The position numbers and the translations under genes were made by a program. Under the pieces are notes generated by a model, which worked only from the letters and a program-made list of their open reading frames with translations, did not search any database and was not told the DNA's origin. This document shows positions 1-64,000 of a stretch of DNA of 64,000 nucleotides, one piece after another; position 1 is the stretch's first letter, and every line of letters begins with the position of its first letter. The DNA is from Anaerolineales bacterium (GTDB lineage: Bacteria > Chloroflexota > Anaerolineae > Anaerolineales > Villigracilaceae): the NCBI GenBank assembly GCA_919902735.1, contig CAKKRM010000240.1:1-64000 (forward strand). The letters run 5' to 3'.

Positions 1-46
1 AAAACTTGGGGGTCTGCTTTTACTGTTCACTGATTACTTTCACACC

Positions 47-1915
47 TTAATCCGCCGCCATCGCCTCACTACTGATTACTTCTTCATCGTTACTCGTCCC
101 TTCACTCTCTTCCGCTACTCCATACGCCACTTCCAGTTGATGGCGAAATTGCTGAGTGTACAGGCGGTAGTAATGTCCGCGCAATCTCAACAACTCGGCG
201 TGCGAGCCTTGCTCGGCGATCTTGCCATCTTCGATTACTAAAATTCTATTCGCGCGGCGAATTGTGGACAGGCGATGCGCGATGACGAAGGAAGTGCGTC
301 CCTTCATCAGGGCTTCCATGCCGCGCTGGATGAGGGCTTCGGTGAGAGTGTCCACTGAAGAAGTGGCTTCGTCCATAATGAAGAGCTCAGGCTTGGCCAG
401 CACGGCGCGCGCGAGGCTGATCAACTGCTTCTGCCCAACCGATAGCAGATTTCCGCTTTCACCCACGTTCTGTTCGTAGCCCTTTTCCAGCCCTGCGGCA
501 ATAAAATCATGCGCGCCTGAAATCTTCGCCGCTTCCTCCACTTCGGCGTCGCTCGCTTCCAGCCGCCCGTAGCGGATGTTGTCGCGCACTGTGCCTGAGA
601 ACAAGTGCGGCGTCTGCAACACGATGCCGATCTTGTTATGGATGGTCTCCAACTTGTAGTCCATGTAGTCCATGCCGTTGATGCGGATCACGCCCTTGCT
701 CGGCTCGTAAAAGCGGCAGAGTAGATTCACAATCGTGCTTTTGCCGCCCCCTGTCGGCCCGACCAGAGCGATCATCTCGCCGGGATTCACCTTCAGCGTG
801 AAATCTGTCAAAACGGATTTTCGGTCCTCGTAGAAAAAATCCACGTGATCGAATTCGATTTCACCTAGTAGAGTTTTCGCTTCGAGAGCATCGCCTCTAT
901 TATGGACCTCGGGTGGGGTGTCGACCAGCTTGAAAATTCGCTCCGCTGACGCAATGCTGTGCTGCATTTCGGCATACACGCGCGCCAGGTCTTGAATGGG
1001 CCACATCATAAAGGTTAGGTACGAGACGAAGGCTTGAATACCGCCGATGGTCATCAACCCGATGGAAATTTGGTTGCCGCCATAACCCACGATAACGCCC
1101 AGCGCCAGCGCCGCAATGATCTGCACGGTGGGCAGGAAGAGCGCCGAGAGCCAGGCGGCGCGATAGGAGGCGTTGTACATCTTGGCGGTAAGCCCTTGAA
1201 ACTCGCGGGTATTCTCATCTTCACGACCTAATGCCTTGGTGACGCGCGTACCTTGAAAGCTTTCATTGAACGCGCCCGTGATCTTGCTGTTGGCGCGGCG
1301 TGAGACGCGGAATTCTGCCAGAATCTTCTTGCGGAATTCGATTGCCACATAGGCCATGATCGGGATGATGGTCAGCACGATCAGCGCCAGCCGCCAGTTG
1401 ATGATGGCCATGAAGATCGTGGACGAGATGATATTCATCACCGCCCAGGTTGAATCCACGATGCCCCAGGTCAGCAGGTCCGAGACGCGCCCCGTGTCCG
1501 AGGTCACGCGCGCGATGAGACGTCCCACCGCATTTTGGGCATAATACGAAAGCGACAGGTCTTGCAGGTGATTGAAGAGCGCCTTGCGCAGGTCATATTG
1601 AATGCGCTCGCCCAGCACGCCCGCCAGATAGATAAAGATGAACACTGCCGCCGCCTGCACCAAAATAAGGCCGCCATAAATGGTTGCCAAAAACATCAGG
1701 CGGTCTTTGTCGCCCAGCGCAATGCCCTCGTCGATGAACTGCTTGTTGACGTAGGTAAAGTACGCGTCCAACCCGGAGACAATGGCAATCGTGAGCAAAA
1801 ATCCCACGACCCATTGCCAGTGGGGGAGCAGTAACCCGCCAATGCGTTTCAGAACGGGGGTGGTCAGTTGGGAGGTAAATTCTTCTTCTTCGAGTTCGAT
1901 GAGTTCTTCGGACAT
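47..1915 (-). CDS. ABC transporter, fused permease/ATP-binding half-transporter
   Basis: 622 aa; N-terminal TM region, Walker A GPTGGGKST, signature LSVGQKQ, Walker B LFIMDEATSSVD. Confidence 0.95.
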   Translation of the reverse strand: MSEELIELEEEEFTSQLTTPVLKRIGGLLLPHWQWVVGFLLTIAIVSGLDAYFTYVNKQFIDEGIALGDKDRLMFLATIYGGLILVQAAAVFIFIYLAGVLGERIQYDLRKALFNHLQDLSLSYYAQNAVGRLIARVTSDTGRVSDLLTWGIVDSTWAVMNIISSTIFMAIINWRLALIVLTIIPIMAYVAIEFRKKILAEFRVSRRANSKITGAFNESFQGTRVTKALGREDENTREFQGLTAKMYNASYRAAWLSALFLPTVQIIAALALGVIVGYGGNQISIGLMTIGGIQAFVSYLTFMMWPIQDLARVYAEMQHSIASAERIFKLVDTPPEVHNRGDALEAKTLLGEIEFDHVDFFYEDRKSVLTDFTLKVNPGEMIALVGPTGGGKSTIVNLLCRFYEPSKGVIRINGMDYMDYKLETIHNKIGIVLQTPHLFSGTVRDNIRYGRLEASDAEVEEAAKISGAHDFIAAGLEKGYEQNVGESGNLLSVGQKQLISLARAVLAKPELFIMDEATSSVDTLTEALIQRGMEALMKGRTSFVIAHRLSTIRRANRILVIEDGKIAEQGSHAELLRLRGHYYRLYTQQFRHQLEVAYGVAEESEGTSNDEEVISSEAMAAD

Positions 1916-2041
1916 AATTTAGTTCTCCAGAAAGAAAAGGATCGAGATGAAAAGGATGAATTATGAAGGATGAAGGATGAAAGAAAAAAAAGGTCAAAAT
2001 CTTTCGACATTCATCTTTCATCCTTTTGCCTTCATCCTTTC

Positions 2042-2413
2042 CTAAATTCTTCCCATCCTTTTCTTGATTTTAGTAACAATGGTTGTAAAGATGGCAAGCA
2101 GTTCGTTCGTTTCCTTTCGGAGCGGGTCTGCTTTTTGCGCGGGGACAATGCCTGCCTTGACGAGCAATTCCAGCCAGTAATCGGTTTCGTCCAACTCCTG
2201 CAAGGCGGTTTCAAATTTATTGATAATGTCAGCGTCAGACTTGGCGCGGTGTCCTTCGCGGTAATGGGCTCCAATGGAAGTGCCAGAGCGCAAAACCTGC
2301 TTTCCAAGCACCTGCGCCTCGGTTGTCTTTGGCAAGCTCACATAAAGTTTAATAATCCGCAAAGCAAAATCAGCAGTCCGTGTTCTCAAATCTACAGGAG
2401 TTTCGTTTTCCAT
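2042..2413 (-). CDS. Four-helix bundle protein (23S rRNA intervening-sequence / S23 family)
   Basis: 123 aa; FALRIIKLYVSLPKTTEAQVLGKQVLRSGTSIGAHYREGHRAKSDADIINKFETALQELDETDYWLELL is typical of the family. Confidence 0.9.
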   Translation of the reverse strand: MENETPVDLRTRTADFALRIIKLYVSLPKTTEAQVLGKQVLRSGTSIGAHYREGHRAKSDADIINKFETALQELDETDYWLELLVKAGIVPAQKADPLRKETNELLAIFTTIVTKIKKRMGRI

Positions 2414-2488
2414 TTTTCACCTTTTCCTTTTCGCTCTTGACCTTCATTCATCCTTTATCCTTCATCCTTCATCCTTGCTCTTTCATCC

Positions 2489-4336
2489 TTAGTTCACCCG
2501 TGCAATTTCCTGTTCCAGTTCCACATCGATCTTCGTTTGGATATCGTAAATTCTGCGGTACATGCCGTTCATATCTTTCAACAGCTCGGCATGAGTTCCC
2601 ATCTGCACAACCTCACCCTTATCCAAAACAAGAATGAGATCGGCAACCATCACAGACTGGATGCGGTGCGCGATGATGAAGGTGGTGCGGTTCTGCATCA
2701 ACTCATTCAACGCGCCGCGGATTTCGGCTTCGGTTTCCGTGTCCACGGCGGAGGTGGAGTCATCGAAGATCAGGATGCTCGGGTTCTTCAGCAGGGTGCG
2801 CGCAATCGCCACACGCTGCTTTTGTCCACCGGAGAGGGTCACGCCTTTTTCGCCAACCAGCGTGTCGTATCCATCGGGGAAACCGATGACCACATTATGT
2901 ACAGCGGCAGCTTTCGCGGCTTTTTCAATCTCCTCTTGTGAGACATCCCGTCCCACGCCGTAGGAAATATTCTCGCGGATCGTGCGGCTAAACAGGAACG
3001 GTTCCTGCTCCACGATGCCGATCTGCCTGCGCAAAAACGAGCGTGAATAATCCTTCAACTCCACGCCGTCGAGCAGAATGCGTCCGCCCGTGTATTCGTG
3101 GAAGCGCGGCAGAAGATTCACAAGCGATGTCTTGCCCGACCCCGTAGACCCAAGCAAAGCAATCGCCTGCCCAGGCTTGGCAAGGAAGGAGACGTTTTTT
3201 AGCACATCTGATTTGCCGTCCGAGTACATGAACGAGACATCCTCGAAGACGAGATCGCCTCTCGCTGCGCCTTCAGGCTGATACCGTCCATCGAAGAGCG
3301 GCTCACGCTGCTGCCTCACCACTTCCATCAGGCGCGCATACGAGACCATGCCCGTGGACGTCTGCACGATGATGCGCCCCAGGTTACGGATGGGAAAGAT
3401 GAGCCAGACCACGAGACCGATATAGGCGATGTATGTGCCGACAGTGATCTCACCGTCAATTGCCATCATTGCGCCGTAAACAAACCCGAACAGCATTTGG
3501 AAGCCCAGCACAATATCCGAGAGCGGCCAGAACAGGGAATGCATGAGGAGCAATATCTTGCCCTTCAAATATTTGCCCCAGTTGTCTTTCTCGAATTTTT
3601 TCTTTTCATAATCCTGACGGGCAAAGGCTTTGACCACGCGCACGCCCGTCAAATTCTCCTGCAAGGTCGTGGAGAGGATCGCTTCCTGCGCTTGATATTC
3701 TTCGTAGGCCTTGGTTACTTTTTTGAAGAACCAAAGCGAGACCAACAGAATCACAGGGATTGTCACAACAGAAATCCACGCAAGCTCTGCATTGAGATTG
3801 AAGATCGCGATGAAGTTAATCACGAAAAGCAGGACGATACGTCCCACGCCGATGGCTTGCTCGCTGAAGAAGCGGCGCAGGGCATCCACATCCGAAGTGA
3901 CGCGTTCGATCAAATCACCTGTAGGGGTGGTGGCGTGATACGAAAAACTCAAGCGCTGGATGTGGTCGAAGAGAAAGTCCCTCAGGCGGCGGGTAATGCC
4001 TTCGGCGGTGTACGCGGCTAAACGTCCCGAAAGAAACGCGAAGCCGCCTTCAAAGGCCGCCAGCCCGACAAATCCAGCCGCGATCCAGAGCATGGATGAA
4101 GTCAACGTGCCGCCGATGTAATTGCCCTTCGCGAGAACATCGTCCGCGAAGAATTGCAGGAGCAGGTAGGTGAAGGTTTTGGAAAGTGCAGAAATGGCAA
4201 GCGCAATCGTCGCCGCAATGTAGGACATGCGGTAATCAGACATCATTTGCCAGAGTCCCTTGAGGCGGTTTTCCTGCAGGGTGGGGCGGAAGTCAAAGGT
4301 GAGCGATGGCTCGTGGGTGGGTTGTAGGGTGGTCAT
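2489..4336 (-). CDS. ABC transporter, fused permease/ATP-binding half-transporter
   Basis: 615 aa; Walker A GSTGSGKTS, signature LSGGQKQR, Walker B ILIFDDSTSAVD; likely heterodimer partner of 47..1915. Confidence 0.95.
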   Translation of the reverse strand: MTTLQPTHEPSLTFDFRPTLQENRLKGLWQMMSDYRMSYIAATIALAISALSKTFTYLLLQFFADDVLAKGNYIGGTLTSSMLWIAAGFVGLAAFEGGFAFLSGRLAAYTAEGITRRLRDFLFDHIQRLSFSYHATTPTGDLIERVTSDVDALRRFFSEQAIGVGRIVLLFVINFIAIFNLNAELAWISVVTIPVILLVSLWFFKKVTKAYEEYQAQEAILSTTLQENLTGVRVVKAFARQDYEKKKFEKDNWGKYLKGKILLLMHSLFWPLSDIVLGFQMLFGFVYGAMMAIDGEITVGTYIAYIGLVVWLIFPIRNLGRIIVQTSTGMVSYARLMEVVRQQREPLFDGRYQPEGAARGDLVFEDVSFMYSDGKSDVLKNVSFLAKPGQAIALLGSTGSGKTSLVNLLPRFHEYTGGRILLDGVELKDYSRSFLRRQIGIVEQEPFLFSRTIRENISYGVGRDVSQEEIEKAAKAAAVHNVVIGFPDGYDTLVGEKGVTLSGGQKQRVAIARTLLKNPSILIFDDSTSAVDTETEAEIRGALNELMQNRTTFIIAHRIQSVMVADLILVLDKGEVVQMGTHAELLKDMNGMYRRIYDIQTKIDVELEQEIARVN

Positions 4337-4352
4337 GTGTGCTCCGTATATT

Positions 4353-4502
4353 CGTCATTGCGAGGAGGGCTGCCCTGGCACCGCACGCCAGGGCAGGTGT
4401 AGCCCGACGAAGCAATCTCATATTCAGCGCTGGAGATTGCTCACCGCACTGGCGCGCGGCGCAGGTGTCGGGCGAAGGGCAAGTGCGCCCTCGCAATGAC
4501 GG
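4353..4502. repeat. Dispersed multi-branched inverted-repeat element (REP/MITE-like)
   Basis: Termini CGTCATTGCGAGG / CCTCGCAATGACG; nested stems GCCCTGG/CCAGGGC, AGCAATCTC/GAGATTGCT and GCCCGAC/GTCGGGC. Confidence 0.75.
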
Positions 4503-4528
4503 ATGACAATAAAAAAATTAAACAAAAA

Positions 4529-4552
4529 GGCTGTGGCGAATGCGCCACAGCC
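4529..4552 (-). terminator. Rho-independent terminator (minus strand)
   Basis: GGCTGTGGCG-N4-CGCCACAGCC, followed on the minus strand by TTTTTG...TTTTTTT. Confidence 0.7.
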
Positions 4553-4579
4553 CGTAACGAACAAGGGACAGAAAGAGAC

Positions 4580-4657
4580 CTAGCTTTGGTCTACAGGCGC
4601 ACTCCGAGAAGGCAAATAGCCAACTCCAGCAAGGGTGAAAAAGATTACAGTGGACAT
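4580..4657 (-). CDS. Small ORF, 25 aa, hydrophobic (MSTVIFFTLAGVGYLPSRSAPVDQS)
   Basis: Not in ORF track; AAAGAAAGGAACG upstream of ATG; stop 28 bp before the terminator at 4552-4529. Confidence 0.4.
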   Translation of the reverse strand: MSTVIFFTLAGVGYLPSRSAPVDQS

Positions 4658-4834
4658 CAAGAGTGCGTTCCTTTCTTTAGGATTTTTCGTACTATGGGTC
4701 GAAGTTTACACCCCGCTTGTGGGATATGTCAAGGAAATATATGATCGTCCCGAAGCCAGTATTTTTCGAAGATACCTCACCGCATGATTTGCTTGGCAAA
4801 TCACGCGCGGCGCAAGTGTCGGGACGTTTTGAAT

Positions 4835-6538
4835 TTACGGAACATAAAAATTGCAGAAGCCGGCGGCGAGCTCACAGCGGGCCGCCTCTTCGCCAAGCCA
4901 GAGAACGCGGAAGTGGGTGGCGCCTGACTCTGGACGCCAGAAAACGAGACCGCCGTCATTGTCAAAGCGGGGTTGGATCACGCTGATGATGCCAAAGAAA
5001 CAATCCGCTGGATTCATGTAGGGCGGAGTCTGGTCGCCGTAGATGGTGATGCTGGTGCAGAAGTTGTCTGGAAGGTGGGTGAACCGTTGGGATTCCCATT
5101 TATAGCCATTGAAGCGGTCACGTTTTTCCTGTGAAAGAGTGTCAACGTCGATGCGCTCGAAGGCAAATGCAGACAGGCTGCGCTTTGCATCGGAACGGTT
5201 GAGCATGTAAAAGCTTGTGTCATTCCAAAACAGGGAGAAGAGATTCCCGTCCGGGTATTTGACGGTTGGGGTGAGGAAAACTGTGGGGGTTGGCGATGGC
5301 TCCAATATGGATGTGGCAGAGGAAAGGGGTGGGAGTGTTGTTGGAATCACCAACAGCGGAGAAACTGTTTCAGCCGGCAGGGCAGGCAGATCGGTCAGAG
5401 GGAGAGGCGGGGAGATGAATGTCGAGGCGGGTGAAACTGTAGATGGTTGGGATCGTCCCTTCGCGACGTACCAGCTTCCAATCCCCAGCAAAAGCAAAAG
5501 AAGAATGCCGTAAGTCCATTTGTTCGTTTTGCTAAATTGACTGCTGGCTTTTACGGTGGCGGGCCAGCCGGCAATGGGGCTTTGCTCACCGCCGTCTTTT
5601 TGTTTCGGCGCTTCACGATTTGCGATCTGCTGAATGGAAAGGTTGCTTCTTCGGATGGTTGGCACGCCAACAGGCAGAGGAGGCAGGGAAATTTTTGCGG
5701 CGTTCTTTGGTTTGAGCGCGCCCTCGATGGCGGCCATTAACTTCGCGCCTGTTTGATAGCGGTTTTGCGGGTCTTTCTCGAGGGCTTTTAAAATAACGTT
5801 TTCAACTTCCTGGGTCAATTCCGGGTTGATGCTGCGCGGGGAGGGCGGCGGCTCGGAAATATGTTGTAAAGCAATGCTGGCCGGGGATGGGTCGTTGAAT
5901 GGGACGGCGCCCGTGAGAATTTCAAACAGGATGACGCCCATTGAATACAGGTCGGATTGTGGAACCGCATCCGCCGACCGACGGGCCTGCTCGGGCGAAA
6001 TGTAATGGGGCGTGCCGAAGATATTTCCCATCGAGCCGTCGCGCACATCGAGAGCCATGCCGAAATCACCCAATAGCACGCGCCCATCTTTTGCGATCAA
6101 CACATTGGACGGTTTTATATCGCGGTGAATAATTCCCTGGCTGTGGGCGTAATCGAGCGCGCTGGCAATGGCCTTGCCAATTCGCAGGACATCGTCAATC
6201 GGCATGAGTTCGCCTTCCTCCAGGTACAACTCCATCACTTTGGAGAGGTCCTGCCCATCCACGTATTCCATGGCGTAGTAGGAATGCCCCTGGGTATCGT
6301 CCGCGTAATGGATTTGGATGATGTTCTCGTGCCGCCATTTTCCCATCATCCGCGCTTCGTTGACGAAACGGCTGGCATACACGGGGTTGTTCTTGTAACG
6401 CCTGTCTATGAATTTGATGGCTACCGGGCGGTTGAGTTTTATATCATGTCCATAATAGACCATGGCCATGCCGCCCTGCCCGAGCAGGCGTTCGATGCGG
6501 TAATTTGAAAACTGTTGTCCGATCAACGGGTCTTTCAT
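4835..6538 (-). CDS. Serine/threonine protein kinase, membrane anchored, with C-terminal extracytoplasmic domain
   Basis: 567 aa; LGQGGMAMVY, AIKF, IIHRDIKPSNVL, LGDFGMAL, single TM WTYGILLLLLLGIGSWYV. Confidence 0.93.
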   Translation of the reverse strand: MKDPLIGQQFSNYRIERLLGQGGMAMVYYGHDIKLNRPVAIKFIDRRYKNNPVYASRFVNEARMMGKWRHENIIQIHYADDTQGHSYYAMEYVDGQDLSKVMELYLEEGELMPIDDVLRIGKAIASALDYAHSQGIIHRDIKPSNVLIAKDGRVLLGDFGMALDVRDGSMGNIFGTPHYISPEQARRSADAVPQSDLYSMGVILFEILTGAVPFNDPSPASIALQHISEPPPSPRSINPELTQEVENVILKALEKDPQNRYQTGAKLMAAIEGALKPKNAAKISLPPLPVGVPTIRRSNLSIQQIANREAPKQKDGGEQSPIAGWPATVKASSQFSKTNKWTYGILLLLLLGIGSWYVAKGRSQPSTVSPASTFISPPLPLTDLPALPAETVSPLLVIPTTLPPLSSATSILEPSPTPTVFLTPTVKYPDGNLFSLFWNDTSFYMLNRSDAKRSLSAFAFERIDVDTLSQEKRDRFNGYKWESQRFTHLPDNFCTSITIYGDQTPPYMNPADCFFGIISVIQPRFDNDGGLVFWRPESGATHFRVLWLGEEAARCELAAGFCNFYVP

Positions 6539-8979
6539 TTTTTTATACGGCTCAGCTTTCTGGTTTTGGGTGTTGGGATGGTTTGCCTGTTGGCGGCGGA
6601 GATTCGAGAAAGGTCTCGGATATAGGCATTCAAGCCGTCGGCATAGGCGTCGAGATAATCCTGGGTAATCAAACTGGCTAGGTCTTTCCGTCCGATGGAA
6701 AGCAGTACGGCAACATGGGGACGGAAATCGCGCAGATGTATTCGCATGATATTCTTTGCGTCGGTCATCACGCCCCAGGCAAGTTGTTTCTGGGTGTTGT
6801 CATCCTTGGCGGTAATGAAGCGGGTAAGCGTGCTGTTCGGGGCAACCGCACCCACATTGGAAAAAACCTCGCGCCCTTTGAGCAGGTTATTCAACAGGTC
6901 GAATTTCTCCGGGATCTTGTCCAGGAGCTTTTGAAGGGGGAGGGGCAAATGAGCGAGCAGTTTGATTGCCCCAACACTGGCGCTTTGACCCAATGTGGCA
7001 ATCTCTTTGGCGCGGGAAAGATAGGTTCCGAAGCCTGCGAGGGATGCAAGGTACAACCTTTGGTACTGGTCGAAGCCGGCGTACACCACCGTCTTATCCT
7101 GTGTCGCGTCTTCGTAGGCGTTCAGCATCCGCATGGTCTGGCTGTGCAGGCCAAGCAGATTCAATTCCATAAGTGGAACCTCCACGTTGAGCGGGTAAAT
7201 GCGCTCACGCGGGACCTTGAGGCTGGCATCCACGGGAATCAGGATCGATGGGTTGGTGCGGCTGCCTTCCTCCACCAATTGGTGCAGGGATGCGGCGACC
7301 TCGGGTTTTGTTTCCGAAAGTTTATCGATCTCTGCCAGCAGTTTTGCAGAAGGCTTATACGTGGCGGCATGAATGGCGCGATACAAAATCAGCAGATCGT
7401 TGATGGTCAACTTTAGCAGGTCGTTTCTTTGTTTGAATTGCTTGCGCAGGGCGAGGCAGGCTTTGATATCCACCCTGTCTGATTCTGCGCCAGATTCTGA
7501 TGGAATGTGAGGCGCCTGCTGGACGAGGTCAATGTCTGCTGGCTGTAATTGCAAAGTAAGCGAAGTGTAGATGCGAGTCCCCGCAGGGGTGGGGGCGGGG
7601 AGCAGGCTCAAATAACGCGCCCAGGATAAGGCTTCGTTGGTCATGATCTCGGAGAGCGCCGTTCCCCATGCGCCGTCAAAAAAGATATGGGATTGATCGA
7701 AGACAAAAGACTCGCCTGTGTCGAAAATCGTCAGCGCGTGTGATCCAATTCCGCGCTCGGTTTGGCGTAGTTCCGAAAGCGGCAGGGAGCGCGAGTGTTG
7801 ATCTGCCGAAATAAGGATGGGCGCGAAACGCAGGTTGTCAATATCATTTATGAGCATCGGATTTAACTTCGTCCGCAAGCCCGGCAGGGATGCCCGCTTG
7901 ACCCGGGCAAGTGACGAAAGTTGCGAAGGCGAGGAATATGGAGACGCCAGCAAGGCGGTAATCTGCGCCCGCGCGCTGATCACATTCAGCGGCTTATTTG
8001 AGCCTTGTTCACAGGCGGGTAACAGATAGTAGCTGTCATGGTAGATGATGCCGATCTGGGCATCGGATAGCTTGAACGGGACTCTGGTCTCTCCATACGG
8101 GCCCGGCTCCAAATATGCCAGAATGGACATTTGCCGCTGGTAATCTCCAAGCTCCTGCTGTGAGGTGGTTTTGAGTTTTGATTCCCATGCTTCACGCACA
8201 GGCGCCGGCACAGATTTCAAAACGCCAAGTAAAAATCGCTCCAACCTCAATCGTCGATAAGCGGGGTAGTCATAGTTTGCCGCATCCTCTTCGCGGCGGT
8301 AGGGACGCATCAACTCCCATTCGCGGTAGAGTCGCCAGGTTCGCTGAGTCTGCCCGGGGTCGGAACGAAGCGCCTCCTCCAGCAGGGCAATCGAAACACG
8401 TTCCTGCCATTCGTTTTCGAGCAAGGCGTGATATTGATGCAAACAAGTCGCAGCCGCCATAAACCAGGCTGTCAGCCGATCCACTGAACCCAGTTGAATA
8501 TTGTTTTGTCGCAGGAGCGTATCAAACCCGTGCGTTTCATTGGTGTGGCGGGCTGTGTCTTCCCGCAACGCATAGCCCGCGTAGAATTGCCACGCCCCTT
8601 CCGGAAAAGCGGAGTCTGGGTCTTTGCCAGCCAGCTTGAGCAGGTTTTGATATCCCCAAATGATCGCGGCGGGGCCTGCAAAGAACGCGCCATACACAGC
8701 CTGGTCAAGAATTTGCTCAACACCGCTAAAAAGCGCGTTCACATCCTGCTGCATTTTTTGAATGGGAATACGCCGGCCCGGCAAACGGGACAACCCGCTC
8801 AAGATCATGCCCGGCACATTGCCCGCCGGCACCACCTTCGAGATCAACTCCACCACCGCCTCCACCTCCGGCAGAGACAGGCGTGATAGCTGTTGCACAG
8901 AAATGGTCTTTGCCGCCGTCAACAGATCGCTGGCAGTGAGTTGTGATGCCTTCTCGTAGCTGGGTTTTTTATTTTCCAT
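6535..8979 (-). CDS. Large hypothetical protein coupled to the Ser/Thr kinase gene
   Basis: Start chosen at MENKKPSYEKAS (8979), not the 9510 track start, which overlaps the aminotransferase; ATGA overlap with the kinase start. Confidence 0.8.
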   Translation of the reverse strand: MENKKPSYEKASQLTASDLLTAAKTISVQQLSRLSLPEVEAVVELISKVVPAGNVPGMILSGLSRLPGRRIPIQKMQQDVNALFSGVEQILDQAVYGAFFAGPAAIIWGYQNLLKLAGKDPDSAFPEGAWQFYAGYALREDTARHTNETHGFDTLLRQNNIQLGSVDRLTAWFMAAATCLHQYHALLENEWQERVSIALLEEALRSDPGQTQRTWRLYREWELMRPYRREEDAANYDYPAYRRLRLERFLLGVLKSVPAPVREAWESKLKTTSQQELGDYQRQMSILAYLEPGPYGETRVPFKLSDAQIGIIYHDSYYLLPACEQGSNKPLNVISARAQITALLASPYSSPSQLSSLARVKRASLPGLRTKLNPMLINDIDNLRFAPILISADQHSRSLPLSELRQTERGIGSHALTIFDTGESFVFDQSHIFFDGAWGTALSEIMTNEALSWARYLSLLPAPTPAGTRIYTSLTLQLQPADIDLVQQAPHIPSESGAESDRVDIKACLALRKQFKQRNDLLKLTINDLLILYRAIHAATYKPSAKLLAEIDKLSETKPEVAASLHQLVEEGSRTNPSILIPVDASLKVPRERIYPLNVEVPLMELNLLGLHSQTMRMLNAYEDATQDKTVVYAGFDQYQRLYLASLAGFGTYLSRAKEIATLGQSASVGAIKLLAHLPLPLQKLLDKIPEKFDLLNNLLKGREVFSNVGAVAPNSTLTRFITAKDDNTQKQLAWGVMTDAKNIMRIHLRDFRPHVAVLLSIGRKDLASLITQDYLDAYADGLNAYIRDLSRISAANRQTIPTPKTRKLSRIKK

Positions 8980-9063
8980 GATTAACGAACCGATTATATG
9001 GCATCGCTCCTTGTGCAGATTTGGCATTTTTGTAAGGTGACTGCACATAAGTATAATGTGGAT

Positions 9064-9954
9064 ATGACACTTCATGCCGTTCAGATACGCCCCGATGGAA
9101 ATATCCCCATCCCAAACATCGCCTCTTCTCTTGACGAGGTAACTGGTTCGCTTCCAAGTGGCTTTTACACCACCTTCAGCTCCCTCGCCCAAGGGACAAG
9201 AGTCCTCGGGTTGCAGGCGCACCTGGATAGGCTGTATCTCCCTGCGAAAGAACGAAAGCTGAAACCCGCCGTGGACGAGAATACGTTGCGCGAACGAATT
9301 GCAGAACTGGTGAAGGAAAACCTCCCGCACGAGTCCAGAGTCCGCTTGATTTTGACGAAGGAACGCGGCGAGATTTTTACCGCCATCCAGCCGTTCATAC
9401 CGCTGGCGAAAGAGATTTATGAAAATGGCGTGCATGTCATCACTTCCACTGTTGCAAGAAGCGACCCGCGCATCAAAGGCACAGACTTCATTGCCAAAAG
9501 CGCCGAGCAAAGGAAATTAGTCAGGGGCGATGTCTTTGAAATTCTGCTGACACATAACGGTAAAATCCTCGAAGGGATGACATCGAATTTTTACGCCATC
9601 GTTCATCCCGTCATTGCGACGAAGCAATCTCCAATCACCAGCCTCGATGCAGCTTTACCTCCCAAACCAGCAGCGACCCTCCTCACCGCCCAAAAAGAGA
9701 TTCTGCTGGGCGTCACGCGCCGCGCCGTGCTGAAGATCGCAAGAGGGCAGGGGCTGTCCATTGAATATCGTCCGCTGCGCGTGGGCGAAAAATTCGATGA
9801 AGCATTTCTCACATCCAGTTCGCGGGGGGTGGTGCCGATCATTTCGATTGACGAGTCGCTGGTGGGGCAGGGGCAGGTGGGGGCGTGGGCAAAAACTCTT
9901 TCGAAAGCGTATCAAGCTTACGTTTGGGAAAGAAGCGAGAAGATTGTTCGATAA
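9064..9954 (+). CDS. Aminotransferase class IV (branched-chain / D-amino-acid / ADC-lyase-like)
   Basis: Start chosen at MTLHAVQIRPDG; FTTFSSLAQGTRVLGLQAHLDRL, EGMTSNFYAI, RRAVLKIARGQGLSIEYRPL, FDEAFLTSSSRGVVPI. Confidence 0.85.
   Translation: MTLHAVQIRPDGNIPIPNIASSLDEVTGSLPSGFYTTFSSLAQGTRVLGLQAHLDRLYLPAKERKLKPAVDENTLRERIAELVKENLPHESRVRLILTKERGEIFTAIQPFIPLAKEIYENGVHVITSTVARSDPRIKGTDFIAKSAEQRKLVRGDVFEILLTHNGKILEGMTSNFYAIVHPVIATKQSPITSLDAALPPKPAATLLTAQKEILLGVTRRAVLKIARGQGLSIEYRPLRVGEKFDEAFLTSSSRGVVPIISIDESLVGQGQVGAWAKTLSKAYQAYVWERSEKIVR
9606..9633 (+). repeat. Copy of the CGTCATTGCGA...CGAAGCAATCT repeat inside the aminotransferase CDS
   Basis: CCCGTCATTGCGACGAAGCAATCTCC matches the left end and 'cgacgaagcaatct' core of the repeats at 4353 and 11344. 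Confidence 0.65.
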
Positions 9955-10027
9955 AACGAAGGTGAGCGCGTAACTTTTTCCTGCTAAAAACGACTACATA
10001 AATAAGACTTTCTTTAGAGGAGATTAT

Positions 10028-10234
10028 ATGGCTGGCGTTTCTGGCAAGGTATGTTTAAAGGGGAAGCTTCGGCAAGTGGATGCGTGTGACGAATGCGCGC
10101 CCGAATGTTCGCTTTTTGCAGACCCGTCTCTGGATGCGAGCCAGACCTATTCGGATATCGAAGAAGATCAAGACGCCGCGAAAGAAGGGGAATTGAAGAA
10201 AAGCACAAAGAAATTCGTTATGTTTATGTTGTGA
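10028..10234 (+). CDS. Small acidic/Cys-containing protein of unknown function
   Basis: 68 aa; strong SD (AGAGGAGATTATATG); cysteines in VCLKG...DACDECAPEC. Confidence 0.6.
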   Translation: MAGVSGKVCLKGKLRQVDACDECAPECSLFADPSLDASQTYSDIEEDQDAAKEGELKKSTKKFVMFML

Positions 10235-10244
10235 ACCAGCCCAT

Positions 10245-11267
10245 TTATTTTTGTTTTGACTTACCCTCAAAAATCTCATAATAGCCTTTGTCGAGTTCAT
10301 CATCTGATAAATGAGCGTATCTTTGCGTCACCTGGATGTTGCTATGGCGTGCGAGTTCCTGTGCAAGTTTGAGGTTGCCTGAGCCGCGCAAAACAGTGGT
10401 GACAAAATAATGGCGGAAGGAGTGGGGTGTGATCTTGCCGACAGATTCTTTTCCTAAAATTTGAGCCACGCGTTCCTTGACGATATTCCTTCCCGTTGTC
10501 GGCGTGATGGGTTTTATCTTTTTGCCTGCGCCTTTGTCGTGGCGGGCGAAGAGGGGCAGGGATGCCAGTTGTTTTCCCGACCCGCCATCAAGTTGAGCAC
10601 GAAGCGAGAGATAATCCTTGATGGCTTTTGTGCAGCGGGTGGAAAATCGCACCACGGCCTGTTTATCTCCTTTACCGATGATCACCGCGCGGCTTTCGTT
10701 CCAATCCACATCACCGCGGCGCAGATTGCAAGCCTCATGGACACGCAAGCCAGTATCGGCCAAAGTGAGCAAAAAGGCACGATCTCGGTATGCGCGTAAC
10801 CGAACATTGGGAAGCTCCTCGTCGCCAATAGGCACAGCCATGTTTTCGATGTTATTCACGTACTCCAAAATACGCTCAATATCCTCGGCAGGGAACTGGG
10901 GGAGGCGAATGCCAGGGCGGCGCGAACGCTGGCGTATAAGCACACGCACGCGGGACAAATTGATCTCCGTTAATCGTTCCGAATCCACGTATTCGTAAAA
11001 ACCTTTGACAGCCTGCAAATACAATTGCTCGGTGGTGGGAGAATAGGTTTTGAGATAGCCAGCCAATGGCGAGATCAGATCTTCTGTGAGTTTTTCAATG
11101 GGGGTGGATTGCGGGCTGAGATTTTTTTCCACAAGCACTTCCACAAAAACTTTGAGTGCGTTCTTATACGCAAGCATTGTATGAATGCTGCGAGAGAGCT
11201 TCACCGTGTCCAGATAGTTTCTTATTGCATCTGAGATCGTCACAGAGTTGGATTCGTTGGCTGTCAT
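10245..11267 (-). CDS. Tyrosine recombinase/integrase (XerC/D-like)
   Basis: ADTGLRVHEACNLRRGDVDW, HSFRHYFVT, LARHSNIQVTQRYAHL (catalytic R-HxxR-H-Y); start at MTANESNS supported by promoter position. Confidence 0.92.
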   Translation of the reverse strand: MTANESNSVTISDAIRNYLDTVKLSRSIHTMLAYKNALKVFVEVLVEKNLSPQSTPIEKLTEDLISPLAGYLKTYSPTTEQLYLQAVKGFYEYVDSERLTEINLSRVRVLIRQRSRRPGIRLPQFPAEDIERILEYVNNIENMAVPIGDEELPNVRLRAYRDRAFLLTLADTGLRVHEACNLRRGDVDWNESRAVIIGKGDKQAVVRFSTRCTKAIKDYLSLRAQLDGGSGKQLASLPLFARHDKGAGKKIKPITPTTGRNIVKERVAQILGKESVGKITPHSFRHYFVTTVLRGSGNLKLAQELARHSNIQVTQRYAHLSDDELDKGYYEIFEGKSKQK

Positions 11268-11274
11268 AGGGATC

Positions 11275-11302
11275 ATTATACGAATATTCACAGTCCTGTC
11301 AA
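11275..11302 (-). promoter_or_regulatory. Sigma70-like promoter of the tyrosine recombinase; probable leaderless start
   Basis: On the minus strand TTGACA (11302-11297), 16-nt spacer, TATAAT (11280-11275), 7 nt, ATG (11267). Confidence 0.75.
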
Positions 11303-11342
11303 TGCTTTTGATAATAATACTTATCGAAATCAAAAGGTTATT

Positions 11343-11391
11343 TTGTCATTGTGAGGAGGGCAATCTTCCCGACGAAGCAATCCCCCACTTC
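11343..11391. repeat. Partial copy of the CGTCATTGCGAGG dispersed repeat
   Basis: TTGTCATTGTGAGGAGGGCAATCTTCCCGACGAAGCAATCCCCCAC. Confidence 0.6.
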
Positions 11392-11616
11392 TCTTTTGAC
11401 CATTGACAGCAGACCACAGACCACGCAAGCAAAAACGCTTCACATCCACGGGACGGTTGTTTTCATTCCGCCTTCATCATTCCTCATTCATCCATGCACT
11501 TCCCCCACCCTGCCCCACTGACTATCCCCTCAAAAAGTTGTACAATATGCCCATGAAACGTGAAGCGGGAATCATCTCGGGTTTATCAAACTCAACAAAT
11601 TAACAGGGAGTATCTT

Positions 11617-11829
11617 ATGCCGCCTTTCGTAAATACAGAGTGCAAGAATTGCAACAAGCTCAACCGTTTTGACCTGGCTGAATTAAGAAAAGAAGATGGA
11701 AGCCTCGTTAAAGGTGTGCTGTATCGTGGTGAAGAAGATAATGAGGAAGTGTTCGAGAAAACCTGCCAGCATTGCGGCAGGAAGTTCAAGTTCACCGTGA
11801 AAGGCGGCGCAGATGGCGCGAAAAAGTAA
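11617..11829 (+). CDS. Small two-CxxC (zinc-ribbon-like) protein
   Basis: MPPFVNTECKNCNKLNRF...KTCQHCGRKFKF; SD-like ACAGGGAG; overlaps next ORF by 17 bp. Confidence 0.7.
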   Translation: MPPFVNTECKNCNKLNRFDLAELRKEDGSLVKGVLYRGEEDNEEVFEKTCQHCGRKFKFTVKGGADGAKK

Positions 11830-12283
11830 ACCCACGCAAGAAGATGAGATTTTTGTAGAGTCCACTCCCCTATCGGCGGAGGATGAACGGCTGGATAAAT
11901 TATTCGACGAGATGGAGCAAGGCTCGCTGAAAACGCTGGAGGATGCGGCGAGGCAGATCATCACCCTGTCCACTGCACTGCTTGGCGCGTTCTTTGGGTT
12001 GATGGCGTTCAAGGATGCGCCGAGTTATTTGGGATTCTTTGAGATCAAATTGATTGGCGCGCTGGCGTTGATTAGCTTCATGGCGGCGTTGTTCTTTGCA
12101 TTGCAGGCGGTTTCACCAAAGCGATACGATTTCCCACGCGCGAGTTTGACGGCCAAGCGAAAAATTTTGGAAGAGATGCTGACGAATAAACATCAAGCCG
12201 TGAACATGGCCGCATGGATTTTCGGAGTCGGCGCGTTTTTGATGCTGGTCGCGGCGTTGGATATTTTGATTTTTAGGCTGTAA
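11813..12283 (+). CDS. Small membrane protein, about 3 predicted TM segments
   Basis: 156 aa; hydrophobic stretches IITLSTALLGAFFGLMAF, LIGALALISFMAALFFAL, AAWIFGVGAFLMLVAALDILIF. Confidence 0.8.
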   Translation: MARKSKPTQEDEIFVESTPLSAEDERLDKLFDEMEQGSLKTLEDAARQIITLSTALLGAFFGLMAFKDAPSYLGFFEIKLIGALALISFMAALFFALQAVSPKRYDFPRASLTAKRKILEEMLTNKHQAVNMAAWIFGVGAFLMLVAALDILIFRL

Positions 12284-12294
12284 GATAAACCGTA

Positions 12295-12338
12295 GGACAA
12301 ACCTCTGGTTTGTCCTCCTCGCAAGTCGGAGACTTGCG
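12295..12338. repeat. Tandem double hairpin upstream of the CHAT gene
   Basis: GGACAAACC-tct-GGTTTGTCC followed by CGCAAGTC-gga-GACTTGCG. Confidence 0.7.
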
Positions 12339-12356
12339 TTACGTTGAGGAATTTAT

Positions 12357-15300
12357 ATGCTCACCCTCCACCTCACCCTTACCAACCACAAAGTGACTGT
12401 TCGCGCCAACGGGAAGGAAAGCCACCAGTTTCCCCTGCTGGATTTGAGTCAATCCGAGCAGGAGTGGAAGGACTTTTACAAGAACCCGCGCGGATACGGT
12501 GAGAAGTTATTCAATGCGTTGTTCAGGGATGTAGCACTGGCTGAATTCAATACGCTATCCAAACAACCCGAGCGGACGATTGTGCTGGTGTTGGAATCGC
12601 CTGAATTAGATAGGGTGGCGTGGGAGTACGCGTACAACAAAGCCAAGGAAGAATATGTGGTGGAAGATTGCGCCTTCGTGCGCGCGTTGCCAGAGAAGGA
12701 TAGACCTGCAAATGGGCGGTTGAAGGCGGGCGTGGAGCGTGTTCCGTTATTATTTATTCCCGCTAACCCATTGATTGACCCAAGAGGCGAGCCGATGCGC
12801 GCGTTGGATGTGGAAGGCGAATGGCGGGAGATGAAACATCTCATCGAGAAAAGCAACGCGCCGTTCGACATGCTCGAGTTGAGACCCGCGACGCCCGAAG
12901 CGTTGCAAAGCGTGATGGCGAGATTCCAAAATGGGATGATCGCGCATTTCTCAGGTCACGGCGCGGCAACGAAAGATGGCGCGATCCTGTTATTTGAGCG
13001 CGAGAACGGGGCGTCGAATCCGCTGGAGGCGCGGGAGTTCGTGAGGGAGATCAAGGATAAGGCGTGGATCGGCTTCTTGAGCGCGTGCCAGTCCGCAGTC
13101 CCAGAACGAACCGAGTTTTCCAATTTGGCGCGGGAATTGGCGAAGGCGGGAGTCCCGTTTGCGTTGGGGATGCAGTTCAATCTCCCCGATCCGTTTGCGC
13201 CGAACATCAGCGGACAGTTCTACAACTATCTCGCGCATGGACACGCCGTCCCCGAGGCGGCGCGGCAGGCGTGGCGCGCGGTGAAGCGTGAGAATGAATT
13301 TTTCGTCGGCATGATCGCGCTGTACGCCGCGTACCCCGATGAAGTGGGAAAGTTGGGATGGCGCGGCTCGGGCGCGCAGACCGTGAGCCTGTTTCGTCCC
13401 GCCGACGTGAGCGACCTGCCCTCCCCTGCCAGCGGATTGATCGGACGCCAGCGCGAGTTGATGCGCATTGGCACGCGCCTGCTCGAAGATAAGAAACCGC
13501 TGACGGTTACACTGCACGGCGCGGGCGGGATCGGCAAGACCGCGTTGCTCTGGCAGGCGCTCCTGCGCTTCGCCCCATCCTTCGAGTTGACTCTCGCCAT
13601 CGGGCTGGATCCACTGCCCTCACTGGAAAGCGTGCTGGGACGGATCGAACGCTTTTTGGGTTTGCCTTCACCCTGCTCCAATGACACGAAGGAACGCGAA
13701 GCGTTGGTGCGGAACGCGCTGACGAGCAAGCGCACGTTGTTGGGCTTGGATAACTTTGAAACGCTCAACCATGCCTTGAACGATGACACTGCAAAAGCCA
13801 CTGCCAAAAGTTTATATGCCTTCTTCAAGAGTTTGCCCGCCGCAGGTGTAACCTTGTGCGTCACCAGCCGCGAGAAAACCAATCTGCCTGGCGAACACAT
13901 CGAAGAAATTTACGGTTTGGAAGATGCGATGGGCGGCGCGTTGTTTTATGAAAACGTCAGCACGCGCAAGGATGCCTTGAACGAAACAGGCTTGGAAAAA
14001 CTCAGTGCCGCCATTGGCGGACACCCGCTTGCCTTGCGCCTGCTCGCGCCGATCTTTGAAGAACAGGCGGGTTTATCGCTGGAACAGTTTATCGAAAAAC
14101 TGCAAACCTTCTTACCCAAAGCCAGCGATCAATGGACAGAAGAAGAACGTCACGCAAGTTTGGGAGCGTGCTTTGCCTTCTCGATGGATTATTTGCCGAA
14201 GAATGAGGAAGGTCAGAAACTGCAAATTGCTATTTCACGTTTGAGTGTATTCACCGCCTTCTTTGTTGATTTCACTGCCGCGCCTGTGTTAGAAAACCGC
14301 TTCCCTGAAAGCCAAGAAGAATTCAAACAAATGCTTCCCAAAGCAAATAACTTATTACACACTCTATGGGAACGTGGTTTACTTGAACGCACTACCATTC
14401 CATTGGGAGAAGAAAACTTTTATCTGTATCGCCTGCACCCCACGTTGGGATTCCTCGCCCAAGCCAAACTGACCAACGCCGAAATGGTTCAAGAAAATTT
14501 CTGGCAATCTATGAACAACTTGGCGCGTGCGGCGGAGGATGAAATCAACAAAAGCCCATTCATGGTGCAAATCGCCTCTCGCGCAATGCCTGACCTAATC
14601 TCTGCTTCCGAATCAAAAAACGATGCGGATACCGCACTCATGCAGTATCGAGTCAGTAAATTATTAGAGCAGTTTGGTTTATATGACGACTCGTTGCGGC
14701 TTCTTGGAAAATCGCGTAATACTTATAGTTTGCTAAGTCGACAAAGAGAAATGGCGATGACAATTCATGTGGCGGCAAATATTTATGTGACGCGTGGCGA
14801 CCTGGACGGAGCAATAAAGTTGTATGCGCAATCACAAGAAATTTATGAAAATCTAGGCGAACTGAAAGGTAAATCTATCATACTCCATGAAATGGCTGGA
14901 GTTTATGCCACACGTGGGGATTTGGACGAGGCAATGAGGTTGAATCAGCAGTCCCTTGAAATCAAGGAAGAACTCGGTGAACTTCAAGGCAAATCCGCCA
15001 CGCTACATAGCATGGCAGGAATCTATGTGACGCGCGGGGATTTGGACGAGGCAATGAAGTTGTATCAGCAGTCCCTTGAAATCAAGGAAAGAGTGGGCGA
15101 CCTGAAAAGCATGTCCGCTACGTTACACAACATGGCGAATATTTATGTCACACGCGGGGATTTGGACGAGGCAATGAAGTTGTATCAGCAGTCCCTTAAA
15201 ATCAAGGAAGGACTTGGCGATCTACAAGGTAAGTCTGCCACTCTCCACCAGATGGCAGTAACCTACGTGACGCGCGGGGATTTGAACAAGGCAATGAGGT

Positions 15301-15842
15301 TATATCAGCAGTCGCTTGAAATCAAGGAAAGACTGGGCGACCTGCAAGGTAAGGCTAATACACTTGCCATGATAGCACAAATTGATGCGAATCAAAGGAA
15401 ATATCGAGAATCATTGGAGAAACTTTTATCGGCAATGAGCACCGCACAAAAAATTGGCGCAAAACTAAGTACGCAGGATTTTGCTGACAATATGAAAGTT
15501 TTACAATCCATGATGGGGTTCGATAAATTTGAAATTATTTGGAAAGAATTAACAACACAAGCATTACCCGAATGGCTATCCCAATCTCCCCAACAAGAGC
15601 AAGGCATGACCGCCGAGCAGTTCATCGCGGGTGCGATTCAATCTGCAAGGGAGAAGCGCCCCGAGGCGGAGGAGTACTTCAAGTCCGCGCAGAAGATGGC
15701 GGCGGATTCGAGCGTCCCTGCGGAGATGCGCGAGTTGGGGAGGGTGCTGCAACGAATCATGATCGGCGATAGGTACGTGGATCTCTCGTCCCTGCCGAGG
15801 GAGTGGGTGGAGATAATACAAAGGATGAAGGATGAAGGATGA
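12357..15842 (+). CDS. CHAT (caspase-like) protease - STAND/NB-ARC-like NTPase - TPR protein
   Basis: 1161 aa; CHAT dyad HFSGHGAA and GFLSACQSA; Walker A LHGAGGIGKTALL; Walker B-like RTLLGLDNFETL; five near-identical 40-aa TPR units. Confidence 0.92.
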   Translation: MLTLHLTLTNHKVTVRANGKESHQFPLLDLSQSEQEWKDFYKNPRGYGEKLFNALFRDVALAEFNTLSKQPERTIVLVLESPELDRVAWEYAYNKAKEEYVVEDCAFVRALPEKDRPANGRLKAGVERVPLLFIPANPLIDPRGEPMRALDVEGEWREMKHLIEKSNAPFDMLELRPATPEALQSVMARFQNGMIAHFSGHGAATKDGAILLFERENGASNPLEAREFVREIKDKAWIGFLSACQSAVPERTEFSNLARELAKAGVPFALGMQFNLPDPFAPNISGQFYNYLAHGHAVPEAARQAWRAVKRENEFFVGMIALYAAYPDEVGKLGWRGSGAQTVSLFRPADVSDLPSPASGLIGRQRELMRIGTRLLEDKKPLTVTLHGAGGIGKTALLWQALLRFAPSFELTLAIGLDPLPSLESVLGRIERFLGLPSPCSNDTKEREALVRNALTSKRTLLGLDNFETLNHALNDDTAKATAKSLYAFFKSLPAAGVTLCVTSREKTNLPGEHIEEIYGLEDAMGGALFYENVSTRKDALNETGLEKLSAAIGGHPLALRLLAPIFEEQAGLSLEQFIEKLQTFLPKASDQWTEEERHASLGACFAFSMDYLPKNEEGQKLQIAISRLSVFTAFFVDFTAAPVLENRFPESQEEFKQMLPKANNLLHTLWERGLLERTTIPLGEENFYLYRLHPTLGFLAQAKLTNAEMVQENFWQSMNNLARAAEDEINKSPFMVQIASRAMPDLISASESKNDADTALMQYRVSKLLEQFGLYDDSLRLLGKSRNTYSLLSRQREMAMTIHVAANIYVTRGDLDGAIKLYAQSQEIYENLGELKGKSIILHEMAGVYATRGDLDEAMRLNQQSLEIKEELGELQGKSATLHSMAGIYVTRGDLDEAMKLYQQSLEIKERVGDLKSMSATLHNMANIYVTRGDLDEAMKLYQQSLKIKEGLGDLQGKSATLHQMAVTYVTRGDLNKAMRLYQQSLEIKERLGDLQGKANTLAMIAQIDANQRKYRESLEKLLSAMSTAQKIGAKLSTQDFADNMKVLQSMMGFDKFEIIWKELTTQALPEWLSQSPQQEQGMTAEQFIAGAIQSAREKRPEAEEYFKSAQKMAADSSVPAEMRELGRVLQRIMIGDRYVDLSSLPREWVEIIQRMKDEG
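14761..15360 (+). repeat. Five tandem ~120-bp coding repeats (TPR array)
   Basis: Repeated (I/V)YVTRGDLDEAMKLYQQSLEIKE-LGDLQGKSATLHxMA; DNA units nearly identical (gggatttggacgaggcaatgaagttgtatcagcagtcccttgaaatcaagga). Confidence 0.9.
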
Positions 15843-15933
15843 AGGCTTGCCCTCCCGAAGGACATCGGGACGATGTGAGCGAAGTCGAAAGGATGAAGTT
15901 TGAGTAGAGTATAATTTAGGCAGGCTTGTATCC

Positions 15934-16326
15934 ATGCGCAAAGATACGAAAAACTGGATTGCCCTTACAGATTATGACATTGATACTGCCCGTCACATGC
16001 TGGCGACAGGACGGTATCTTTATGTGATCTTTCTCTGTCACCTGTCGCTGGAGAAGATACTCAAAGCGCACGTAGCCGAAGTCACACAGACTCTGCCAAT
16101 CAAGACGCATGATTTGATCTATCTGGTCAAGAAATGCGAGCTGGAAATTCCTGAAACTTACCTCGATTTCATCGGCAAAATCAACACCGCAAGCATCCCC
16201 ACCCGTTACCCCGATGACTTACAACGTTCCTTGAAGGAATATCCCGAACCCGTTGCCCGTGATTATCTGGAACAAACGGAAAAGATACTTCAATGGCTAA
16301 AACAACACCCGAACTTAAACAAATAA
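15934..16326 (+). CDS. HEPN domain protein (putative toxin of HEPN-MNT module)
   Basis: 130 aa; DIDTARHMLATGRYLYVIFLCHLSLEKILKAHV...THDLIYLVKKCEL...RYPDDLQ; overlaps the MNT gene. Confidence 0.88.
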   Translation: MRKDTKNWIALTDYDIDTARHMLATGRYLYVIFLCHLSLEKILKAHVAEVTQTLPIKTHDLIYLVKKCELEIPETYLDFIGKINTASIPTRYPDDLQRSLKEYPEPVARDYLEQTEKILQWLKQHPNLNK

Positions 16327-16619
16327 TCAAGCGATTTCGCACCCAACTGGAGAAAATGGGGATTCATCCAGAACGGATCATGTTGTATGGCTCACAAGCC
16401 ACTGGCGCTGCGCGTGAAGGCAGCGATATTGACCTGATCGTGATATCGGGTGATTGGAAAAAATATAATTATCGCGAAAGATTGGAACTGCTGGGCATTG
16501 CATCCGCAAGAATTTTAGAACCTGTTCAGGCACAAGGATTTACCCCGAGTGAAGTTAAGCTAAAGAAGGTAATGCCTTTTTGGGAACAAGTAATAAAAGA
16601 ACAAGCAATTGCAGTCTAA
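16293..16619 (+). CDS. Minimal nucleotidyltransferase (MNT; putative antitoxin)
   Basis: 108 aa; RIMLYGSQATGAAREGSDIDLIVIS (GSx...DxD motif). Confidence 0.9.
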   Translation: MAKTTPELKQIIKRFRTQLEKMGIHPERIMLYGSQATGAAREGSDIDLIVISGDWKKYNYRERLELLGIASARILEPVQAQGFTPSEVKLKKVMPFWEQVIKEQAIAV

Positions 16620-16649
16620 ATCGGAGTCGAAAGGCTCCGATTTTATTTT
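16618..16649 (+). terminator. Rho-independent terminator after HEPN-MNT
   Basis: AAATCGGAG-tcgaaagg-CTCCGATTTTATTTT. Confidence 0.8.
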
Positions 16650-16650
16650 A

Positions 16651-16815
16651 GAAGCGTCCTGCGAAGTATCCGTAGGGTGAAGCTGAGGAGTATTTCAAAT
16701 CCGCGCAGAAGCTGGCGGCGGATTCGAGCGTCCCTGCGGACTTGCCCTGAGCCTGTCGAAGGGGGTGCGTGAGTTGGGCAGGGTCTTGCAACGAATCATG
16801 CTCGGCGATAAGAAC
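16651..16815 (+). pseudogene. Degenerate copy of the CHAT gene 3' end, with two short insertions
   Basis: gaggagtatttcaaatccgcgcagaagctggcggcggattcgagcgtccctgcgga...gtgagttgggcagggtcttgcaacgaatcatgctcggcgata parallels 15655-15775. Confidence 0.85.
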
Positions 16816-16883
16816 AAGGCAAACTCGCAAATTTGGATCATGTCTTTCTGTGGAATTGATTCGCCAAATGAGTCTCGCAGACT

Positions 16884-17420
16884 TCAACCGCCAGTTCCAC
16901 CCAGCACCGAAAGCAGGGACGGCAAAACCAAACAGGCGCAAGCCGTACAGAGGAAAAGCAGGACAATGCCGACCATGATTCCAAGAATCACCCACAGGCC
17001 GCGATTACCTTGTTCCACTGCCGACCGCAGGGGAGGTGTCTGCGTATACGGCAGGCTGGGGGCGGAAACTTTCGCATCCAAAATAGCCTGGGCAAAGCCT
17101 GCGATATCCTGGGGAATAAAATATTCCCTGCCTCCGTTATCAAATTCCAGATATAGCGCGGCATCATACGTCTTAGATTGGTATCGGCTGACTTTGTAAT
17201 AGATATTCACGTCCGCCCGCAGAGCTTTGACAATGCGCTTTACGGGGTAAGCAAAGCTATTCCCCAAAATGGAACTCTGAAATACGAGGCGTTGGCTGGT
17301 AAGCCAGAGCGTCCCAAAAATGACGTTATAGCCAAGCAGGCTGTTTTTTATATAAACAGATTTTTCGTCACAGTTCAGGATCGTTTCTTCGGCGTTGAGT
17401 GGGAGTGGAAAGTTTTTCAT
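16884..17420 (-). CDS. GRAM/PH-like membrane protein of unknown function
   Basis: 178 aa; GTLWLTSQRLVFQSS pattern, C-terminal TM segment. Confidence 0.6.
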   Translation of the reverse strand: MKNFPLPLNAEETILNCDEKSVYIKNSLLGYNVIFGTLWLTSQRLVFQSSILGNSFAYPVKRIVKALRADVNIYYKVSRYQSKTYDAALYLEFDNGGREYFIPQDIAGFAQAILDAKVSAPSLPYTQTPPLRSAVEQGNRGLWVILGIMVGIVLLFLCTACACLVLPSLLSVLGGTGG

Positions 17421-17637
17421 GTCACATCCTTTTGTTCATAGACAATCAGGCTCCCCTGCCCTGCCAAGGGCAAGCGAAAATCAGCGTTTTCACTTGCACC
17501 TGGCGCAAGTGCTGGTGTCAGCGTCCAAAGCAGGCTCTTCGCTTATTACTGATAAAGTCTATTAAAGACCCATCCCCCAAATCAAAACACCAACTTGGGG
17601 GATGGAAAACTTATCTTACATTTCAAACATCAGCCAG

Positions 17638-17706
17638 TTACTTCTTTGGCTTCTCTTTTTTCTTCTTTTTCTTTTCCTTATTTTTCCCCTGTTCCTTGTT
17701 CGCCAT
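17638..17706 (-). CDS. 22-aa lysine-rich micro-protein MANKEQGKNKEKKKKKKEKPKK
   Basis: Not in ORF track; very strong SD (GGAAAGGAGATAATTATGG) and clean stop. Confidence 0.6.
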   Translation of the reverse strand: MANKEQGKNKEKKKKKKEKPKK

Positions 17707-17794
17707 AATTATCTCCTTTCCAAAAACCAACGGGGTTGATCTTTGAATAAAATGGATCAAGACTTCGGGTGAAATTATATCACCAGAGCAACCC

Positions 17795-17823
17795 TTGATA
17801 AATTAGAACATCTATTCTATAAT
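17795..17823 (+). promoter_or_regulatory. Sigma70-like promoter of the radical SAM gene; probable leaderless start
   Basis: TTGATA, 17-nt spacer, TATAAT, 6 nt, ATG (17830). Confidence 0.75.
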
Positions 17824-17829
17824 AGATTC

Positions 17830-19017
17830 ATGGACTCGCTCGAAACCCTCAAAGAACTATCCTCCCAAATGACATTCGAAGCAGATGGAAATCCCTTCGA
17901 CACGCTTCGCGTCAGGACGGCGCCGCGCCTCTCTTCCCCCGCCCCAGCCTGTTTCAGTCCGAAAGAGAGTGACCAAGCCTTTACACACCCCGCCCAACTC
18001 CCCAACGGACAGAAGATCATCCTGCTGAAGACCCTGCTCTCCTCCGCCTGTGAACGGGACTGCTTCTACTGTCCCTTCCGCGCAGGCAGGGACTTTCGCC
18101 GCGCCACCTTCAAACCCGATGAATTCGCGGGCCTGTTCAGTAAAATGAATCGGGGCGGAATGGCCGAGGGTGTCTTCCTCAGCTCCGGGCTGGCAGGAGG
18201 CGGAGTCCGCACGATGGACAAGCTCCTCGATACCGCAGACATCCTGCGCAAGAAATATCAATTCCGTGGCTATCTTCATCTAAAAATAATGCCAGGCGCA
18301 GAGAAGGATCAAGTCTATCGTGCCATGCAGTTAGCAGACCGCGTCTCCGTCAATTTGGAAGCGCCCAGCACCGAAAGGCTGGCAAAACTCGCGCCACATA
18401 AAATTTTCTTTGAAGAATTATTGCGCTCGCTCAAATGGGTCGAAGAGATTCGCAGAACTGTACCTGCCTACAAATTTTGGAACGGCAAATATCCATCCGC
18501 AGTAACTCAATTCGTGGCCGGCGGCTCCGATGAAAGCGATTTGGAATTGCTGAGCATTACGGACTGGTTGAATAAAAATGTAAGACTCAAACGCGCTTAT
18601 TTCTCCGCGTTTCGTCCCATCCACGATACCCCGCTCGAAAACAAACCCGCCGTAGACCCCATGCGTGAACATCGCCTGTATCAAGCATCTTTCCTTTTGC
18701 GTGATTATGGCTTCGATATCGAAGACCTGCCCTTCACAAAAGATGGCAACCTCCCCATCCACACCGACCCCAAACAAGCCTGGGCAGAGATGAATTTGAT
18801 TCACCAGCCCATTGAATTGAACAAAGCCGAGAAACACGACCTGATAAAAATTCCTGGCATCGGCATCAAAGGTGCGGAAGCAATTTTAAATGCGAGAAGA
18901 AATAAAAACATCCGCGATCTCTCTTCGTTGAAGAAACTTGGCGTTATCTCCGAACGCGCCGCTCCTTATGTTTTATTGGATGGTCATAAAGCCGCAATGC
19001 AATTGAATATGTTTTAG
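17830..19017 (+). CDS. Radical SAM protein, putative DNA modification/repair family, with C-terminal helix-hairpin-helix
   Basis: CERDCFYC (CxxxCxxC); C-terminal IPGIGIKGAEAILNARRNKNIRDLSSLKKLGV. Confidence 0.9.
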   Translation: MDSLETLKELSSQMTFEADGNPFDTLRVRTAPRLSSPAPACFSPKESDQAFTHPAQLPNGQKIILLKTLLSSACERDCFYCPFRAGRDFRRATFKPDEFAGLFSKMNRGGMAEGVFLSSGLAGGGVRTMDKLLDTADILRKKYQFRGYLHLKIMPGAEKDQVYRAMQLADRVSVNLEAPSTERLAKLAPHKIFFEELLRSLKWVEEIRRTVPAYKFWNGKYPSAVTQFVAGGSDESDLELLSITDWLNKNVRLKRAYFSAFRPIHDTPLENKPAVDPMREHRLYQASFLLRDYGFDIEDLPFTKDGNLPIHTDPKQAWAEMNLIHQPIELNKAEKHDLIKIPGIGIKGAEAILNARRNKNIRDLSSLKKLGVISERAAPYVLLDGHKAAMQLNMF

Positions 19018-19078
19018 TTTGTGTCATGCCGGGCGGAGCGAAGCATCTCTAACGCGATAAATAAATCAACCGATCGGC

Positions 19079-19117
19079 AAAAATCATCACCAATAACTTT
19101 ATTGATGATGATTTTTT
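19079..19117 (+). terminator. AT-rich hairpin with T-run (possible terminator)
   Basis: AAAAATCATCA-N16-TGATGATTTTTT. Confidence 0.4.
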
Positions 19118-19241
19118 ATTCATCATCAACTTAACCTTAAAATATTTCAACATCACCCATTAATACCTTGTAATTAAATTCATAACGACTATACTAAATC
19201 AAATGAGTTAAAGTTTTATATTTGTAAAAGGAGAAAATAAA

Positions 19242-19724
19242 ATGGCTGCTACAACAATGGAAACGCTAACGATTAAAACGGAAAATAAATTCAGAACACT
19301 CACAACAAAACAATCCTACAAAAAAGGTGAGGTGATCTGCACCATGCCAAGCGAGAACATCATGGACAAGCCCAATCGCTTCACCGTGCAGATCGCGCGT
19401 GACAGGCACACGCACGTCGGCAAACTCGCCGCATTGAATCACTCATGCGATCCAAACGTGATCCTCGACACAGATAAAATGCTGATGATCGCGCGCCGCG
19501 ATATTGAAAAAGGCGAGGAACTCTCATTCTTCTACCCCTCAACCGAATGGGAAATGCAGGCGCCTTTCATTTGCCTATGCGGCGCGGCAAACTGCATCCA
19601 TGTGGTGGCGGGCGCGCGCTTCCTGCCCCTCTCCACTTTGGAGAATCACTACCTCAGCTCCCACATCCGCGACTTGATGATCGAATTGCTCAAGAACACA
19701 AAGCTGCATTTGAAAAATCTGTAG
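19242..19724 (+). CDS. SET domain protein (putative lysine methyltransferase)
   Basis: 160 aa; LAALNHSCDPNV, RRDIEKGEELSFFYPSTEW, CLCGAANC; SD AAAGGAGAAAATAAAATGG. Confidence 0.85.
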   Translation: MAATTMETLTIKTENKFRTLTTKQSYKKGEVICTMPSENIMDKPNRFTVQIARDRHTHVGKLAALNHSCDPNVILDTDKMLMIARRDIEKGEELSFFYPSTEWEMQAPFICLCGAANCIHVVAGARFLPLSTLENHYLSSHIRDLMIELLKNTKLHLKNL

Positions 19725-19738
19725 AGGCATTAAATCAA

Positions 19739-19769
19739 AACTCCGAGTTGAAGAACTCGGAGTTTTTTT
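19739..19769 (+). terminator. Rho-independent terminator
   Basis: AACTCCGAGTT-gaag-AACTCGGAGTTTTTTT. Confidence 0.85.
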
Positions 19770-19771
19770 AT

Positions 19772-20194
19772 TTACAATTTTTGATGAAACGCCAACAGCT
19801 TGTAAGCGCTCAACCAGGGCTTGCCCAGCCGATGATTATCTGAAACCACGATCTTGCTAAATCTCTGCGCGATCTGCGGCATGAGCATCGCAATCCCCGC
19901 CCAGTCATCGGTAAGGACCGCCGCCTTCATTTTCGCGGCGACCTGCCCCGCCCACATCCACTCCATGCGGAACTTATCGGCTTTCACCCAGTAATCTCGC
20001 TTCTCCCACGCCACCACTGAAACATCGATTCCATCGGCAATGGCTTGCAAAGCCAGAGCAATGTATGCAGCCTGGTCTTTCGTTTCAGGCGTTACGTTGG
20101 ATTGTTTCGCCAGCTCTCGAATGCACAACACTATGGATTTCGTCAAACGGGTTCGTTCTTTTCCTACAGAATCGGGGTTGATCACACGGCTCAA
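19772..20194 (-). CDS. Conserved hypothetical protein
   Basis: 140 aa; good coding pattern; minus-strand TATAAT at 20238-20233 upstream. Confidence 0.75.
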   Translation of the reverse strand: MSRVINPDSVGKERTRLTKSIVLCIRELAKQSNVTPETKDQAAYIALALQAIADGIDVSVVAWEKRDYWVKADKFRMEWMWAGQVAAKMKAAVLTDDWAGIAMLMPQIAQRFSKIVVSDNHRLGKPWLSAYKLLAFHQKL

Positions 20195-20306
20195 GAGAAA
20201 TTCTCCAAAATCAAAATATTTACAGAAGCGCGATTATACCGCTTCGGACACCGACCTGCGGGCATTGTCCTGCGGGCATCGTCCATGTTGGGATAAAATA
20301 TAGCCC

Positions 20307-20924
20307 ATGGATTCCCCAATCACCGCCATCATCTTCGACTTTGGAAATGTCTTCGTCAACTGGGATGCCCGCAACCTCTACAAACGCTTCTTCCCTAATC
20401 TGGAAGCTGTTGACTCTTTTCTGAAAAAGATTCGTTTCGCCGAGTGGAACGCCCACCAGGACGCAGGCCGTCCATTCAAGGAAGGTGTTGCCAAGCTTTC
20501 AAATCAATTTCCCTACCATGCAGACCTTATACAAGCATTCGACACCCATTGGGAGGAAAGCCTCGGCCAAACCCTGCAAGAGAACATTGAGATCGCGAAA
20601 AATTTAAAACAAGCCAACTGGCCGCTCTATCTGTTGAGCAACTTCTCGACAGAGAAGTTTGAGATCGTCAGGAGACAGCATGATTTCCTAACAGTCTTCG
20701 ATGACATAATCATCTCAGGCGAACACAAGCTCATCAAACCATATCCCGCCATTTTTGAGTTTACTCTGAACAGAATCAAGCGCCAGGCAAAAGAGTGTTT
20801 GTTCATTGACGATTCGCTCCCGAATATTGAAACCGCGCGTAAAATGAATTTCATCACCATCCACTACCAGTCCCCTGCCCAGTTGAAGCGGGACTTATAT
20901 CAATTATCCATTAAGGACTATTAG
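20307..20924 (+). CDS. HAD-family hydrolase
   Basis: IIFDFGNVFVNWD, LSNFS, KPYPAIFEFTLNRI, CLFIDDSLPNIETA. Confidence 0.92.
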   Translation: MDSPITAIIFDFGNVFVNWDARNLYKRFFPNLEAVDSFLKKIRFAEWNAHQDAGRPFKEGVAKLSNQFPYHADLIQAFDTHWEESLGQTLQENIEIAKNLKQANWPLYLLSNFSTEKFEIVRRQHDFLTVFDDIIISGEHKLIKPYPAIFEFTLNRIKRQAKECLFIDDSLPNIETARKMNFITIHYQSPAQLKRDLYQLSIKDY

Positions 20925-20928
20925 ACTC

Positions 20929-21972
20929 ATGGCCACCATCGCCCAATCCATGCTTGAGGCAATTGAATCAGAATTACAACGCCAGGTTGGAAGGCTCGAC
21001 CAACCGCGAACACAACAATTCCACGAGATGCTAACCTATCACATGGGCTGGACGGGTGAAGGCGCTGGCTCCCTGGCTGCTGGCAAGCGGATTCGCCCGT
21101 TATTGACTTTGTTGTCAACTGCTTCTGTTAACAATGAAGAGAGAGTATCTAATAATATAGTTAATTTAAATTATTGGCTACGCGCAAAATCGGCAGCGGC
21201 ATCGATTGAATTAATTCATAACTTCTCCCTTGTCCACGATGATATTCAAGATAACTCCGATCTCAGGCGTGGACGGCGTACGGTTTGGGTCAAATGGGGC
21301 GTGCCAATGGCGATCAATGTTGGCGATGCCATGTTCGTGATCGCTAATCAGGCAATTCTTGATTTGGTTGAATATTACCCAGCGGATATGGTTGTCAAAG
21401 CGGCTCGCATCTTGAACGATTGCTGTCTTGATCTGACACGCGGTCAATTCCTGGATATGTCATATGAAGAACGAGACGATCTTACTCTCGAAGATTATTG
21501 GCCGATGATTGGCGGGAAGACCTCTGCCCTGCTGTCTGCATGTACCCATATCGGCTCCCTTCTTGGTTACGCGAAGGACAAACAGCAGGAGGCTTACCGT
21601 TTGTTTGGTTACCATTTGGGGCTGGCCTTTCAGGTGCAGGATGATCTCCTGGGTATTTGGGGGAACGAATCCCTTACTGGAAAGTCTGTTGCCAGCGATT
21701 TGGTTGAAGGGAAAAATTCTCTGCCAGTGCTTTTTGCGTTGGGTAAAAACGGAAAATTTGCTGAAAGATGGAGGCGAGGCCCGATCCCCCTAGATGAAGT
21801 CCGCCACGTCTCTACCTTGCTGGAGGATGAAGGCGGCAGGTCTTTTGCTGAGACCGTGGCTGAGGAGGAGACTCAAAAGGCGTTGGGCTATTTGAAACAG
21901 GCAAATCCGTGCGGCGAGGCGGGCGAGGCAATGCTTGAGCTGGCGAACATGTTGCTTAAACGGAAGCAGTGA
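20929..21972 (+). CDS. Polyprenyl (geranylgeranyl-type) diphosphate synthase
   Basis: LVHDDIQDNSDLRRGRRT (first Asp-rich), QVQDDLLGIWG (second Asp-rich). Confidence 0.94.
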   Translation: MATIAQSMLEAIESELQRQVGRLDQPRTQQFHEMLTYHMGWTGEGAGSLAAGKRIRPLLTLLSTASVNNEERVSNNIVNLNYWLRAKSAAASIELIHNFSLVHDDIQDNSDLRRGRRTVWVKWGVPMAINVGDAMFVIANQAILDLVEYYPADMVVKAARILNDCCLDLTRGQFLDMSYEERDDLTLEDYWPMIGGKTSALLSACTHIGSLLGYAKDKQQEAYRLFGYHLGLAFQVQDDLLGIWGNESLTGKSVASDLVEGKNSLPVLFALGKNGKFAERWRRGPIPLDEVRHVSTLLEDEGGRSFAETVAEEETQKALGYLKQANPCGEAGEAMLELANMLLKRKQ

Positions 21973-22006
21973 TCAGGTTAAGAAAGAGGCGGTTTATTAA
22001 TCAGGC

Positions 22007-22036
22007 TTGACATGCGTTTTCGGCGTAGCGTATAAT
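22007..22036 (+). promoter_or_regulatory. Consensus sigma70 promoter of tRNA-Gly
   Basis: TTGACA, 18-nt spacer, TATAAT, 16 nt before tRNA. Confidence 0.8.
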
Positions 22037-22052
22037 CCCGTTCGCCAAATAT

Positions 22053-22124
22053 GCGGGTGTAGTTCAGTGGTAGAACGCTTGCTTCCCAAGCAAGATATCG
22101 TGGGTTCGAGTCCCATCACCCGCT
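22053..22124 (+). tRNA. tRNA-Gly (anticodon CCC)
   Basis: GCGGGTG/CACCCGC acceptor, CTTGC-TTCCCAA-GCAAG anticodon arm, GGTTCGAGTCC T-arm; no encoded CCA. Confidence 0.95.
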
Positions 22125-22130
22125 CACATT

Positions 22131-22161
22131 AAAGTCGAGGAAATAACCGCCTCGACTTTTT
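22131..22161 (+). terminator. Rho-independent terminator after tRNA-Gly
   Basis: AAAGTCGAGG-N9-CCTCGACTTTTT. Confidence 0.85.
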
Positions 22162-22233
22162 GTTATGCTATACTATTTGTAAGGTAGCTGTTATGCGTAT
22201 GTCTTTGTCTTACAAGTAAAATTCAGCCTGGAG

Positions 22234-22638
22234 TTGACTTGTAATATGACAGAACTTAACAAAGGCACAGTCTTATATGTGGAGGATAATTCAGACAACA
22301 GAAATTTGATCCGCAGGGTTTTGGGTGCGGAGGGATATTCTGTTGTTGACGCCATTAATGCGGGGCAGGCAATCGAAAAACTTGAGGGTAATAAGATCGA
22401 CCTGATATTGATGGATATTAATATGCCCGACATGGACGGGTACACTTTAACGACAAAAATCAAGGGAATTCAGAAATTCTCGAACATCCCCATTGTTGCA
22501 GTGACTGCAAATGTAATGCGCGGAGACCGCGAAAAATCACTTGAAGCGGGATGCGATGGTTATATTCAAAAACCAATCGACATTGATACGCTTTCCCAGC
22601 AGATCGAGCGTTTTATGACAAGGAGTTCAAATGCCTGA
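22234..22638 (+). CDS. Stand-alone response regulator receiver protein
   Basis: LYVEDNSDNRNL, DLILMDINMPDMDGY, VAVTA, YIQKPI. Confidence 0.93.
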   Translation: MTCNMTELNKGTVLYVEDNSDNRNLIRRVLGAEGYSVVDAINAGQAIEKLEGNKIDLILMDINMPDMDGYTLTTKIKGIQKFSNIPIVAVTANVMRGDREKSLEAGCDGYIQKPIDIDTLSQQIERFMTRSSNA

Positions 22639-23089
22639 CCAGAACCAACCCCCTGCTGTATCCGATACGCAGCCTATTCGAAAACCAAATATTCCGAAGG
22701 ATGCCGCTGTGCTGGTGGTTGAGGATAATGTTTCAAATTTCGTGTTGATCGCTCGTATGCTTGGCTATCTTGGTGTGCATTGTGAATGGAAGACATCGGG
22801 GTACGAAGTTTTGGAGTACGCGGATACACTCCCCCGCCTGGATTTGATCCTGATGGATATCCGCCTCCCGTATGAGGATGGCTACGGCGCTTTGAAGAAA
22901 ATTCGCACATCTGATCGGTTTAAATCCGTGCCAATCATTGCCGTTACAGCAGAGGCAAGCATGGAACAAATGAAGAAAGCCCAGGAATCTGGTTTCGACG
23001 GCTTTTTAGGCAAGCCGCTCGACCCGGATCGTTTTCCGGATCAAATCCGCCGAATCTTGAGCGGTGAACCCGTTTGGGAATTTAGTTAA
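22631..23089 (+). CDS. Stand-alone response regulator receiver protein
   Basis: VLVVEDNVSNFVLIARML, DLILMDIRLPYEDGYGAL, IAVTAEA, FLGKPLDP; overlaps upstream gene by 8 bp. Confidence 0.93.
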   Translation: MPDQNQPPAVSDTQPIRKPNIPKDAAVLVVEDNVSNFVLIARMLGYLGVHCEWKTSGYEVLEYADTLPRLDLILMDIRLPYEDGYGALKKIRTSDRFKSVPIIAVTAEASMEQMKKAQESGFDGFLGKPLDPDRFPDQIRRILSGEPVWEFS

Positions 23090-23097
23090 TTTGATAG

Positions 23098-26000
23098 ATG
23101 ACAAAGAATCCAGCGCCGCTTGCAATTGACACGAAAGAGAAAAGATATAAGGGCAGCCTGACAGGCACACTAGTAAGAACGCTCCTTATCTTTACCTTTA
23201 TTCCCCTTGCCATCATGGCAGGGGCGGCTTATTTTCGGGCACGTACTTTACTGCGCGATCAGGCGATTATACAATCCGAAAACCTGTTGAGTAACCAACT
23301 TAAGATTGTGGATGGGGAGATAAACGGCAAGGAGGAACATCTTGAATCATACCTGGCTTCCCCTTCCTTTTCAACGCTGATCGAGGTTGCCCTGCACGCA
23401 AACCCACAGAGCAGCGAGTTTCGCGCAATTCGCCAGAGTTTTATCAATGAAGTTCAGGCAGGGAATATTCAAAACGGAAACCCCATATTTGATGAGTTCT
23501 TTCTGGTTGACAAGGACGGTGTTATCACTGTTGCCAGTGAACTTGCGTGGCAGAGAATAACCCTCGACGTATCCATGTTTGAGGATATGGAAGAAATGCA
23601 CTCTCATGCTTTATATGGTTTTCCTCCCCTTTACGAGAACGAGTTAATTCTTGTTACGACAATAAACTACCAGACGGCACGGGGGTCTACGCTGGGGGCT
23701 TTGGTTGGTATCACCGAAAAAGAGAACCTGCAAGAATTACTTCAACCACTTAATGGGTTGTCGCCGCTTGCAAGCACTTATTTCATTTTGTCCGATAATC
23801 AATTCATCGCCAGTGATCCTGAAACAGGGGAATTTAATCGGATTGTTTCTTCAACGGCGCAGGATGAATTGATCGCGGGGCTTTCTGCGCTCGTTCAAAG
23901 CGGCGACGAAAAGCCGCTGGCCCTGGATATCACCTCGCCGGATGGTGAAGCCGCGCTTGCGCAACTGCAATGGTTCCCCAAGATGCGCAGCGGCATTGTC
24001 CTGGAGATCGATAATATCAATATCTATGGACAGGTTGCCAGCCTTGCGCCTTTTACCGTGCTGCTCGCGCTGGGAACTTTGATAGGCATCGGCATAGCAT
24101 TAACCTTTGGCATCCGGCGCGTTATCCGGCCCTTGCAGTCTTTATCTGAAATTACCCGAAAATTTGCAGAGGGGGACCTGAGTCAACGGGCAGAAGTGCG
24201 GGGCGACGATGAGGTTGGCACGCTGGCAAGTTCATTTAATTATATGGCCGATGAAATCGGAGAGGTGTACCGCTCTCTTGAACAAAAGGTGGAGGAGCGG
24301 ACGCGCCAAATTCAAACGGCTGCTGAAGTGGCGCAAAGTATCACAACCATTTCGAACCTGGATGAAATGTTGAAGAAAACCGCTGAACTGCTTGTTCAAC
24401 AATTTGGTTATCATCAGGCAAGCATCTTCATGGTGGATAAAAGCGGAAGGTTTGCCGATTTCAAAACGGGGTTTGGCTCTGCAACAAAAGGAATGATGGA
24501 GAAAAACTACAGGCTGGAAGTTGGCTCTGCCTCCATCATCGGCTGGGTCAGCAAAAACAACCGATCACGAATGGCCTCGGATGTTTCGGAAGATCCGCTG
24601 CACCTTAAAAATGAGTTACTCCCTGAAACACGCTCGGAAGCCAGCGTTCCGATTTCACTGGGAGACCTTGTTCTCGGCGTGCTCGATGTGCAGAGCGAAA
24701 AGTCTGGCGCGTTTAACAAAGACAGCATCGTTATGCTGCAAACTTTGGCCAGCCAAATTGCCGCAGCAATTCAAACCTCGGGCTTGATAGAAACAAGCCA
24801 CGTGAATTTCGAGGAGCTTGAACGGCTTTATCGTTCAAGCCGGTTGATTGCAGAGGCAAACAATGAGGAGGAGGTTTTCGCTATCAGCAGCCAAATCCTC
24901 AAGGGCGTGCCATATTCAGCAGCCCTGTTCGCTGTCGATAAAAATCAAATCCGCCTTATTTCCTCCGCCGACTCCACACGAGGCCTGGCATCTCTGGAAG
25001 AATTACAGAAGCAATATGAAATAGATTTCAGCGAGGTTAATGATTACCTGCTTAACGGGATAGCCATTGCCACCGCCGCAGACATGTCCCTTCCCAGGGC
25101 GTTTCAAGATATTATCCATCAATTGAAATTAACAAGCGCCGCATTTTTGTCAATGAAGCGGCAGGGTGTTTTAGCCGCCGTCATTTTGATCGGAGCGCGG
25201 AATCGCATCCTGACGAGCACGTCCGTTCAACTGTATGCGAATCTGGCCGACCTTGCGTCCATCACGCTCGAAAAGGTGGATGCAATACAACAAACGGCAA
25301 GGCATCTCAAGGAAATGGAATCTCTTGCCTCCATAAATGAGTTGATTTCATCCGCATCAGACCTTCAAGGTTTCTTTCGGGCACTGCTGGCAAAGATACA
25401 GCAAATCATTGGCGACTACAATTTGATCGTTGCCCTTTATGAAGAAAAGAGCAATACGATCAGCGTTCCATTCAACTACGAAAACAAAGAGGTTTCCTCC
25501 ATTGACTCGTTTCCACTTGGCGAAGGATTAACATCCATTCTGATTCGCACCCACCAGCCTCTGATGTTGGTGGAGAATACTGAAAAAAGGGCTTCGGAAT
25601 TGGGGGCAAAAGTGATTGGAAAACCCGCCCGTTCATGGATGGGCGCGCCCATGCTCGTACAAAACAACCCGATTGGCGCATTGATCATTCAGGACCTGGT
25701 GAACGAACATGCGTTTGACGAAAATGATCTTAAATTCTTCACCACGCTGGCTGGGCAGGTTGCGGGGGTAATCCACAATGTCCGTTTGCTGGGTGAAAGC
25801 GAGCATAAAGCGCTTCAGATTGAAACCGCCGCGGAAATTGCCCGCGATATCAGCGGCTCATTAAATCTTGACGAATTATTGATCAAAGCTGTCAATTTCA
25901 TACGGGAACGATTCAATTTTTATCATGCGGCTATTTTCCTTCATGACCTGCCTGGTGAATTTGCAATCATCCGCGAAGCGACGGGAGATGCCGGGGCTCA

Positions 26001-26967
26001 AATGAAGAGGGCCGGTTACAAAATCGGCGTGGGGTCAAAATCGATCGTTGGCTTTGTCAGTGGGCGCGGCGAACAACTGGTGGTAAACGACACTTCGAAG
26101 GATGCAACGTATTACGCAAACGTTCTATTGCCCGACACCCGCGCAGAGGCTGCAATTCCACTCAAGGTTGGCGAACGTATATTGGGCGTTCTCGATGTTC
26201 AAAGCACCAAGCCGTATGCTTTTTCAGATGACAACATGCGCAGTTTGCAAATCCTGGCTGATCAGTTGGCTGTTGCGGTTGTCAACACAGAGCTTTTTGC
26301 GGAAACACAGGAACACCTTTCGCAGCACCGCCTCCTCCACCACATTACCACCACGGCGGCTTCCGGTACCACCCTTGAAGAGGCGCTGGAAAGCGCCGTA
26401 AATGGCTTGCGAGTAACGCTCGGCGGCGACCGTGTAACAATTTTGCTGGCTGACCGTGAAAAAAAGATGCTTGAAGTAAAAGCTTCCATGGGATATTCTG
26501 ACGATATTTCAAGAACGCAGATAATGTTTGGGAGTGGAATCACCGGCTGGGTGGCCGAACACAGGCGTCCGTTAAGAGTCAGAAACGTGAGCGAAGACCC
26601 GCGCTATATTCAGGCGAGCTCAAACACGCGTTCTGAATTGGCCATCCCATTAATTTATCGCAATGAGCTGCTTGGCGTTTTAAACGTTGAAAGCGAGCAG
26701 GTGGATGCCTACACCGAAAACGACGAGGAAATGCTTGGCACACTCGGCGGAAGTTTGGCCGCGATCATTGCCAACGCGCGGCTTTTGGAGCAAATCCGAG
26801 TTCAGGCAGAGCGCGAGCGATTGATCAATGAGGTTGCAAGTAAAATACGCAGGTCTACCGACATGCAATCCATCCTGATGACAACCACGAGCGAAGTGGC
26901 TAGAATTACCGGCTCCCGCTTTGCCAGGATCAACATAAAGCCGTCAAACAACCCTGAAGAGTCTTAA
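23098..26967 (+). CDS. Membrane sensor: Cache-like extracytoplasmic domain, HAMP, multiple GAF domains, no output domain
   Basis: 1289 aa; HAMP RPLQSLSEITRKFAEGDLSQRAEVRGDDEVGTLASSFNYM; repeated GAF signatures; ends NIKPSNNPEES. Confidence 0.88.
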   Translation: MTKNPAPLAIDTKEKRYKGSLTGTLVRTLLIFTFIPLAIMAGAAYFRARTLLRDQAIIQSENLLSNQLKIVDGEINGKEEHLESYLASPSFSTLIEVALHANPQSSEFRAIRQSFINEVQAGNIQNGNPIFDEFFLVDKDGVITVASELAWQRITLDVSMFEDMEEMHSHALYGFPPLYENELILVTTINYQTARGSTLGALVGITEKENLQELLQPLNGLSPLASTYFILSDNQFIASDPETGEFNRIVSSTAQDELIAGLSALVQSGDEKPLALDITSPDGEAALAQLQWFPKMRSGIVLEIDNINIYGQVASLAPFTVLLALGTLIGIGIALTFGIRRVIRPLQSLSEITRKFAEGDLSQRAEVRGDDEVGTLASSFNYMADEIGEVYRSLEQKVEERTRQIQTAAEVAQSITTISNLDEMLKKTAELLVQQFGYHQASIFMVDKSGRFADFKTGFGSATKGMMEKNYRLEVGSASIIGWVSKNNRSRMASDVSEDPLHLKNELLPETRSEASVPISLGDLVLGVLDVQSEKSGAFNKDSIVMLQTLASQIAAAIQTSGLIETSHVNFEELERLYRSSRLIAEANNEEEVFAISSQILKGVPYSAALFAVDKNQIRLISSADSTRGLASLEELQKQYEIDFSEVNDYLLNGIAIATAADMSLPRAFQDIIHQLKLTSAAFLSMKRQGVLAAVILIGARNRILTSTSVQLYANLADLASITLEKVDAIQQTARHLKEMESLASINELISSASDLQGFFRALLAKIQQIIGDYNLIVALYEEKSNTISVPFNYENKEVSSIDSFPLGEGLTSILIRTHQPLMLVENTEKRASELGAKVIGKPARSWMGAPMLVQNNPIGALIIQDLVNEHAFDENDLKFFTTLAGQVAGVIHNVRLLGESEHKALQIETAAEIARDISGSLNLDELLIKAVNFIRERFNFYHAAIFLHDLPGEFAIIREATGDAGAQMKRAGYKIGVGSKSIVGFVSGRGEQLVVNDTSKDATYYANVLLPDTRAEAAIPLKVGERILGVLDVQSTKPYAFSDDNMRSLQILADQLAVAVVNTELFAETQEHLSQHRLLHHITTTAASGTTLEEALESAVNGLRVTLGGDRVTILLADREKKMLEVKASMGYSDDISRTQIMFGSGITGWVAEHRRPLRVRNVSEDPRYIQASSNTRSELAIPLIYRNELLGVLNVESEQVDAYTENDEEMLGTLGGSLAAIIANARLLEQIRVQAERERLINEVASKIRRSTDMQSILMTTTSEVARITGSRFARINIKPSNNPEES

Positions 26968-28565
26968 TGGAAAGTAATTTTTCAAACCAGCAATCCGCAA
27001 ATCCGGAAGAAGCCACCCGTTTATTTTATAAAAACTGGCGGGAACGCTTTGCGCTGCCTTTGCTTATCGGGGTTTTGGTATTTGGCGCAATTGTGTTGAT
27101 ACCGGCCATCAGCGCATCCACCAGCTTAGTGGTGGACATAATTTTCATCTCGGCGTATATGATAACAGGGCTTGTAACGGTGATCCGCTTTTCCTACACA
27201 ATACGGATGAGCGTGTTTTTACTTGCAGTGTACATGCTGGGACTGGGGGAACTGATCACTCATGGAGTTTTAGGCGACAGTCTTATCTTTTTCTTTGCAG
27301 TAATCGTATTTTCCACAATATTGCTTTCACCCCGCGCTGGCATTACGGTGACTATCGTCAATGTCCTTACTTTCGCGATGTTTGCCTATTTGTTTCTGAA
27401 TGAGCGCATCACGACTCTTAACCCATTTGCTTCCCCCGCAAAACTGGAGGATTGGTTCAGCGCCACTGGCGTCATCGTCATGTTTGGAGTGGTTGTTATT
27501 CTTGGGTTTCAAAGGCTGGAAATGGAATTTATCGAGGCGCAAAGGCAAATCGACTCAACGCTGAACATCCTGAAAGAAGAACGCATCAACCTGGAAAATA
27601 AGGTGGCAGAACGCACACAACAACTTCGTCAGATCAACGAAATTGGGCGGCATGTTGCGGGCATCCTGGATCCAGATGCAGTGCTGCCGCGCGCAGCGAC
27701 CATTATCGAAGCTCAATTCAAGTTTTACTACATCGCATTTTTTCTGGTGGATGTCACCAGCCAATGGGCGGAACTGAAAGAGGCCAGCGGTGAAGCCGGC
27801 AAGGTGCTGCGCGAGAACAAACATCGGCTGGATATTAATGGAAAAAGCCTTGTAGCAACCGCGATCCGCACCAAAGAAGGGCAGATTTCATTGAACAGCG
27901 GAACCGAGCAATTGCGAATTGACAACCCTTTGCTTCCATATACCCGTTCTCAAATTGCGCTTCCGCTGAGCGTTGGCGAATCAGTGCTCGGCGCCCTGGA
28001 AATTCACTCGACGATGGAAAACGCATTCCAGCCGGCAGACATTAATGCCTTTCACAATATGGCAAATGAAATTGCCATTGCCCTCGAGAATTCCCGTCTC
28101 TTTCGACAAGCCCAGCAAAGCCTTGCTGAAATGCGCGCAACACAAAGGCAATACCTTCAGGGCGCGTGGCAGTCGCTTACGGAAGAGAAAGACCTGACTT
28201 ATGCGCTTGGTGATAATGATGCCCTCAACAGCGATGAGAATGAGATCGAAATACCCCTCACGCTGCGAGAACAAATCATCGGACAGCTTCATTTGGTAAA
28301 TACAGTTGAGTGGACTCCTGAACAGAAAAGCCTTGTTGAAGCCATTGCAACCCAGGCCGCCCTCGCGCTGGAAAACGCACGATTGGTGGAGGAAAGCCAG
28401 TCCATTGCCGCCCGGGAAAAACTGGCAAACGAGATCATTTCCAAAGTTTGGACATCTGCAAATATGGAGGGCATCCTTCAGACGGCTGTTCGTGAACTGG
28501 GGAGGTCGCTCGAAGCCTCTGAAGTTGAAATTGAGCTATCCATGGAAGGGGGCGACTATGAATAG
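26967..28565 (+). CDS. Polytopic membrane GAF sensor without output domain
   Basis: 532 aa; about six N-terminal TM helices, coiled coil, GAF-like modules; 1-nt stop/start overlap (TAATG). Confidence 0.86.
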   Translation: MESNFSNQQSANPEEATRLFYKNWRERFALPLLIGVLVFGAIVLIPAISASTSLVVDIIFISAYMITGLVTVIRFSYTIRMSVFLLAVYMLGLGELITHGVLGDSLIFFFAVIVFSTILLSPRAGITVTIVNVLTFAMFAYLFLNERITTLNPFASPAKLEDWFSATGVIVMFGVVVILGFQRLEMEFIEAQRQIDSTLNILKEERINLENKVAERTQQLRQINEIGRHVAGILDPDAVLPRAATIIEAQFKFYYIAFFLVDVTSQWAELKEASGEAGKVLRENKHRLDINGKSLVATAIRTKEGQISLNSGTEQLRIDNPLLPYTRSQIALPLSVGESVLGALEIHSTMENAFQPADINAFHNMANEIAIALENSRLFRQAQQSLAEMRATQRQYLQGAWQSLTEEKDLTYALGDNDALNSDENEIEIPLTLREQIIGQLHLVNTVEWTPEQKSLVEAIATQAALALENARLVEESQSIAAREKLANEIISKVWTSANMEGILQTAVRELGRSLEASEVEIELSMEGGDYE

Positions 28566-30231
28566 CGGCAACCCATTCAACGAATCGCCCTTCCCGACCG
28601 CCAATTTCAACTACAAAGACTGGCGCGAACGATTTATCCTGGCTATTTTACGAATCGCAAGTTTTCTTGCCATCTTGCCCTTGATTGGCTCATTTCCTAC
28701 AGCCACACTCGGAGATCGATTCCTTTTCATCGGAATGTACCTGATTCTGGTAGCGCTAACGGTTTTACCGGTGCCGTATTCCATTCGAGCCTATGCGCTG
28801 TTATTAATGTGCTTTGTCGTCGGCGTGAATGCAATCCTGGCGTGGGGTCCCTGGGCAGATGGGTCGCTTTTCCTTCTGACAGGCATAATCCTGTCATCCC
28901 TCCTGCTCGATCATCGAACCGATCTGTTTGTATTAATCATCAGCATCGTATTTATTGTTGGATTAGCCGCCCTTCAGCAGATTGGGGTTTATAAATTTAC
29001 AACAGTAAACATCCCCGCCATCACGCCTTCAGACTGGTTTGTGTACGGCCTTGATTTCTCCATTGCGGGTATTTTGCTTGTGGCAGCTTTCGGGCAGTTC
29101 AAAAACGCCTTTACCCGCATAATTCAGGATACACAGCGCGCATTCGATACCCTCGGCGCAGAACGCGCACAATTGGAAGAAAAGGTACGCGAACGCACCG
29201 ACAAACTCGAAACACAGACAGCCCAATTACGCACCTCCGCCACTGTTTCCCGTATTGTGGCGGAAACACAGAACATAACGGATCTTTTGGAGACAGTCAC
29301 ACAACTCGCATCCGACAAATTTGGGTATTATCACGTGGGGCTATATATATTGGATGAAAAGAAAAAAACAGCCTTCCTGCAAGCAGCCTCCTCGGCAACG
29401 GGAAAGCAATTAATTGGCCATGCCTTTCGCGTGGAACCAGACCTGCGAAACCCGCTTACCCAGGTGGTGGAACAAAACCGCCACATCATTTCATCCGACA
29501 TCGACAACCTTAATTTCGTGCGCGATCCAAATTTCCCCATTACCCGTTCACGCATGATATTGCCGCTCGCCGTACGCGGAAATGTTCTCGGAATGTTGGA
29601 CTTGCACTCAGATCAGCCGCAGGCATTCAGCACACAAGATGCAGAAATCCTGCAAACGCTCGCCGACCTGACTGCAATCACCTTTGATAACGTCCGCCTC
29701 ATTAATGAGACCAAAAGCCTGGTCGGCCAACTGGAGATTACTACAAGCATCCAGACACAACGAACCTGGAAAAAACTTACCAGCCGCCAAAAGCCGGCCT
29801 ACCAATACACCCCCGCCGGTGTACGGCCGGTATTTTCAACAAACAAGAAAGGCAGCAATGACGGCTTGCAGATTCCGTTAATACTTCATGGACAAAAGAT
29901 CGGCGGCATAACGCTAAAGAGAAAAGGAACAGCCACCGACTGGTCGGAACGGGAACGCCTGCTCGTGGAAAAAATTGCAGATCAGATTGCCCTGGCTCTC
30001 GAAAACAGCCGCCTTGTGGATGAAGCTCAAAAAAGCGCCATGCGCGACCAAATGATCGCAAATATTTCCACCCGCGTCCGCGAGACACTTGACATCGAAT
30101 CTGTTGTTCGTACAGCTACCACTGAACTTCGTAAAGTGTTCGACCTAAAAGAAGCCGAGATCAGCGTCGGCGCCCCTCAAACAGATGGCAGGCCTGTTAG
30201 AAAAAACACAAGCTCGCTCAAGTTGAAGTGA
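28558..30231 (+). CDS. Polytopic membrane GAF sensor without output domain
   Basis: Start reassigned from 28306 to ATG 28558 (MNSGNPFNESPFPTANFNYKDWRERF, paralogous to the 26967 N-terminus); 8-nt overlap. Confidence 0.86.
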   Translation: MNSGNPFNESPFPTANFNYKDWRERFILAILRIASFLAILPLIGSFPTATLGDRFLFIGMYLILVALTVLPVPYSIRAYALLLMCFVVGVNAILAWGPWADGSLFLLTGIILSSLLLDHRTDLFVLIISIVFIVGLAALQQIGVYKFTTVNIPAITPSDWFVYGLDFSIAGILLVAAFGQFKNAFTRIIQDTQRAFDTLGAERAQLEEKVRERTDKLETQTAQLRTSATVSRIVAETQNITDLLETVTQLASDKFGYYHVGLYILDEKKKTAFLQAASSATGKQLIGHAFRVEPDLRNPLTQVVEQNRHIISSDIDNLNFVRDPNFPITRSRMILPLAVRGNVLGMLDLHSDQPQAFSTQDAEILQTLADLTAITFDNVRLINETKSLVGQLEITTSIQTQRTWKKLTSRQKPAYQYTPAGVRPVFSTNKKGSNDGLQIPLILHGQKIGGITLKRKGTATDWSERERLLVEKIADQIALALENSRLVDEAQKSAMRDQMIANISTRVRETLDIESVVRTATTELRKVFDLKEAEISVGAPQTDGRPVRKNTSSLKLK

Positions 30232-30253
30232 TAAAAGCAAAGAGCAAATCGAT

Positions 30254-32605
30254 ATGTATTCACCCATCCACAATTCCGCCCGCGAGTCAAAAAAGAATAT
30301 ACGTGGGCCTGTAAGCCGCCGCTTAAGCCTGAGAATCAAGCTTCCATTAATAGTAATCCTGTTATTGATTCTTGCCTTCATCGTCTCGACAATCTTGAGC
30401 ATTAGGGCGGCGCAAAGCGCTTTAACAGATACTTTAAAAGGGGAGTTAACAGCGCAAACAGCCACAAAAGCAGAGCTTATCCGCACCAATCTGGTGTGGA
30501 CAAGAAGCGTGGCGATAGACCTGGCCGCCGCCGCCGAAGTGATAAACTACGATGAAGAGACCATTCTTAAGACCATCAGCAATACGCTTGATCACAATGA
30601 ACAGATATTTGGCTCCACCATTGCATACGAGCCTTATCAATTTCAGCCTGCTATTTACTACTGGTCGCCCTATTACAGCCGCACCAGCGACGGACTCCGA
30701 TTTACCCAGCTCGGAAATTCAACCTATAACTATTTCGGCTGGGAGTGGTACACCCTTCCGAAAGCAAAACGGGAGCCAGTCTTATCCCCTCCCTACTTCG
30801 ACGAAGGCGGCGGCGAAATCTGGATGGTCACCTGGAGCGCTCCATTTTTTGACAACGCCGGGAAGGTCAAAGGGGTGGCAACGGCTGATATTGCCTTCTC
30901 CCAAACGCAGGAAATTGTAAGCAGCATATCCGTTGGCAAAAATGGCTATGCCTTTCTGTTGGACTCTCAAGGCGTAATACTGGGCATCGGAAAGAACGGG
31001 GGCGAATACCAGGTGATGGTTGATTCCATGTTAAGCGCCGCAGAGTCTTCACAAACGGAAGGCTGGGCTGGCCTGGTTTCAACCATGATGGCAGGCAATA
31101 CAGGCTTTGCCGATGTAGTTGATGCACGCGGCCAACCCATGTTCGTCGCCTACACGCCGGTTGGGCTGGATACTGGCTGGTCGCTGGCGCTTGCCTTCCC
31201 TCAGGCCGAACTTTTTCAGAAGGCATCGCAACTACAAAACACGCTCATTCTTTACGCGATCTTTGTTGTAATAATTTTTAGCGCCATTTTGTATATATTT
31301 ACCTTATCCATCACTGAACCGCTCCATCGCTTAACTTTGTATACCAGCCGCTTCTCGCCGGAACAATTACGCCTGACCAAGGGCCAAGCTGCAGAACCAA
31401 TCCACATACAAACCCGCGACGAACTGGAAGACCTGACCACCGCCTTCAATCAGATGACGACCGACTTATATCAGGCCTTTGAAACACTGGAAGAGCGCGT
31501 AAACGAACGCACCGATGCGCTTAATAAACGCGCCGCCCAGTTAAGAACGGTTGCAGATGTTGGAAAGGTGGTTGTATCTTTCCGCGACCTCTCAGAACTC
31601 CTGCAACGAACTGCCTACCTCATCCACGAAAACTTTGGCTACTACCATGCCGGCATATTTTTACTCGACGAACACAAGGAATATGCCGTATTAACCGCCA
31701 CCAACAGCCCAGGCGGACAACGTATGCTGGAAAGGAAACACCAACTTAAGATTGGAGAGACAAGCATTGTGGGCTACACGATTGAAAATACAAAAGCCCG
31801 CATCGCACTGGACGTTGGGCAGGATGCTGTTTTCTTTGACAACCCAGACCTCCCTCAAACACGATCTGAAATTGCGCTTCCACTGGTTATTGGCGGGCAA
31901 ATCCTCGGGGCTTTGGATGTGCAAAGCACGGAGCCTCAGGCCTTCAGTGAAGAGGATATTTCCACACTTCAAATCCTTGCAGACCAGATTGCAGTGGCCA
32001 TTCAAAACGCTAAACTGTTCGAGGAAATTGAAAAAGCGCTGGAGGCCGCCCGCATCGTTTACGGGGAAGTGAGCCGTGAAGCGTGGAGCAAAATTCTCCA
32101 CAACCAGCCCCGCATTGGTTACATTGCCACACAACCTGCCACCATCGAAACCCATGGCGAAGCGGTTGAACCAAGCCTCGCCAAAGCGTTCGAGACGGGA
32201 GACCTGATCCTCGGCGCAGACGGGCTTACCATCAGCGTACCCATAAAAATCCGCGGGCAGGCAATCGGCGCAATCCGCTTAAAAAAATCCGAAATTGCCG
32301 AGGCCTGGACGCAGGATGAAACCAACCTCGCCATTGCCCTATCCGACCAGTTGAGCGGCGCGCTCGAAAGCGCCCGCCTTTACCGCGAGTCTCAACAGCG
32401 CGCAGCCCGCGAATCACTCGTTTCTGATATTTCCGCGCGCATTAGCGGCGTTTCCCATTTGGATGCCATTCTTCGGGAAACAGTACAGGAGCTTGGGCAG
32501 GCGCTGGGCAACACGTCGGTCACTTTCCAGTTGTTGAACCAGCCTGATGGACAGAAACATGCCGCAGGTCCGCACGGAAGCGCAAATCATCCTGCTGAAA
32601 GATAA
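30254..32605 (+). CDS. Cache-HAMP-GAF membrane sensor without output domain
   Basis: 783 aa; periplasmic Cache pattern (YYSRTSDGLRFTQL...GGEIWMVTWSAPFFDNAGKVKGVATADI), HAMP, GAF YYHAGIFLLDEHKEYAVLTA. Confidence 0.88.
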   Translation: MYSPIHNSARESKKNIRGPVSRRLSLRIKLPLIVILLLILAFIVSTILSIRAAQSALTDTLKGELTAQTATKAELIRTNLVWTRSVAIDLAAAAEVINYDEETILKTISNTLDHNEQIFGSTIAYEPYQFQPAIYYWSPYYSRTSDGLRFTQLGNSTYNYFGWEWYTLPKAKREPVLSPPYFDEGGGEIWMVTWSAPFFDNAGKVKGVATADIAFSQTQEIVSSISVGKNGYAFLLDSQGVILGIGKNGGEYQVMVDSMLSAAESSQTEGWAGLVSTMMAGNTGFADVVDARGQPMFVAYTPVGLDTGWSLALAFPQAELFQKASQLQNTLILYAIFVVIIFSAILYIFTLSITEPLHRLTLYTSRFSPEQLRLTKGQAAEPIHIQTRDELEDLTTAFNQMTTDLYQAFETLEERVNERTDALNKRAAQLRTVADVGKVVVSFRDLSELLQRTAYLIHENFGYYHAGIFLLDEHKEYAVLTATNSPGGQRMLERKHQLKIGETSIVGYTIENTKARIALDVGQDAVFFDNPDLPQTRSEIALPLVIGGQILGALDVQSTEPQAFSEEDISTLQILADQIAVAIQNAKLFEEIEKALEAARIVYGEVSREAWSKILHNQPRIGYIATQPATIETHGEAVEPSLAKAFETGDLILGADGLTISVPIKIRGQAIGAIRLKKSEIAEAWTQDETNLAIALSDQLSGALESARLYRESQQRAARESLVSDISARISGVSHLDAILRETVQELGQALGNTSVTFQLLNQPDGQKHAAGPHGSANHPAER

Positions 32606-32610
32606 ACGCG

Positions 32611-34332
32611 ATGAATCCCTTTAATCTCCGCGACTACTTATTCAAAGACCGCCCCGGTGAGGAGTATGGACAGCGCGCAGAAGCGCTCATAACGATGACG
32701 CTCGGCTTTCTCTCCACAGCGCTGGCTGTGGTTGCGTACCGCAACCCCGTTATTATTATCGTTTCGGCTATCACAAACCTCGTTGCTATTTTTACTTTGA
32801 TTCAAGCGCTGCGCGGACGATACAACTATCTGATCCTGTTCCCGTCCGTTACAGCCGTTTCCATCTGCCTGGTGTCCATCATCGAAGGGAGCGGCGTTCA
32901 CGATCTAATATGGGTGGGCAATGTGGGGTTGTTCCTGCTGGCGAGCGTGTACAGCAGAAAAAACAGCGCGCCTGCGATCTGGCTTGGCGCATTTATGATT
33001 CTCCTGTTTCTGGCAACGGGCGTGGCGGAAATTACCGGAATTATTCCGAATCTTTTTGCGACAGACATGAAATATGTGCTGCTCAACACTTTTTTCTTTA
33101 TCACTATCATGAGCGCAATGGCGGCTGTATTCCAGAGACATCGCAACTTGTTGAAAATCGCGGTGGAAAACAGGAACGAACAAAACAGAACCAATCAGAG
33201 CCTTGAGGAAACCAATCGGACACTCGAAGAGCAGGTGCGCGCCCGCACCCTTGATTTGAACAAGGCAAACAATCAACTGCAAATCAAAACGATGCGCTTG
33301 CAGGCAGCATCCGAAATTTCACAGGAGATCATGGCAAACATCCATGAAACGCCCGCTGAATTATTGACGCGCGCCGCCCAAAGCATCAGCGAGAAACTTG
33401 GTTTTTATCATGTCGGCATATTTCTTTTGGATGAAAACCGCGAGTACGCAGCCCTGCGCGCAGCCAACAGCAAAGGCGGGCAGCAAATGCTGGCGCGTCG
33501 TCACCAATTAAGGGTTGGAGGCACAGGTATTGTAGGGTATGTTGCTCAAAGCGGCCGACCGCGCATCGCGCTCGACACCGGTGCAGATGCGGTTTTCTTC
33601 AACAACCCCGATCTTCCCGACACCCGGTCGGAAATTGCGCTGCCCTTGAAATACGGAACATCCATCATTGGCGTATTGGATGTGCAAAGCGCCAAATCAT
33701 CCGCCTTCAACACGGAGGACGCCAACACACTCAGCACTCTTGCAAACCAGATCGCCATCGTAATAAAAAACCTGCGCGCATTCGAAAGCGATAGTATATC
33801 GGCCCAATTTAAAATTGTGAGCAGGCACGCTGGATTGCAGCCAAACCGTGAACGGGCGGCTGGATATACATTCACCCCGGATGGAACCATTTCAAATATG
33901 CAGCCCGAAAATAACCCAACCTTTGAAAAAGCCGTCGCCTCCGGCGAGACGGTTGTCCTGCATCCCGTTCCGAAGGGCAGTTCTCCCACCCTGGCAGTTC
34001 CTGTCAAGCTCCGCGACCAGGTGATCGGCGTGATCCATATCGAAGCGGCTGATTCCAATAGAAAATGGACGGAAGATGAAGTGGCAATGGTTCAGGCAAT
34101 TTCAGAACGAGCCGCCCTGGCGCTGGAAAATGCCCGCCTGCTGGAAAATGCAACCCAGCGCGCCGAGCAGGAGGAGACCATTGCCCACATTACAACCCAA
34201 ATTGGCTCCTCCACCGACTTTAACCGTATCCTGCAAACCACCATTCAAGAGCTTGGCCTTGCGCTTGGGACATCCCGGTCTTTCATCCAACTGGCAACCC
34301 CTGCCGAAAACAACGAAACACCAATCGAGTAG
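32611..34332 (+). CDS. Polytopic membrane GAF sensor without output domain
   Basis: 573 aa; N-terminal TM helices; GFYHVGIFLLDENREYAALRAANSKGGQQMLARRHQLRVG. Confidence 0.87.
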   Translation: MNPFNLRDYLFKDRPGEEYGQRAEALITMTLGFLSTALAVVAYRNPVIIIVSAITNLVAIFTLIQALRGRYNYLILFPSVTAVSICLVSIIEGSGVHDLIWVGNVGLFLLASVYSRKNSAPAIWLGAFMILLFLATGVAEITGIIPNLFATDMKYVLLNTFFFITIMSAMAAVFQRHRNLLKIAVENRNEQNRTNQSLEETNRTLEEQVRARTLDLNKANNQLQIKTMRLQAASEISQEIMANIHETPAELLTRAAQSISEKLGFYHVGIFLLDENREYAALRAANSKGGQQMLARRHQLRVGGTGIVGYVAQSGRPRIALDTGADAVFFNNPDLPDTRSEIALPLKYGTSIIGVLDVQSAKSSAFNTEDANTLSTLANQIAIVIKNLRAFESDSISAQFKIVSRHAGLQPNRERAAGYTFTPDGTISNMQPENNPTFEKAVASGETVVLHPVPKGSSPTLAVPVKLRDQVIGVIHIEAADSNRKWTEDEVAMVQAISERAALALENARLLENATQRAEQEETIAHITTQIGSSTDFNRILQTTIQELGLALGTSRSFIQLATPAENNETPIE

Positions 34333-34341
34333 CGTTATTGG

Positions 34342-36702
34342 TTGATTTATCAAAAGGTTAAGATGAGTCTGAATAAATTTGAAGGGCAAAACAATTTCCA
34401 GAATAACGGCGCCGGGCGTGCCTCACTGCAAACACGCCTGGTATTGTTTACGCTGTTCATTTCCCTTGCGCCATTGATCGCCCTTTCGGTGCGCGATATT
34501 CTCCAAACACAGCAGGCGCTCACGAACAGCGCCGAAAAATCCCTGCGCTCCAGCGCAGAACAAACTGCAAACAGCCTGGATACGTTCATCCAGACGACAC
34601 TGGACTCAATCAGCATCGAATCGCAGATATCCGATTTTGCAGAATACCTGTCCCTGCCGCCGGAGCAACGCCCTGGCAGCATAGAACAAATACGCGCGGA
34701 AGACTTGCTGACCAAGTTGAGTACCAAAGACTCAGTCAATATTATTTCCTACGCGCTTGTGGATGTGGAAGGGAACATCCTGCTGAATTCAGTGAAACAA
34801 AATTTCCCGAAAAACGAGGCGGACGAAGCGTATTTTCCGCAGGTGCGGTTTAGCGACAAGCCAATCCTCACCGAAGTCATTTACGATGAAAACAACACGA
34901 CCACGATCACCTTTGCCAACAGGGTGCTGGAAGCAGACGGCGGCTTTGTTGGAATTCTAAGGGTTAAATATGATTCAAATGTCCTGCAATCCATTGTTGT
35001 CAGCAGTTCTGAAATATCCGCCAACGCGCTGGTTTTGCTTTTGGATCAAATGTACATTCGCCTGGCAGACAGCCAAAATCCGGGCCTCATCCAAACATCC
35101 ATTGCGCCGCTCAGCCCGGTCGACTATCTGCTGGCCGTTGAAATCAAACGATTTCAAAATATTCCAAGTGAAGAGCAAACCACCCATTTTATCGAATTTG
35201 AAAACGCGCTGGATAATGCCGCAGCGCAGCCCTTCTTTAGGGTTGACATAACCCCAAACATACCGGGAGACGACACCGTTGCCGTGGCAACAATGAATAC
35301 CCGTCCATGGGTTATTGCCTACAGCCAGCCAACCTCCGTCTTTCTTGAGGATGTTCAGGCACAAACACAAACAAACGCAGTTCTGGTGATCGTCGCTTCG
35401 ATTATTGTAGCGATCATTGCCACAGTCGTAGCCAGGGCGCTTACAAACCCAATCCTCGCCCTGACAACAGCTGCAAATGCAATCTCTCAGGGCGACCTGG
35501 GCGCGCGCGCAAACATCAATTCTTCCGATGAAATCGGATTATTGTCGGCGGCATTTAATTCCATGGCAGACCAACTCCAGTCGATTCTGGTTGGGTTAGA
35601 GCAGCGCATTTACGAGCGCACGGAAGAATTGGAAAAGAACAAACTGGAGCTTGAAACCATTGCCGATGTGGCGCGTGAAATTGCCGTAATTCGAAATATG
35701 GACACCCTGCTTAATGTAGCCGCCAACCTCATTCGGGAAAGATTAAACTACTACCATGTTGGCATCTTCCTTGTGGATGAGCGCGGCGAGTATGCAATCC
35801 TGCGCGGCGCAAGCAGTATTGCCGCAGACCAAATGCTCGCAAGGAACTACAAATTAAGAATAGGTAAAACGGGGCTGGTGGGCAATGTGACAAATACCGG
35901 GCAGGCATATATCGCCCTGGATGTTGGATTGGATGCGGTTCATTTTGAAAACCCGTACCTGCCGGATACCCGTTCGGAAATCGCCCTCCCCCTTCGCAGC
36001 CGCAGCATCACCATCGGCGCACTGGATATTCAGGCAAATGTTCCCAATGCCTTTAATGAGCAGGATATCCAAACCCTGCAAATCCTTGCAGATCAACTCG
36101 CTGCGGCAATTGAAAACGCCCAGTTGGTGCAGCAAGTGGAAGGCACACTTAACGAACTCACCAAGGCCAACCGGGTTCAGACAAAACAGATTTGGCAATC
36201 CACAATTGACGAAAGGGGCATCACCAACTATGAATATGACGGTCTTCAAATCAAAGCCACGCCTCCAAACCTCCCGGCAGAGGTATTAGGAAAACTGGAG
36301 AGCGGAAGACCCGTCATTATCCAAGAGGTGGACAGCCACAGATCGGGAAACAACAGTAATACACTCCTGATTCCCCTGATGGTGCTCAATCAGGTAATTG
36401 GCGTGATTGGCCTTGAGCAGGAAGATCCGTCTCACAACTGGAGCGAGGAGGAAATTGCTGTTGCCCAGGCCGCCGCCAACCGCGCGGCGCTTACCCTGGA
36501 AAACGCCCGCCTGCTGGAAGAAAGCCAGCGACGCGCCTCCAAGGAACGAACGATCCTCGAATCCACCGCGCGAATTGGGTCCGCTTTGAATATTGAAAAC
36601 ATCCTCCAGGCCACCGCCGAGGAGTTGGAACGGGTTTTGGGTGATTCCGAAGTTGTGTTGCAATTCAATAGTGAAAACACCTCTTCAGGAAAAGACAAAT
36701 GA
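34342..36702 (+). CDS. Cache-HAMP-GAF membrane sensor without output domain
   Basis: 786 aa; HAMP NPILALTTAANAISQGDLGARANINSSDEIGLLSAAFNSM; GAF YYHVGIFLVDERGEYAILRGASS. Confidence 0.88.
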   Translation: MIYQKVKMSLNKFEGQNNFQNNGAGRASLQTRLVLFTLFISLAPLIALSVRDILQTQQALTNSAEKSLRSSAEQTANSLDTFIQTTLDSISIESQISDFAEYLSLPPEQRPGSIEQIRAEDLLTKLSTKDSVNIISYALVDVEGNILLNSVKQNFPKNEADEAYFPQVRFSDKPILTEVIYDENNTTTITFANRVLEADGGFVGILRVKYDSNVLQSIVVSSSEISANALVLLLDQMYIRLADSQNPGLIQTSIAPLSPVDYLLAVEIKRFQNIPSEEQTTHFIEFENALDNAAAQPFFRVDITPNIPGDDTVAVATMNTRPWVIAYSQPTSVFLEDVQAQTQTNAVLVIVASIIVAIIATVVARALTNPILALTTAANAISQGDLGARANINSSDEIGLLSAAFNSMADQLQSILVGLEQRIYERTEELEKNKLELETIADVAREIAVIRNMDTLLNVAANLIRERLNYYHVGIFLVDERGEYAILRGASSIAADQMLARNYKLRIGKTGLVGNVTNTGQAYIALDVGLDAVHFENPYLPDTRSEIALPLRSRSITIGALDIQANVPNAFNEQDIQTLQILADQLAAAIENAQLVQQVEGTLNELTKANRVQTKQIWQSTIDERGITNYEYDGLQIKATPPNLPAEVLGKLESGRPVIIQEVDSHRSGNNSNTLLIPLMVLNQVIGVIGLEQEDPSHNWSEEEIAVAQAAANRAALTLENARLLEESQRRASKERTILESTARIGSALNIENILQATAEELERVLGDSEVVLQFNSENTSSGKDK

Positions 36703-36726
36703 TAATGGTTTGATCAAGGAAACAAA

Positions 36727-38457
36727 ATGCTAAAGGCGTTTCGGAGTTTATTACAAGCACCTGTATTTGAAGATAAAGAGCAAAACCGGCTTGGCGGGAT
36801 GCTCCATGCCATTACGCTAAGCGCATGGTTGATTCCCGTAAGCCTGTTAATTATTCCACTGCTTTTTCCGCAATTTATCTCCAGAAGCATCCCCGCTGCG
36901 GCGGCGACTATTCTGGTTAACGTAATTGTAACGATCCTCACACGCAGGGGCAACTTGCGCCCGGCCAGCGTTGTTTTTGTATTTGCATTGACTGTGGTAA
37001 TCACCTATGTCAGTATTAATTTCACCGGACAGCCCCGCCCATACATTCTATTCTTTGCGTGGATCATCACCCTCGCTGGCCTGCTCCTGGGAAGAAGCGC
37101 CGCAACCATTGTGGCTGTCTATTTTGTCTTATTGCAAGCAGTAATTATGGTCATGGTGGAAAACGGCCTCATGACGTCTGTAAATGCCCCCTTTTCGCCC
37201 ATTGGAAGTGTTTTCGTGTTTGGCGTGGGGTTCCTGCTTGTTTCAAGCACCGTTAACCTCGCAACCAAAAGTATTCAGGAACTATACGAACAAAGCAGAA
37301 AAAACGAATTGGGATTCGAGACCAGCAATAAAGAACTTACCAATTTGGCAAACACTCTTGAAAGACGGATTGCCGACCGAACTACAGAACTGGAAAACGC
37401 AAATTTACGCATTGAAAAGCGCGCCAGGCAATTCCAAACAATATCACAGATAACACGCACCATACTCTCCACCCAAAATCTTCAGGATCTTCTTCCTCAA
37501 ATTACGCAAGTTATCAGCCAGCAATTTGATTTTTATCACGTTGGGATTTTTCTGATCGACCCAAACAGGGAATATGCGGCGCTCAGCGCCTCCAACAGTG
37601 AAGGCGGGGAGAGAATGCTTGCCCGATCCCACAAACTTCGGATCGGACAAACCGGCATTGTAGGGTATGTGGCAAAAGCCGGGAAAGTACGCATCGCTCT
37701 CGATACGGGGGGCGACGCCATCTACTTCAACAACCCCGATCTCCCGGAAACGCGTTCGGAAATGGCGCTTCCGCTTTTTCAAGCAAGTGGAGAAATCATA
37801 GGCGTATTGGACATCCAAAGCGCTGTCCCAAACGCTTTTTATCAGGAAGATATTGAAGTCCTGACAACTTTGGCCGACCAGGTGTCTGTTGCAATTGCAA
37901 ACGCCCGCCTTTACGAAGAGACACAAAAAGCGCTGATCGAAGCTGAACTGGTATATCGCCATGAACTAAAAACAGGGTGGGAAAAATTTTCCCGTTCACA
38001 AAAACTTGCCGGCATTCGCAGGCGCAGCATGAAATCGAGCTTTCTGGCAGAGCCGCTGGATGTGCCGGGCGCAAAGGAAGTAATTCGATTTGGAAATATT
38101 TACCAGGAACAAGTGAAAGGCAGCAAAATATCCCAGCTTACAATGCCGGTAAAACTTCGCGGAGAAGTGGTTGGAGTGCTAAACCTCAAGGCAGACAACA
38201 ACCGCAAGTGGAGCGCGGATGAAATGGACATTATCACCGCAATTATCGAACGCGCGGCTCTGTCCATTGAAAATGCGCGCCTGCTAAACGAAAGCCGAAA
38301 GATCGCCGAGAAGGAACGCGCAATCAGCGAAATTTCCGCCAAGATCGGCCAGGGAACAGAAATCGAGACGATCTTAAGAACCGCTGTCAGGGAGTTGGGA
38401 ACCCAATTGAGCGGCGCCCAGGTCACAGTCGAGATCGGAGGCGAGGAAAATGAATAG
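36727..38457 (+). CDS. Polytopic membrane GAF sensor without output domain
   Basis: 576 aa; TM N-terminus; GAF FYHVGIFLIDPNREYAALSASNSEGGERMLARSHKLRIG. Confidence 0.87.
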   Translation: MLKAFRSLLQAPVFEDKEQNRLGGMLHAITLSAWLIPVSLLIIPLLFPQFISRSIPAAAATILVNVIVTILTRRGNLRPASVVFVFALTVVITYVSINFTGQPRPYILFFAWIITLAGLLLGRSAATIVAVYFVLLQAVIMVMVENGLMTSVNAPFSPIGSVFVFGVGFLLVSSTVNLATKSIQELYEQSRKNELGFETSNKELTNLANTLERRIADRTTELENANLRIEKRARQFQTISQITRTILSTQNLQDLLPQITQVISQQFDFYHVGIFLIDPNREYAALSASNSEGGERMLARSHKLRIGQTGIVGYVAKAGKVRIALDTGGDAIYFNNPDLPETRSEMALPLFQASGEIIGVLDIQSAVPNAFYQEDIEVLTTLADQVSVAIANARLYEETQKALIEAELVYRHELKTGWEKFSRSQKLAGIRRRSMKSSFLAEPLDVPGAKEVIRFGNIYQEQVKGSKISQLTMPVKLRGEVVGVLNLKADNNRKWSADEMDIITAIIERAALSIENARLLNESRKIAEKERAISEISAKIGQGTEIETILRTAVRELGTQLSGAQVTVEIGGEENE

Positions 38458-41400
38458 CCGCCGAAGAGACGAAATGATCAAGCCCGAAAATTCCGCCCCC
38501 ATTGCCAATATCGAATCATATGTGGGCAACGCCTATGCCGCCATTTGGATTCTGCTTGTCGCAGCGGCGCCTGCCATCGTGATCTTCCTGTATTTCGGTT
38601 TCGTAACCAACCAATGGCAATTGTTTGTGATCGCGGGCGCGGTTTCTCTGGCTTGCCTTGCCACAATTCCCCCTTATAGATTAATTAAGAACGGAATGCC
38701 AAACCGCGCAATGGGTATTATTATTGCGCAACTGATCGGCGTGTTGGTTGTCATATCCCTCCTGGTGGAAGGGCTTGGCGTAATTATTTCGCTGGCCGCG
38801 CTCATTACAACGATTGCAATTGCCAGCCTTGCCATGCGCTCAAAATATTCGCTGGCAGGGATATTCATCGGCATTAGCATAAGTCTGATGTTGTATGTTG
38901 CCGACCTAAACATTCACTTTGAACGGCTAAGCATCCCGGGGCTTTCGACCTACACACCCATTATCAATGTATTCCTTGCGATCCCGTTCCTGTTTCTTGG
39001 CCTGCGTCAATTCAACAATTTCAGCCTGCGGGTGAAGATCGCAACCGGCATTTTGGTAACCGGCGGTCTCGCCGTAATCACACTTTTATACTTTGGGCTG
39101 AATGCCGCCAACACCATTGTAGGCCAGCTTACAGGGAAATTTGAAGAAAGCGTCACCGATCAAACAGAAGCGGAAATACAAGCGGTTGTGCAATCAGAGG
39201 CCGACGAAGCCGATGAAATCTTTTTAGAGGCGCAAAGCCATTTGATGAGCGTTGCCCAGTATCGAACCCGCATCGAGAAGCAACCCGACTTATTTAACAA
39301 TGGGACTTATTGGAACTCGAGTGAGAAAATCTTCCAGCTGCCAGGAGGACAATACGGCAACTCCAGCCTGGACCCGGCCTCCATCTTCATCCCAAATACT
39401 TACATTGTAGATGAAACCATGCTCGCGGAAATGAACACCACCGCCTACCTGGATTTTGTAGCCCCGGAATACCTTGAAACCCACCCCGAGGTGGCCGCGG
39501 TTTATTACATCAGCAAACTAGGGTACACAACCTATTATCCCAATATCAACCTGGCCGAGGAGGTTCCCGCAGATTTCGACCCAACGAGCCAGCCTTTCTT
39601 TACCATTGCCAACCCACAAAACAACCCAGATCGCATACCGCGTTGGACAGACCCCTACCAGGACCCCGCCGGAGCAGGGTTAATCGTAACCTTATCCATC
39701 CCCATCTACTCAAGGACGGGCACGTTTATGGGCGTGGTCAGCGCCGATATTCAACTTTCAAAAGTTTCACAATCCATCTCCACTATCATGTTGACAGAAA
39801 ATGGATTCTCGTTTCTCGTGGATAAAAACGGATCCATCCTTGCCATGCCGGAACAGGGATACGCCGCCTTCGGGTTGCAACCTGAAGAAATTCCGATCAA
39901 CGAAAGCCCGAAACAAACCATCCTGGATACCAAATCAAACGACTTACAGCAAGTGACCCAGCGAATTATGAGCGGCGAAACAGGGCTGTTTATTGCCAAA
40001 ATCAATGCTGTTGAAAACTATGTCGCCATCGCATCATTGAAAACATCCGGGTACAGGCTTGCTGCATTTGCGCCCGCAAAGGAGTTGAATCAGGAGATCG
40101 TATCCGCCCGCGAAGATGTGCAAAAAGAAGTTCAGTCCAGTTTGCGGTCTGCCACAGCGATTCTTATTGCAATGTTCGTTGCGGCCCTGATCTTTAGTTT
40201 ATGGATTGGCAGCGTCATTACCAGGCCCATGAAGCGCCTTACAAGAACCGTGGAACAAATTGCAAATGGAGATATTTCAGCCCGCGTCGAAGTTTCATCC
40301 CAGGATGAAACAGGCATATTAGCCAGATCATTCAACATCATGGTCGAGAAACTAAACGACACCCTCCTCAGCCTTGAAGAACGCATCTCCGAACGCACAA
40401 AAGAAGTTGAAAAGATCAGCGAAAGCAATGCGTACCGCGCCTCTCAATTTGAATCCATCGCGCACATTTCCCGCACCATCAGCTCCACGCAAACCCTCGA
40501 CGCCCTGCTCCCGCAGATCACCGAAACCATTTCCGAAAGACTTGGCTTTTATCATGTAGGCATATTTCTTCTGGATGCCCGCAAGGAATATGCCATCCTT
40601 GTAGCCGCCAACAGCTCAGGCGGTAAAAGGATGCTTGCCCGCAGCCACCGCCTGCACGTAGGCGAAACAGGCATCGTCGGAAACGTCACCAAAACGGGAC
40701 AACCCCGCCTCGCCCTCGACGTTGGGCATGATGCGGTTTTCTTCAACAATCCCGATCTCCCGGAAACACGTTCCGAAATTGCGCTTCCCCTGCGCATTGG
40801 CTCCAACACCTTCGGCGCAATCGATGTGCAAAGCACAAAATCGAAAGCCTTCACGCAGGAAGATGTAAACATCCTCTCGACACTGTCAGAACTGGTAGGC
40901 ATCGCCATCCAGAATGCGCGCTCCTACCAGGAAAGCCGTGAAGCCCTCGCACAAGCCGAGATCGTATCATCACAATTAAGCGAACAACAATGGAGTCGAT
41001 TTCTGTCCCGCCAAACCATTGGAGGATATCACTTCGATGGCATCGAGGCGAAACAACTCAAGCCATCGTCGCAAGATGGAACCGCCCACGCCCAAAGCCT
41101 TACCATCCCATTAACCCTGCGCGGCACACGCATCGGCACACTCAAATTAAATGCAACAGACCCAAACCGAGTCTGGACGGAAGAGGAAATCGCCCTCGCC
41201 CACGCAACAGCAGAACGCACCGCCCTCGCCATCGAAAACGCCCGCCTGCTGCAAGACGCCCAAAAACGCGCCGCCAAGGAACGCACCATCGGCGAGATTT
41301 CATCAAAGATCGGCAGTTTGGTCAACCTGGAAAACATCGTTCAAACCACCATTCAGGAACTGGGCAGCACACTTCCCGGAACCGAGATCGCAATTCAATT

Positions 41401-41464
41401 TACACAGCGAAAGCCCAGGCAAAAAGAAAGCCCCGGAGCGCCAGATGCTATCAAAGATATTTGA
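38450..41464 (+). CDS. TM-Cache-HAMP-GAF membrane sensor without output domain
   Basis: 1004 aa; Cache-like GLIVTLSIPIYSRTGTFMGVVSADIQLSKVSQSI, HAMP, GAF; 8-nt overlap with upstream gene. Confidence 0.88.
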   Translation: MNSRRRDEMIKPENSAPIANIESYVGNAYAAIWILLVAAAPAIVIFLYFGFVTNQWQLFVIAGAVSLACLATIPPYRLIKNGMPNRAMGIIIAQLIGVLVVISLLVEGLGVIISLAALITTIAIASLAMRSKYSLAGIFIGISISLMLYVADLNIHFERLSIPGLSTYTPIINVFLAIPFLFLGLRQFNNFSLRVKIATGILVTGGLAVITLLYFGLNAANTIVGQLTGKFEESVTDQTEAEIQAVVQSEADEADEIFLEAQSHLMSVAQYRTRIEKQPDLFNNGTYWNSSEKIFQLPGGQYGNSSLDPASIFIPNTYIVDETMLAEMNTTAYLDFVAPEYLETHPEVAAVYYISKLGYTTYYPNINLAEEVPADFDPTSQPFFTIANPQNNPDRIPRWTDPYQDPAGAGLIVTLSIPIYSRTGTFMGVVSADIQLSKVSQSISTIMLTENGFSFLVDKNGSILAMPEQGYAAFGLQPEEIPINESPKQTILDTKSNDLQQVTQRIMSGETGLFIAKINAVENYVAIASLKTSGYRLAAFAPAKELNQEIVSAREDVQKEVQSSLRSATAILIAMFVAALIFSLWIGSVITRPMKRLTRTVEQIANGDISARVEVSSQDETGILARSFNIMVEKLNDTLLSLEERISERTKEVEKISESNAYRASQFESIAHISRTISSTQTLDALLPQITETISERLGFYHVGIFLLDARKEYAILVAANSSGGKRMLARSHRLHVGETGIVGNVTKTGQPRLALDVGHDAVFFNNPDLPETRSEIALPLRIGSNTFGAIDVQSTKSKAFTQEDVNILSTLSELVGIAIQNARSYQESREALAQAEIVSSQLSEQQWSRFLSRQTIGGYHFDGIEAKQLKPSSQDGTAHAQSLTIPLTLRGTRIGTLKLNATDPNRVWTEEEIALAHATAERTALAIENARLLQDAQKRAAKERTIGEISSKIGSLVNLENIVQTTIQELGSTLPGTEIAIQFTQRKPRQKESPGAPDAIKDI

Positions 41465-43172
41465 TTACTTTACAGATGAAGACGACAACGACCCGTCATT
41501 CGTTCGATTGACGCGGAATATTCTATTCTTCGTCCTCATTGTAAATATCGCCCTTCTGCCCCTGGTGACAGGCATCGTGGGAGAAGGCTCGCGCAACCCA
41601 CAGGCGTTGACAACGCTGTTCATCACACTCACCCTGGAATTGATCTCGCTTTACTATGTCCTTCGCGGAAGAATTCGCATGGCAAAGCTTGTCATCCCAA
41701 TCGCATTGCTTTCAGCCGTAACCATCATTGCCCTCGCATCGAATGGGCTGAAGAACACCGCCATGGTGGGGCTTCCAATAATTTTGGTGATCGCCGCCAT
41801 TCTTTTGGGCAGGCGTTCAAATTACACTATCGTCCCGCTTGCCATCGCGTCAGTGGCCGTTGTGGCCTATTATGATTTGAACCGCAAAATCCAATACATC
41901 CCTGCCGGAACAGACGACGCAATCGTCATACCGGTCCTTTTGCTGGGTGGCGCCGGAATTATCCAACTCCTGCTCAATCGTTTGAACGAAAGCGCCCAAA
42001 GCGCCCGAAAAAGCGGAGAAATTCAAAAACTGGAGAACGTCGAACTCAGCGACCTGCGCTCATCCCTCGAAGAGCGCGTCAATCAACGCACCCTCGAACT
42101 TGACCTTGCCAACCGCAACAACGAAAAACGCGCAAAACAGTTTGAAGCAATTGCCCAGGTCTCCCGCGCCGTATCATCCATCCAGGGGCTGGATGCCATC
42201 CTGCCACGCATCACCCAGGTGATCAGCGAACAATTCGGCCATTACCACACCGGAATTTTCATGATCGACGACAAGCGTGAATTTGCAGTATTACGCGCCG
42301 CAAACAGCGAAGGGGGGCAGGGAATGCTTGAAAGTGGGCACAAACTCCCCATCGGCCAGACCGGCATCGTAGGATATGTCACAGCCACCGGCCAGCCCCG
42401 CATCGCCCTGGACGTTGGAACTGATGCGGTTTACTTTGACAATCCATTCCTCCCAAACACCCACTCCGAAATCGCCCTGCCCCTCCACATCGCCGGGCAA
42501 ATCGTCGGCGCGCTGGATGTGCAAAGTGAAGTTTCAAACGCCTTCACAGAAAATGATGTTGAAGTATTATCCACTCTTGCAGACCAGGTCTCCATCGCCA
42601 TCCAAAATGCCCGCACGCTCGAAGAAGCGCACAAGTCGCTTGCAGAGGCGCAATCTGCATTTGGGCAATTAACCCAGGAAGCCTGGAAAATCCTGCGTCC
42701 CGAAACAGTGGCGCTGGGCTTTCAATTAATAGACCAGACCACAAAGCCGCTCGAAAAACCGCTCGAAGACCCCTTTATTCAGGAAGCGCTAACCAAAGGC
42801 GAAACCATCGTCACCACCCAAAACAACAAAACCTCGAATCTCACGATCCCAATTCGCCTGCGCAATGAAATCATCGGCGTGATGAACCTGAAACCAACTG
42901 GCGGCGCCATCATCACCCAGGACGAAGTGGACATTGCAGAAGCCATATCCGAGCGCCTTTCATTAGCCATTGAAACCGCCACCCTGCTGCGCGCCACCCA
43001 ACGCCGCGCAGATATTGAAAAAATCACAACCGATATTTCAGCCAAAGTAAGTTCATCCACCCGTTTTGATGTGATCCTGCAAACTGCCGCCCAGGAACTC
43101 AGCCGCGCGCTTGGCGGCGAAGTGATCGTGCAGATCGAGCCGGCCTCCATCGAACTAGGTGTGAAAAACTAA
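41445..43172 (+). CDS. Polytopic membrane GAF sensor without output domain
   Basis: Start reassigned from 41151 to ATG 41445 (MLSKIFDYFTDEDDNDPS); TM N-terminus and GAF; 20-nt overlap. Confidence 0.86.
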   Translation: MLSKIFDYFTDEDDNDPSFVRLTRNILFFVLIVNIALLPLVTGIVGEGSRNPQALTTLFITLTLELISLYYVLRGRIRMAKLVIPIALLSAVTIIALASNGLKNTAMVGLPIILVIAAILLGRRSNYTIVPLAIASVAVVAYYDLNRKIQYIPAGTDDAIVIPVLLLGGAGIIQLLLNRLNESAQSARKSGEIQKLENVELSDLRSSLEERVNQRTLELDLANRNNEKRAKQFEAIAQVSRAVSSIQGLDAILPRITQVISEQFGHYHTGIFMIDDKREFAVLRAANSEGGQGMLESGHKLPIGQTGIVGYVTATGQPRIALDVGTDAVYFDNPFLPNTHSEIALPLHIAGQIVGALDVQSEVSNAFTENDVEVLSTLADQVSIAIQNARTLEEAHKSLAEAQSAFGQLTQEAWKILRPETVALGFQLIDQTTKPLEKPLEDPFIQEALTKGETIVTTQNNKTSNLTIPIRLRNEIIGVMNLKPTGGAIITQDEVDIAEAISERLSLAIETATLLRATQRRADIEKITTDISAKVSSSTRFDVILQTAAQELSRALGGEVIVQIEPASIELGVKN

Positions 43173-43222
43173 TCTATTGACAACTTTAAGCTGAGGACCA
43201 GGTTATACAGGAGCTTTTTTTA

Positions 43223-44203
43223 ATGAAAACAAACATGACCATCAGGAGCCTATTGTTTATATTCACCGCCAGCATGTTGGCTGCATGTTCCGCGTTTCAA
43301 CCCGAGGAACAGTCGCTTCCTGCGCTACGCGTGGAATATAGTCCCTGGTGGGGTGATTACACCATCGTCATAGCGAAGGCCAATGGCCTTTTCGAAAAAT
43401 ATGGCGTTGAAGTTGAGGCCGTATACTATGATGTCTACTCCGATTCATTTGCAGATATGGCGGCTGGTCAATTGGACGGCGGCCTGTATGGTCTCGGCGA
43501 GGCTATGAAAGTTTCAGCTACCACGGAATTGAAATTGGTTGGTATTTACGATAATGGCGGTTTCAACACAATTATTGCAAAACCCGATATTACGAGCCTG
43601 GCAGACCTGCGCGGCAAGCGAATCGGTGTATTGTTAGGAACAGTCTATGAATTATTTGTCGTTCAGGCGCTTGCCAGTGCGGGCATCCAGCGCTCTGACG
43701 TTCAATTAGTAAACGTAGCCCCTGAGGATACAATCAGTCAATTTCCAAACAATCTTGATGCCGCCTATAGCTGGGAACCCGTCACGTCAGACGCAGTTGC
43801 ACAAGGCTTCAAAGTTCTTTTTACCAGTGACAAGATCGAAGAATTTGCAATACCCGATGGCATTTTTTTCCGCGCTTCCGTTGTACAACAACGGCCGGAG
43901 GATATCCGTGCCTTTATCAAAGCCTGGTACGAAGCGGTTGATTTCCGCCTTACAAACCCGGAAACATCCCGCCAGATCATAGCCGATTATATTGGCGTCT
44001 CAGTTGATGAAGTTTTCCCGGATCATCAACTTAAAATCATGACATTCACAGATAACCAGGGATACTTCGAGATAAAAGAAGCTGGCAAACCCAGCATTAT
44101 TATGAATACAGCTTCAACGATTGCGGACTTTTTCCTCCGCACAGGTATATTATCCAATTCTCCTGATCTAAATTCATTCCTTGACGCTTCCTATTTGAAA
44201 TAG
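43223..44203 (+). CDS. NMT1/SsuA/THI5-like substrate-binding lipoprotein (ABC permease/ATPase not present nearby)
   Basis: 326 aa; lipobox MLAACSAF; VEYSPWWGDYTIVIAKANGLFEKYGVEVEAVYYD...QLDGGLYGLGEAM; LADLRGKRIGVLLGTVYELFV. Confidence 0.88.
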   Translation: MKTNMTIRSLLFIFTASMLAACSAFQPEEQSLPALRVEYSPWWGDYTIVIAKANGLFEKYGVEVEAVYYDVYSDSFADMAAGQLDGGLYGLGEAMKVSATTELKLVGIYDNGGFNTIIAKPDITSLADLRGKRIGVLLGTVYELFVVQALASAGIQRSDVQLVNVAPEDTISQFPNNLDAAYSWEPVTSDAVAQGFKVLFTSDKIEEFAIPDGIFFRASVVQQRPEDIRAFIKAWYEAVDFRLTNPETSRQIIADYIGVSVDEVFPDHQLKIMTFTDNQGYFEIKEAGKPSIIMNTASTIADFFLRTGILSNSPDLNSFLDASYLK

Positions 44204-44234
44204 GTCATTCAATTCTCAGAGTAGTGAAAACCTT

Positions 44235-47087
44235 ATGTCCAATTTGCCAAGACCAGTATTTGCCAGTCAAACATCACTACCAGACGAGTTGCGCCGCAAG
44301 CAAAACGCAATACGCGTTAGCTTTATTTTAACTATCGCTTATTTGTCCGCGTTTACGCTTTACGCGTATCTTGCGCTCGAAGCGCGCTCCTGGCAGCTTT
44401 ATGGATTAAACGGGATCATGGCGGCCTTACTGGCAAGTTCGATAAGCGCCTTTGGGTTGATCCACCGAGATCGTATTGTTACAGGCGCATTTCTGATGAT
44501 TGGCACAATCGCAATAGGGTTTCCTCTTGCGATGATTTTAGAGTCAGGCCTCGGTCTGACATTGGGCATGGCAGCTCTTATGGGGATATCACTGATTTCC
44601 AGATTAACCCTTAAACAGCCGTATGAGGCCCGTGCGCTGGGAATCAGTGTTGTATCAGCGATCACTACTATTCTTCTCGATTATTCCCTTGCCATCGAGA
44701 GACCCTCCTTTCCGCTGATTTTGACCTATGTTCCCATCATTGCTACCATCACAATTGGTATATATGTTTTATTCATTGCACGGGAACTTCCAAATTACAA
44801 CCTGCGTACCAAGCTCATCCTTGCCTTCATTCTGGTTACCCTTGTGCCTCTCATTGTCCTGGGATATTTCTCAACCACCAGAACACGCGATATTCTTTAC
44901 CAAAACTCCACGACAGACCTCGAAGAGTCCGCCCATCTTCTTACACTCCAGGTGGATACGTTTGTCAATAATGAATTACGCAACTTGTACATTGAGTCGC
45001 AGGATCACAATTTTGTCCAATATCTATCGCTCACTCCCGCCCTGCGCGCCGGAAGCGGCGCCGAAAACAGCGCGCGCAAAGCGCTCACTGTTTTGTTTCG
45101 TAAAGACCCGGTATTTATTCAGTCCTACGCCCTGATCGACACAAATGGTCGAAACATACTAGATACAGCCGGCCAAAATCTCGGGCTTTATGAAAAGGAT
45201 TACGAGTATTTCAAAAAAACAGTCAGCGCAGGCGCACCAATCGTACATGGGCCTGTTTTCGACCAGCAAGACGGGCATGCCAGTTTATTCTTCAGCGCAC
45301 CGATAAGAAATGATAATGGCGGCTTCATTGGCATATTGCGAGTGGAATACAAGGCCAGCATCATCCAATCTATTGTGAATTCAACTTTCTCATTACAAGA
45401 AACTGACCGGTTAATCATGATCGTTGATCCGGAAACCTACGTCCGTATTGCGGATACAGGTGATATCGATGAATTATACAAATCGTTCAAGGATTTCAGC
45501 GCAACCGAAGTTGCCGAATTTCAGGCGCAAGGTCGAATGTTACCCGGCGCCCCGGCAGATGTGATTGATTTAACCGATCAATTTGTCGAAAGTGTAGATA
45601 ACCTAAGGACAACCCCTATCTTCAACGCCAACTCTGTTTACCTGGAAGGAATCGGCGTTGGCACAGGCGCTTTTCCGAAATCCGTGCCCTGGATAGTTAT
45701 TGTAAGCAAATCACAAAAAGGACTATTGGAGTCCATCAATACGCAAACACGCACGACAGTATTGATCTCCATGATATTGATAGCGCTTGCCACGCTGATA
45801 GCGTATTGGATTTCCTGGTTGTTGACCTCTCCAGTTAACAAACTCGCCGCTGTGGCGGATAAAATCGCGAACGGCGATCTAAGCGCCCGCGCGCACATCA
45901 CAACAGAAGATGAAGTTGGACAACTTGCAATCTCCTTCAATCGCATGACGGATGAACTTAATCTCATCATGAACGACCTGGGAATCCGTGTTGCAGAGCG
46001 AACGTACGAACTCGAAATTTCCCGCACACAAAGCGAGCGCCGCGCAAGTGAACTCCAGATCATCAGTGAAATATCAAAGGTGATTACCGGTGAACAAAAA
46101 TTAAGCGCCCTGCTCCCGTTGATCACCCATCTTGTCAGCGATCGATTTGGCTTCTATCACACAGGCGTATTCCTCATTGACGAATCAGGCAAATATGTTG
46201 TACTGCAAGCCGCCAGCAGCGAAGGCGGAAAAACCATGCTCGCCCACGGTCATAAGCTGGAAGCTGGCGAGAACGGAATTATCGGCCAGGTTGCAAAATT
46301 CGGCGTCCCCCGCATCCTGCTGAACATTGGGCCGGATACGGTTTTCTTCAACAACCCCCACCTCCCAGACACACGCTCTGAAATGGCGCTGCCATTGACT
46401 GCCCGCGGCAAAATCCTCGGCATACTGGATCTGCAAAGCGCCAAACCCGGCGCATTCACAGACTCAGACTTGAACACCATGAGCATCCTTGCGGACCAAA
46501 TCGCAATCGCCATTGAAAACGCCCGTCTCTTCCAGCAAACACAGCAGGCATTAACCGAAGCGGAAAGCCTGTATCGGCAAAATATCCAGGAAAGCTGGGG
46601 AGAGTTCAGCAACAACGAAGAGGCCATTGGATATCATCAAACATTAACAAGCGGCGAAAAACTGGCAAAGCCCATCGATACGGCTGAAATCCGCCAGGTG
46701 ATGAACCGCGGCAGCTCCATGGTATACAATGCCAGCGAAACCAACCAGGAGGCGTCGATTGTTATTCCGATCAAACTGCGCGGACAGGTAATTGGCGCAT
46801 TAAAAATCAACGCTCCTGAACAGGATCGAACCTGGACAAGGGACGAGGTCAACCTTGCAGAGACGATTTCAGAGCGTCTTTCCCTGTCCATTGAAAACGC
46901 CCGCCTGATCCAGGAATCTCAACGCCACGCATTCAAAGAGCAAACGATCAGCGAAGTTACAGGAAAGATCAGCGCATCCATTAATCTAAAAAACGTCCTG
47001 CAAACCGCAGTGGAAGAATTGGGGCGCGCCATGCCGGGCTCTGAAGTGATCATTGAATTTGAACAAAAGAACGGCAAAGTAATTTAA
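44235..47087 (+). CDS. TM-Cache-HAMP-GAF membrane sensor without output domain
   Basis: 950 aa; Cache SYALIDTNGRNILDTAGQNLGLYEKDYEYFKKTVSAGAPIVHGPVF, HAMP, GAF. Confidence 0.89.
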   Translation: MSNLPRPVFASQTSLPDELRRKQNAIRVSFILTIAYLSAFTLYAYLALEARSWQLYGLNGIMAALLASSISAFGLIHRDRIVTGAFLMIGTIAIGFPLAMILESGLGLTLGMAALMGISLISRLTLKQPYEARALGISVVSAITTILLDYSLAIERPSFPLILTYVPIIATITIGIYVLFIARELPNYNLRTKLILAFILVTLVPLIVLGYFSTTRTRDILYQNSTTDLEESAHLLTLQVDTFVNNELRNLYIESQDHNFVQYLSLTPALRAGSGAENSARKALTVLFRKDPVFIQSYALIDTNGRNILDTAGQNLGLYEKDYEYFKKTVSAGAPIVHGPVFDQQDGHASLFFSAPIRNDNGGFIGILRVEYKASIIQSIVNSTFSLQETDRLIMIVDPETYVRIADTGDIDELYKSFKDFSATEVAEFQAQGRMLPGAPADVIDLTDQFVESVDNLRTTPIFNANSVYLEGIGVGTGAFPKSVPWIVIVSKSQKGLLESINTQTRTTVLISMILIALATLIAYWISWLLTSPVNKLAAVADKIANGDLSARAHITTEDEVGQLAISFNRMTDELNLIMNDLGIRVAERTYELEISRTQSERRASELQIISEISKVITGEQKLSALLPLITHLVSDRFGFYHTGVFLIDESGKYVVLQAASSEGGKTMLAHGHKLEAGENGIIGQVAKFGVPRILLNIGPDTVFFNNPHLPDTRSEMALPLTARGKILGILDLQSAKPGAFTDSDLNTMSILADQIAIAIENARLFQQTQQALTEAESLYRQNIQESWGEFSNNEEAIGYHQTLTSGEKLAKPIDTAEIRQVMNRGSSMVYNASETNQEASIVIPIKLRGQVIGALKINAPEQDRTWTRDEVNLAETISERLSLSIENARLIQESQRHAFKEQTISEVTGKISASINLKNVLQTAVEELGRAMPGSEVIIEFEQKNGKVI

Positions 47088-47104
47088 CGATTAAGGAATT
47101 TATC

Positions 47105-49099
47105 ATGGCATTTGATTCTGACCTTCAAAATTCATCGACGTCGCGGGGCGTCTGGCAAGAAAGAATTCTTGCCGATATTAGCGTTCCCTGGAAACTGAAT
47201 TTGCTAATCCTGGTGATGATCATCGGAATCATAGCGGTTTTCTCCACCGCGCTGCAAGGCATTAACGCCATCCAAAATCAACAACGGTACAACTTCACTT
47301 CCATCAGCGCATCCATCACCGCGCTGAATGACGCCGACATTGCCCTGGGAGAAATACAAACCGAGCTGATCTTGCTAGAGAATTCGGCTCTCTCGCCGAA
47401 AGAAATAGACAGCCACCTCGAAAAAATCACAAATGCCGAGAACATAGCGGCATCTACATTGCAGGAATATGAAACGGACTGGCTCCCTCTTCTGGAATTA
47501 ACTCTCAACGCAGGAATTCCTCAAAATAGAAAAGAAGAAATCCAAAAAACTCTGGATGCTCTTCAAAATGACGAGATTTTACTTTTAACTCAAATTAATA
47601 ATAATTACCAGGCATACACTGCAGAATCGGCCATCTATTACCAAAACATAAAAAAAGGGGAGTATGACGACCAGGCTGAAGACCGGATTACCAATCTCCT
47701 TACCTCAACGCACCCTTCAATAAGGCAATTGATTTCGATACACAGTGAAAGACAACTCCTGGCCAATGAAATCTCCCAATCCATATATCTGGACCTCGGC
47801 ATCCGAATGATTTTCGCATTAACGCTGGCGGCTGGATTCGGTTTGATATTTGCAAACTCTGTTGCCCATTCGATTAGTTCGCGCTTAAATACCCTTGGCA
47901 ACAGCGCCCTGGCATTGCAGGATGATCTTCTTGATCGCCGCTCCAATATTTCTGTGATAGGAAATGATGAGATCGCCCTCGTGTCCAGATCGTTCGATGA
48001 AATGTCCGGACGCCTGAGGCAAATGTTTGCAGACCTTGAAAATAAAGTAAGGGAACGCACCCTAAAGCTTGCCGCCGCAACTGCAGAAAGCAACAAGCGC
48101 GCCCAGCAGTTCGAAGCGATCACCATCGTAGCGCGCGCCATCAGCGCCACCCAGAATTTACAGGAACTGCTTCCTCAAATATCCAGCGCCATCAGCGAAC
48201 AGTTTGGCTTTTACCATGTAGGCATCTTCCTGAACGATCCCGCCAATCAAACTGCCATGCTTCTCGCGGCGAATAGCGAAGGCGGAAAGAAAATGCTCCA
48301 GCGTAATCACCAACTCAGGATCGGCGAACAGGGTATCGTCGGGTACGTCACCCAAACCGGAAAATCACGCATCGCGCTGGACGTGGGAGAGGATGCCAAT
48401 TACTTCGACAACCCGGAACTACCTTCAACCCATTCTGAGATGGCGCTGCCCCTTAAAACAGGCAGCCGGGTAATCGGCGCGTTGGATATTCAAAGCACAG
48501 AGATTGGCGCTTTTACAGACGATGATTTTGAAGCCCTTTCGGCTTTAGCAGAACAGGTCAGCCTTGCCATTCAAAACGCCCGCCTGTTTGACCAAATAAA
48601 AAAGACACTTTCAGAATCCGAATCGATTCAACGTCAATACATCCGCGAATCCTGGGGACGCCTGTCGAAGGAGGAAAAGCTAAGTGGGTTCCGGTATTCC
48701 GGTGCGGGCGTCATCCCGTTGGATGATGAAACGAAAATCGCCGCAAGGGAAGAGACGAACGAAAAACGCAGGGTTAGCGTACCCATCATCCTGCGCGGTG
48801 AAACCATCGGCACGCTCTCGGTGCAGGTCCAAAAAAGCGAACGCGTCAGCGCAGACCAGATCGACTTGATCAAGGCTGTAGCAGAAAGCGTTGCTCTCTC
48901 CGCAGAAAACGCACGCCTCTTCGAGGAAACCTCCACCCGCGCAGAGCGGGAACGTCTCGTTTCCGAAATCACAACAAAAATACGCACGACCAACGACCCG
49001 CAGGAAATGATCCACACTGCCGTTGATGAACTAAAGCGCGCACTGGGCGTCACCCGCATCGAAATCGTCCCACAAAAAATGACGCCCCCGGATAATTAG
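47105..49099 (+). CDS. Four-helix-bundle-like ligand domain, HAMP, GAF membrane sensor without output domain
   Basis: 664 aa; two TM helices flanking a helical region, HAMP, GAF FYHVGIFLNDPANQTAMLLAANSEGGKKM. Confidence 0.87.
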   Translation: MAFDSDLQNSSTSRGVWQERILADISVPWKLNLLILVMIIGIIAVFSTALQGINAIQNQQRYNFTSISASITALNDADIALGEIQTELILLENSALSPKEIDSHLEKITNAENIAASTLQEYETDWLPLLELTLNAGIPQNRKEEIQKTLDALQNDEILLLTQINNNYQAYTAESAIYYQNIKKGEYDDQAEDRITNLLTSTHPSIRQLISIHSERQLLANEISQSIYLDLGIRMIFALTLAAGFGLIFANSVAHSISSRLNTLGNSALALQDDLLDRRSNISVIGNDEIALVSRSFDEMSGRLRQMFADLENKVRERTLKLAAATAESNKRAQQFEAITIVARAISATQNLQELLPQISSAISEQFGFYHVGIFLNDPANQTAMLLAANSEGGKKMLQRNHQLRIGEQGIVGYVTQTGKSRIALDVGEDANYFDNPELPSTHSEMALPLKTGSRVIGALDIQSTEIGAFTDDDFEALSALAEQVSLAIQNARLFDQIKKTLSESESIQRQYIRESWGRLSKEEKLSGFRYSGAGVIPLDDETKIAAREETNEKRRVSVPIILRGETIGTLSVQVQKSERVSADQIDLIKAVAESVALSAENARLFEETSTRAERERLVSEITTKIRTTNDPQEMIHTAVDELKRALGVTRIEIVPQKMTPPDN

Positions 49100-49117
49100 C
49101 CGCAATGAGGTAGCCCC

Positions 49118-49906
49118 ATGCTAAAAACCATAGCCGTATCAAACGAAAAAGGCGGGGTGGCAAAAACCACCACAACCCTCTCCCTGGGCGCAGCCCTTAT
49201 GGAATTGGGAAATCGCATCCTGCTAATCGACCTGGACGCCCAGGCCAACCTTACCCTTGCGCTTGGCTTCGAACCAGGAGAAAACGAACACACCTCCAGC
49301 AATCTCATGTTGGATAACATCCCCCTGCTCGATGTTTGTAAAAAAACCGAGGTAAAAAACCTCGACCTCATTCCCTCAAGTTCGCGCATCGAAATATCGG
49401 AGCAATTCCTGCCTGTGCGCACGGGCTACACCACCATTCTCCAGCGCGCCATCCGCGCCACGCCCAACCTTCCTTATGATTACATCATTTTAGACTGCCC
49501 CCCCGCGCTTGGGGCAATCACAAAAAACGCGCTCGCCGCCTCAGACCTGCTGCTCATCCCAACCCAGGCAGAATACTTCTCGGCCTACGCGCTTCGCAAC
49601 ATGATGGCGCTCATCCGCAACATACGCGAGCAGGATAACCCCAACCTTGCCTATCGCATCCTCGTCACCATGCTGGACAGGAGAAACCGCACCCATCGCA
49701 ACATCCACGAGCAGCTTCGCTCCACCTTTGGCGAAGGCGTCTTTAACACCGTCATCGAAATGGACACAAAATTACGTGAAAGCCCCATCGCAGGGCTGCC
49801 CATCACCCAGTACAAATCCGGCGCGCGCGGCTCCACCCAATACCGCGTGCTCGCTCAGGAGCTAATGGAATATGTCAAAGAAACCGAAAATAGACAAGCG
49901 GCTTAA
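49118..49906 (+). CDS. ParA/MinD/Soj-like P-loop ATPase
   Basis: Deviant Walker A NEKGGVAKTTTT; LLIDLDAQANLTLALG; YDYIILDCPPALG. Confidence 0.93.
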   Translation: MLKTIAVSNEKGGVAKTTTTLSLGAALMELGNRILLIDLDAQANLTLALGFEPGENEHTSSNLMLDNIPLLDVCKKTEVKNLDLIPSSSRIEISEQFLPVRTGYTTILQRAIRATPNLPYDYIILDCPPALGAITKNALAASDLLLIPTQAEYFSAYALRNMMALIRNIREQDNPNLAYRILVTMLDRRNRTHRNIHEQLRSTFGEGVFNTVIEMDTKLRESPIAGLPITQYKSGARGSTQYRVLAQELMEYVKETENRQAA

Positions 49907-52900
49907 CAAACTCTTCAAGGATATTCAACCCGAAGAAAGTGTCACCAGATCGGGTGGCAGGCCCAGGGCGGAGGAAGAGGCGGCGCCTCCCTCCCCGCCG
50001 AAGGCTGTTCAAAAAAATCCCGTATCAGCCGCCTCCCCGATTCCAACCCGCAGAAGACAAACAGCCGGGCTATATTCGCCGGAAACAATGAGCAGGGCCG
50101 AAGCTATCTCTGCAGATTCATCCGCCTATTCCGTGAATATTCAAACAGGCGAACAGGATTGGGTAACCATGCGGCTGTTTGATGAGCAACAGCCGCGCCA
50201 GTGGTCGAGCGACGAGCAATTGCTCATCAAACAGGTGACCGATCAATTATCCCTGGCAATGGAAAACGCGCGCCTGTTCCAGGAAACGCAAAAACGCGCG
50301 CAGGAACTGGCCGCGGTTAACGAAGTGGTTTCATCCGTTGCGGGCGCGCTGGATCTTAAGCATACCCTGCAAAAAATTGCGGATAATCTGCTAAAGATAC
50401 TTTCCGCCGGGCGCGTTGGCATCACGTTGATGAACCCCGAAAAGACCGCCTTGATCCTGACCGCAGATGCGGTATCCATTTTTGGAACTTCAACAAATAT
50501 TGGGCTGCCCATTCCAATAGATGGCAACCCCGCCACCGAACAAGTAATTCGCACACGCAAACCCGTCTTCGTTCAGGATGCGCCCAACAACCCATTGGCA
50601 GGCCCCATCCGACAAACCCTGCTCGAACGCGGAACAAAAAACCTGCTCATCCTGCCCCTGCTGGCGGAAGATGAAGTGATCGGCACAATTGGCGTGGATT
50701 TTTACGACCTGGACCGCATGATCAGCGAGGATGAACTGCGTATTCTCGAAAACATCGTTTATCAAACCGCCACCGCCATTCAAAAAAACCAACTCTTTGA
50801 ACGCATCGAGCAATCTGAATCAGATTTACGCGCCTTGTTCAACTCGATGGAAGATGTTGTGCTGGTTATGAGCGCAGACGGGCGTTACGAACGCATTGCG
50901 CCCACCAACCCCGCGCGCTTGATTCGCCCACCGGAAGAACTGCTCGGAAAATTCGTGCATGAAGTGCTGCCCAGGGAAACCGCAGAGCGTTTTGTGGCCG
51001 CCATTCAGCAGACCTTGAACAGCCCTGAAAAAGTTCAACTGGAATATGAATTACCTGTCGGGAATGAATCGTTCTGGTTTCTTGCCAACCTTACAAAACT
51101 CGATGAAAACAAGGTCTTCTGGGTGGCGCGAGATATCACCGAGCGTAAAAAAGCGGAAGAAGCCATCCGCCGCAGGAACGAATATCTGGCTGTTTCCGCC
51201 GAGATCGGCAAACTGGTCACATCCACACTGGATTTGAATTCGATCTTTGCCCGCACCGTGAACCTGATCAATGAACGGTTTAATTTTTACTACGCCGCGA
51301 TCTACATCGTGGAAGAAACCGGGTTCAACGCCGCCCTGCGCGAAGCAACAGGCGCGGCTGGCGTGGAAATGAAAAAGCAAAATCATTCCCATCCGATTAA
51401 TCTCAAATCCACGGTGGGCAAGGTGGCATCGGAAGGGCAGGCGCTGGTCGTCAACGATATCAGAGCCAGCCCGCTGCACGTTGTCAATCCCCTGCTGCCG
51501 AACACCAAAGCGGAAGCGGCCATCCCCCTTCGGATTGGCAACCGCATCATCGGTGTGATCGATATTCAAGCGGAGAATACAGGCGCGTTCACCGAGGATG
51601 AGGTGGCAGTACTACAAACGCTTGCAGACCAGGTTGCGGTGGCAATTGACAATGCCCGTTCCTTCGAGCTTTCGCAACAGGCTGTTATGGAAATGCGCGA
51701 GATCGACCGCCTGAAAAGCCAGTTCCTTGCCAACATGAGCCACGAACTCCGCACGCCTCTCAATTCGATCATCGGCTTTTCACGCGTCATCTTAAAAGGG
51801 ATCGACGGACCGGTGACAGAATTGCAACAGCAAGACCTGACCGCCATTTACAACTCCGGCCAGCATTTGCTTGGCCTCATCAACGATATCCTCGATCTGG
51901 CAAAGATCGAAGCGGGCAAAATGGAGCTGGCCTTCGACGAAGTTAACATTTCGGATGTGGCTAACAGCGTGCTTTCCACCATGAGCGGTTTGGTAAAAGA
52001 CCGTCCGATTCAAATAAAGCGGGTGATTGAACCGAACCTGCCAACGGTCCGGGCAGATGCGATCCGCGTCCGACAGGTGATGATCAACCTGCTGTCTAAT
52101 GCCGCCAAATTCACGGAGGAAGGCGATATCGTCGTGGAAGTTGGACTGAAACCTGGCGCCCAGGGCCGCAACGAAATCAAGATAAGCGTGATCGATACAG
52201 GGCCGGGCATTTCCGAACAAGATCAGGAAAAGCTGTTCCAACCCTTCTCGCAAGTGGATGACTCTCCCACCCGCAAAACAGGCGGCACGGGTTTAGGCCT
52301 GTCCATCTGCCAGCAACTGATCAACATGCACGGCGGGCGCATTTGGGTTGAAAGCGCTGTGGGGAAAGGCAGCGTATTCTCCTTTACCCTGCCGCTCTTC
52401 CGCAAAGAAAGGGAAAACGATACTCAGCCGAACGGAAATAAAATCATCCTTGCCATAGACGATGATCCGCAAGTGATCGGGTTATATGAGCGCTACCTGC
52501 ATCCGCAGGGATACCAGGTTGTGCCATTGACCGACCCATCGCGCGCGGTGGAACGGGTGAGGCAATTGAAACCGTTTGCAATTACACTGGATATTATGAT
52601 GCCGGGCATAGATGGCTGGCAGGTTTTGGACGCCCTGAAAGGCGACCCGGTGACCCGCCACATTCCCGTCATTGTTTGCAGTATCATCGAAGACTTGGAA
52701 AAAGGCTTCAACCTCGGAGCCTCGGAATATCTTGTCAAGCCCATTCTTGAGGATGATCTGGTCAACGCGCTCGACCGCCTGAATGCAGACGGTTCCATTC
52801 GGGATGTGCTGGTTATCGACGATAACCCGGATGATCTGCGCTTGATCGCAAAGATATTGAACGATGACGGCAGGTACAAAGCCATCCTGGCCGAAGGCGG

Positions 52901-53189
52901 AAACAGCGGTTGGAATATAATTTCCACCGGAAGCCCGCCGCACGCCATCATCCTGGATTTGTTCATGCCGGATATGAACGGCTTTCAAATTCTCGAGAAA
53001 TTACAGGCCGATAAAAAACTGCGCGATATTCCAACCATTGTCATCAGCGGCATGGAGTTGTCGTTGGAACAAAAGAATCAGCTAAATGAATTTGGCCGGC
53101 AGGTGCTGGCCAAGGGAGAGTTCAGCGAAAAGGAATTGCTGACATCCATTCAACGTTCACTGGAACGCATCCAGGCGAGTAACAAGTAA
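49872..53189 (+). CDS. Hybrid histidine kinase: basic N-terminus, GAF remnant, GAF, PAS, GAF, HisKA, HATPase_c, REC, REC
   Basis: 1105 aa; MSHELRTPLNSIIGFSR (H-box), N/G boxes (MINLLSNAAKFT, DTGPGISEQD, GTGLGLSICQQL), two REC domains (ITLDIMMPGIDGW; IILDLFMPDMNGF); 35-bp overlap with parA-like gene. Confidence 0.93.
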   Translation: MSKKPKIDKRLNKLFKDIQPEESVTRSGGRPRAEEEAAPPSPPKAVQKNPVSAASPIPTRRRQTAGLYSPETMSRAEAISADSSAYSVNIQTGEQDWVTMRLFDEQQPRQWSSDEQLLIKQVTDQLSLAMENARLFQETQKRAQELAAVNEVVSSVAGALDLKHTLQKIADNLLKILSAGRVGITLMNPEKTALILTADAVSIFGTSTNIGLPIPIDGNPATEQVIRTRKPVFVQDAPNNPLAGPIRQTLLERGTKNLLILPLLAEDEVIGTIGVDFYDLDRMISEDELRILENIVYQTATAIQKNQLFERIEQSESDLRALFNSMEDVVLVMSADGRYERIAPTNPARLIRPPEELLGKFVHEVLPRETAERFVAAIQQTLNSPEKVQLEYELPVGNESFWFLANLTKLDENKVFWVARDITERKKAEEAIRRRNEYLAVSAEIGKLVTSTLDLNSIFARTVNLINERFNFYYAAIYIVEETGFNAALREATGAAGVEMKKQNHSHPINLKSTVGKVASEGQALVVNDIRASPLHVVNPLLPNTKAEAAIPLRIGNRIIGVIDIQAENTGAFTEDEVAVLQTLADQVAVAIDNARSFELSQQAVMEMREIDRLKSQFLANMSHELRTPLNSIIGFSRVILKGIDGPVTELQQQDLTAIYNSGQHLLGLINDILDLAKIEAGKMELAFDEVNISDVANSVLSTMSGLVKDRPIQIKRVIEPNLPTVRADAIRVRQVMINLLSNAAKFTEEGDIVVEVGLKPGAQGRNEIKISVIDTGPGISEQDQEKLFQPFSQVDDSPTRKTGGTGLGLSICQQLINMHGGRIWVESAVGKGSVFSFTLPLFRKERENDTQPNGNKIILAIDDDPQVIGLYERYLHPQGYQVVPLTDPSRAVERVRQLKPFAITLDIMMPGIDGWQVLDALKGDPVTRHIPVIVCSIIEDLEKGFNLGASEYLVKPILEDDLVNALDRLNADGSIRDVLVIDDNPDDLRLIAKILNDDGRYKAILAEGGNSGWNIISTGSPPHAIILDLFMPDMNGFQILEKLQADKKLRDIPTIVISGMELSLEQKNQLNEFGRQVLAKGEFSEKELLTSIQRSLERIQASNK

Positions 53190-53207
53190 ACAGGAGATCC
53201 AACTAAA

Positions 53208-54860
53208 GTGTCATTTATCATCAAGTGCCTGGACTGTGGGCACAATGCGCCCTACTATCCAACATCCTCCACCTGCCCCAAATGCGGCAGTCAATGGAGG
53301 GAAGCAGAGTACGATTATGAGCGGATAGGAAAAACCATGCTCGCGCTGCTTTCTACAAGGCCGGCAGGCCTTTGGCGGTATCGGGAATTACTGCCTGTTC
53401 GAAATCCTAATGTCAGCCTTTCGCTCGGCGAAGGAAGCACTCCGTTGATCCGGGCTGGGAATTTGGGGATGATGCTGGGCTGTCCCAACATTTTCATAAA
53501 AGACGAAAGGCAGGGGCCAACTTCCTCTTTTAAGGACAGGCAGGCCGCAGTAACCATTGCCGCCCTCAAGGAAGCGGGCATCACTGAAATGGTCGCCGCG
53601 TCCACTGGGAACGTGGCAATATCCTATTCCGCATACGCCTCCCGCGCAGGGATGAAGCTATGGGCGTTCGTAACCAGCCTGGTTCCAGCAGTAAAAATGC
53701 GCGAGATCGCGCTTTACGGAAGCCAGGTAATCAAGATCACCGGTTCGTACGACCAGTGCAAGCAGGTGGCTTCCGAGTTTGCGCGCCAACGCCGTTTGTA
53801 TCAGGATATGGGCGCGCGCACCATCACATCCATCGAAGCGATGAAAACCATCGCCTTTGAAATTGCGGAACAATTGACAGCCGTGCAGGGGCCCGGTGAA
53901 AACAGCCCCTGGCGCACGCCAGATTGGTACGTGCAGGCGATCAGCGGCGGCATGGGGCCGCTGGGCGTTTACAAAGGCTTCCGCGAAATGAAGCAGATGG
54001 GATGGATTGACCGCATTCCAGCCTTTGCCCCCATCCAGGCGGAGGGCTGCGCACCCATGGTCAATAGCTGGAAAAAAGGTCTGGAAAAAGTCGAACCGGT
54101 AAAATCGCCAAAAACACGCATCGAAACCCTTGCCACCGGCGACCCCGGGCGCTCCTATGAATTTCTGCGTGAACACGTCAACAATACGAACGGGGCATTC
54201 GAAAGCGTGAGTGATGAGGATGCCTTCCGCGCCATGCACGTTCTTGCCAAGATGGAGGGCATCTCCGCCGAACCCGCCGCCGCCGCCGCATTTGCAGGCT
54301 TGTTCAAATTGATCCGCGCCGGGGTCATCAAACCCAGCGATACGGTTGTGGTCAATTGCACCGGGCACACCATGCCGGCCGAGCCGAGCATCCTTGGAGA
54401 TAACTGGTCGCGTGATGTTAAATTCCCAACCTTCGAAGAGACTCCCCAGGAAGGCCTGCTCTCCGCGCTCACGCAGGTTGCCCCGGAGCGCTTCCCCAAA
54501 ATCGTAATCGTGGAAGATACCACCGAAGCGCGGCGACTGATTCGCCGCATCCTGCAATCGCAGGGCAATTTTACGATCATGGAAGCAGTGAACGGGCGCG
54601 AAGGACTCGAACTCATCCAGAAAGAACTGCCCGACCTCATCATCCTGGATTTGATGATGCCTGAAATGGACGGCTTTACCGTGATCGAATCGCTGCGAGC
54701 CAACCCCGAAACTGCAACCATTCCCGTTATTGTCGCAACGGCAAAAGAGTTGACCCCCGACGAAAAAAGCAGGCTGGGCGGCCAGATACAATCCCTGATG
54801 CAAAAGGGTGATTTCCTCAACGACGAATTTCTGGAAGAAGTAAAATCGTTAATAAAATAA
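53208..54860 (+). CDS. Threonine-synthase-like PLP enzyme fused to C-terminal response-regulator receiver domain
   Basis: 550 aa, GTG start with CAGGAGATCC; CLDCGH...CPKCG, PLP lysine GPTSSFKDRQA, ASTGNVAISYSAYASRAG; REC KIVIVEDTTEARRLIRRIL...DLIILDLMMPEMDGF...VIVATAKE...LMQKGDF. Confidence 0.92.
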   Translation: MSFIIKCLDCGHNAPYYPTSSTCPKCGSQWREAEYDYERIGKTMLALLSTRPAGLWRYRELLPVRNPNVSLSLGEGSTPLIRAGNLGMMLGCPNIFIKDERQGPTSSFKDRQAAVTIAALKEAGITEMVAASTGNVAISYSAYASRAGMKLWAFVTSLVPAVKMREIALYGSQVIKITGSYDQCKQVASEFARQRRLYQDMGARTITSIEAMKTIAFEIAEQLTAVQGPGENSPWRTPDWYVQAISGGMGPLGVYKGFREMKQMGWIDRIPAFAPIQAEGCAPMVNSWKKGLEKVEPVKSPKTRIETLATGDPGRSYEFLREHVNNTNGAFESVSDEDAFRAMHVLAKMEGISAEPAAAAAFAGLFKLIRAGVIKPSDTVVVNCTGHTMPAEPSILGDNWSRDVKFPTFEETPQEGLLSALTQVAPERFPKIVIVEDTTEARRLIRRILQSQGNFTIMEAVNGREGLELIQKELPDLIILDLMMPEMDGFTVIESLRANPETATIPVIVATAKELTPDEKSRLGGQIQSLMQKGDFLNDEFLEEVKSLIK

Positions 54861-54872
54861 AGGCTGGCACCT

Positions 54873-55820
54873 TTGCCAAAAAAACAAACAGCCGGGATTG
54901 CAGCGGCATTTAGCTCAGCGTTCTTCCTCGGGTTGGCGCCTGTTTTTGGAAAACTCGCCATCACCCAGGGATTCACGCCGTTGGCAGTGGTGGCGCTGCG
55001 TACGGGCTTTGCCGCTGGAATACTCTTCCTGGTTGTTTTGCTTTTCTACCGCCAGTACTTTTATATCTTTCCGGTGGGGTTGGTTGGCTGTATTCTAGCC
55101 GGCGCAATCAATGGGTTGGGCTCCCTGCTTTATTACCTCGCGCTCGAACGGCTGGACGCAAGTTTGGGCCAATTGCTCTACTCGTTGTATCCATTCTTTG
55201 TGGCTCTCTGGCTTGTGCTCGATCATCAACCCCAAAGCCGCCTGACGTTTTTTCGCATCATCCTTGCAACGATTGCTGTTCTGTTGCTTACAAGCGTTCC
55301 CGGCCGTTCTGTGGACGCCAGCGGGGTATTCATGATGATCGGCGCCGCAGTGCTCTATGCCATGCACCTGCCGATCAACCAGCGCGTTCTTTACGAAGTC
55401 CCCGCCCCCACCGTGGCCCTTTATACATTGCTTTCGATGAGCGCAGTGGTCATCCCGGCGTATTTTTTATTTGACCGCGCCTGGCCCGCCACAAGCATTC
55501 CGTGGCTACCCGTGGCTGGGTTAACCTTCGTCACTGTCTTTTCGCGGATCGCTTTGTTCCTGGGGGTGAAGAAGATTGGCGGAATGCAAACCGCATTATT
55601 GGGACTCGCCGAACTTTTGATTGCGATCTTCTTTAGCAGCATTTGGCTTGGCGAAAGCCTTTCCCCCCTCCAATGGCTGGGCGCGCTCGGACTCAGCATC
55701 AGCCTGATTCTGGTAATGTACGAACATCCCTCCGCCCCGACACATAGCGGGAAAACCGGCTGGCTTTCATGGATCCGCGCGCCAGGACTGCCAAAGGATA
55801 TATTTGGCCCGTACGAATAA
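54873..55820 (+). CDS. EamA/DMT-family transporter
   Basis: 315 aa; about ten hydrophobic segments; SSAFFLGLAPVFGKLAI, LERLDASLGQLLYSLYPFFVALW; TTG start. Confidence 0.87.
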   Translation: MPKKQTAGIAAAFSSAFFLGLAPVFGKLAITQGFTPLAVVALRTGFAAGILFLVVLLFYRQYFYIFPVGLVGCILAGAINGLGSLLYYLALERLDASLGQLLYSLYPFFVALWLVLDHQPQSRLTFFRIILATIAVLLLTSVPGRSVDASGVFMMIGAAVLYAMHLPINQRVLYEVPAPTVALYTLLSMSAVVIPAYFLFDRAWPATSIPWLPVAGLTFVTVFSRIALFLGVKKIGGMQTALLGLAELLIAIFFSSIWLGESLSPLQWLGALGLSISLILVMYEHPSAPTHSGKTGWLSWIRAPGLPKDIFGPYE

Positions 55821-55847
55821 AAAAGGCCGCATCGCCGCGGCCTTTTT
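55820..55847. terminator. Bidirectional terminator between convergent operons
   Basis: AAAAAGGCCGC-atcgcc-GCGGCCTTTTT. Confidence 0.85.
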
Positions 55848-55859
55848 GTTTGCAGTTTT

Positions 55860-56588
55860 TTATTTATCGCCTTCGTATAAATAGCCCGTTCCACGCACGC
55901 TGACCACCTGCTCCGAAAGGGAGGGGAATTGCTCCAGTTTGTGCCGCAAGCGGCTGACCAGCGGGCGCAGGATCTCCGGCGCTTCCTGCTGGGAGGTATC
56001 GTAGCCCTGAACCAGTAAAACCAATTCACGGTGCGAAAACACCTTTCCTTTATTCTCCATCAAAATCTTCAGCAGCCGGCCTTCCGCCGGAGTCAGGTGT
56101 TCGATTTTGCTCTTGAACTTAATCTGGCGGCGCGAGAGATCAACTGTTGTGCCGTCTTTCAAGTTGAAAACTTCCTGGCCGCCTTCATCTGCCGAAGAAA
56201 CGCTATTCAGGTGGGACCTGGCCGAGCGGCGCGAGAGGCCTTTCTTCACTGTGGCAATGATCTGCGCAGGGGATGCGGGTTTGAGAAGGTAATCATGAAT
56301 CCGCAGCCGTAACGCCTGGATGGCGGTTTCAGTGGAGCCGTACGCCGTCAGCAGGATTACCTCGGTTTCCGGCGAAACCTGGTTGACAACCTGCACCACT
56401 TCCAGCCCGTCCATGCCGGGCATTTTCAGGTCTACAATCATCAAGTCCACATTATGGGTGCGGACATATTCAACTGCGGCCTGTCCGTTTGGCGCAGAGG
56501 CAACGATGTGGCCTTCCAGTTTTAGGATATCGGTGAGGGATTGTCTTGCGACAGGCTCATCATCTACAACCAGAATATTCGATTTCAT
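55860..56588 (-). CDS. Response regulator with winged-helix DNA-binding domain
   Basis: 242 aa; ILVVDDEPVARQSL, LMIVDLKMPGMDG, LLKPASP; C-terminal LTPAEGRLLKILMENKGKVFSHREL...VSRLRHKLEQ...VVSVRGTGYLYE. Confidence 0.92.
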   Translation of the reverse strand: MKSNILVVDDEPVARQSLTDILKLEGHIVASAPNGQAAVEYVRTHNVDLMIVDLKMPGMDGLEVVQVVNQVSPETEVILLTAYGSTETAIQALRLRIHDYLLKPASPAQIIATVKKGLSRRSARSHLNSVSSADEGGQEVFNLKDGTTVDLSRRQIKFKSKIEHLTPAEGRLLKILMENKGKVFSHRELVLLVQGYDTSQQEAPEILRPLVSRLRHKLEQFPSLSEQVVSVRGTGYLYEGDK

Positions 56589-58165
56589 TGCTTTCCTCCT
56601 CCAGGTAAGAATATGCGGAAACAGGCGCCGGGCCCGCGGTCTGGCAGGTATTCCAATACGCCGCCGTGCGCTGTAATTATATTGTAACTCACAGTCAGCC
56701 CCAAGCCGGTACCGCCGTCTTTTGTGCTGAAAAATGGTTCGAAAATATTGGCCTGTTTTTCTTTTGGGATGCCGTTGCCGTTATCCTGAAAAATAACCTC
56801 AACGCCCTGGCGTGTCGGGCGGGCTGTGATATGCAGTTTGCCGCCTTGCGGCATGGCGTCGGCGGCGTTCAGGATGAGGTTGATAAACACCTGCTGGATC
56901 TGGCTGCTGACGGCCATGATAGCCAGTGGCTGTGCGGGGAAGTCGGCCTCCACGGTTACATTGGTTTCATTAAGCTGTTTGGACATCAACGTAACGATGT
57001 ATTGGAGCGCCTCGGCCAGATTTATAGTTTCAAGGGAGCTTGTGCCGGGGCGGTAGAAATCCAACATGCGGCGGACGGTGAGCATGAGCCGTTCGAGTTC
57101 GGTGCGCGCGAGGTCGAAGTATTCCTTGCGCTTTTCTTCGGGCAGGTCTTCGCGGCCGGCAAGGTGCAGGCAATTTTGCACGGCTTGCAATGGGTTGTTG
57201 ACTTCGTGCGCGATGGATGCGCTCAGGCGGCCTGCGGCTGCCATCTTCTCGGCCTGCAATAATGCCTTTTGGGATTCTTCCACTTTGCGGACGTAGTCCA
57301 ATTGTTCGGCGTACAAACGCGCATTCTCCAGCGCGGCAATGGACTGGCGCGCCAAAATCTGGAACATCTCGAGGTCTGATTCGCGGAAGGGGGGTTCGCC
57401 GACTGCGCGGGCGGCGTACAACATCATGCTCAGGTTTGGGCGGAGGATTGGCGTCAGGATAACGGCGCCAAGCCCGAGCGCGGAAAGATGCGTTTTGAGG
57501 GTGGAGTCGCCTGGGCCGCTGGCGTTGATAAATAAAGGCGCGGAAGATTCGTCTACGCGGGAAATTAAATCCAAATGCAGTTGGGAGGCGGGGAAACCGC
57601 GCGATGCGAGCAGGGTGTATTTTCCTGATTCAATTTCCAGTTGGTAGCAGGCGGCCTGCGAACACTGCATGTGACCGCAGATGGCGTTGACGATGAGGTC
57701 GAGCAGGGGTTCACGGCGGGTTTCGGAAAGCAGCGCTTCGGTGACGGAAAACAAGGGGCGCAGGGCGCGGGTGCGGGCGGCGTCGCGTTTGGTTTGGCTG
57801 TCTGCGAGGGCAAGTTTGACGGCTTCGATCAATTCGTTGCCCTGGCTGAACGGTTTCAGTAAAAGGCCGTCGACACCCTGCCGCAGGGCGCGGATGGCGG
57901 TTTCGACTGTGCCATGCCCGGTCATGATGAGTACGGCGGCGTCGGGCTGGAGGCGTTGGGTGTGTTGGATCACTTCGAAGCCATCCACTTCGGGCATGCG
58001 GATATCGACGAGCAGCAGGTTGATCTTGTTTTCTTTCAAGTATTCGATGGCTTTGCGCGGGTCGGTTTCGGTTGCGACTTTGTACCCTGCACGGGTGAGC
58101 AGGCGGTTGCACAGCAATGCAATGCCTGGTTCATCGTCCACTACGAAGACAAAAGGATTTTCCAT
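56585..58165 (-). CDS. REC-GAF-HisKA-HATPase histidine kinase
   Basis: 526 aa; VFVVDDEPGIALL, LLLVDIRMPEVDGF, SASIAHEVNNPLQAVQNCL, GTGLGLTVSYNII; ATGA overlap with downstream RR. Confidence 0.92.
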   Translation of the reverse strand: MENPFVFVVDDEPGIALLCNRLLTRAGYKVATETDPRKAIEYLKENKINLLLVDIRMPEVDGFEVIQHTQRLQPDAAVLIMTGHGTVETAIRALRQGVDGLLLKPFSQGNELIEAVKLALADSQTKRDAARTRALRPLFSVTEALLSETRREPLLDLIVNAICGHMQCSQAACYQLEIESGKYTLLASRGFPASQLHLDLISRVDESSAPLFINASGPGDSTLKTHLSALGLGAVILTPILRPNLSMMLYAARAVGEPPFRESDLEMFQILARQSIAALENARLYAEQLDYVRKVEESQKALLQAEKMAAAGRLSASIAHEVNNPLQAVQNCLHLAGREDLPEEKRKEYFDLARTELERLMLTVRRMLDFYRPGTSSLETINLAEALQYIVTLMSKQLNETNVTVEADFPAQPLAIMAVSSQIQQVFINLILNAADAMPQGGKLHITARPTRQGVEVIFQDNGNGIPKEKQANIFEPFFSTKDGGTGLGLTVSYNIITAHGGVLEYLPDRGPGACFRIFLPGGGKQ

Positions 58166-58171
58166 AATATG

Positions 58172-60769
58172 TTAGATGGGCAGCCAGACTTCGAAGGTGG
58201 AGCCGTAATCTGGCTGGCTTGAGATCTCGATGATGCCGCCATGGTCGGTGACGATGCCATAGGTGACGGAGAGGCCCAGGCCTGTGCCGCCGCGATCTCC
58301 TTTGGTGGTGAAGAATGGTTCAAAGATACGGCCCTGGTCTTCAGGGGAAATTCCGCTTCCGCTGTCTTTGACGCTCAGGATAACCCAGCCTCGTGATTCG
58401 CGTTTTGCAAGGTGGGTGCCCACAGTCAACTCACCGCCGTTCTTCATGGCTTGCAAGGCATTGTGGATCAGGTTCAGTAGGACTTGCTTCATCTGGTTGG
58501 TGTCTATGGATATCCAGGGCAGGTTTTCAGCAAGTTGAAGAACGAGGTTTACATTATTGGTTTGGATCAGGTGCCGTGTCAGCGCGATGACATCATGTAC
58601 CACTTCGTTGATGTCGGCGCTGGTGCGCATCCGTTCGCCCTGGCGGGAGAAATCCAAAAGGCGGCGGACAACGCCGCTGGCGCGCCGCGCCTCTTGCAAG
58701 ACCATTTCCAGTTCGTTGCGATGGGGAGAGTCTTTGGCGAGTTCATCCAAAACGATTTCGGAGAACCCGGTGACGGTGGTCAGCGGGTTGTTCAATTCGT
58801 GCGCGATGCCCGCGGCCATCTCACCGACTGCCGCGAGTTTGGCGGCCTGCAACAGCCTGTTTTCCGCGGACTGCTGGGCTTCCATGCGGGCGTTCAATTC
58901 GATTTCGGTGGCGCGCAGTTGACGGACGGTCTCCTGTAATTTTTGGGTTTGGTTGGCGCTGGAGATCACCGAAGCAAGAATGCCCGCCAGTGATTCCATG
59001 GCGATCAGGTCGTTGTGCGAGAAGGCGTTCTGGTCCCTGCTTTCCACGTCAATGATGCCGAGGACGGTTTCGCCGTCTTTCACAGCCACACAGACTTCGG
59101 AACGCGCCTCCCAGCCTTTGATGGCTTTGTACAAGCCGTCCTGCGCCGTATCGTTGACGAGGATGCTTTCCCCTGTGCGCGCCACCTGGCCTGTGACTCC
59201 ATCCACTTTGATGAACTCGCCACCTGCCAGCGCGGTTTTGAGAGTCTCTGCGTGCGTGCCGCCAATGCCTTGAATGGCAAACCTTTGCTCGTCATCCATC
59301 AGCAAAATGACGGCGAGTTCGTATTTGAAGTATTGGGCCACCAGTTCGGCGGCAATAGCCGCCACTTCGTTTTTATCGTTCAGGCCAATAACCTCTTGCA
59401 CCACTTCGTGGATCAACCCCAGGCTGCGCGCGCGGCCTTCCGCTTCTTCACGCAGGCGGGTGTATTCGATGAGTCCCGCCAGATGGCTGGCGATCACCAC
59501 CATCAAGTGTTCGTCGTACTGGCTGAAGGCTTCGGCATAGGTGTTCTCGATGACAAGTACCCCGATGGGTTGGCCGCGATATTTGAGTGGAACGACCAGT
59601 TCGGAACGCGCGCCTTTGTGGACGCCGATAAACCCGTCCCGCGTGGTCTCTGCAATGCGGCGGACACGTCCCTCTTTTAACACCGACTGCATGGAATGCC
59701 CTGAAAGCGAGACGCTGATCACATTCAATTTGCCTTCGAACATGCGATAATCCCGCAGGATGCGCCCATCGCTGGAACGCAGAAAGAGCGCGATCAATTC
59801 GGTGTTGAAGGCGCGGGTAAGCAGGCCAAACATGCGCCGCGCGATCTGGTCTAAATTTTGGGCGGAGGAAACTGTCAACACAAAGTCATTCAGCAAACCA
59901 AGCCTGCGAAGGTGCGAGGCCATTTCAGAAAAGGTCACCACCACTTCCACCGAGGGCGGCACTCGCGCCGCCAGGTCGCGCAATTGTCCGCGCTCGGCCT
60001 GCGAGAATTCCTTTTGACGCCACAACGCCACCACCCCAATGACCCGATGGCCGATGACCAACGGCAGGCAGACCCACGCATTTGTGCCAGACTTCAACAC
60101 GCCGTAGGGAAGATTATCCCAATTGGGCTGACCGCGCAGGATAAGCACATCGGCAAGGGATCGGTTCACACGACGGAGAACAGGATTCTCATCTATCAGC
60201 AGGGACACCCCCTTGGCTTTTGGCGCATTCCACTCCGCCTGAATGTCGAATGATTCGCCGCGTCGTATCGCCAGCCACGCTCCCTGGCACGGCACAGACT
60301 GTACGAAGGCGCCGAGCACTTTTTCGAGGGCGAGCGGCAGATCGAAAGCCAGACCAGATTGCAGGTCCGGCAGGAACGGTTGATTGGGCGCAGCGCTCCG
60401 CCCTGAGAGCAGGGACGCGGTCAACTTCCAAATTCTCTGCGCTGTGGCAGATTGTTCATCCGCGCCGACAATGACGCTTTGGGATGTGCCGTTGACTGGA
60501 AAGGCGTAAATGCGCGCTGTATTAAGTTTGCTTCCTTCAGGCATGGAGGTGAAACGAGAATAGCCCCCACTGAGCGAGCCGCACAACCAGGCATCTATGG
60601 CGGGGGCTGTTAGAATGCCCATCAATTCATTTTGAGTAATCTTGTTAAGCTTATATACAGAACGAAGCAGCCACGCGCCGCCCACCCGCTCTGCAAGTAC
60701 CGCCCATACTGCGTCGGAAAGCTGCGCCGCATCTTTGAGTTGAGTTTCTATGCCGTTTTCGGTTTGCAT
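58172..60769 (-). CDS. GAF-containing histidine kinase
   Basis: 865 aa; multiple GAFs; AAGIAHELNNPLTTVTGFSEIV, GTGLGLSVTYGIV. Confidence 0.92.
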   Translation of the reverse strand: MQTENGIETQLKDAAQLSDAVWAVLAERVGGAWLLRSVYKLNKITQNELMGILTAPAIDAWLCGSLSGGYSRFTSMPEGSKLNTARIYAFPVNGTSQSVIVGADEQSATAQRIWKLTASLLSGRSAAPNQPFLPDLQSGLAFDLPLALEKVLGAFVQSVPCQGAWLAIRRGESFDIQAEWNAPKAKGVSLLIDENPVLRRVNRSLADVLILRGQPNWDNLPYGVLKSGTNAWVCLPLVIGHRVIGVVALWRQKEFSQAERGQLRDLAARVPPSVEVVVTFSEMASHLRRLGLLNDFVLTVSSAQNLDQIARRMFGLLTRAFNTELIALFLRSSDGRILRDYRMFEGKLNVISVSLSGHSMQSVLKEGRVRRIAETTRDGFIGVHKGARSELVVPLKYRGQPIGVLVIENTYAEAFSQYDEHLMVVIASHLAGLIEYTRLREEAEGRARSLGLIHEVVQEVIGLNDKNEVAAIAAELVAQYFKYELAVILLMDDEQRFAIQGIGGTHAETLKTALAGGEFIKVDGVTGQVARTGESILVNDTAQDGLYKAIKGWEARSEVCVAVKDGETVLGIIDVESRDQNAFSHNDLIAMESLAGILASVISSANQTQKLQETVRQLRATEIELNARMEAQQSAENRLLQAAKLAAVGEMAAGIAHELNNPLTTVTGFSEIVLDELAKDSPHRNELEMVLQEARRASGVVRRLLDFSRQGERMRTSADINEVVHDVIALTRHLIQTNNVNLVLQLAENLPWISIDTNQMKQVLLNLIHNALQAMKNGGELTVGTHLAKRESRGWVILSVKDSGSGISPEDQGRIFEPFFTTKGDRGGTGLGLSVTYGIVTDHGGIIEISSQPDYGSTFEVWLPI

Positions 60770-60886
60770 GGCTTTAATGAATTATACCCTCACCCTCCCT
60801 GCCGCTCCGCTGTGAATTGGAATCTCTGGGAATTACCGTTCTATATTGAACGCGGGAACAAATTGCGCTTTTGCCGAATGAAATTC

Positions 60887-60957
60887 TTAACGCCAAGCCG
60901 CAAAGGCGCAAAGGAAAAACCCTTGAATCTTTGCGGCTTGGCAGCTTGGCGTTAAAA
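60887..60957. repeat. Imperfect inverted repeat (REP/MITE-like)
   Basis: TTAACGCCAAGCCGCAAAG...CTTTGCGGCTTGGCAGCTTGGCGTTAA. Confidence 0.7.
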
Positions 60958-61003
60958 AAGAAAACCGCAATTCATGACCGCGCCCAGCATAAAGCAGGGA
61001 GTT

Positions 61004-61762
61004 CTACTTCGCCGTTCTCTTCCCGCGCGTCCTTTCCCCGATCTTCGGAACCTTGTCGCCTTTCAACTCAGCGATCTCATCTCCGGTGAGATACCGCCAT
61101 TGACGCGGCTTGAGACTGCCCAATTTCAATGTGCCAATTCGTAAGCGGATGATTTTCACCACAGGCAATCCCAACAGCCTGCCCACTTCACGGATCTGAC
61201 GTTTCTTTCCTTCACCCATTACTATACGAATCCATGCACCTTTGCCCGATGAAGAAAGGAAGTTGACTTCAGCGGGCTTGGTCTTATCGCCATCTTCCAT
61301 CACAACGCCTCTGCGCCAGGCTTCCATTTGTTTTTCATCGGGACGGCGCGCAACCAGAACTCGGTATTCCTTCTCATGCCCAAAACGCGGATGAGTCAAC
61401 TTGTTGGTCAACTCGCCATCGTTGGTCATCAAGATCAAACCTTCCGAGTCGAAGTCCAAACGGCCAACGGGATACAAATGCCCTTCAACTGGAATCAAGT
61501 TCCGCACGGTTTGGCGGTCATCCTGTCCCTCGGCGGCGGAAAGCACATTGCGGGGCTTGTACAGGGCAATGTATGTCAAAGTCTCTGCTTTGGGCAGGGC
61601 TTTTCCATCGATCATGACTTTATCAACAGAGAGATCAGCCTTCTGCCCCAACTCAGCGACCTTGCCATTGACACGCACGCGGCCTTCGGTAATGAACACC
61701 TCACAGGCGCGGCGGGAACCATACCCTGCCTGGGCAAGTAGTTTTTGTAAACGTTCTTCCAT
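61004..61762 (-). CDS. rRNA large-subunit-type pseudouridine synthase (RluB/RsuA family)
   Basis: S4 domain MEERLQKLLAQAGYGSRRACEVFI; VGRLDFDSEGLILMTNDGEL. Confidence 0.93.
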   Translation of the reverse strand: MEERLQKLLAQAGYGSRRACEVFITEGRVRVNGKVAELGQKADLSVDKVMIDGKALPKAETLTYIALYKPRNVLSAAEGQDDRQTVRNLIPVEGHLYPVGRLDFDSEGLILMTNDGELTNKLTHPRFGHEKEYRVLVARRPDEKQMEAWRRGVVMEDGDKTKPAEVNFLSSSGKGAWIRIVMGEGKKRQIREVGRLLGLPVVKIIRLRIGTLKLGSLKPRQWRYLTGDEIAELKGDKVPKIGERTRGKRTAK

Positions 61763-61769
61763 TGAAACA

Positions 61770-62348
61770 CTACCCTTTCAACAACTCTGTATGTTCGGTC
61801 TCTACTTCCACCTGAACAGCGAGCGCAGCGAGCGGCGGCAATTCGATAATTGAACTTAAACCGAAATGCTGTAAAAACTCGGGTGTGGTAGAGTATAAAA
61901 TCGGTCGGCCAGGGCCGTCTGTGCGTCCAGATTCCTGAACGAGCCCCTTGCTCAACAGGCTTTTCATCATGCCATCGCTGTTCACGCCGCGGATCGAATC
62001 CACCTGCGGACGGGTGACAGGCTGTTGGTAGGCAATGATCGCCAGCGTCTCCAGCGCGGCGCGGCTGAGATGCGTTGTCGCTTCAAGCCCAAGAAAATGC
62101 TCGACGATGGCAGCTAATTCAGGAGCCGTTGTCAGTTGCACACGCCCAGCGCTTCGTTGCAGACGCAGGCCGCGGGTTAAGAGTGAATCGTCAAGTTCTT
62201 TAAGTCCACGCTCGATCACCGAAGGAGTCACATCCAACGCTTGCGCCAGTTGAGTCACAGGCACAGGTTCGGCAGAAACGAACAACATCGCCTCGATCTT
62301 TGCCGCAAGGCTGAAATCCGCATCTGAAATGTTTTGAGAGTCGCTCAT
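61770..62348 (-). CDS. scpB: Segregation and condensation protein ScpB
   Basis: Start reassigned to MSDSQNISD; AKIEAMLFVSAEPV, LSRAALETLAIIAYQQPVTRPQVDSIRGVNSDG. Confidence 0.93.
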   Translation of the reverse strand: MSDSQNISDADFSLAAKIEAMLFVSAEPVPVTQLAQALDVTPSVIERGLKELDDSLLTRGLRLQRSAGRVQLTTAPELAAIVEHFLGLEATTHLSRAALETLAIIAYQQPVTRPQVDSIRGVNSDGMMKSLLSKGLVQESGRTDGPGRPILYSTTPEFLQHFGLSSIIELPPLAALAVQVEVETEHTELLKG

Positions 62349-62399
62349 GCTATAATTACTCCGCTTAAAAAAATATTCGCAAATCAAAAAAACTAAAAT

Positions 62400-62966
62400 A
62401 TGAAAACATCCAAACTTTATTTTTCCATCTTATCGCTCGCACTTGCATCACAGGCCTGTTCCATCTTCGTTGGCGGCCCCGATTATCCCGCCCAGGCCAT
62501 TCCCTACTCGCCCAATGAAGTGCAAAACATGCGCACGCAGATCGAGCAAGCGTTTCTCGCGGGCGCAGAGTCGGGTATTGTCACATTGCAGATCACCGAA
62601 AGCCAGCTCACATCCTACATGACCGAAATATTACAGGCGCAGGCAGACCCGCCCTTCACCGAGCCGCAAGTTCTGCTTCGCAACGGTCAAATGCAAATGT
62701 ACGGAAAAGTAAAGCAAGGCATGTTCGACGCCAACATTCTCATCACCATGAACGTCGGCATCGACGAAATAACAGGCCAGCCAAAAGTCGAGATCGCCTC
62801 GGCAGATTTCGGCCCCCTGCCCGCGCCCGAAGGCATCAACACCGCCATGAACGCCGTCATCGCCGAAGCCTTCACAGGCTCGCTTGGCCCGGTGGCCGTC
62901 GGCTTTCGTTTGGAAGCGATCACCATCGCAGACGGCATCATGACCCTCACTGGACGAATCAAATAG
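62400..62966 (+). CDS. Putative lipoprotein of unknown function
   Basis: 188 aa; SLALASQACSIF lipobox. Confidence 0.75.
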   Translation: MKTSKLYFSILSLALASQACSIFVGGPDYPAQAIPYSPNEVQNMRTQIEQAFLAGAESGIVTLQITESQLTSYMTEILQAQADPPFTEPQVLLRNGQMQMYGKVKQGMFDANILITMNVGIDEITGQPKVEIASADFGPLPAPEGINTAMNAVIAEAFTGSLGPVAVGFRLEAITIADGIMTLTGRIK

Positions 62967-62984
62967 CGGCTGGATTATACCCGA

Positions 62985-64000
62985 ATGCCCCGCCTCGGAC
63001 TCCGCCCGCGCCTGCTCTTTGCACTATTAACATTCGCTACGCTGATTGTTTCCTGCCGCTCCCCGCAGATCGGGGAAAAGATCGTCATCACCATCGTTGC
63101 AGACGGCACAGCGCAAGACCTTAGCATTGCCGCTGGCAGCACCGTCTCGCAAGCTTTGCAAACCGCAGGCATTGCCCCAGGCAGCCTGGACAGAACCGAG
63201 CCGCCATTTTACACAGTCTTAAGCGAAGGCGATCTTATCACCCTCACCCGCGTGGTGGAAACGTTTGAAACTGAAGAAACCATCGTCCCATTTGAAAGAC
63301 AGATCATCCGCAACGAAACCCTTGCCGAAGGCGAAACAAGGCTTGTGCAGGCGGGCGTCAACGGATTGGAGGAAATCACCTACCGCAGAATCCTCGAAGA
63401 CAATCTGGAAATCAGCAAATCGGAAGTGAAGACTGTGGTGTTAAAAGAAGCGCTGCCAGAGATCGTGATGGTCGGCGCGCAATCTTCGTACACGCCATTG
63501 AACATCCCTGGCACAATCGCCTATCTCGCGGGCGGCAATGCGTGGATCATGGAAGGTTCCACCGCGAACCGCCGCATCATCGTCAGCGCTGGCGATCTGG
63601 ACGGGCGCATTTTTACCCTCTCACCCAACGGCGAATATTTGGTTTTCACCCGCAAATCCAAAAAACCTGCGGATGAGGAAATTAATACCTTGTGGGCGGT
63701 CCGCACCAAAAATTTAGATCCAAAGCTGATCTACCTGCAGGCATCCAACGTGGTGCATTTCGCTTCATGGATTCCAGGCACGAACTCTGTGGCCTACTCC
63801 ACCGTGGAGCCGCGCAGCGCAGTTCCAGGCTGGCAGGCCAATAATGACTTGTACCGAGTCAGCATTACGGGTGGAAGTCCGCGCAAGTTGTTGAGCGCAA
63901 ACAGCGGCGGCGTGTACGGCTGGTGGGGCATGTCTTTTGCGTATGCGCCAAGCGGCGTGCTGGCCTACTCCCGCCCCGATGGAATTGGGTTGGTGGATCA
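62985..64000 (+). CDS. Lipoprotein with ubiquitin-like/G5-type region and beta-propeller-like repeats (truncated at window edge)
   Basis: Open frame from MPRLGLRPRLLFALLTFATLIVSCRS to the window end; GTAQDLSIAAGSTVSQALQTAGI and VVETFETEETIVPFERQIIRNETLAEGETRLVQAGVNGLEEITYRRILED; absent from ORF track because no stop in window. Confidence 0.75.
   Translation, partial: MPRLGLRPRLLFALLTFATLIVSCRSPQIGEKIVITIVADGTAQDLSIAAGSTVSQALQTAGIAPGSLDRTEPPFYTVLSEGDLITLTRVVETFETEETIVPFERQIIRNETLAEGETRLVQAGVNGLEEITYRRILEDNLEISKSEVKTVVLKEALPEIVMVGAQSSYTPLNIPGTIAYLAGGNAWIMEGSTANRRIIVSAGDLDGRIFTLSPNGEYLVFTRKSKKPADEEINTLWAVRTKNLDPKLIYLQASNVVHFASWIPGTNSVAYSTVEPRSAVPGWQANNDLYRVSITGGSPRKLLSANSGGVYGWWGMSFAYAPSGVLAYSRPDGIGLVD

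Follow-up and report, generated by a model that had tools for sequence, protein, structure and literature searches.

A recurrent PLP enzyme–receiver domain fusion in Chloroflexota: a candidate response regulator with a metabolic output

A 64,000-nucleotide stretch of DNA from an Anaerolineales bacterium (contig CAKKRM010000240.1; hereafter the window) encodes a 550-residue protein in which a zinc-ribbon and a fold-type-II PLP domain are followed by a complete receiver (REC) domain. The fusion is not an accident or an assembly join, since it is found in related genomes and in other Chloroflexota lineages, has a low dN/dS and has a fused paralogue in the same genome. Because it is real, conserved and linked to a kinase gene, and because the key residues of both its REC and PLP domains are intact, direct gating by phosphorylation is the best reading of it. 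We propose, with moderate confidence, that the fusion is an atypical response regulator, phosphorylated by the adjacent kinase, and that a functional fold-type-II PLP enzyme of the threonine-synthase superfamily forms its output, so that a metabolic reaction is switched directly. DNA binding or second messengers are the usual outlets of response regulators; in this protein a phosphorelay appears to be wired straight into a PLP amino-acid enzyme, by a fusion that seemingly arose once and was kept across much of the phylum.

Architecture and conservation of the fusion

The fusion gene begins with GTG, preceded by AGGAG, and a gap of 18 nt separates it from the kinase gene on its 5′ side (Table 1). 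The original prediction had described a threonine-synthase-like PLP enzyme and a complete REC in one open reading frame, 18 bp downstream of a hybrid kinase that itself has two REC domains. Each element was borne out: Pfam places PALP (PF00291) at residues 72–386 (E=7.9e-65) and Response_reg (PF00072) from residue 432 (E=6.6e-20), and the kinase domains and spacing agree with Pfam and the coordinates. The REC positions that had been claimed intact are the acidic pair E436/D437, the phospho-acceptor D481, T511 and K533, the last in a KG context where KP is usual. In the enzyme domain, K109 of the motif SSFKDR is the PLP lysine. A predicted structure of the fusion had a mean pLDDT of 81.5, its low-confidence parts being the linker and the last receiver helix, and threonine synthases were the top PDB fold matches when this model was used in a structure search.

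Table 1. Coordinates of the fusion, its domains and the neighbouring genes in the window
Feature	Coordinates	Strand	Basis
NMT1/THI5-like substrate-binding lipoprotein	43223..44203	+	Pfam; homologue in L045
dCache-HAMP-GAF sensor protein without kinase domain	44235..47087	+	Pfam
HAMP-GAF sensor protein without kinase domain	47105..49099	+	Pfam; similar sensors upstream in other loci
Orphan ParA-family ATPase, Walker A KGGVAKTT	49118..49906	+	Pfam AAA_31 5.6e-49
Cytosolic hybrid histidine kinase GAF-PAS-GAF-HisKA-HATPase-REC-REC, presumed phosphodonor	49872..53189	+	Pfam; gene order
ParB-like N-terminal peptide of the kinase, MSKKPKIDKRLNKLFKDIQPEE	49872..49937	+	conserved together with ParA
PLP-enzyme/receiver fusion ‘TSR-A’, 550 aa	53208..54860	+	conserved across the aligned fusions (105 type A, 25 type B)
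Zinc-ribbon-like four-cysteine motif (C7, C10, C23, C26) of the fusion	53226..53285	+	alignment
PALP domain (fold-type-II PLP enzyme), residues 72–386	53421..54365	+	Pfam; fold matches to threonine synthase
Schiff-base Lys109 codon of the fusion	53532-53534	+	
Receiver domain of the fusion, residues 431–550	54498..54857	+	Pfam; residue conservation
Phospho-acceptor Asp481 codon of the fusion	54648-54650	+	
EamA-family (DMT) transporter, 3′ of type A fusions	54873..55820	+	Pfam; conserved position
OmpR-type response regulator, convergent block	55860..56588	-	conserved
REC-containing histidine kinase, convergent block	56585..58165	-	
GAF histidine kinase, convergent block	58172..60769	-	

Maximum-likelihood analysis of the PLP domain groups every fusion in a single clade, on a long stem and with 100/100 support, and leaves 13 stand-alone sequences outside it. 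The clade comprises two paralogous types, A and B, and the genome of the window carries both; its second fused copy, on contig C160 (L039 14229-15884), is 49% identical to the first over nearly the whole length. The simplest history would be a single fusion event before the split between A and B, with the caveat that the tree is midpoint-rooted and some of its branches are long.

An alignment of 130 fusions (105 of type A, 25 of type B) showed D437, D481 and K533 in all 130, with E or D at 436 and T or S at 511 throughout, so that the acidic pair, acceptor Asp, T/S and Lys of a response-regulator REC are present across the set. K109 was found in 129 of the 130, the remaining row having a gap. 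N135 (of the GN motif), S246-GG-x-G (the glycine-rich phosphate loop) and T/S385 (near the ring nitrogen) are likewise conserved as in fold-type-II enzymes, their roles being assigned by alignment to threonine synthases. Each of the four zinc-ribbon-like cysteines is present in 104/105 type A and 25/25 type B sequences. Common to both types, and mostly missing from stand-alone ThrC homologues, is a signature consisting of Q112, G202, SGG(M/L)GP at 246–251, GxPG at 311–314 and N-x-(T/S)-G-H-T at 383–388.

The original prediction had called for a search for the architecture, and for conservation of the operon, across genomes; the fusion does recur, and with it the kinase linkage. Strong matches (E<=1e-60) were found in 35 of 41 related genomes. 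In 34 of these the match was to a frame of fused length or, in one genome (G017), to an interrupted frame, while G038 matched through a stand-alone ThrC homologue only. The G017 type A gene is split over two frames (L061 10325-11470), which reflects either a pseudogene or a sequencing indel; its type B fusion gene is intact. In a phylum-wide draw of 400 Chloroflexota genomes, 42 matched at E<=1e-75, every match being an open frame of about 545 residues or longer, and the genomes without a match included no member of the window's family. Across the 41 relatives and this draw no unfused member of the clade was seen, one interrupted gene excepted. The fusion also occurs in f46 and f35, placed in the same phylum only, and in f17, f18, f22, f23 and f24, placed in the same class. 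The best 80 loci of a contig scan were nearly all titled Chloroflexota or Anaerolineae. One contig titled Blastopirellula marina (L132) holds a complete Chloroflexota-type cluster, and its organism label is probably wrong. A search of viral contigs found no relative; in plasmid records no single place covered 80% of the query, and the matches listed fall in the PLP domain.

Pairwise dN/dS of the whole fusion gene was 0.016–0.053, which shows strong purifying selection. The value was about 0.02 in both domains, the REC being constrained as strongly as the enzyme. Among the genes of the cluster, compared in the 46 loci where it is complete, the fusion was the best conserved, with a median identity to the window of 87%, compared with 79% for EamA, 77% for ParA and 65% for the kinase. 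An assembly join or frameshift between separate genes, named at the outset as what would overturn the prediction, was looked for and is ruled out by the recurrence in relatives and the low dN/dS.

Kinase linkage and gene neighbourhood

A kinase gene lies directly 5′ of the fusion in 124 of 136 loci, and its assignment as the cognate kinase is by gene linkage only. The remaining loci comprise several contig ends or artefacts of ORF starts, one unfused ThrC homologue and four real orphans (L048, L195, L192 and L204). In two of these (L048 8321-13439 and L195 8063-12172) a second, kinase-less copy of the fusion sits between genes for an Mrp/ApbC-type Fe-S carrier and a peptide deformylase, and in L048 an ARMT1-like phosphatase gene follows. 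The neighbours scanned beside the L192 orphan had no Pfam matches, and no substrate emerged from the orphan neighbourhoods examined for functional clues.

Type A loci run from Cache/HAMP/GAF sensors without kinase domains through ParA, the hybrid kinase, the fusion and EamA to a convergent block, in which two kinases accompany an OmpR-type regulator; EamA lies 3′ of the fusion in nearly all of them. The type B order is sensors, kinase, fusion, a stand-alone REC and often a ThrC-like gene. In the type B locus of the window's genome (L039), whose kinase gene lies at 11828-14227, a Cache-HAMP-GAF sensor gene has an in-frame TAG at 10925-10966 where the GAF motif predicts CAG, either a nonsense change or a sequence error. 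The EamA family includes amino-acid exporters, and it is a guess that EamA exports the product of the fusion; both such export and any feedback to the sensors would be speculative.

The two types differ in the C-terminal part of the kinase: type A kinases mostly have two C-terminal REC domains and type B kinases have none (23/23 loci). As the type B kinase has no REC of its own, the fused REC is the obvious acceptor. The only recognisable HPt in the window's genome is on contig C44, inside an unrelated hybrid protein, which speaks against a multistep relay through a local HPt. Given the REC-less type B kinases and the single HPt elsewhere in the genome, transfer from the kinase His directly to the REC of the fusion is the simplest path, clearest in type B, and is the one we infer. 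Other kinases could also supply phosphate to the type A REC, as could the two REC domains of the hybrid kinase via an unseen HPt.

The type A kinase may in addition connect the cluster to the nucleoid. The ParA gene overlaps the start of the kinase gene by 35 nt, and the orphan ParA is distinct from the chromosomal ParA encoded on contig C112. The N-terminus of the kinase, MSKKPKIDKRLNKLFKDIQPEE, resembles the N-terminal peptide of the genome's own ParB, MAQRKGLGKGLDALI. Of the 77 type A kinases encoded next to ParA, 75 have a motif of the form [RQ][LIV]xx[LIF]F near their start, and correcting the start codon reveals it in the remaining two; it was found in one of the eight type A kinases without ParA and in 7.5% of ORFs as background, although these counts are not independent because the loci are related. 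ParB is known to bind ParA through its N-terminal peptide and so to stimulate the ATPase activity of ParA (PMC7333895), and a precedent for such positioning is the ParA-like PpfA, which interacts with TlpT and places a chemosensory cluster in the cytosol (PMC6829392). The gene for the orphan ParA adjoins that of a candidate partner with a ParB-like N-terminal peptide, as a ParA-positioned signalling cluster would require, and since this peptide accompanies the ParA gene a nucleoid-positioned signalling cluster is plausible. Type B kinases of the same family mostly have the ParB-like motif without a local ParA; they could use the ParA of type A.

Taken from sensor to enzyme, the proposed mechanism would run as follows. 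Several sensors would feed the histidine kinase encoded just 5′ of the fusion, and the kinase would phosphorylate Asp481 in the C-terminal REC. Phospho-Asp481 would change how active the PLP domain is or how it assembles, putting the enzyme's activity under the control of phosphorylation, and signalling would thereby switch a metabolic reaction directly. In type A, the kinase would probably also recruit the upstream ParA via its ParB-like peptide, and the sensor-enzyme complex may be placed on the nucleoid. The many Chloroflexota that carry the fusion thus probably switch an amino-acid reaction by signalling directly and not via gene expression.

Function of the PLP domain and alternative readings

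The original prediction coupled the sensors to threonine or a related metabolite, and threonine itself does not stand up as the product. The fusion scores below the curated cut-offs for both threonine synthase equivalogs of NCBIfam, at 161.7 bits against 167.1 for TIGR00260 and 265.8 against 303 for PRK08197; the type B paralogue scores 161.2 and 242, respectively. The second, stand-alone thrC that the prediction had suggested looking for is present: it adjoins thrB on contig C40 and scores 297 bits with TIGR00260 (cut-off 167), which rules out the fusion as the housekeeping threonine synthase. Two other ThrC-like genes lie on contigs C47 and C160. The one on C160 (L039 16311-17489), a PRK08197-type ThrC homologue on a different contig from that of thrB, comes after the REC gene that follows the type B fusion. 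In Thermus threonine synthase T88, N154, S155, R160 and N188 are, we assume, the residues that bind the phosphate of phosphohomoserine; the fusions have V136/A, M201, G202, S208/A and P251 at the aligned positions, a difference that we treat as a lead. The stand-alone thrC, the missed cut-offs and this distinctive active-site signature leave the threonine reading unsupported. The substrate would probably not be O-phosphohomoserine; the likeliest candidates are different amino acids with a beta or gamma substituent or a hydroxy group.

We regard it as improbable that two-component signalling here controls a true threonine synthase whose product is used in the cell or exported. In favour of this reading, the closest curated families and folds are threonine synthases, and exporters of amino acids are known within the EamA family. 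The main rival to an enzymatic output, which we consider unlikely but less so, is that the PLP domain serves as a ligand sensor or docking platform, binding an amino acid through PLP and tuning the uptake of phosphate by the REC from the kinase. The aminotransferase-like domain of MocR/GabR regulators senses ligands in such a way, the threonine-synthase residues at the assumed phosphate site are replaced in the fusions, and the separate REC protein that follows type B fusions could be the true output. Domains associated with REC may also be inputs (PMC5847659). However, the Lys, glycine loop, GN and TGH motifs are kept across the 130 sequences and no other gene of the cluster is as well conserved as the fusion, both of which fit catalysis better than mere binding.

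The REC might instead be a mere tether that brings a constitutively active, ungated enzyme to the kinase or to a ParA-positioned cluster. The ParA gene and the ParB-like peptide of the kinase do suggest a localised complex, but all 130 sequences keep the REC's phospho-acceptor Asp, its acidic residue, the T/S and the Lys, pointing to phosphorylation rather than mere docking, and we give this reading little weight. A bolder reading, in our view doubtful to a similar degree, extends phospho-gating: phosphorylation within a ParA-positioned cluster would turn on a PLP synthase, EamA would export its product as a new diffusible signal resembling an amino acid, and the operon's Cache/GAF and substrate-binding proteins would sense it. 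If so, the sensor cluster would be a self-contained, phospho-gated loop that produces its own signal.

A phospho-gated enzyme, the reading we prefer, would be a clean case of two-component post-translational control over small-molecule metabolism, and would offer an unassigned enzyme activity to find.

Comparison with known systems

The fusion resembles threonine synthase (ThrC; TIGR00260, PRK08197; PDB 2d1f, 1uim, 1v7c, 2zsj) in its fold and Schiff-base Lys motif, with roughly 30% identity over the PLP domain, and shares its N-terminal four-cysteine motif with stand-alone Chloroflexota ThrC homologues. It differs from threonine synthase in its C-terminal REC and invariant signature (the SGG(M/L)GP loop, Q112, G202, GxPG and NxTGHT), as well as in the altered positions of the assumed phosphate site, the missed curated cut-offs and the separate thrC of the genome.

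REC domains fused to a KaiC-like ATPase, a BcsA-like glycosyltransferase, thioredoxin reductase or pyruvate phosphate dikinase are known, and archaea have been noted to possess response regulators that carry metabolic enzymes and are narrowly distributed (PMC5847659). Like these, the fusion joins a REC to an enzyme, is restricted to a lineage and belongs to a group with little experimental work; in contrast to them, its output is a PLP amino-acid enzyme, its REC is C-terminal, and it is found in several lineages of one phylum with a conserved kinase neighbour. No published description of a fusion between a PLP amino-acid enzyme and a REC was found in the literature searched, outside which the two main Galperin censuses fall. 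As sampled in Chloroflexota, the fusion would add a new type of output to a kind of protein that is already known.

Linkage of a PLP enzyme gene to a sensor kinase gene is also seen in CqsA/CqsS and LqsA/LqsS/LqsR (PMC3376566), but CqsA and LqsA are autoinducer synthases of the aminotransferase-like fold type I and have no fused REC. The orphan ParA linked to a cytosolic signalling protein recalls the ParA-positioned chemosensory cluster of PpfA and TlpT (PMC6829392, PMC9178275), except that here the ParB-like N-terminal peptide belongs to the candidate partner, a hybrid histidine kinase, and no chemoreceptor is involved. With this peptide, the idea that ParA positions a kinase cluster unrelated to chemotaxis can be tested directly.
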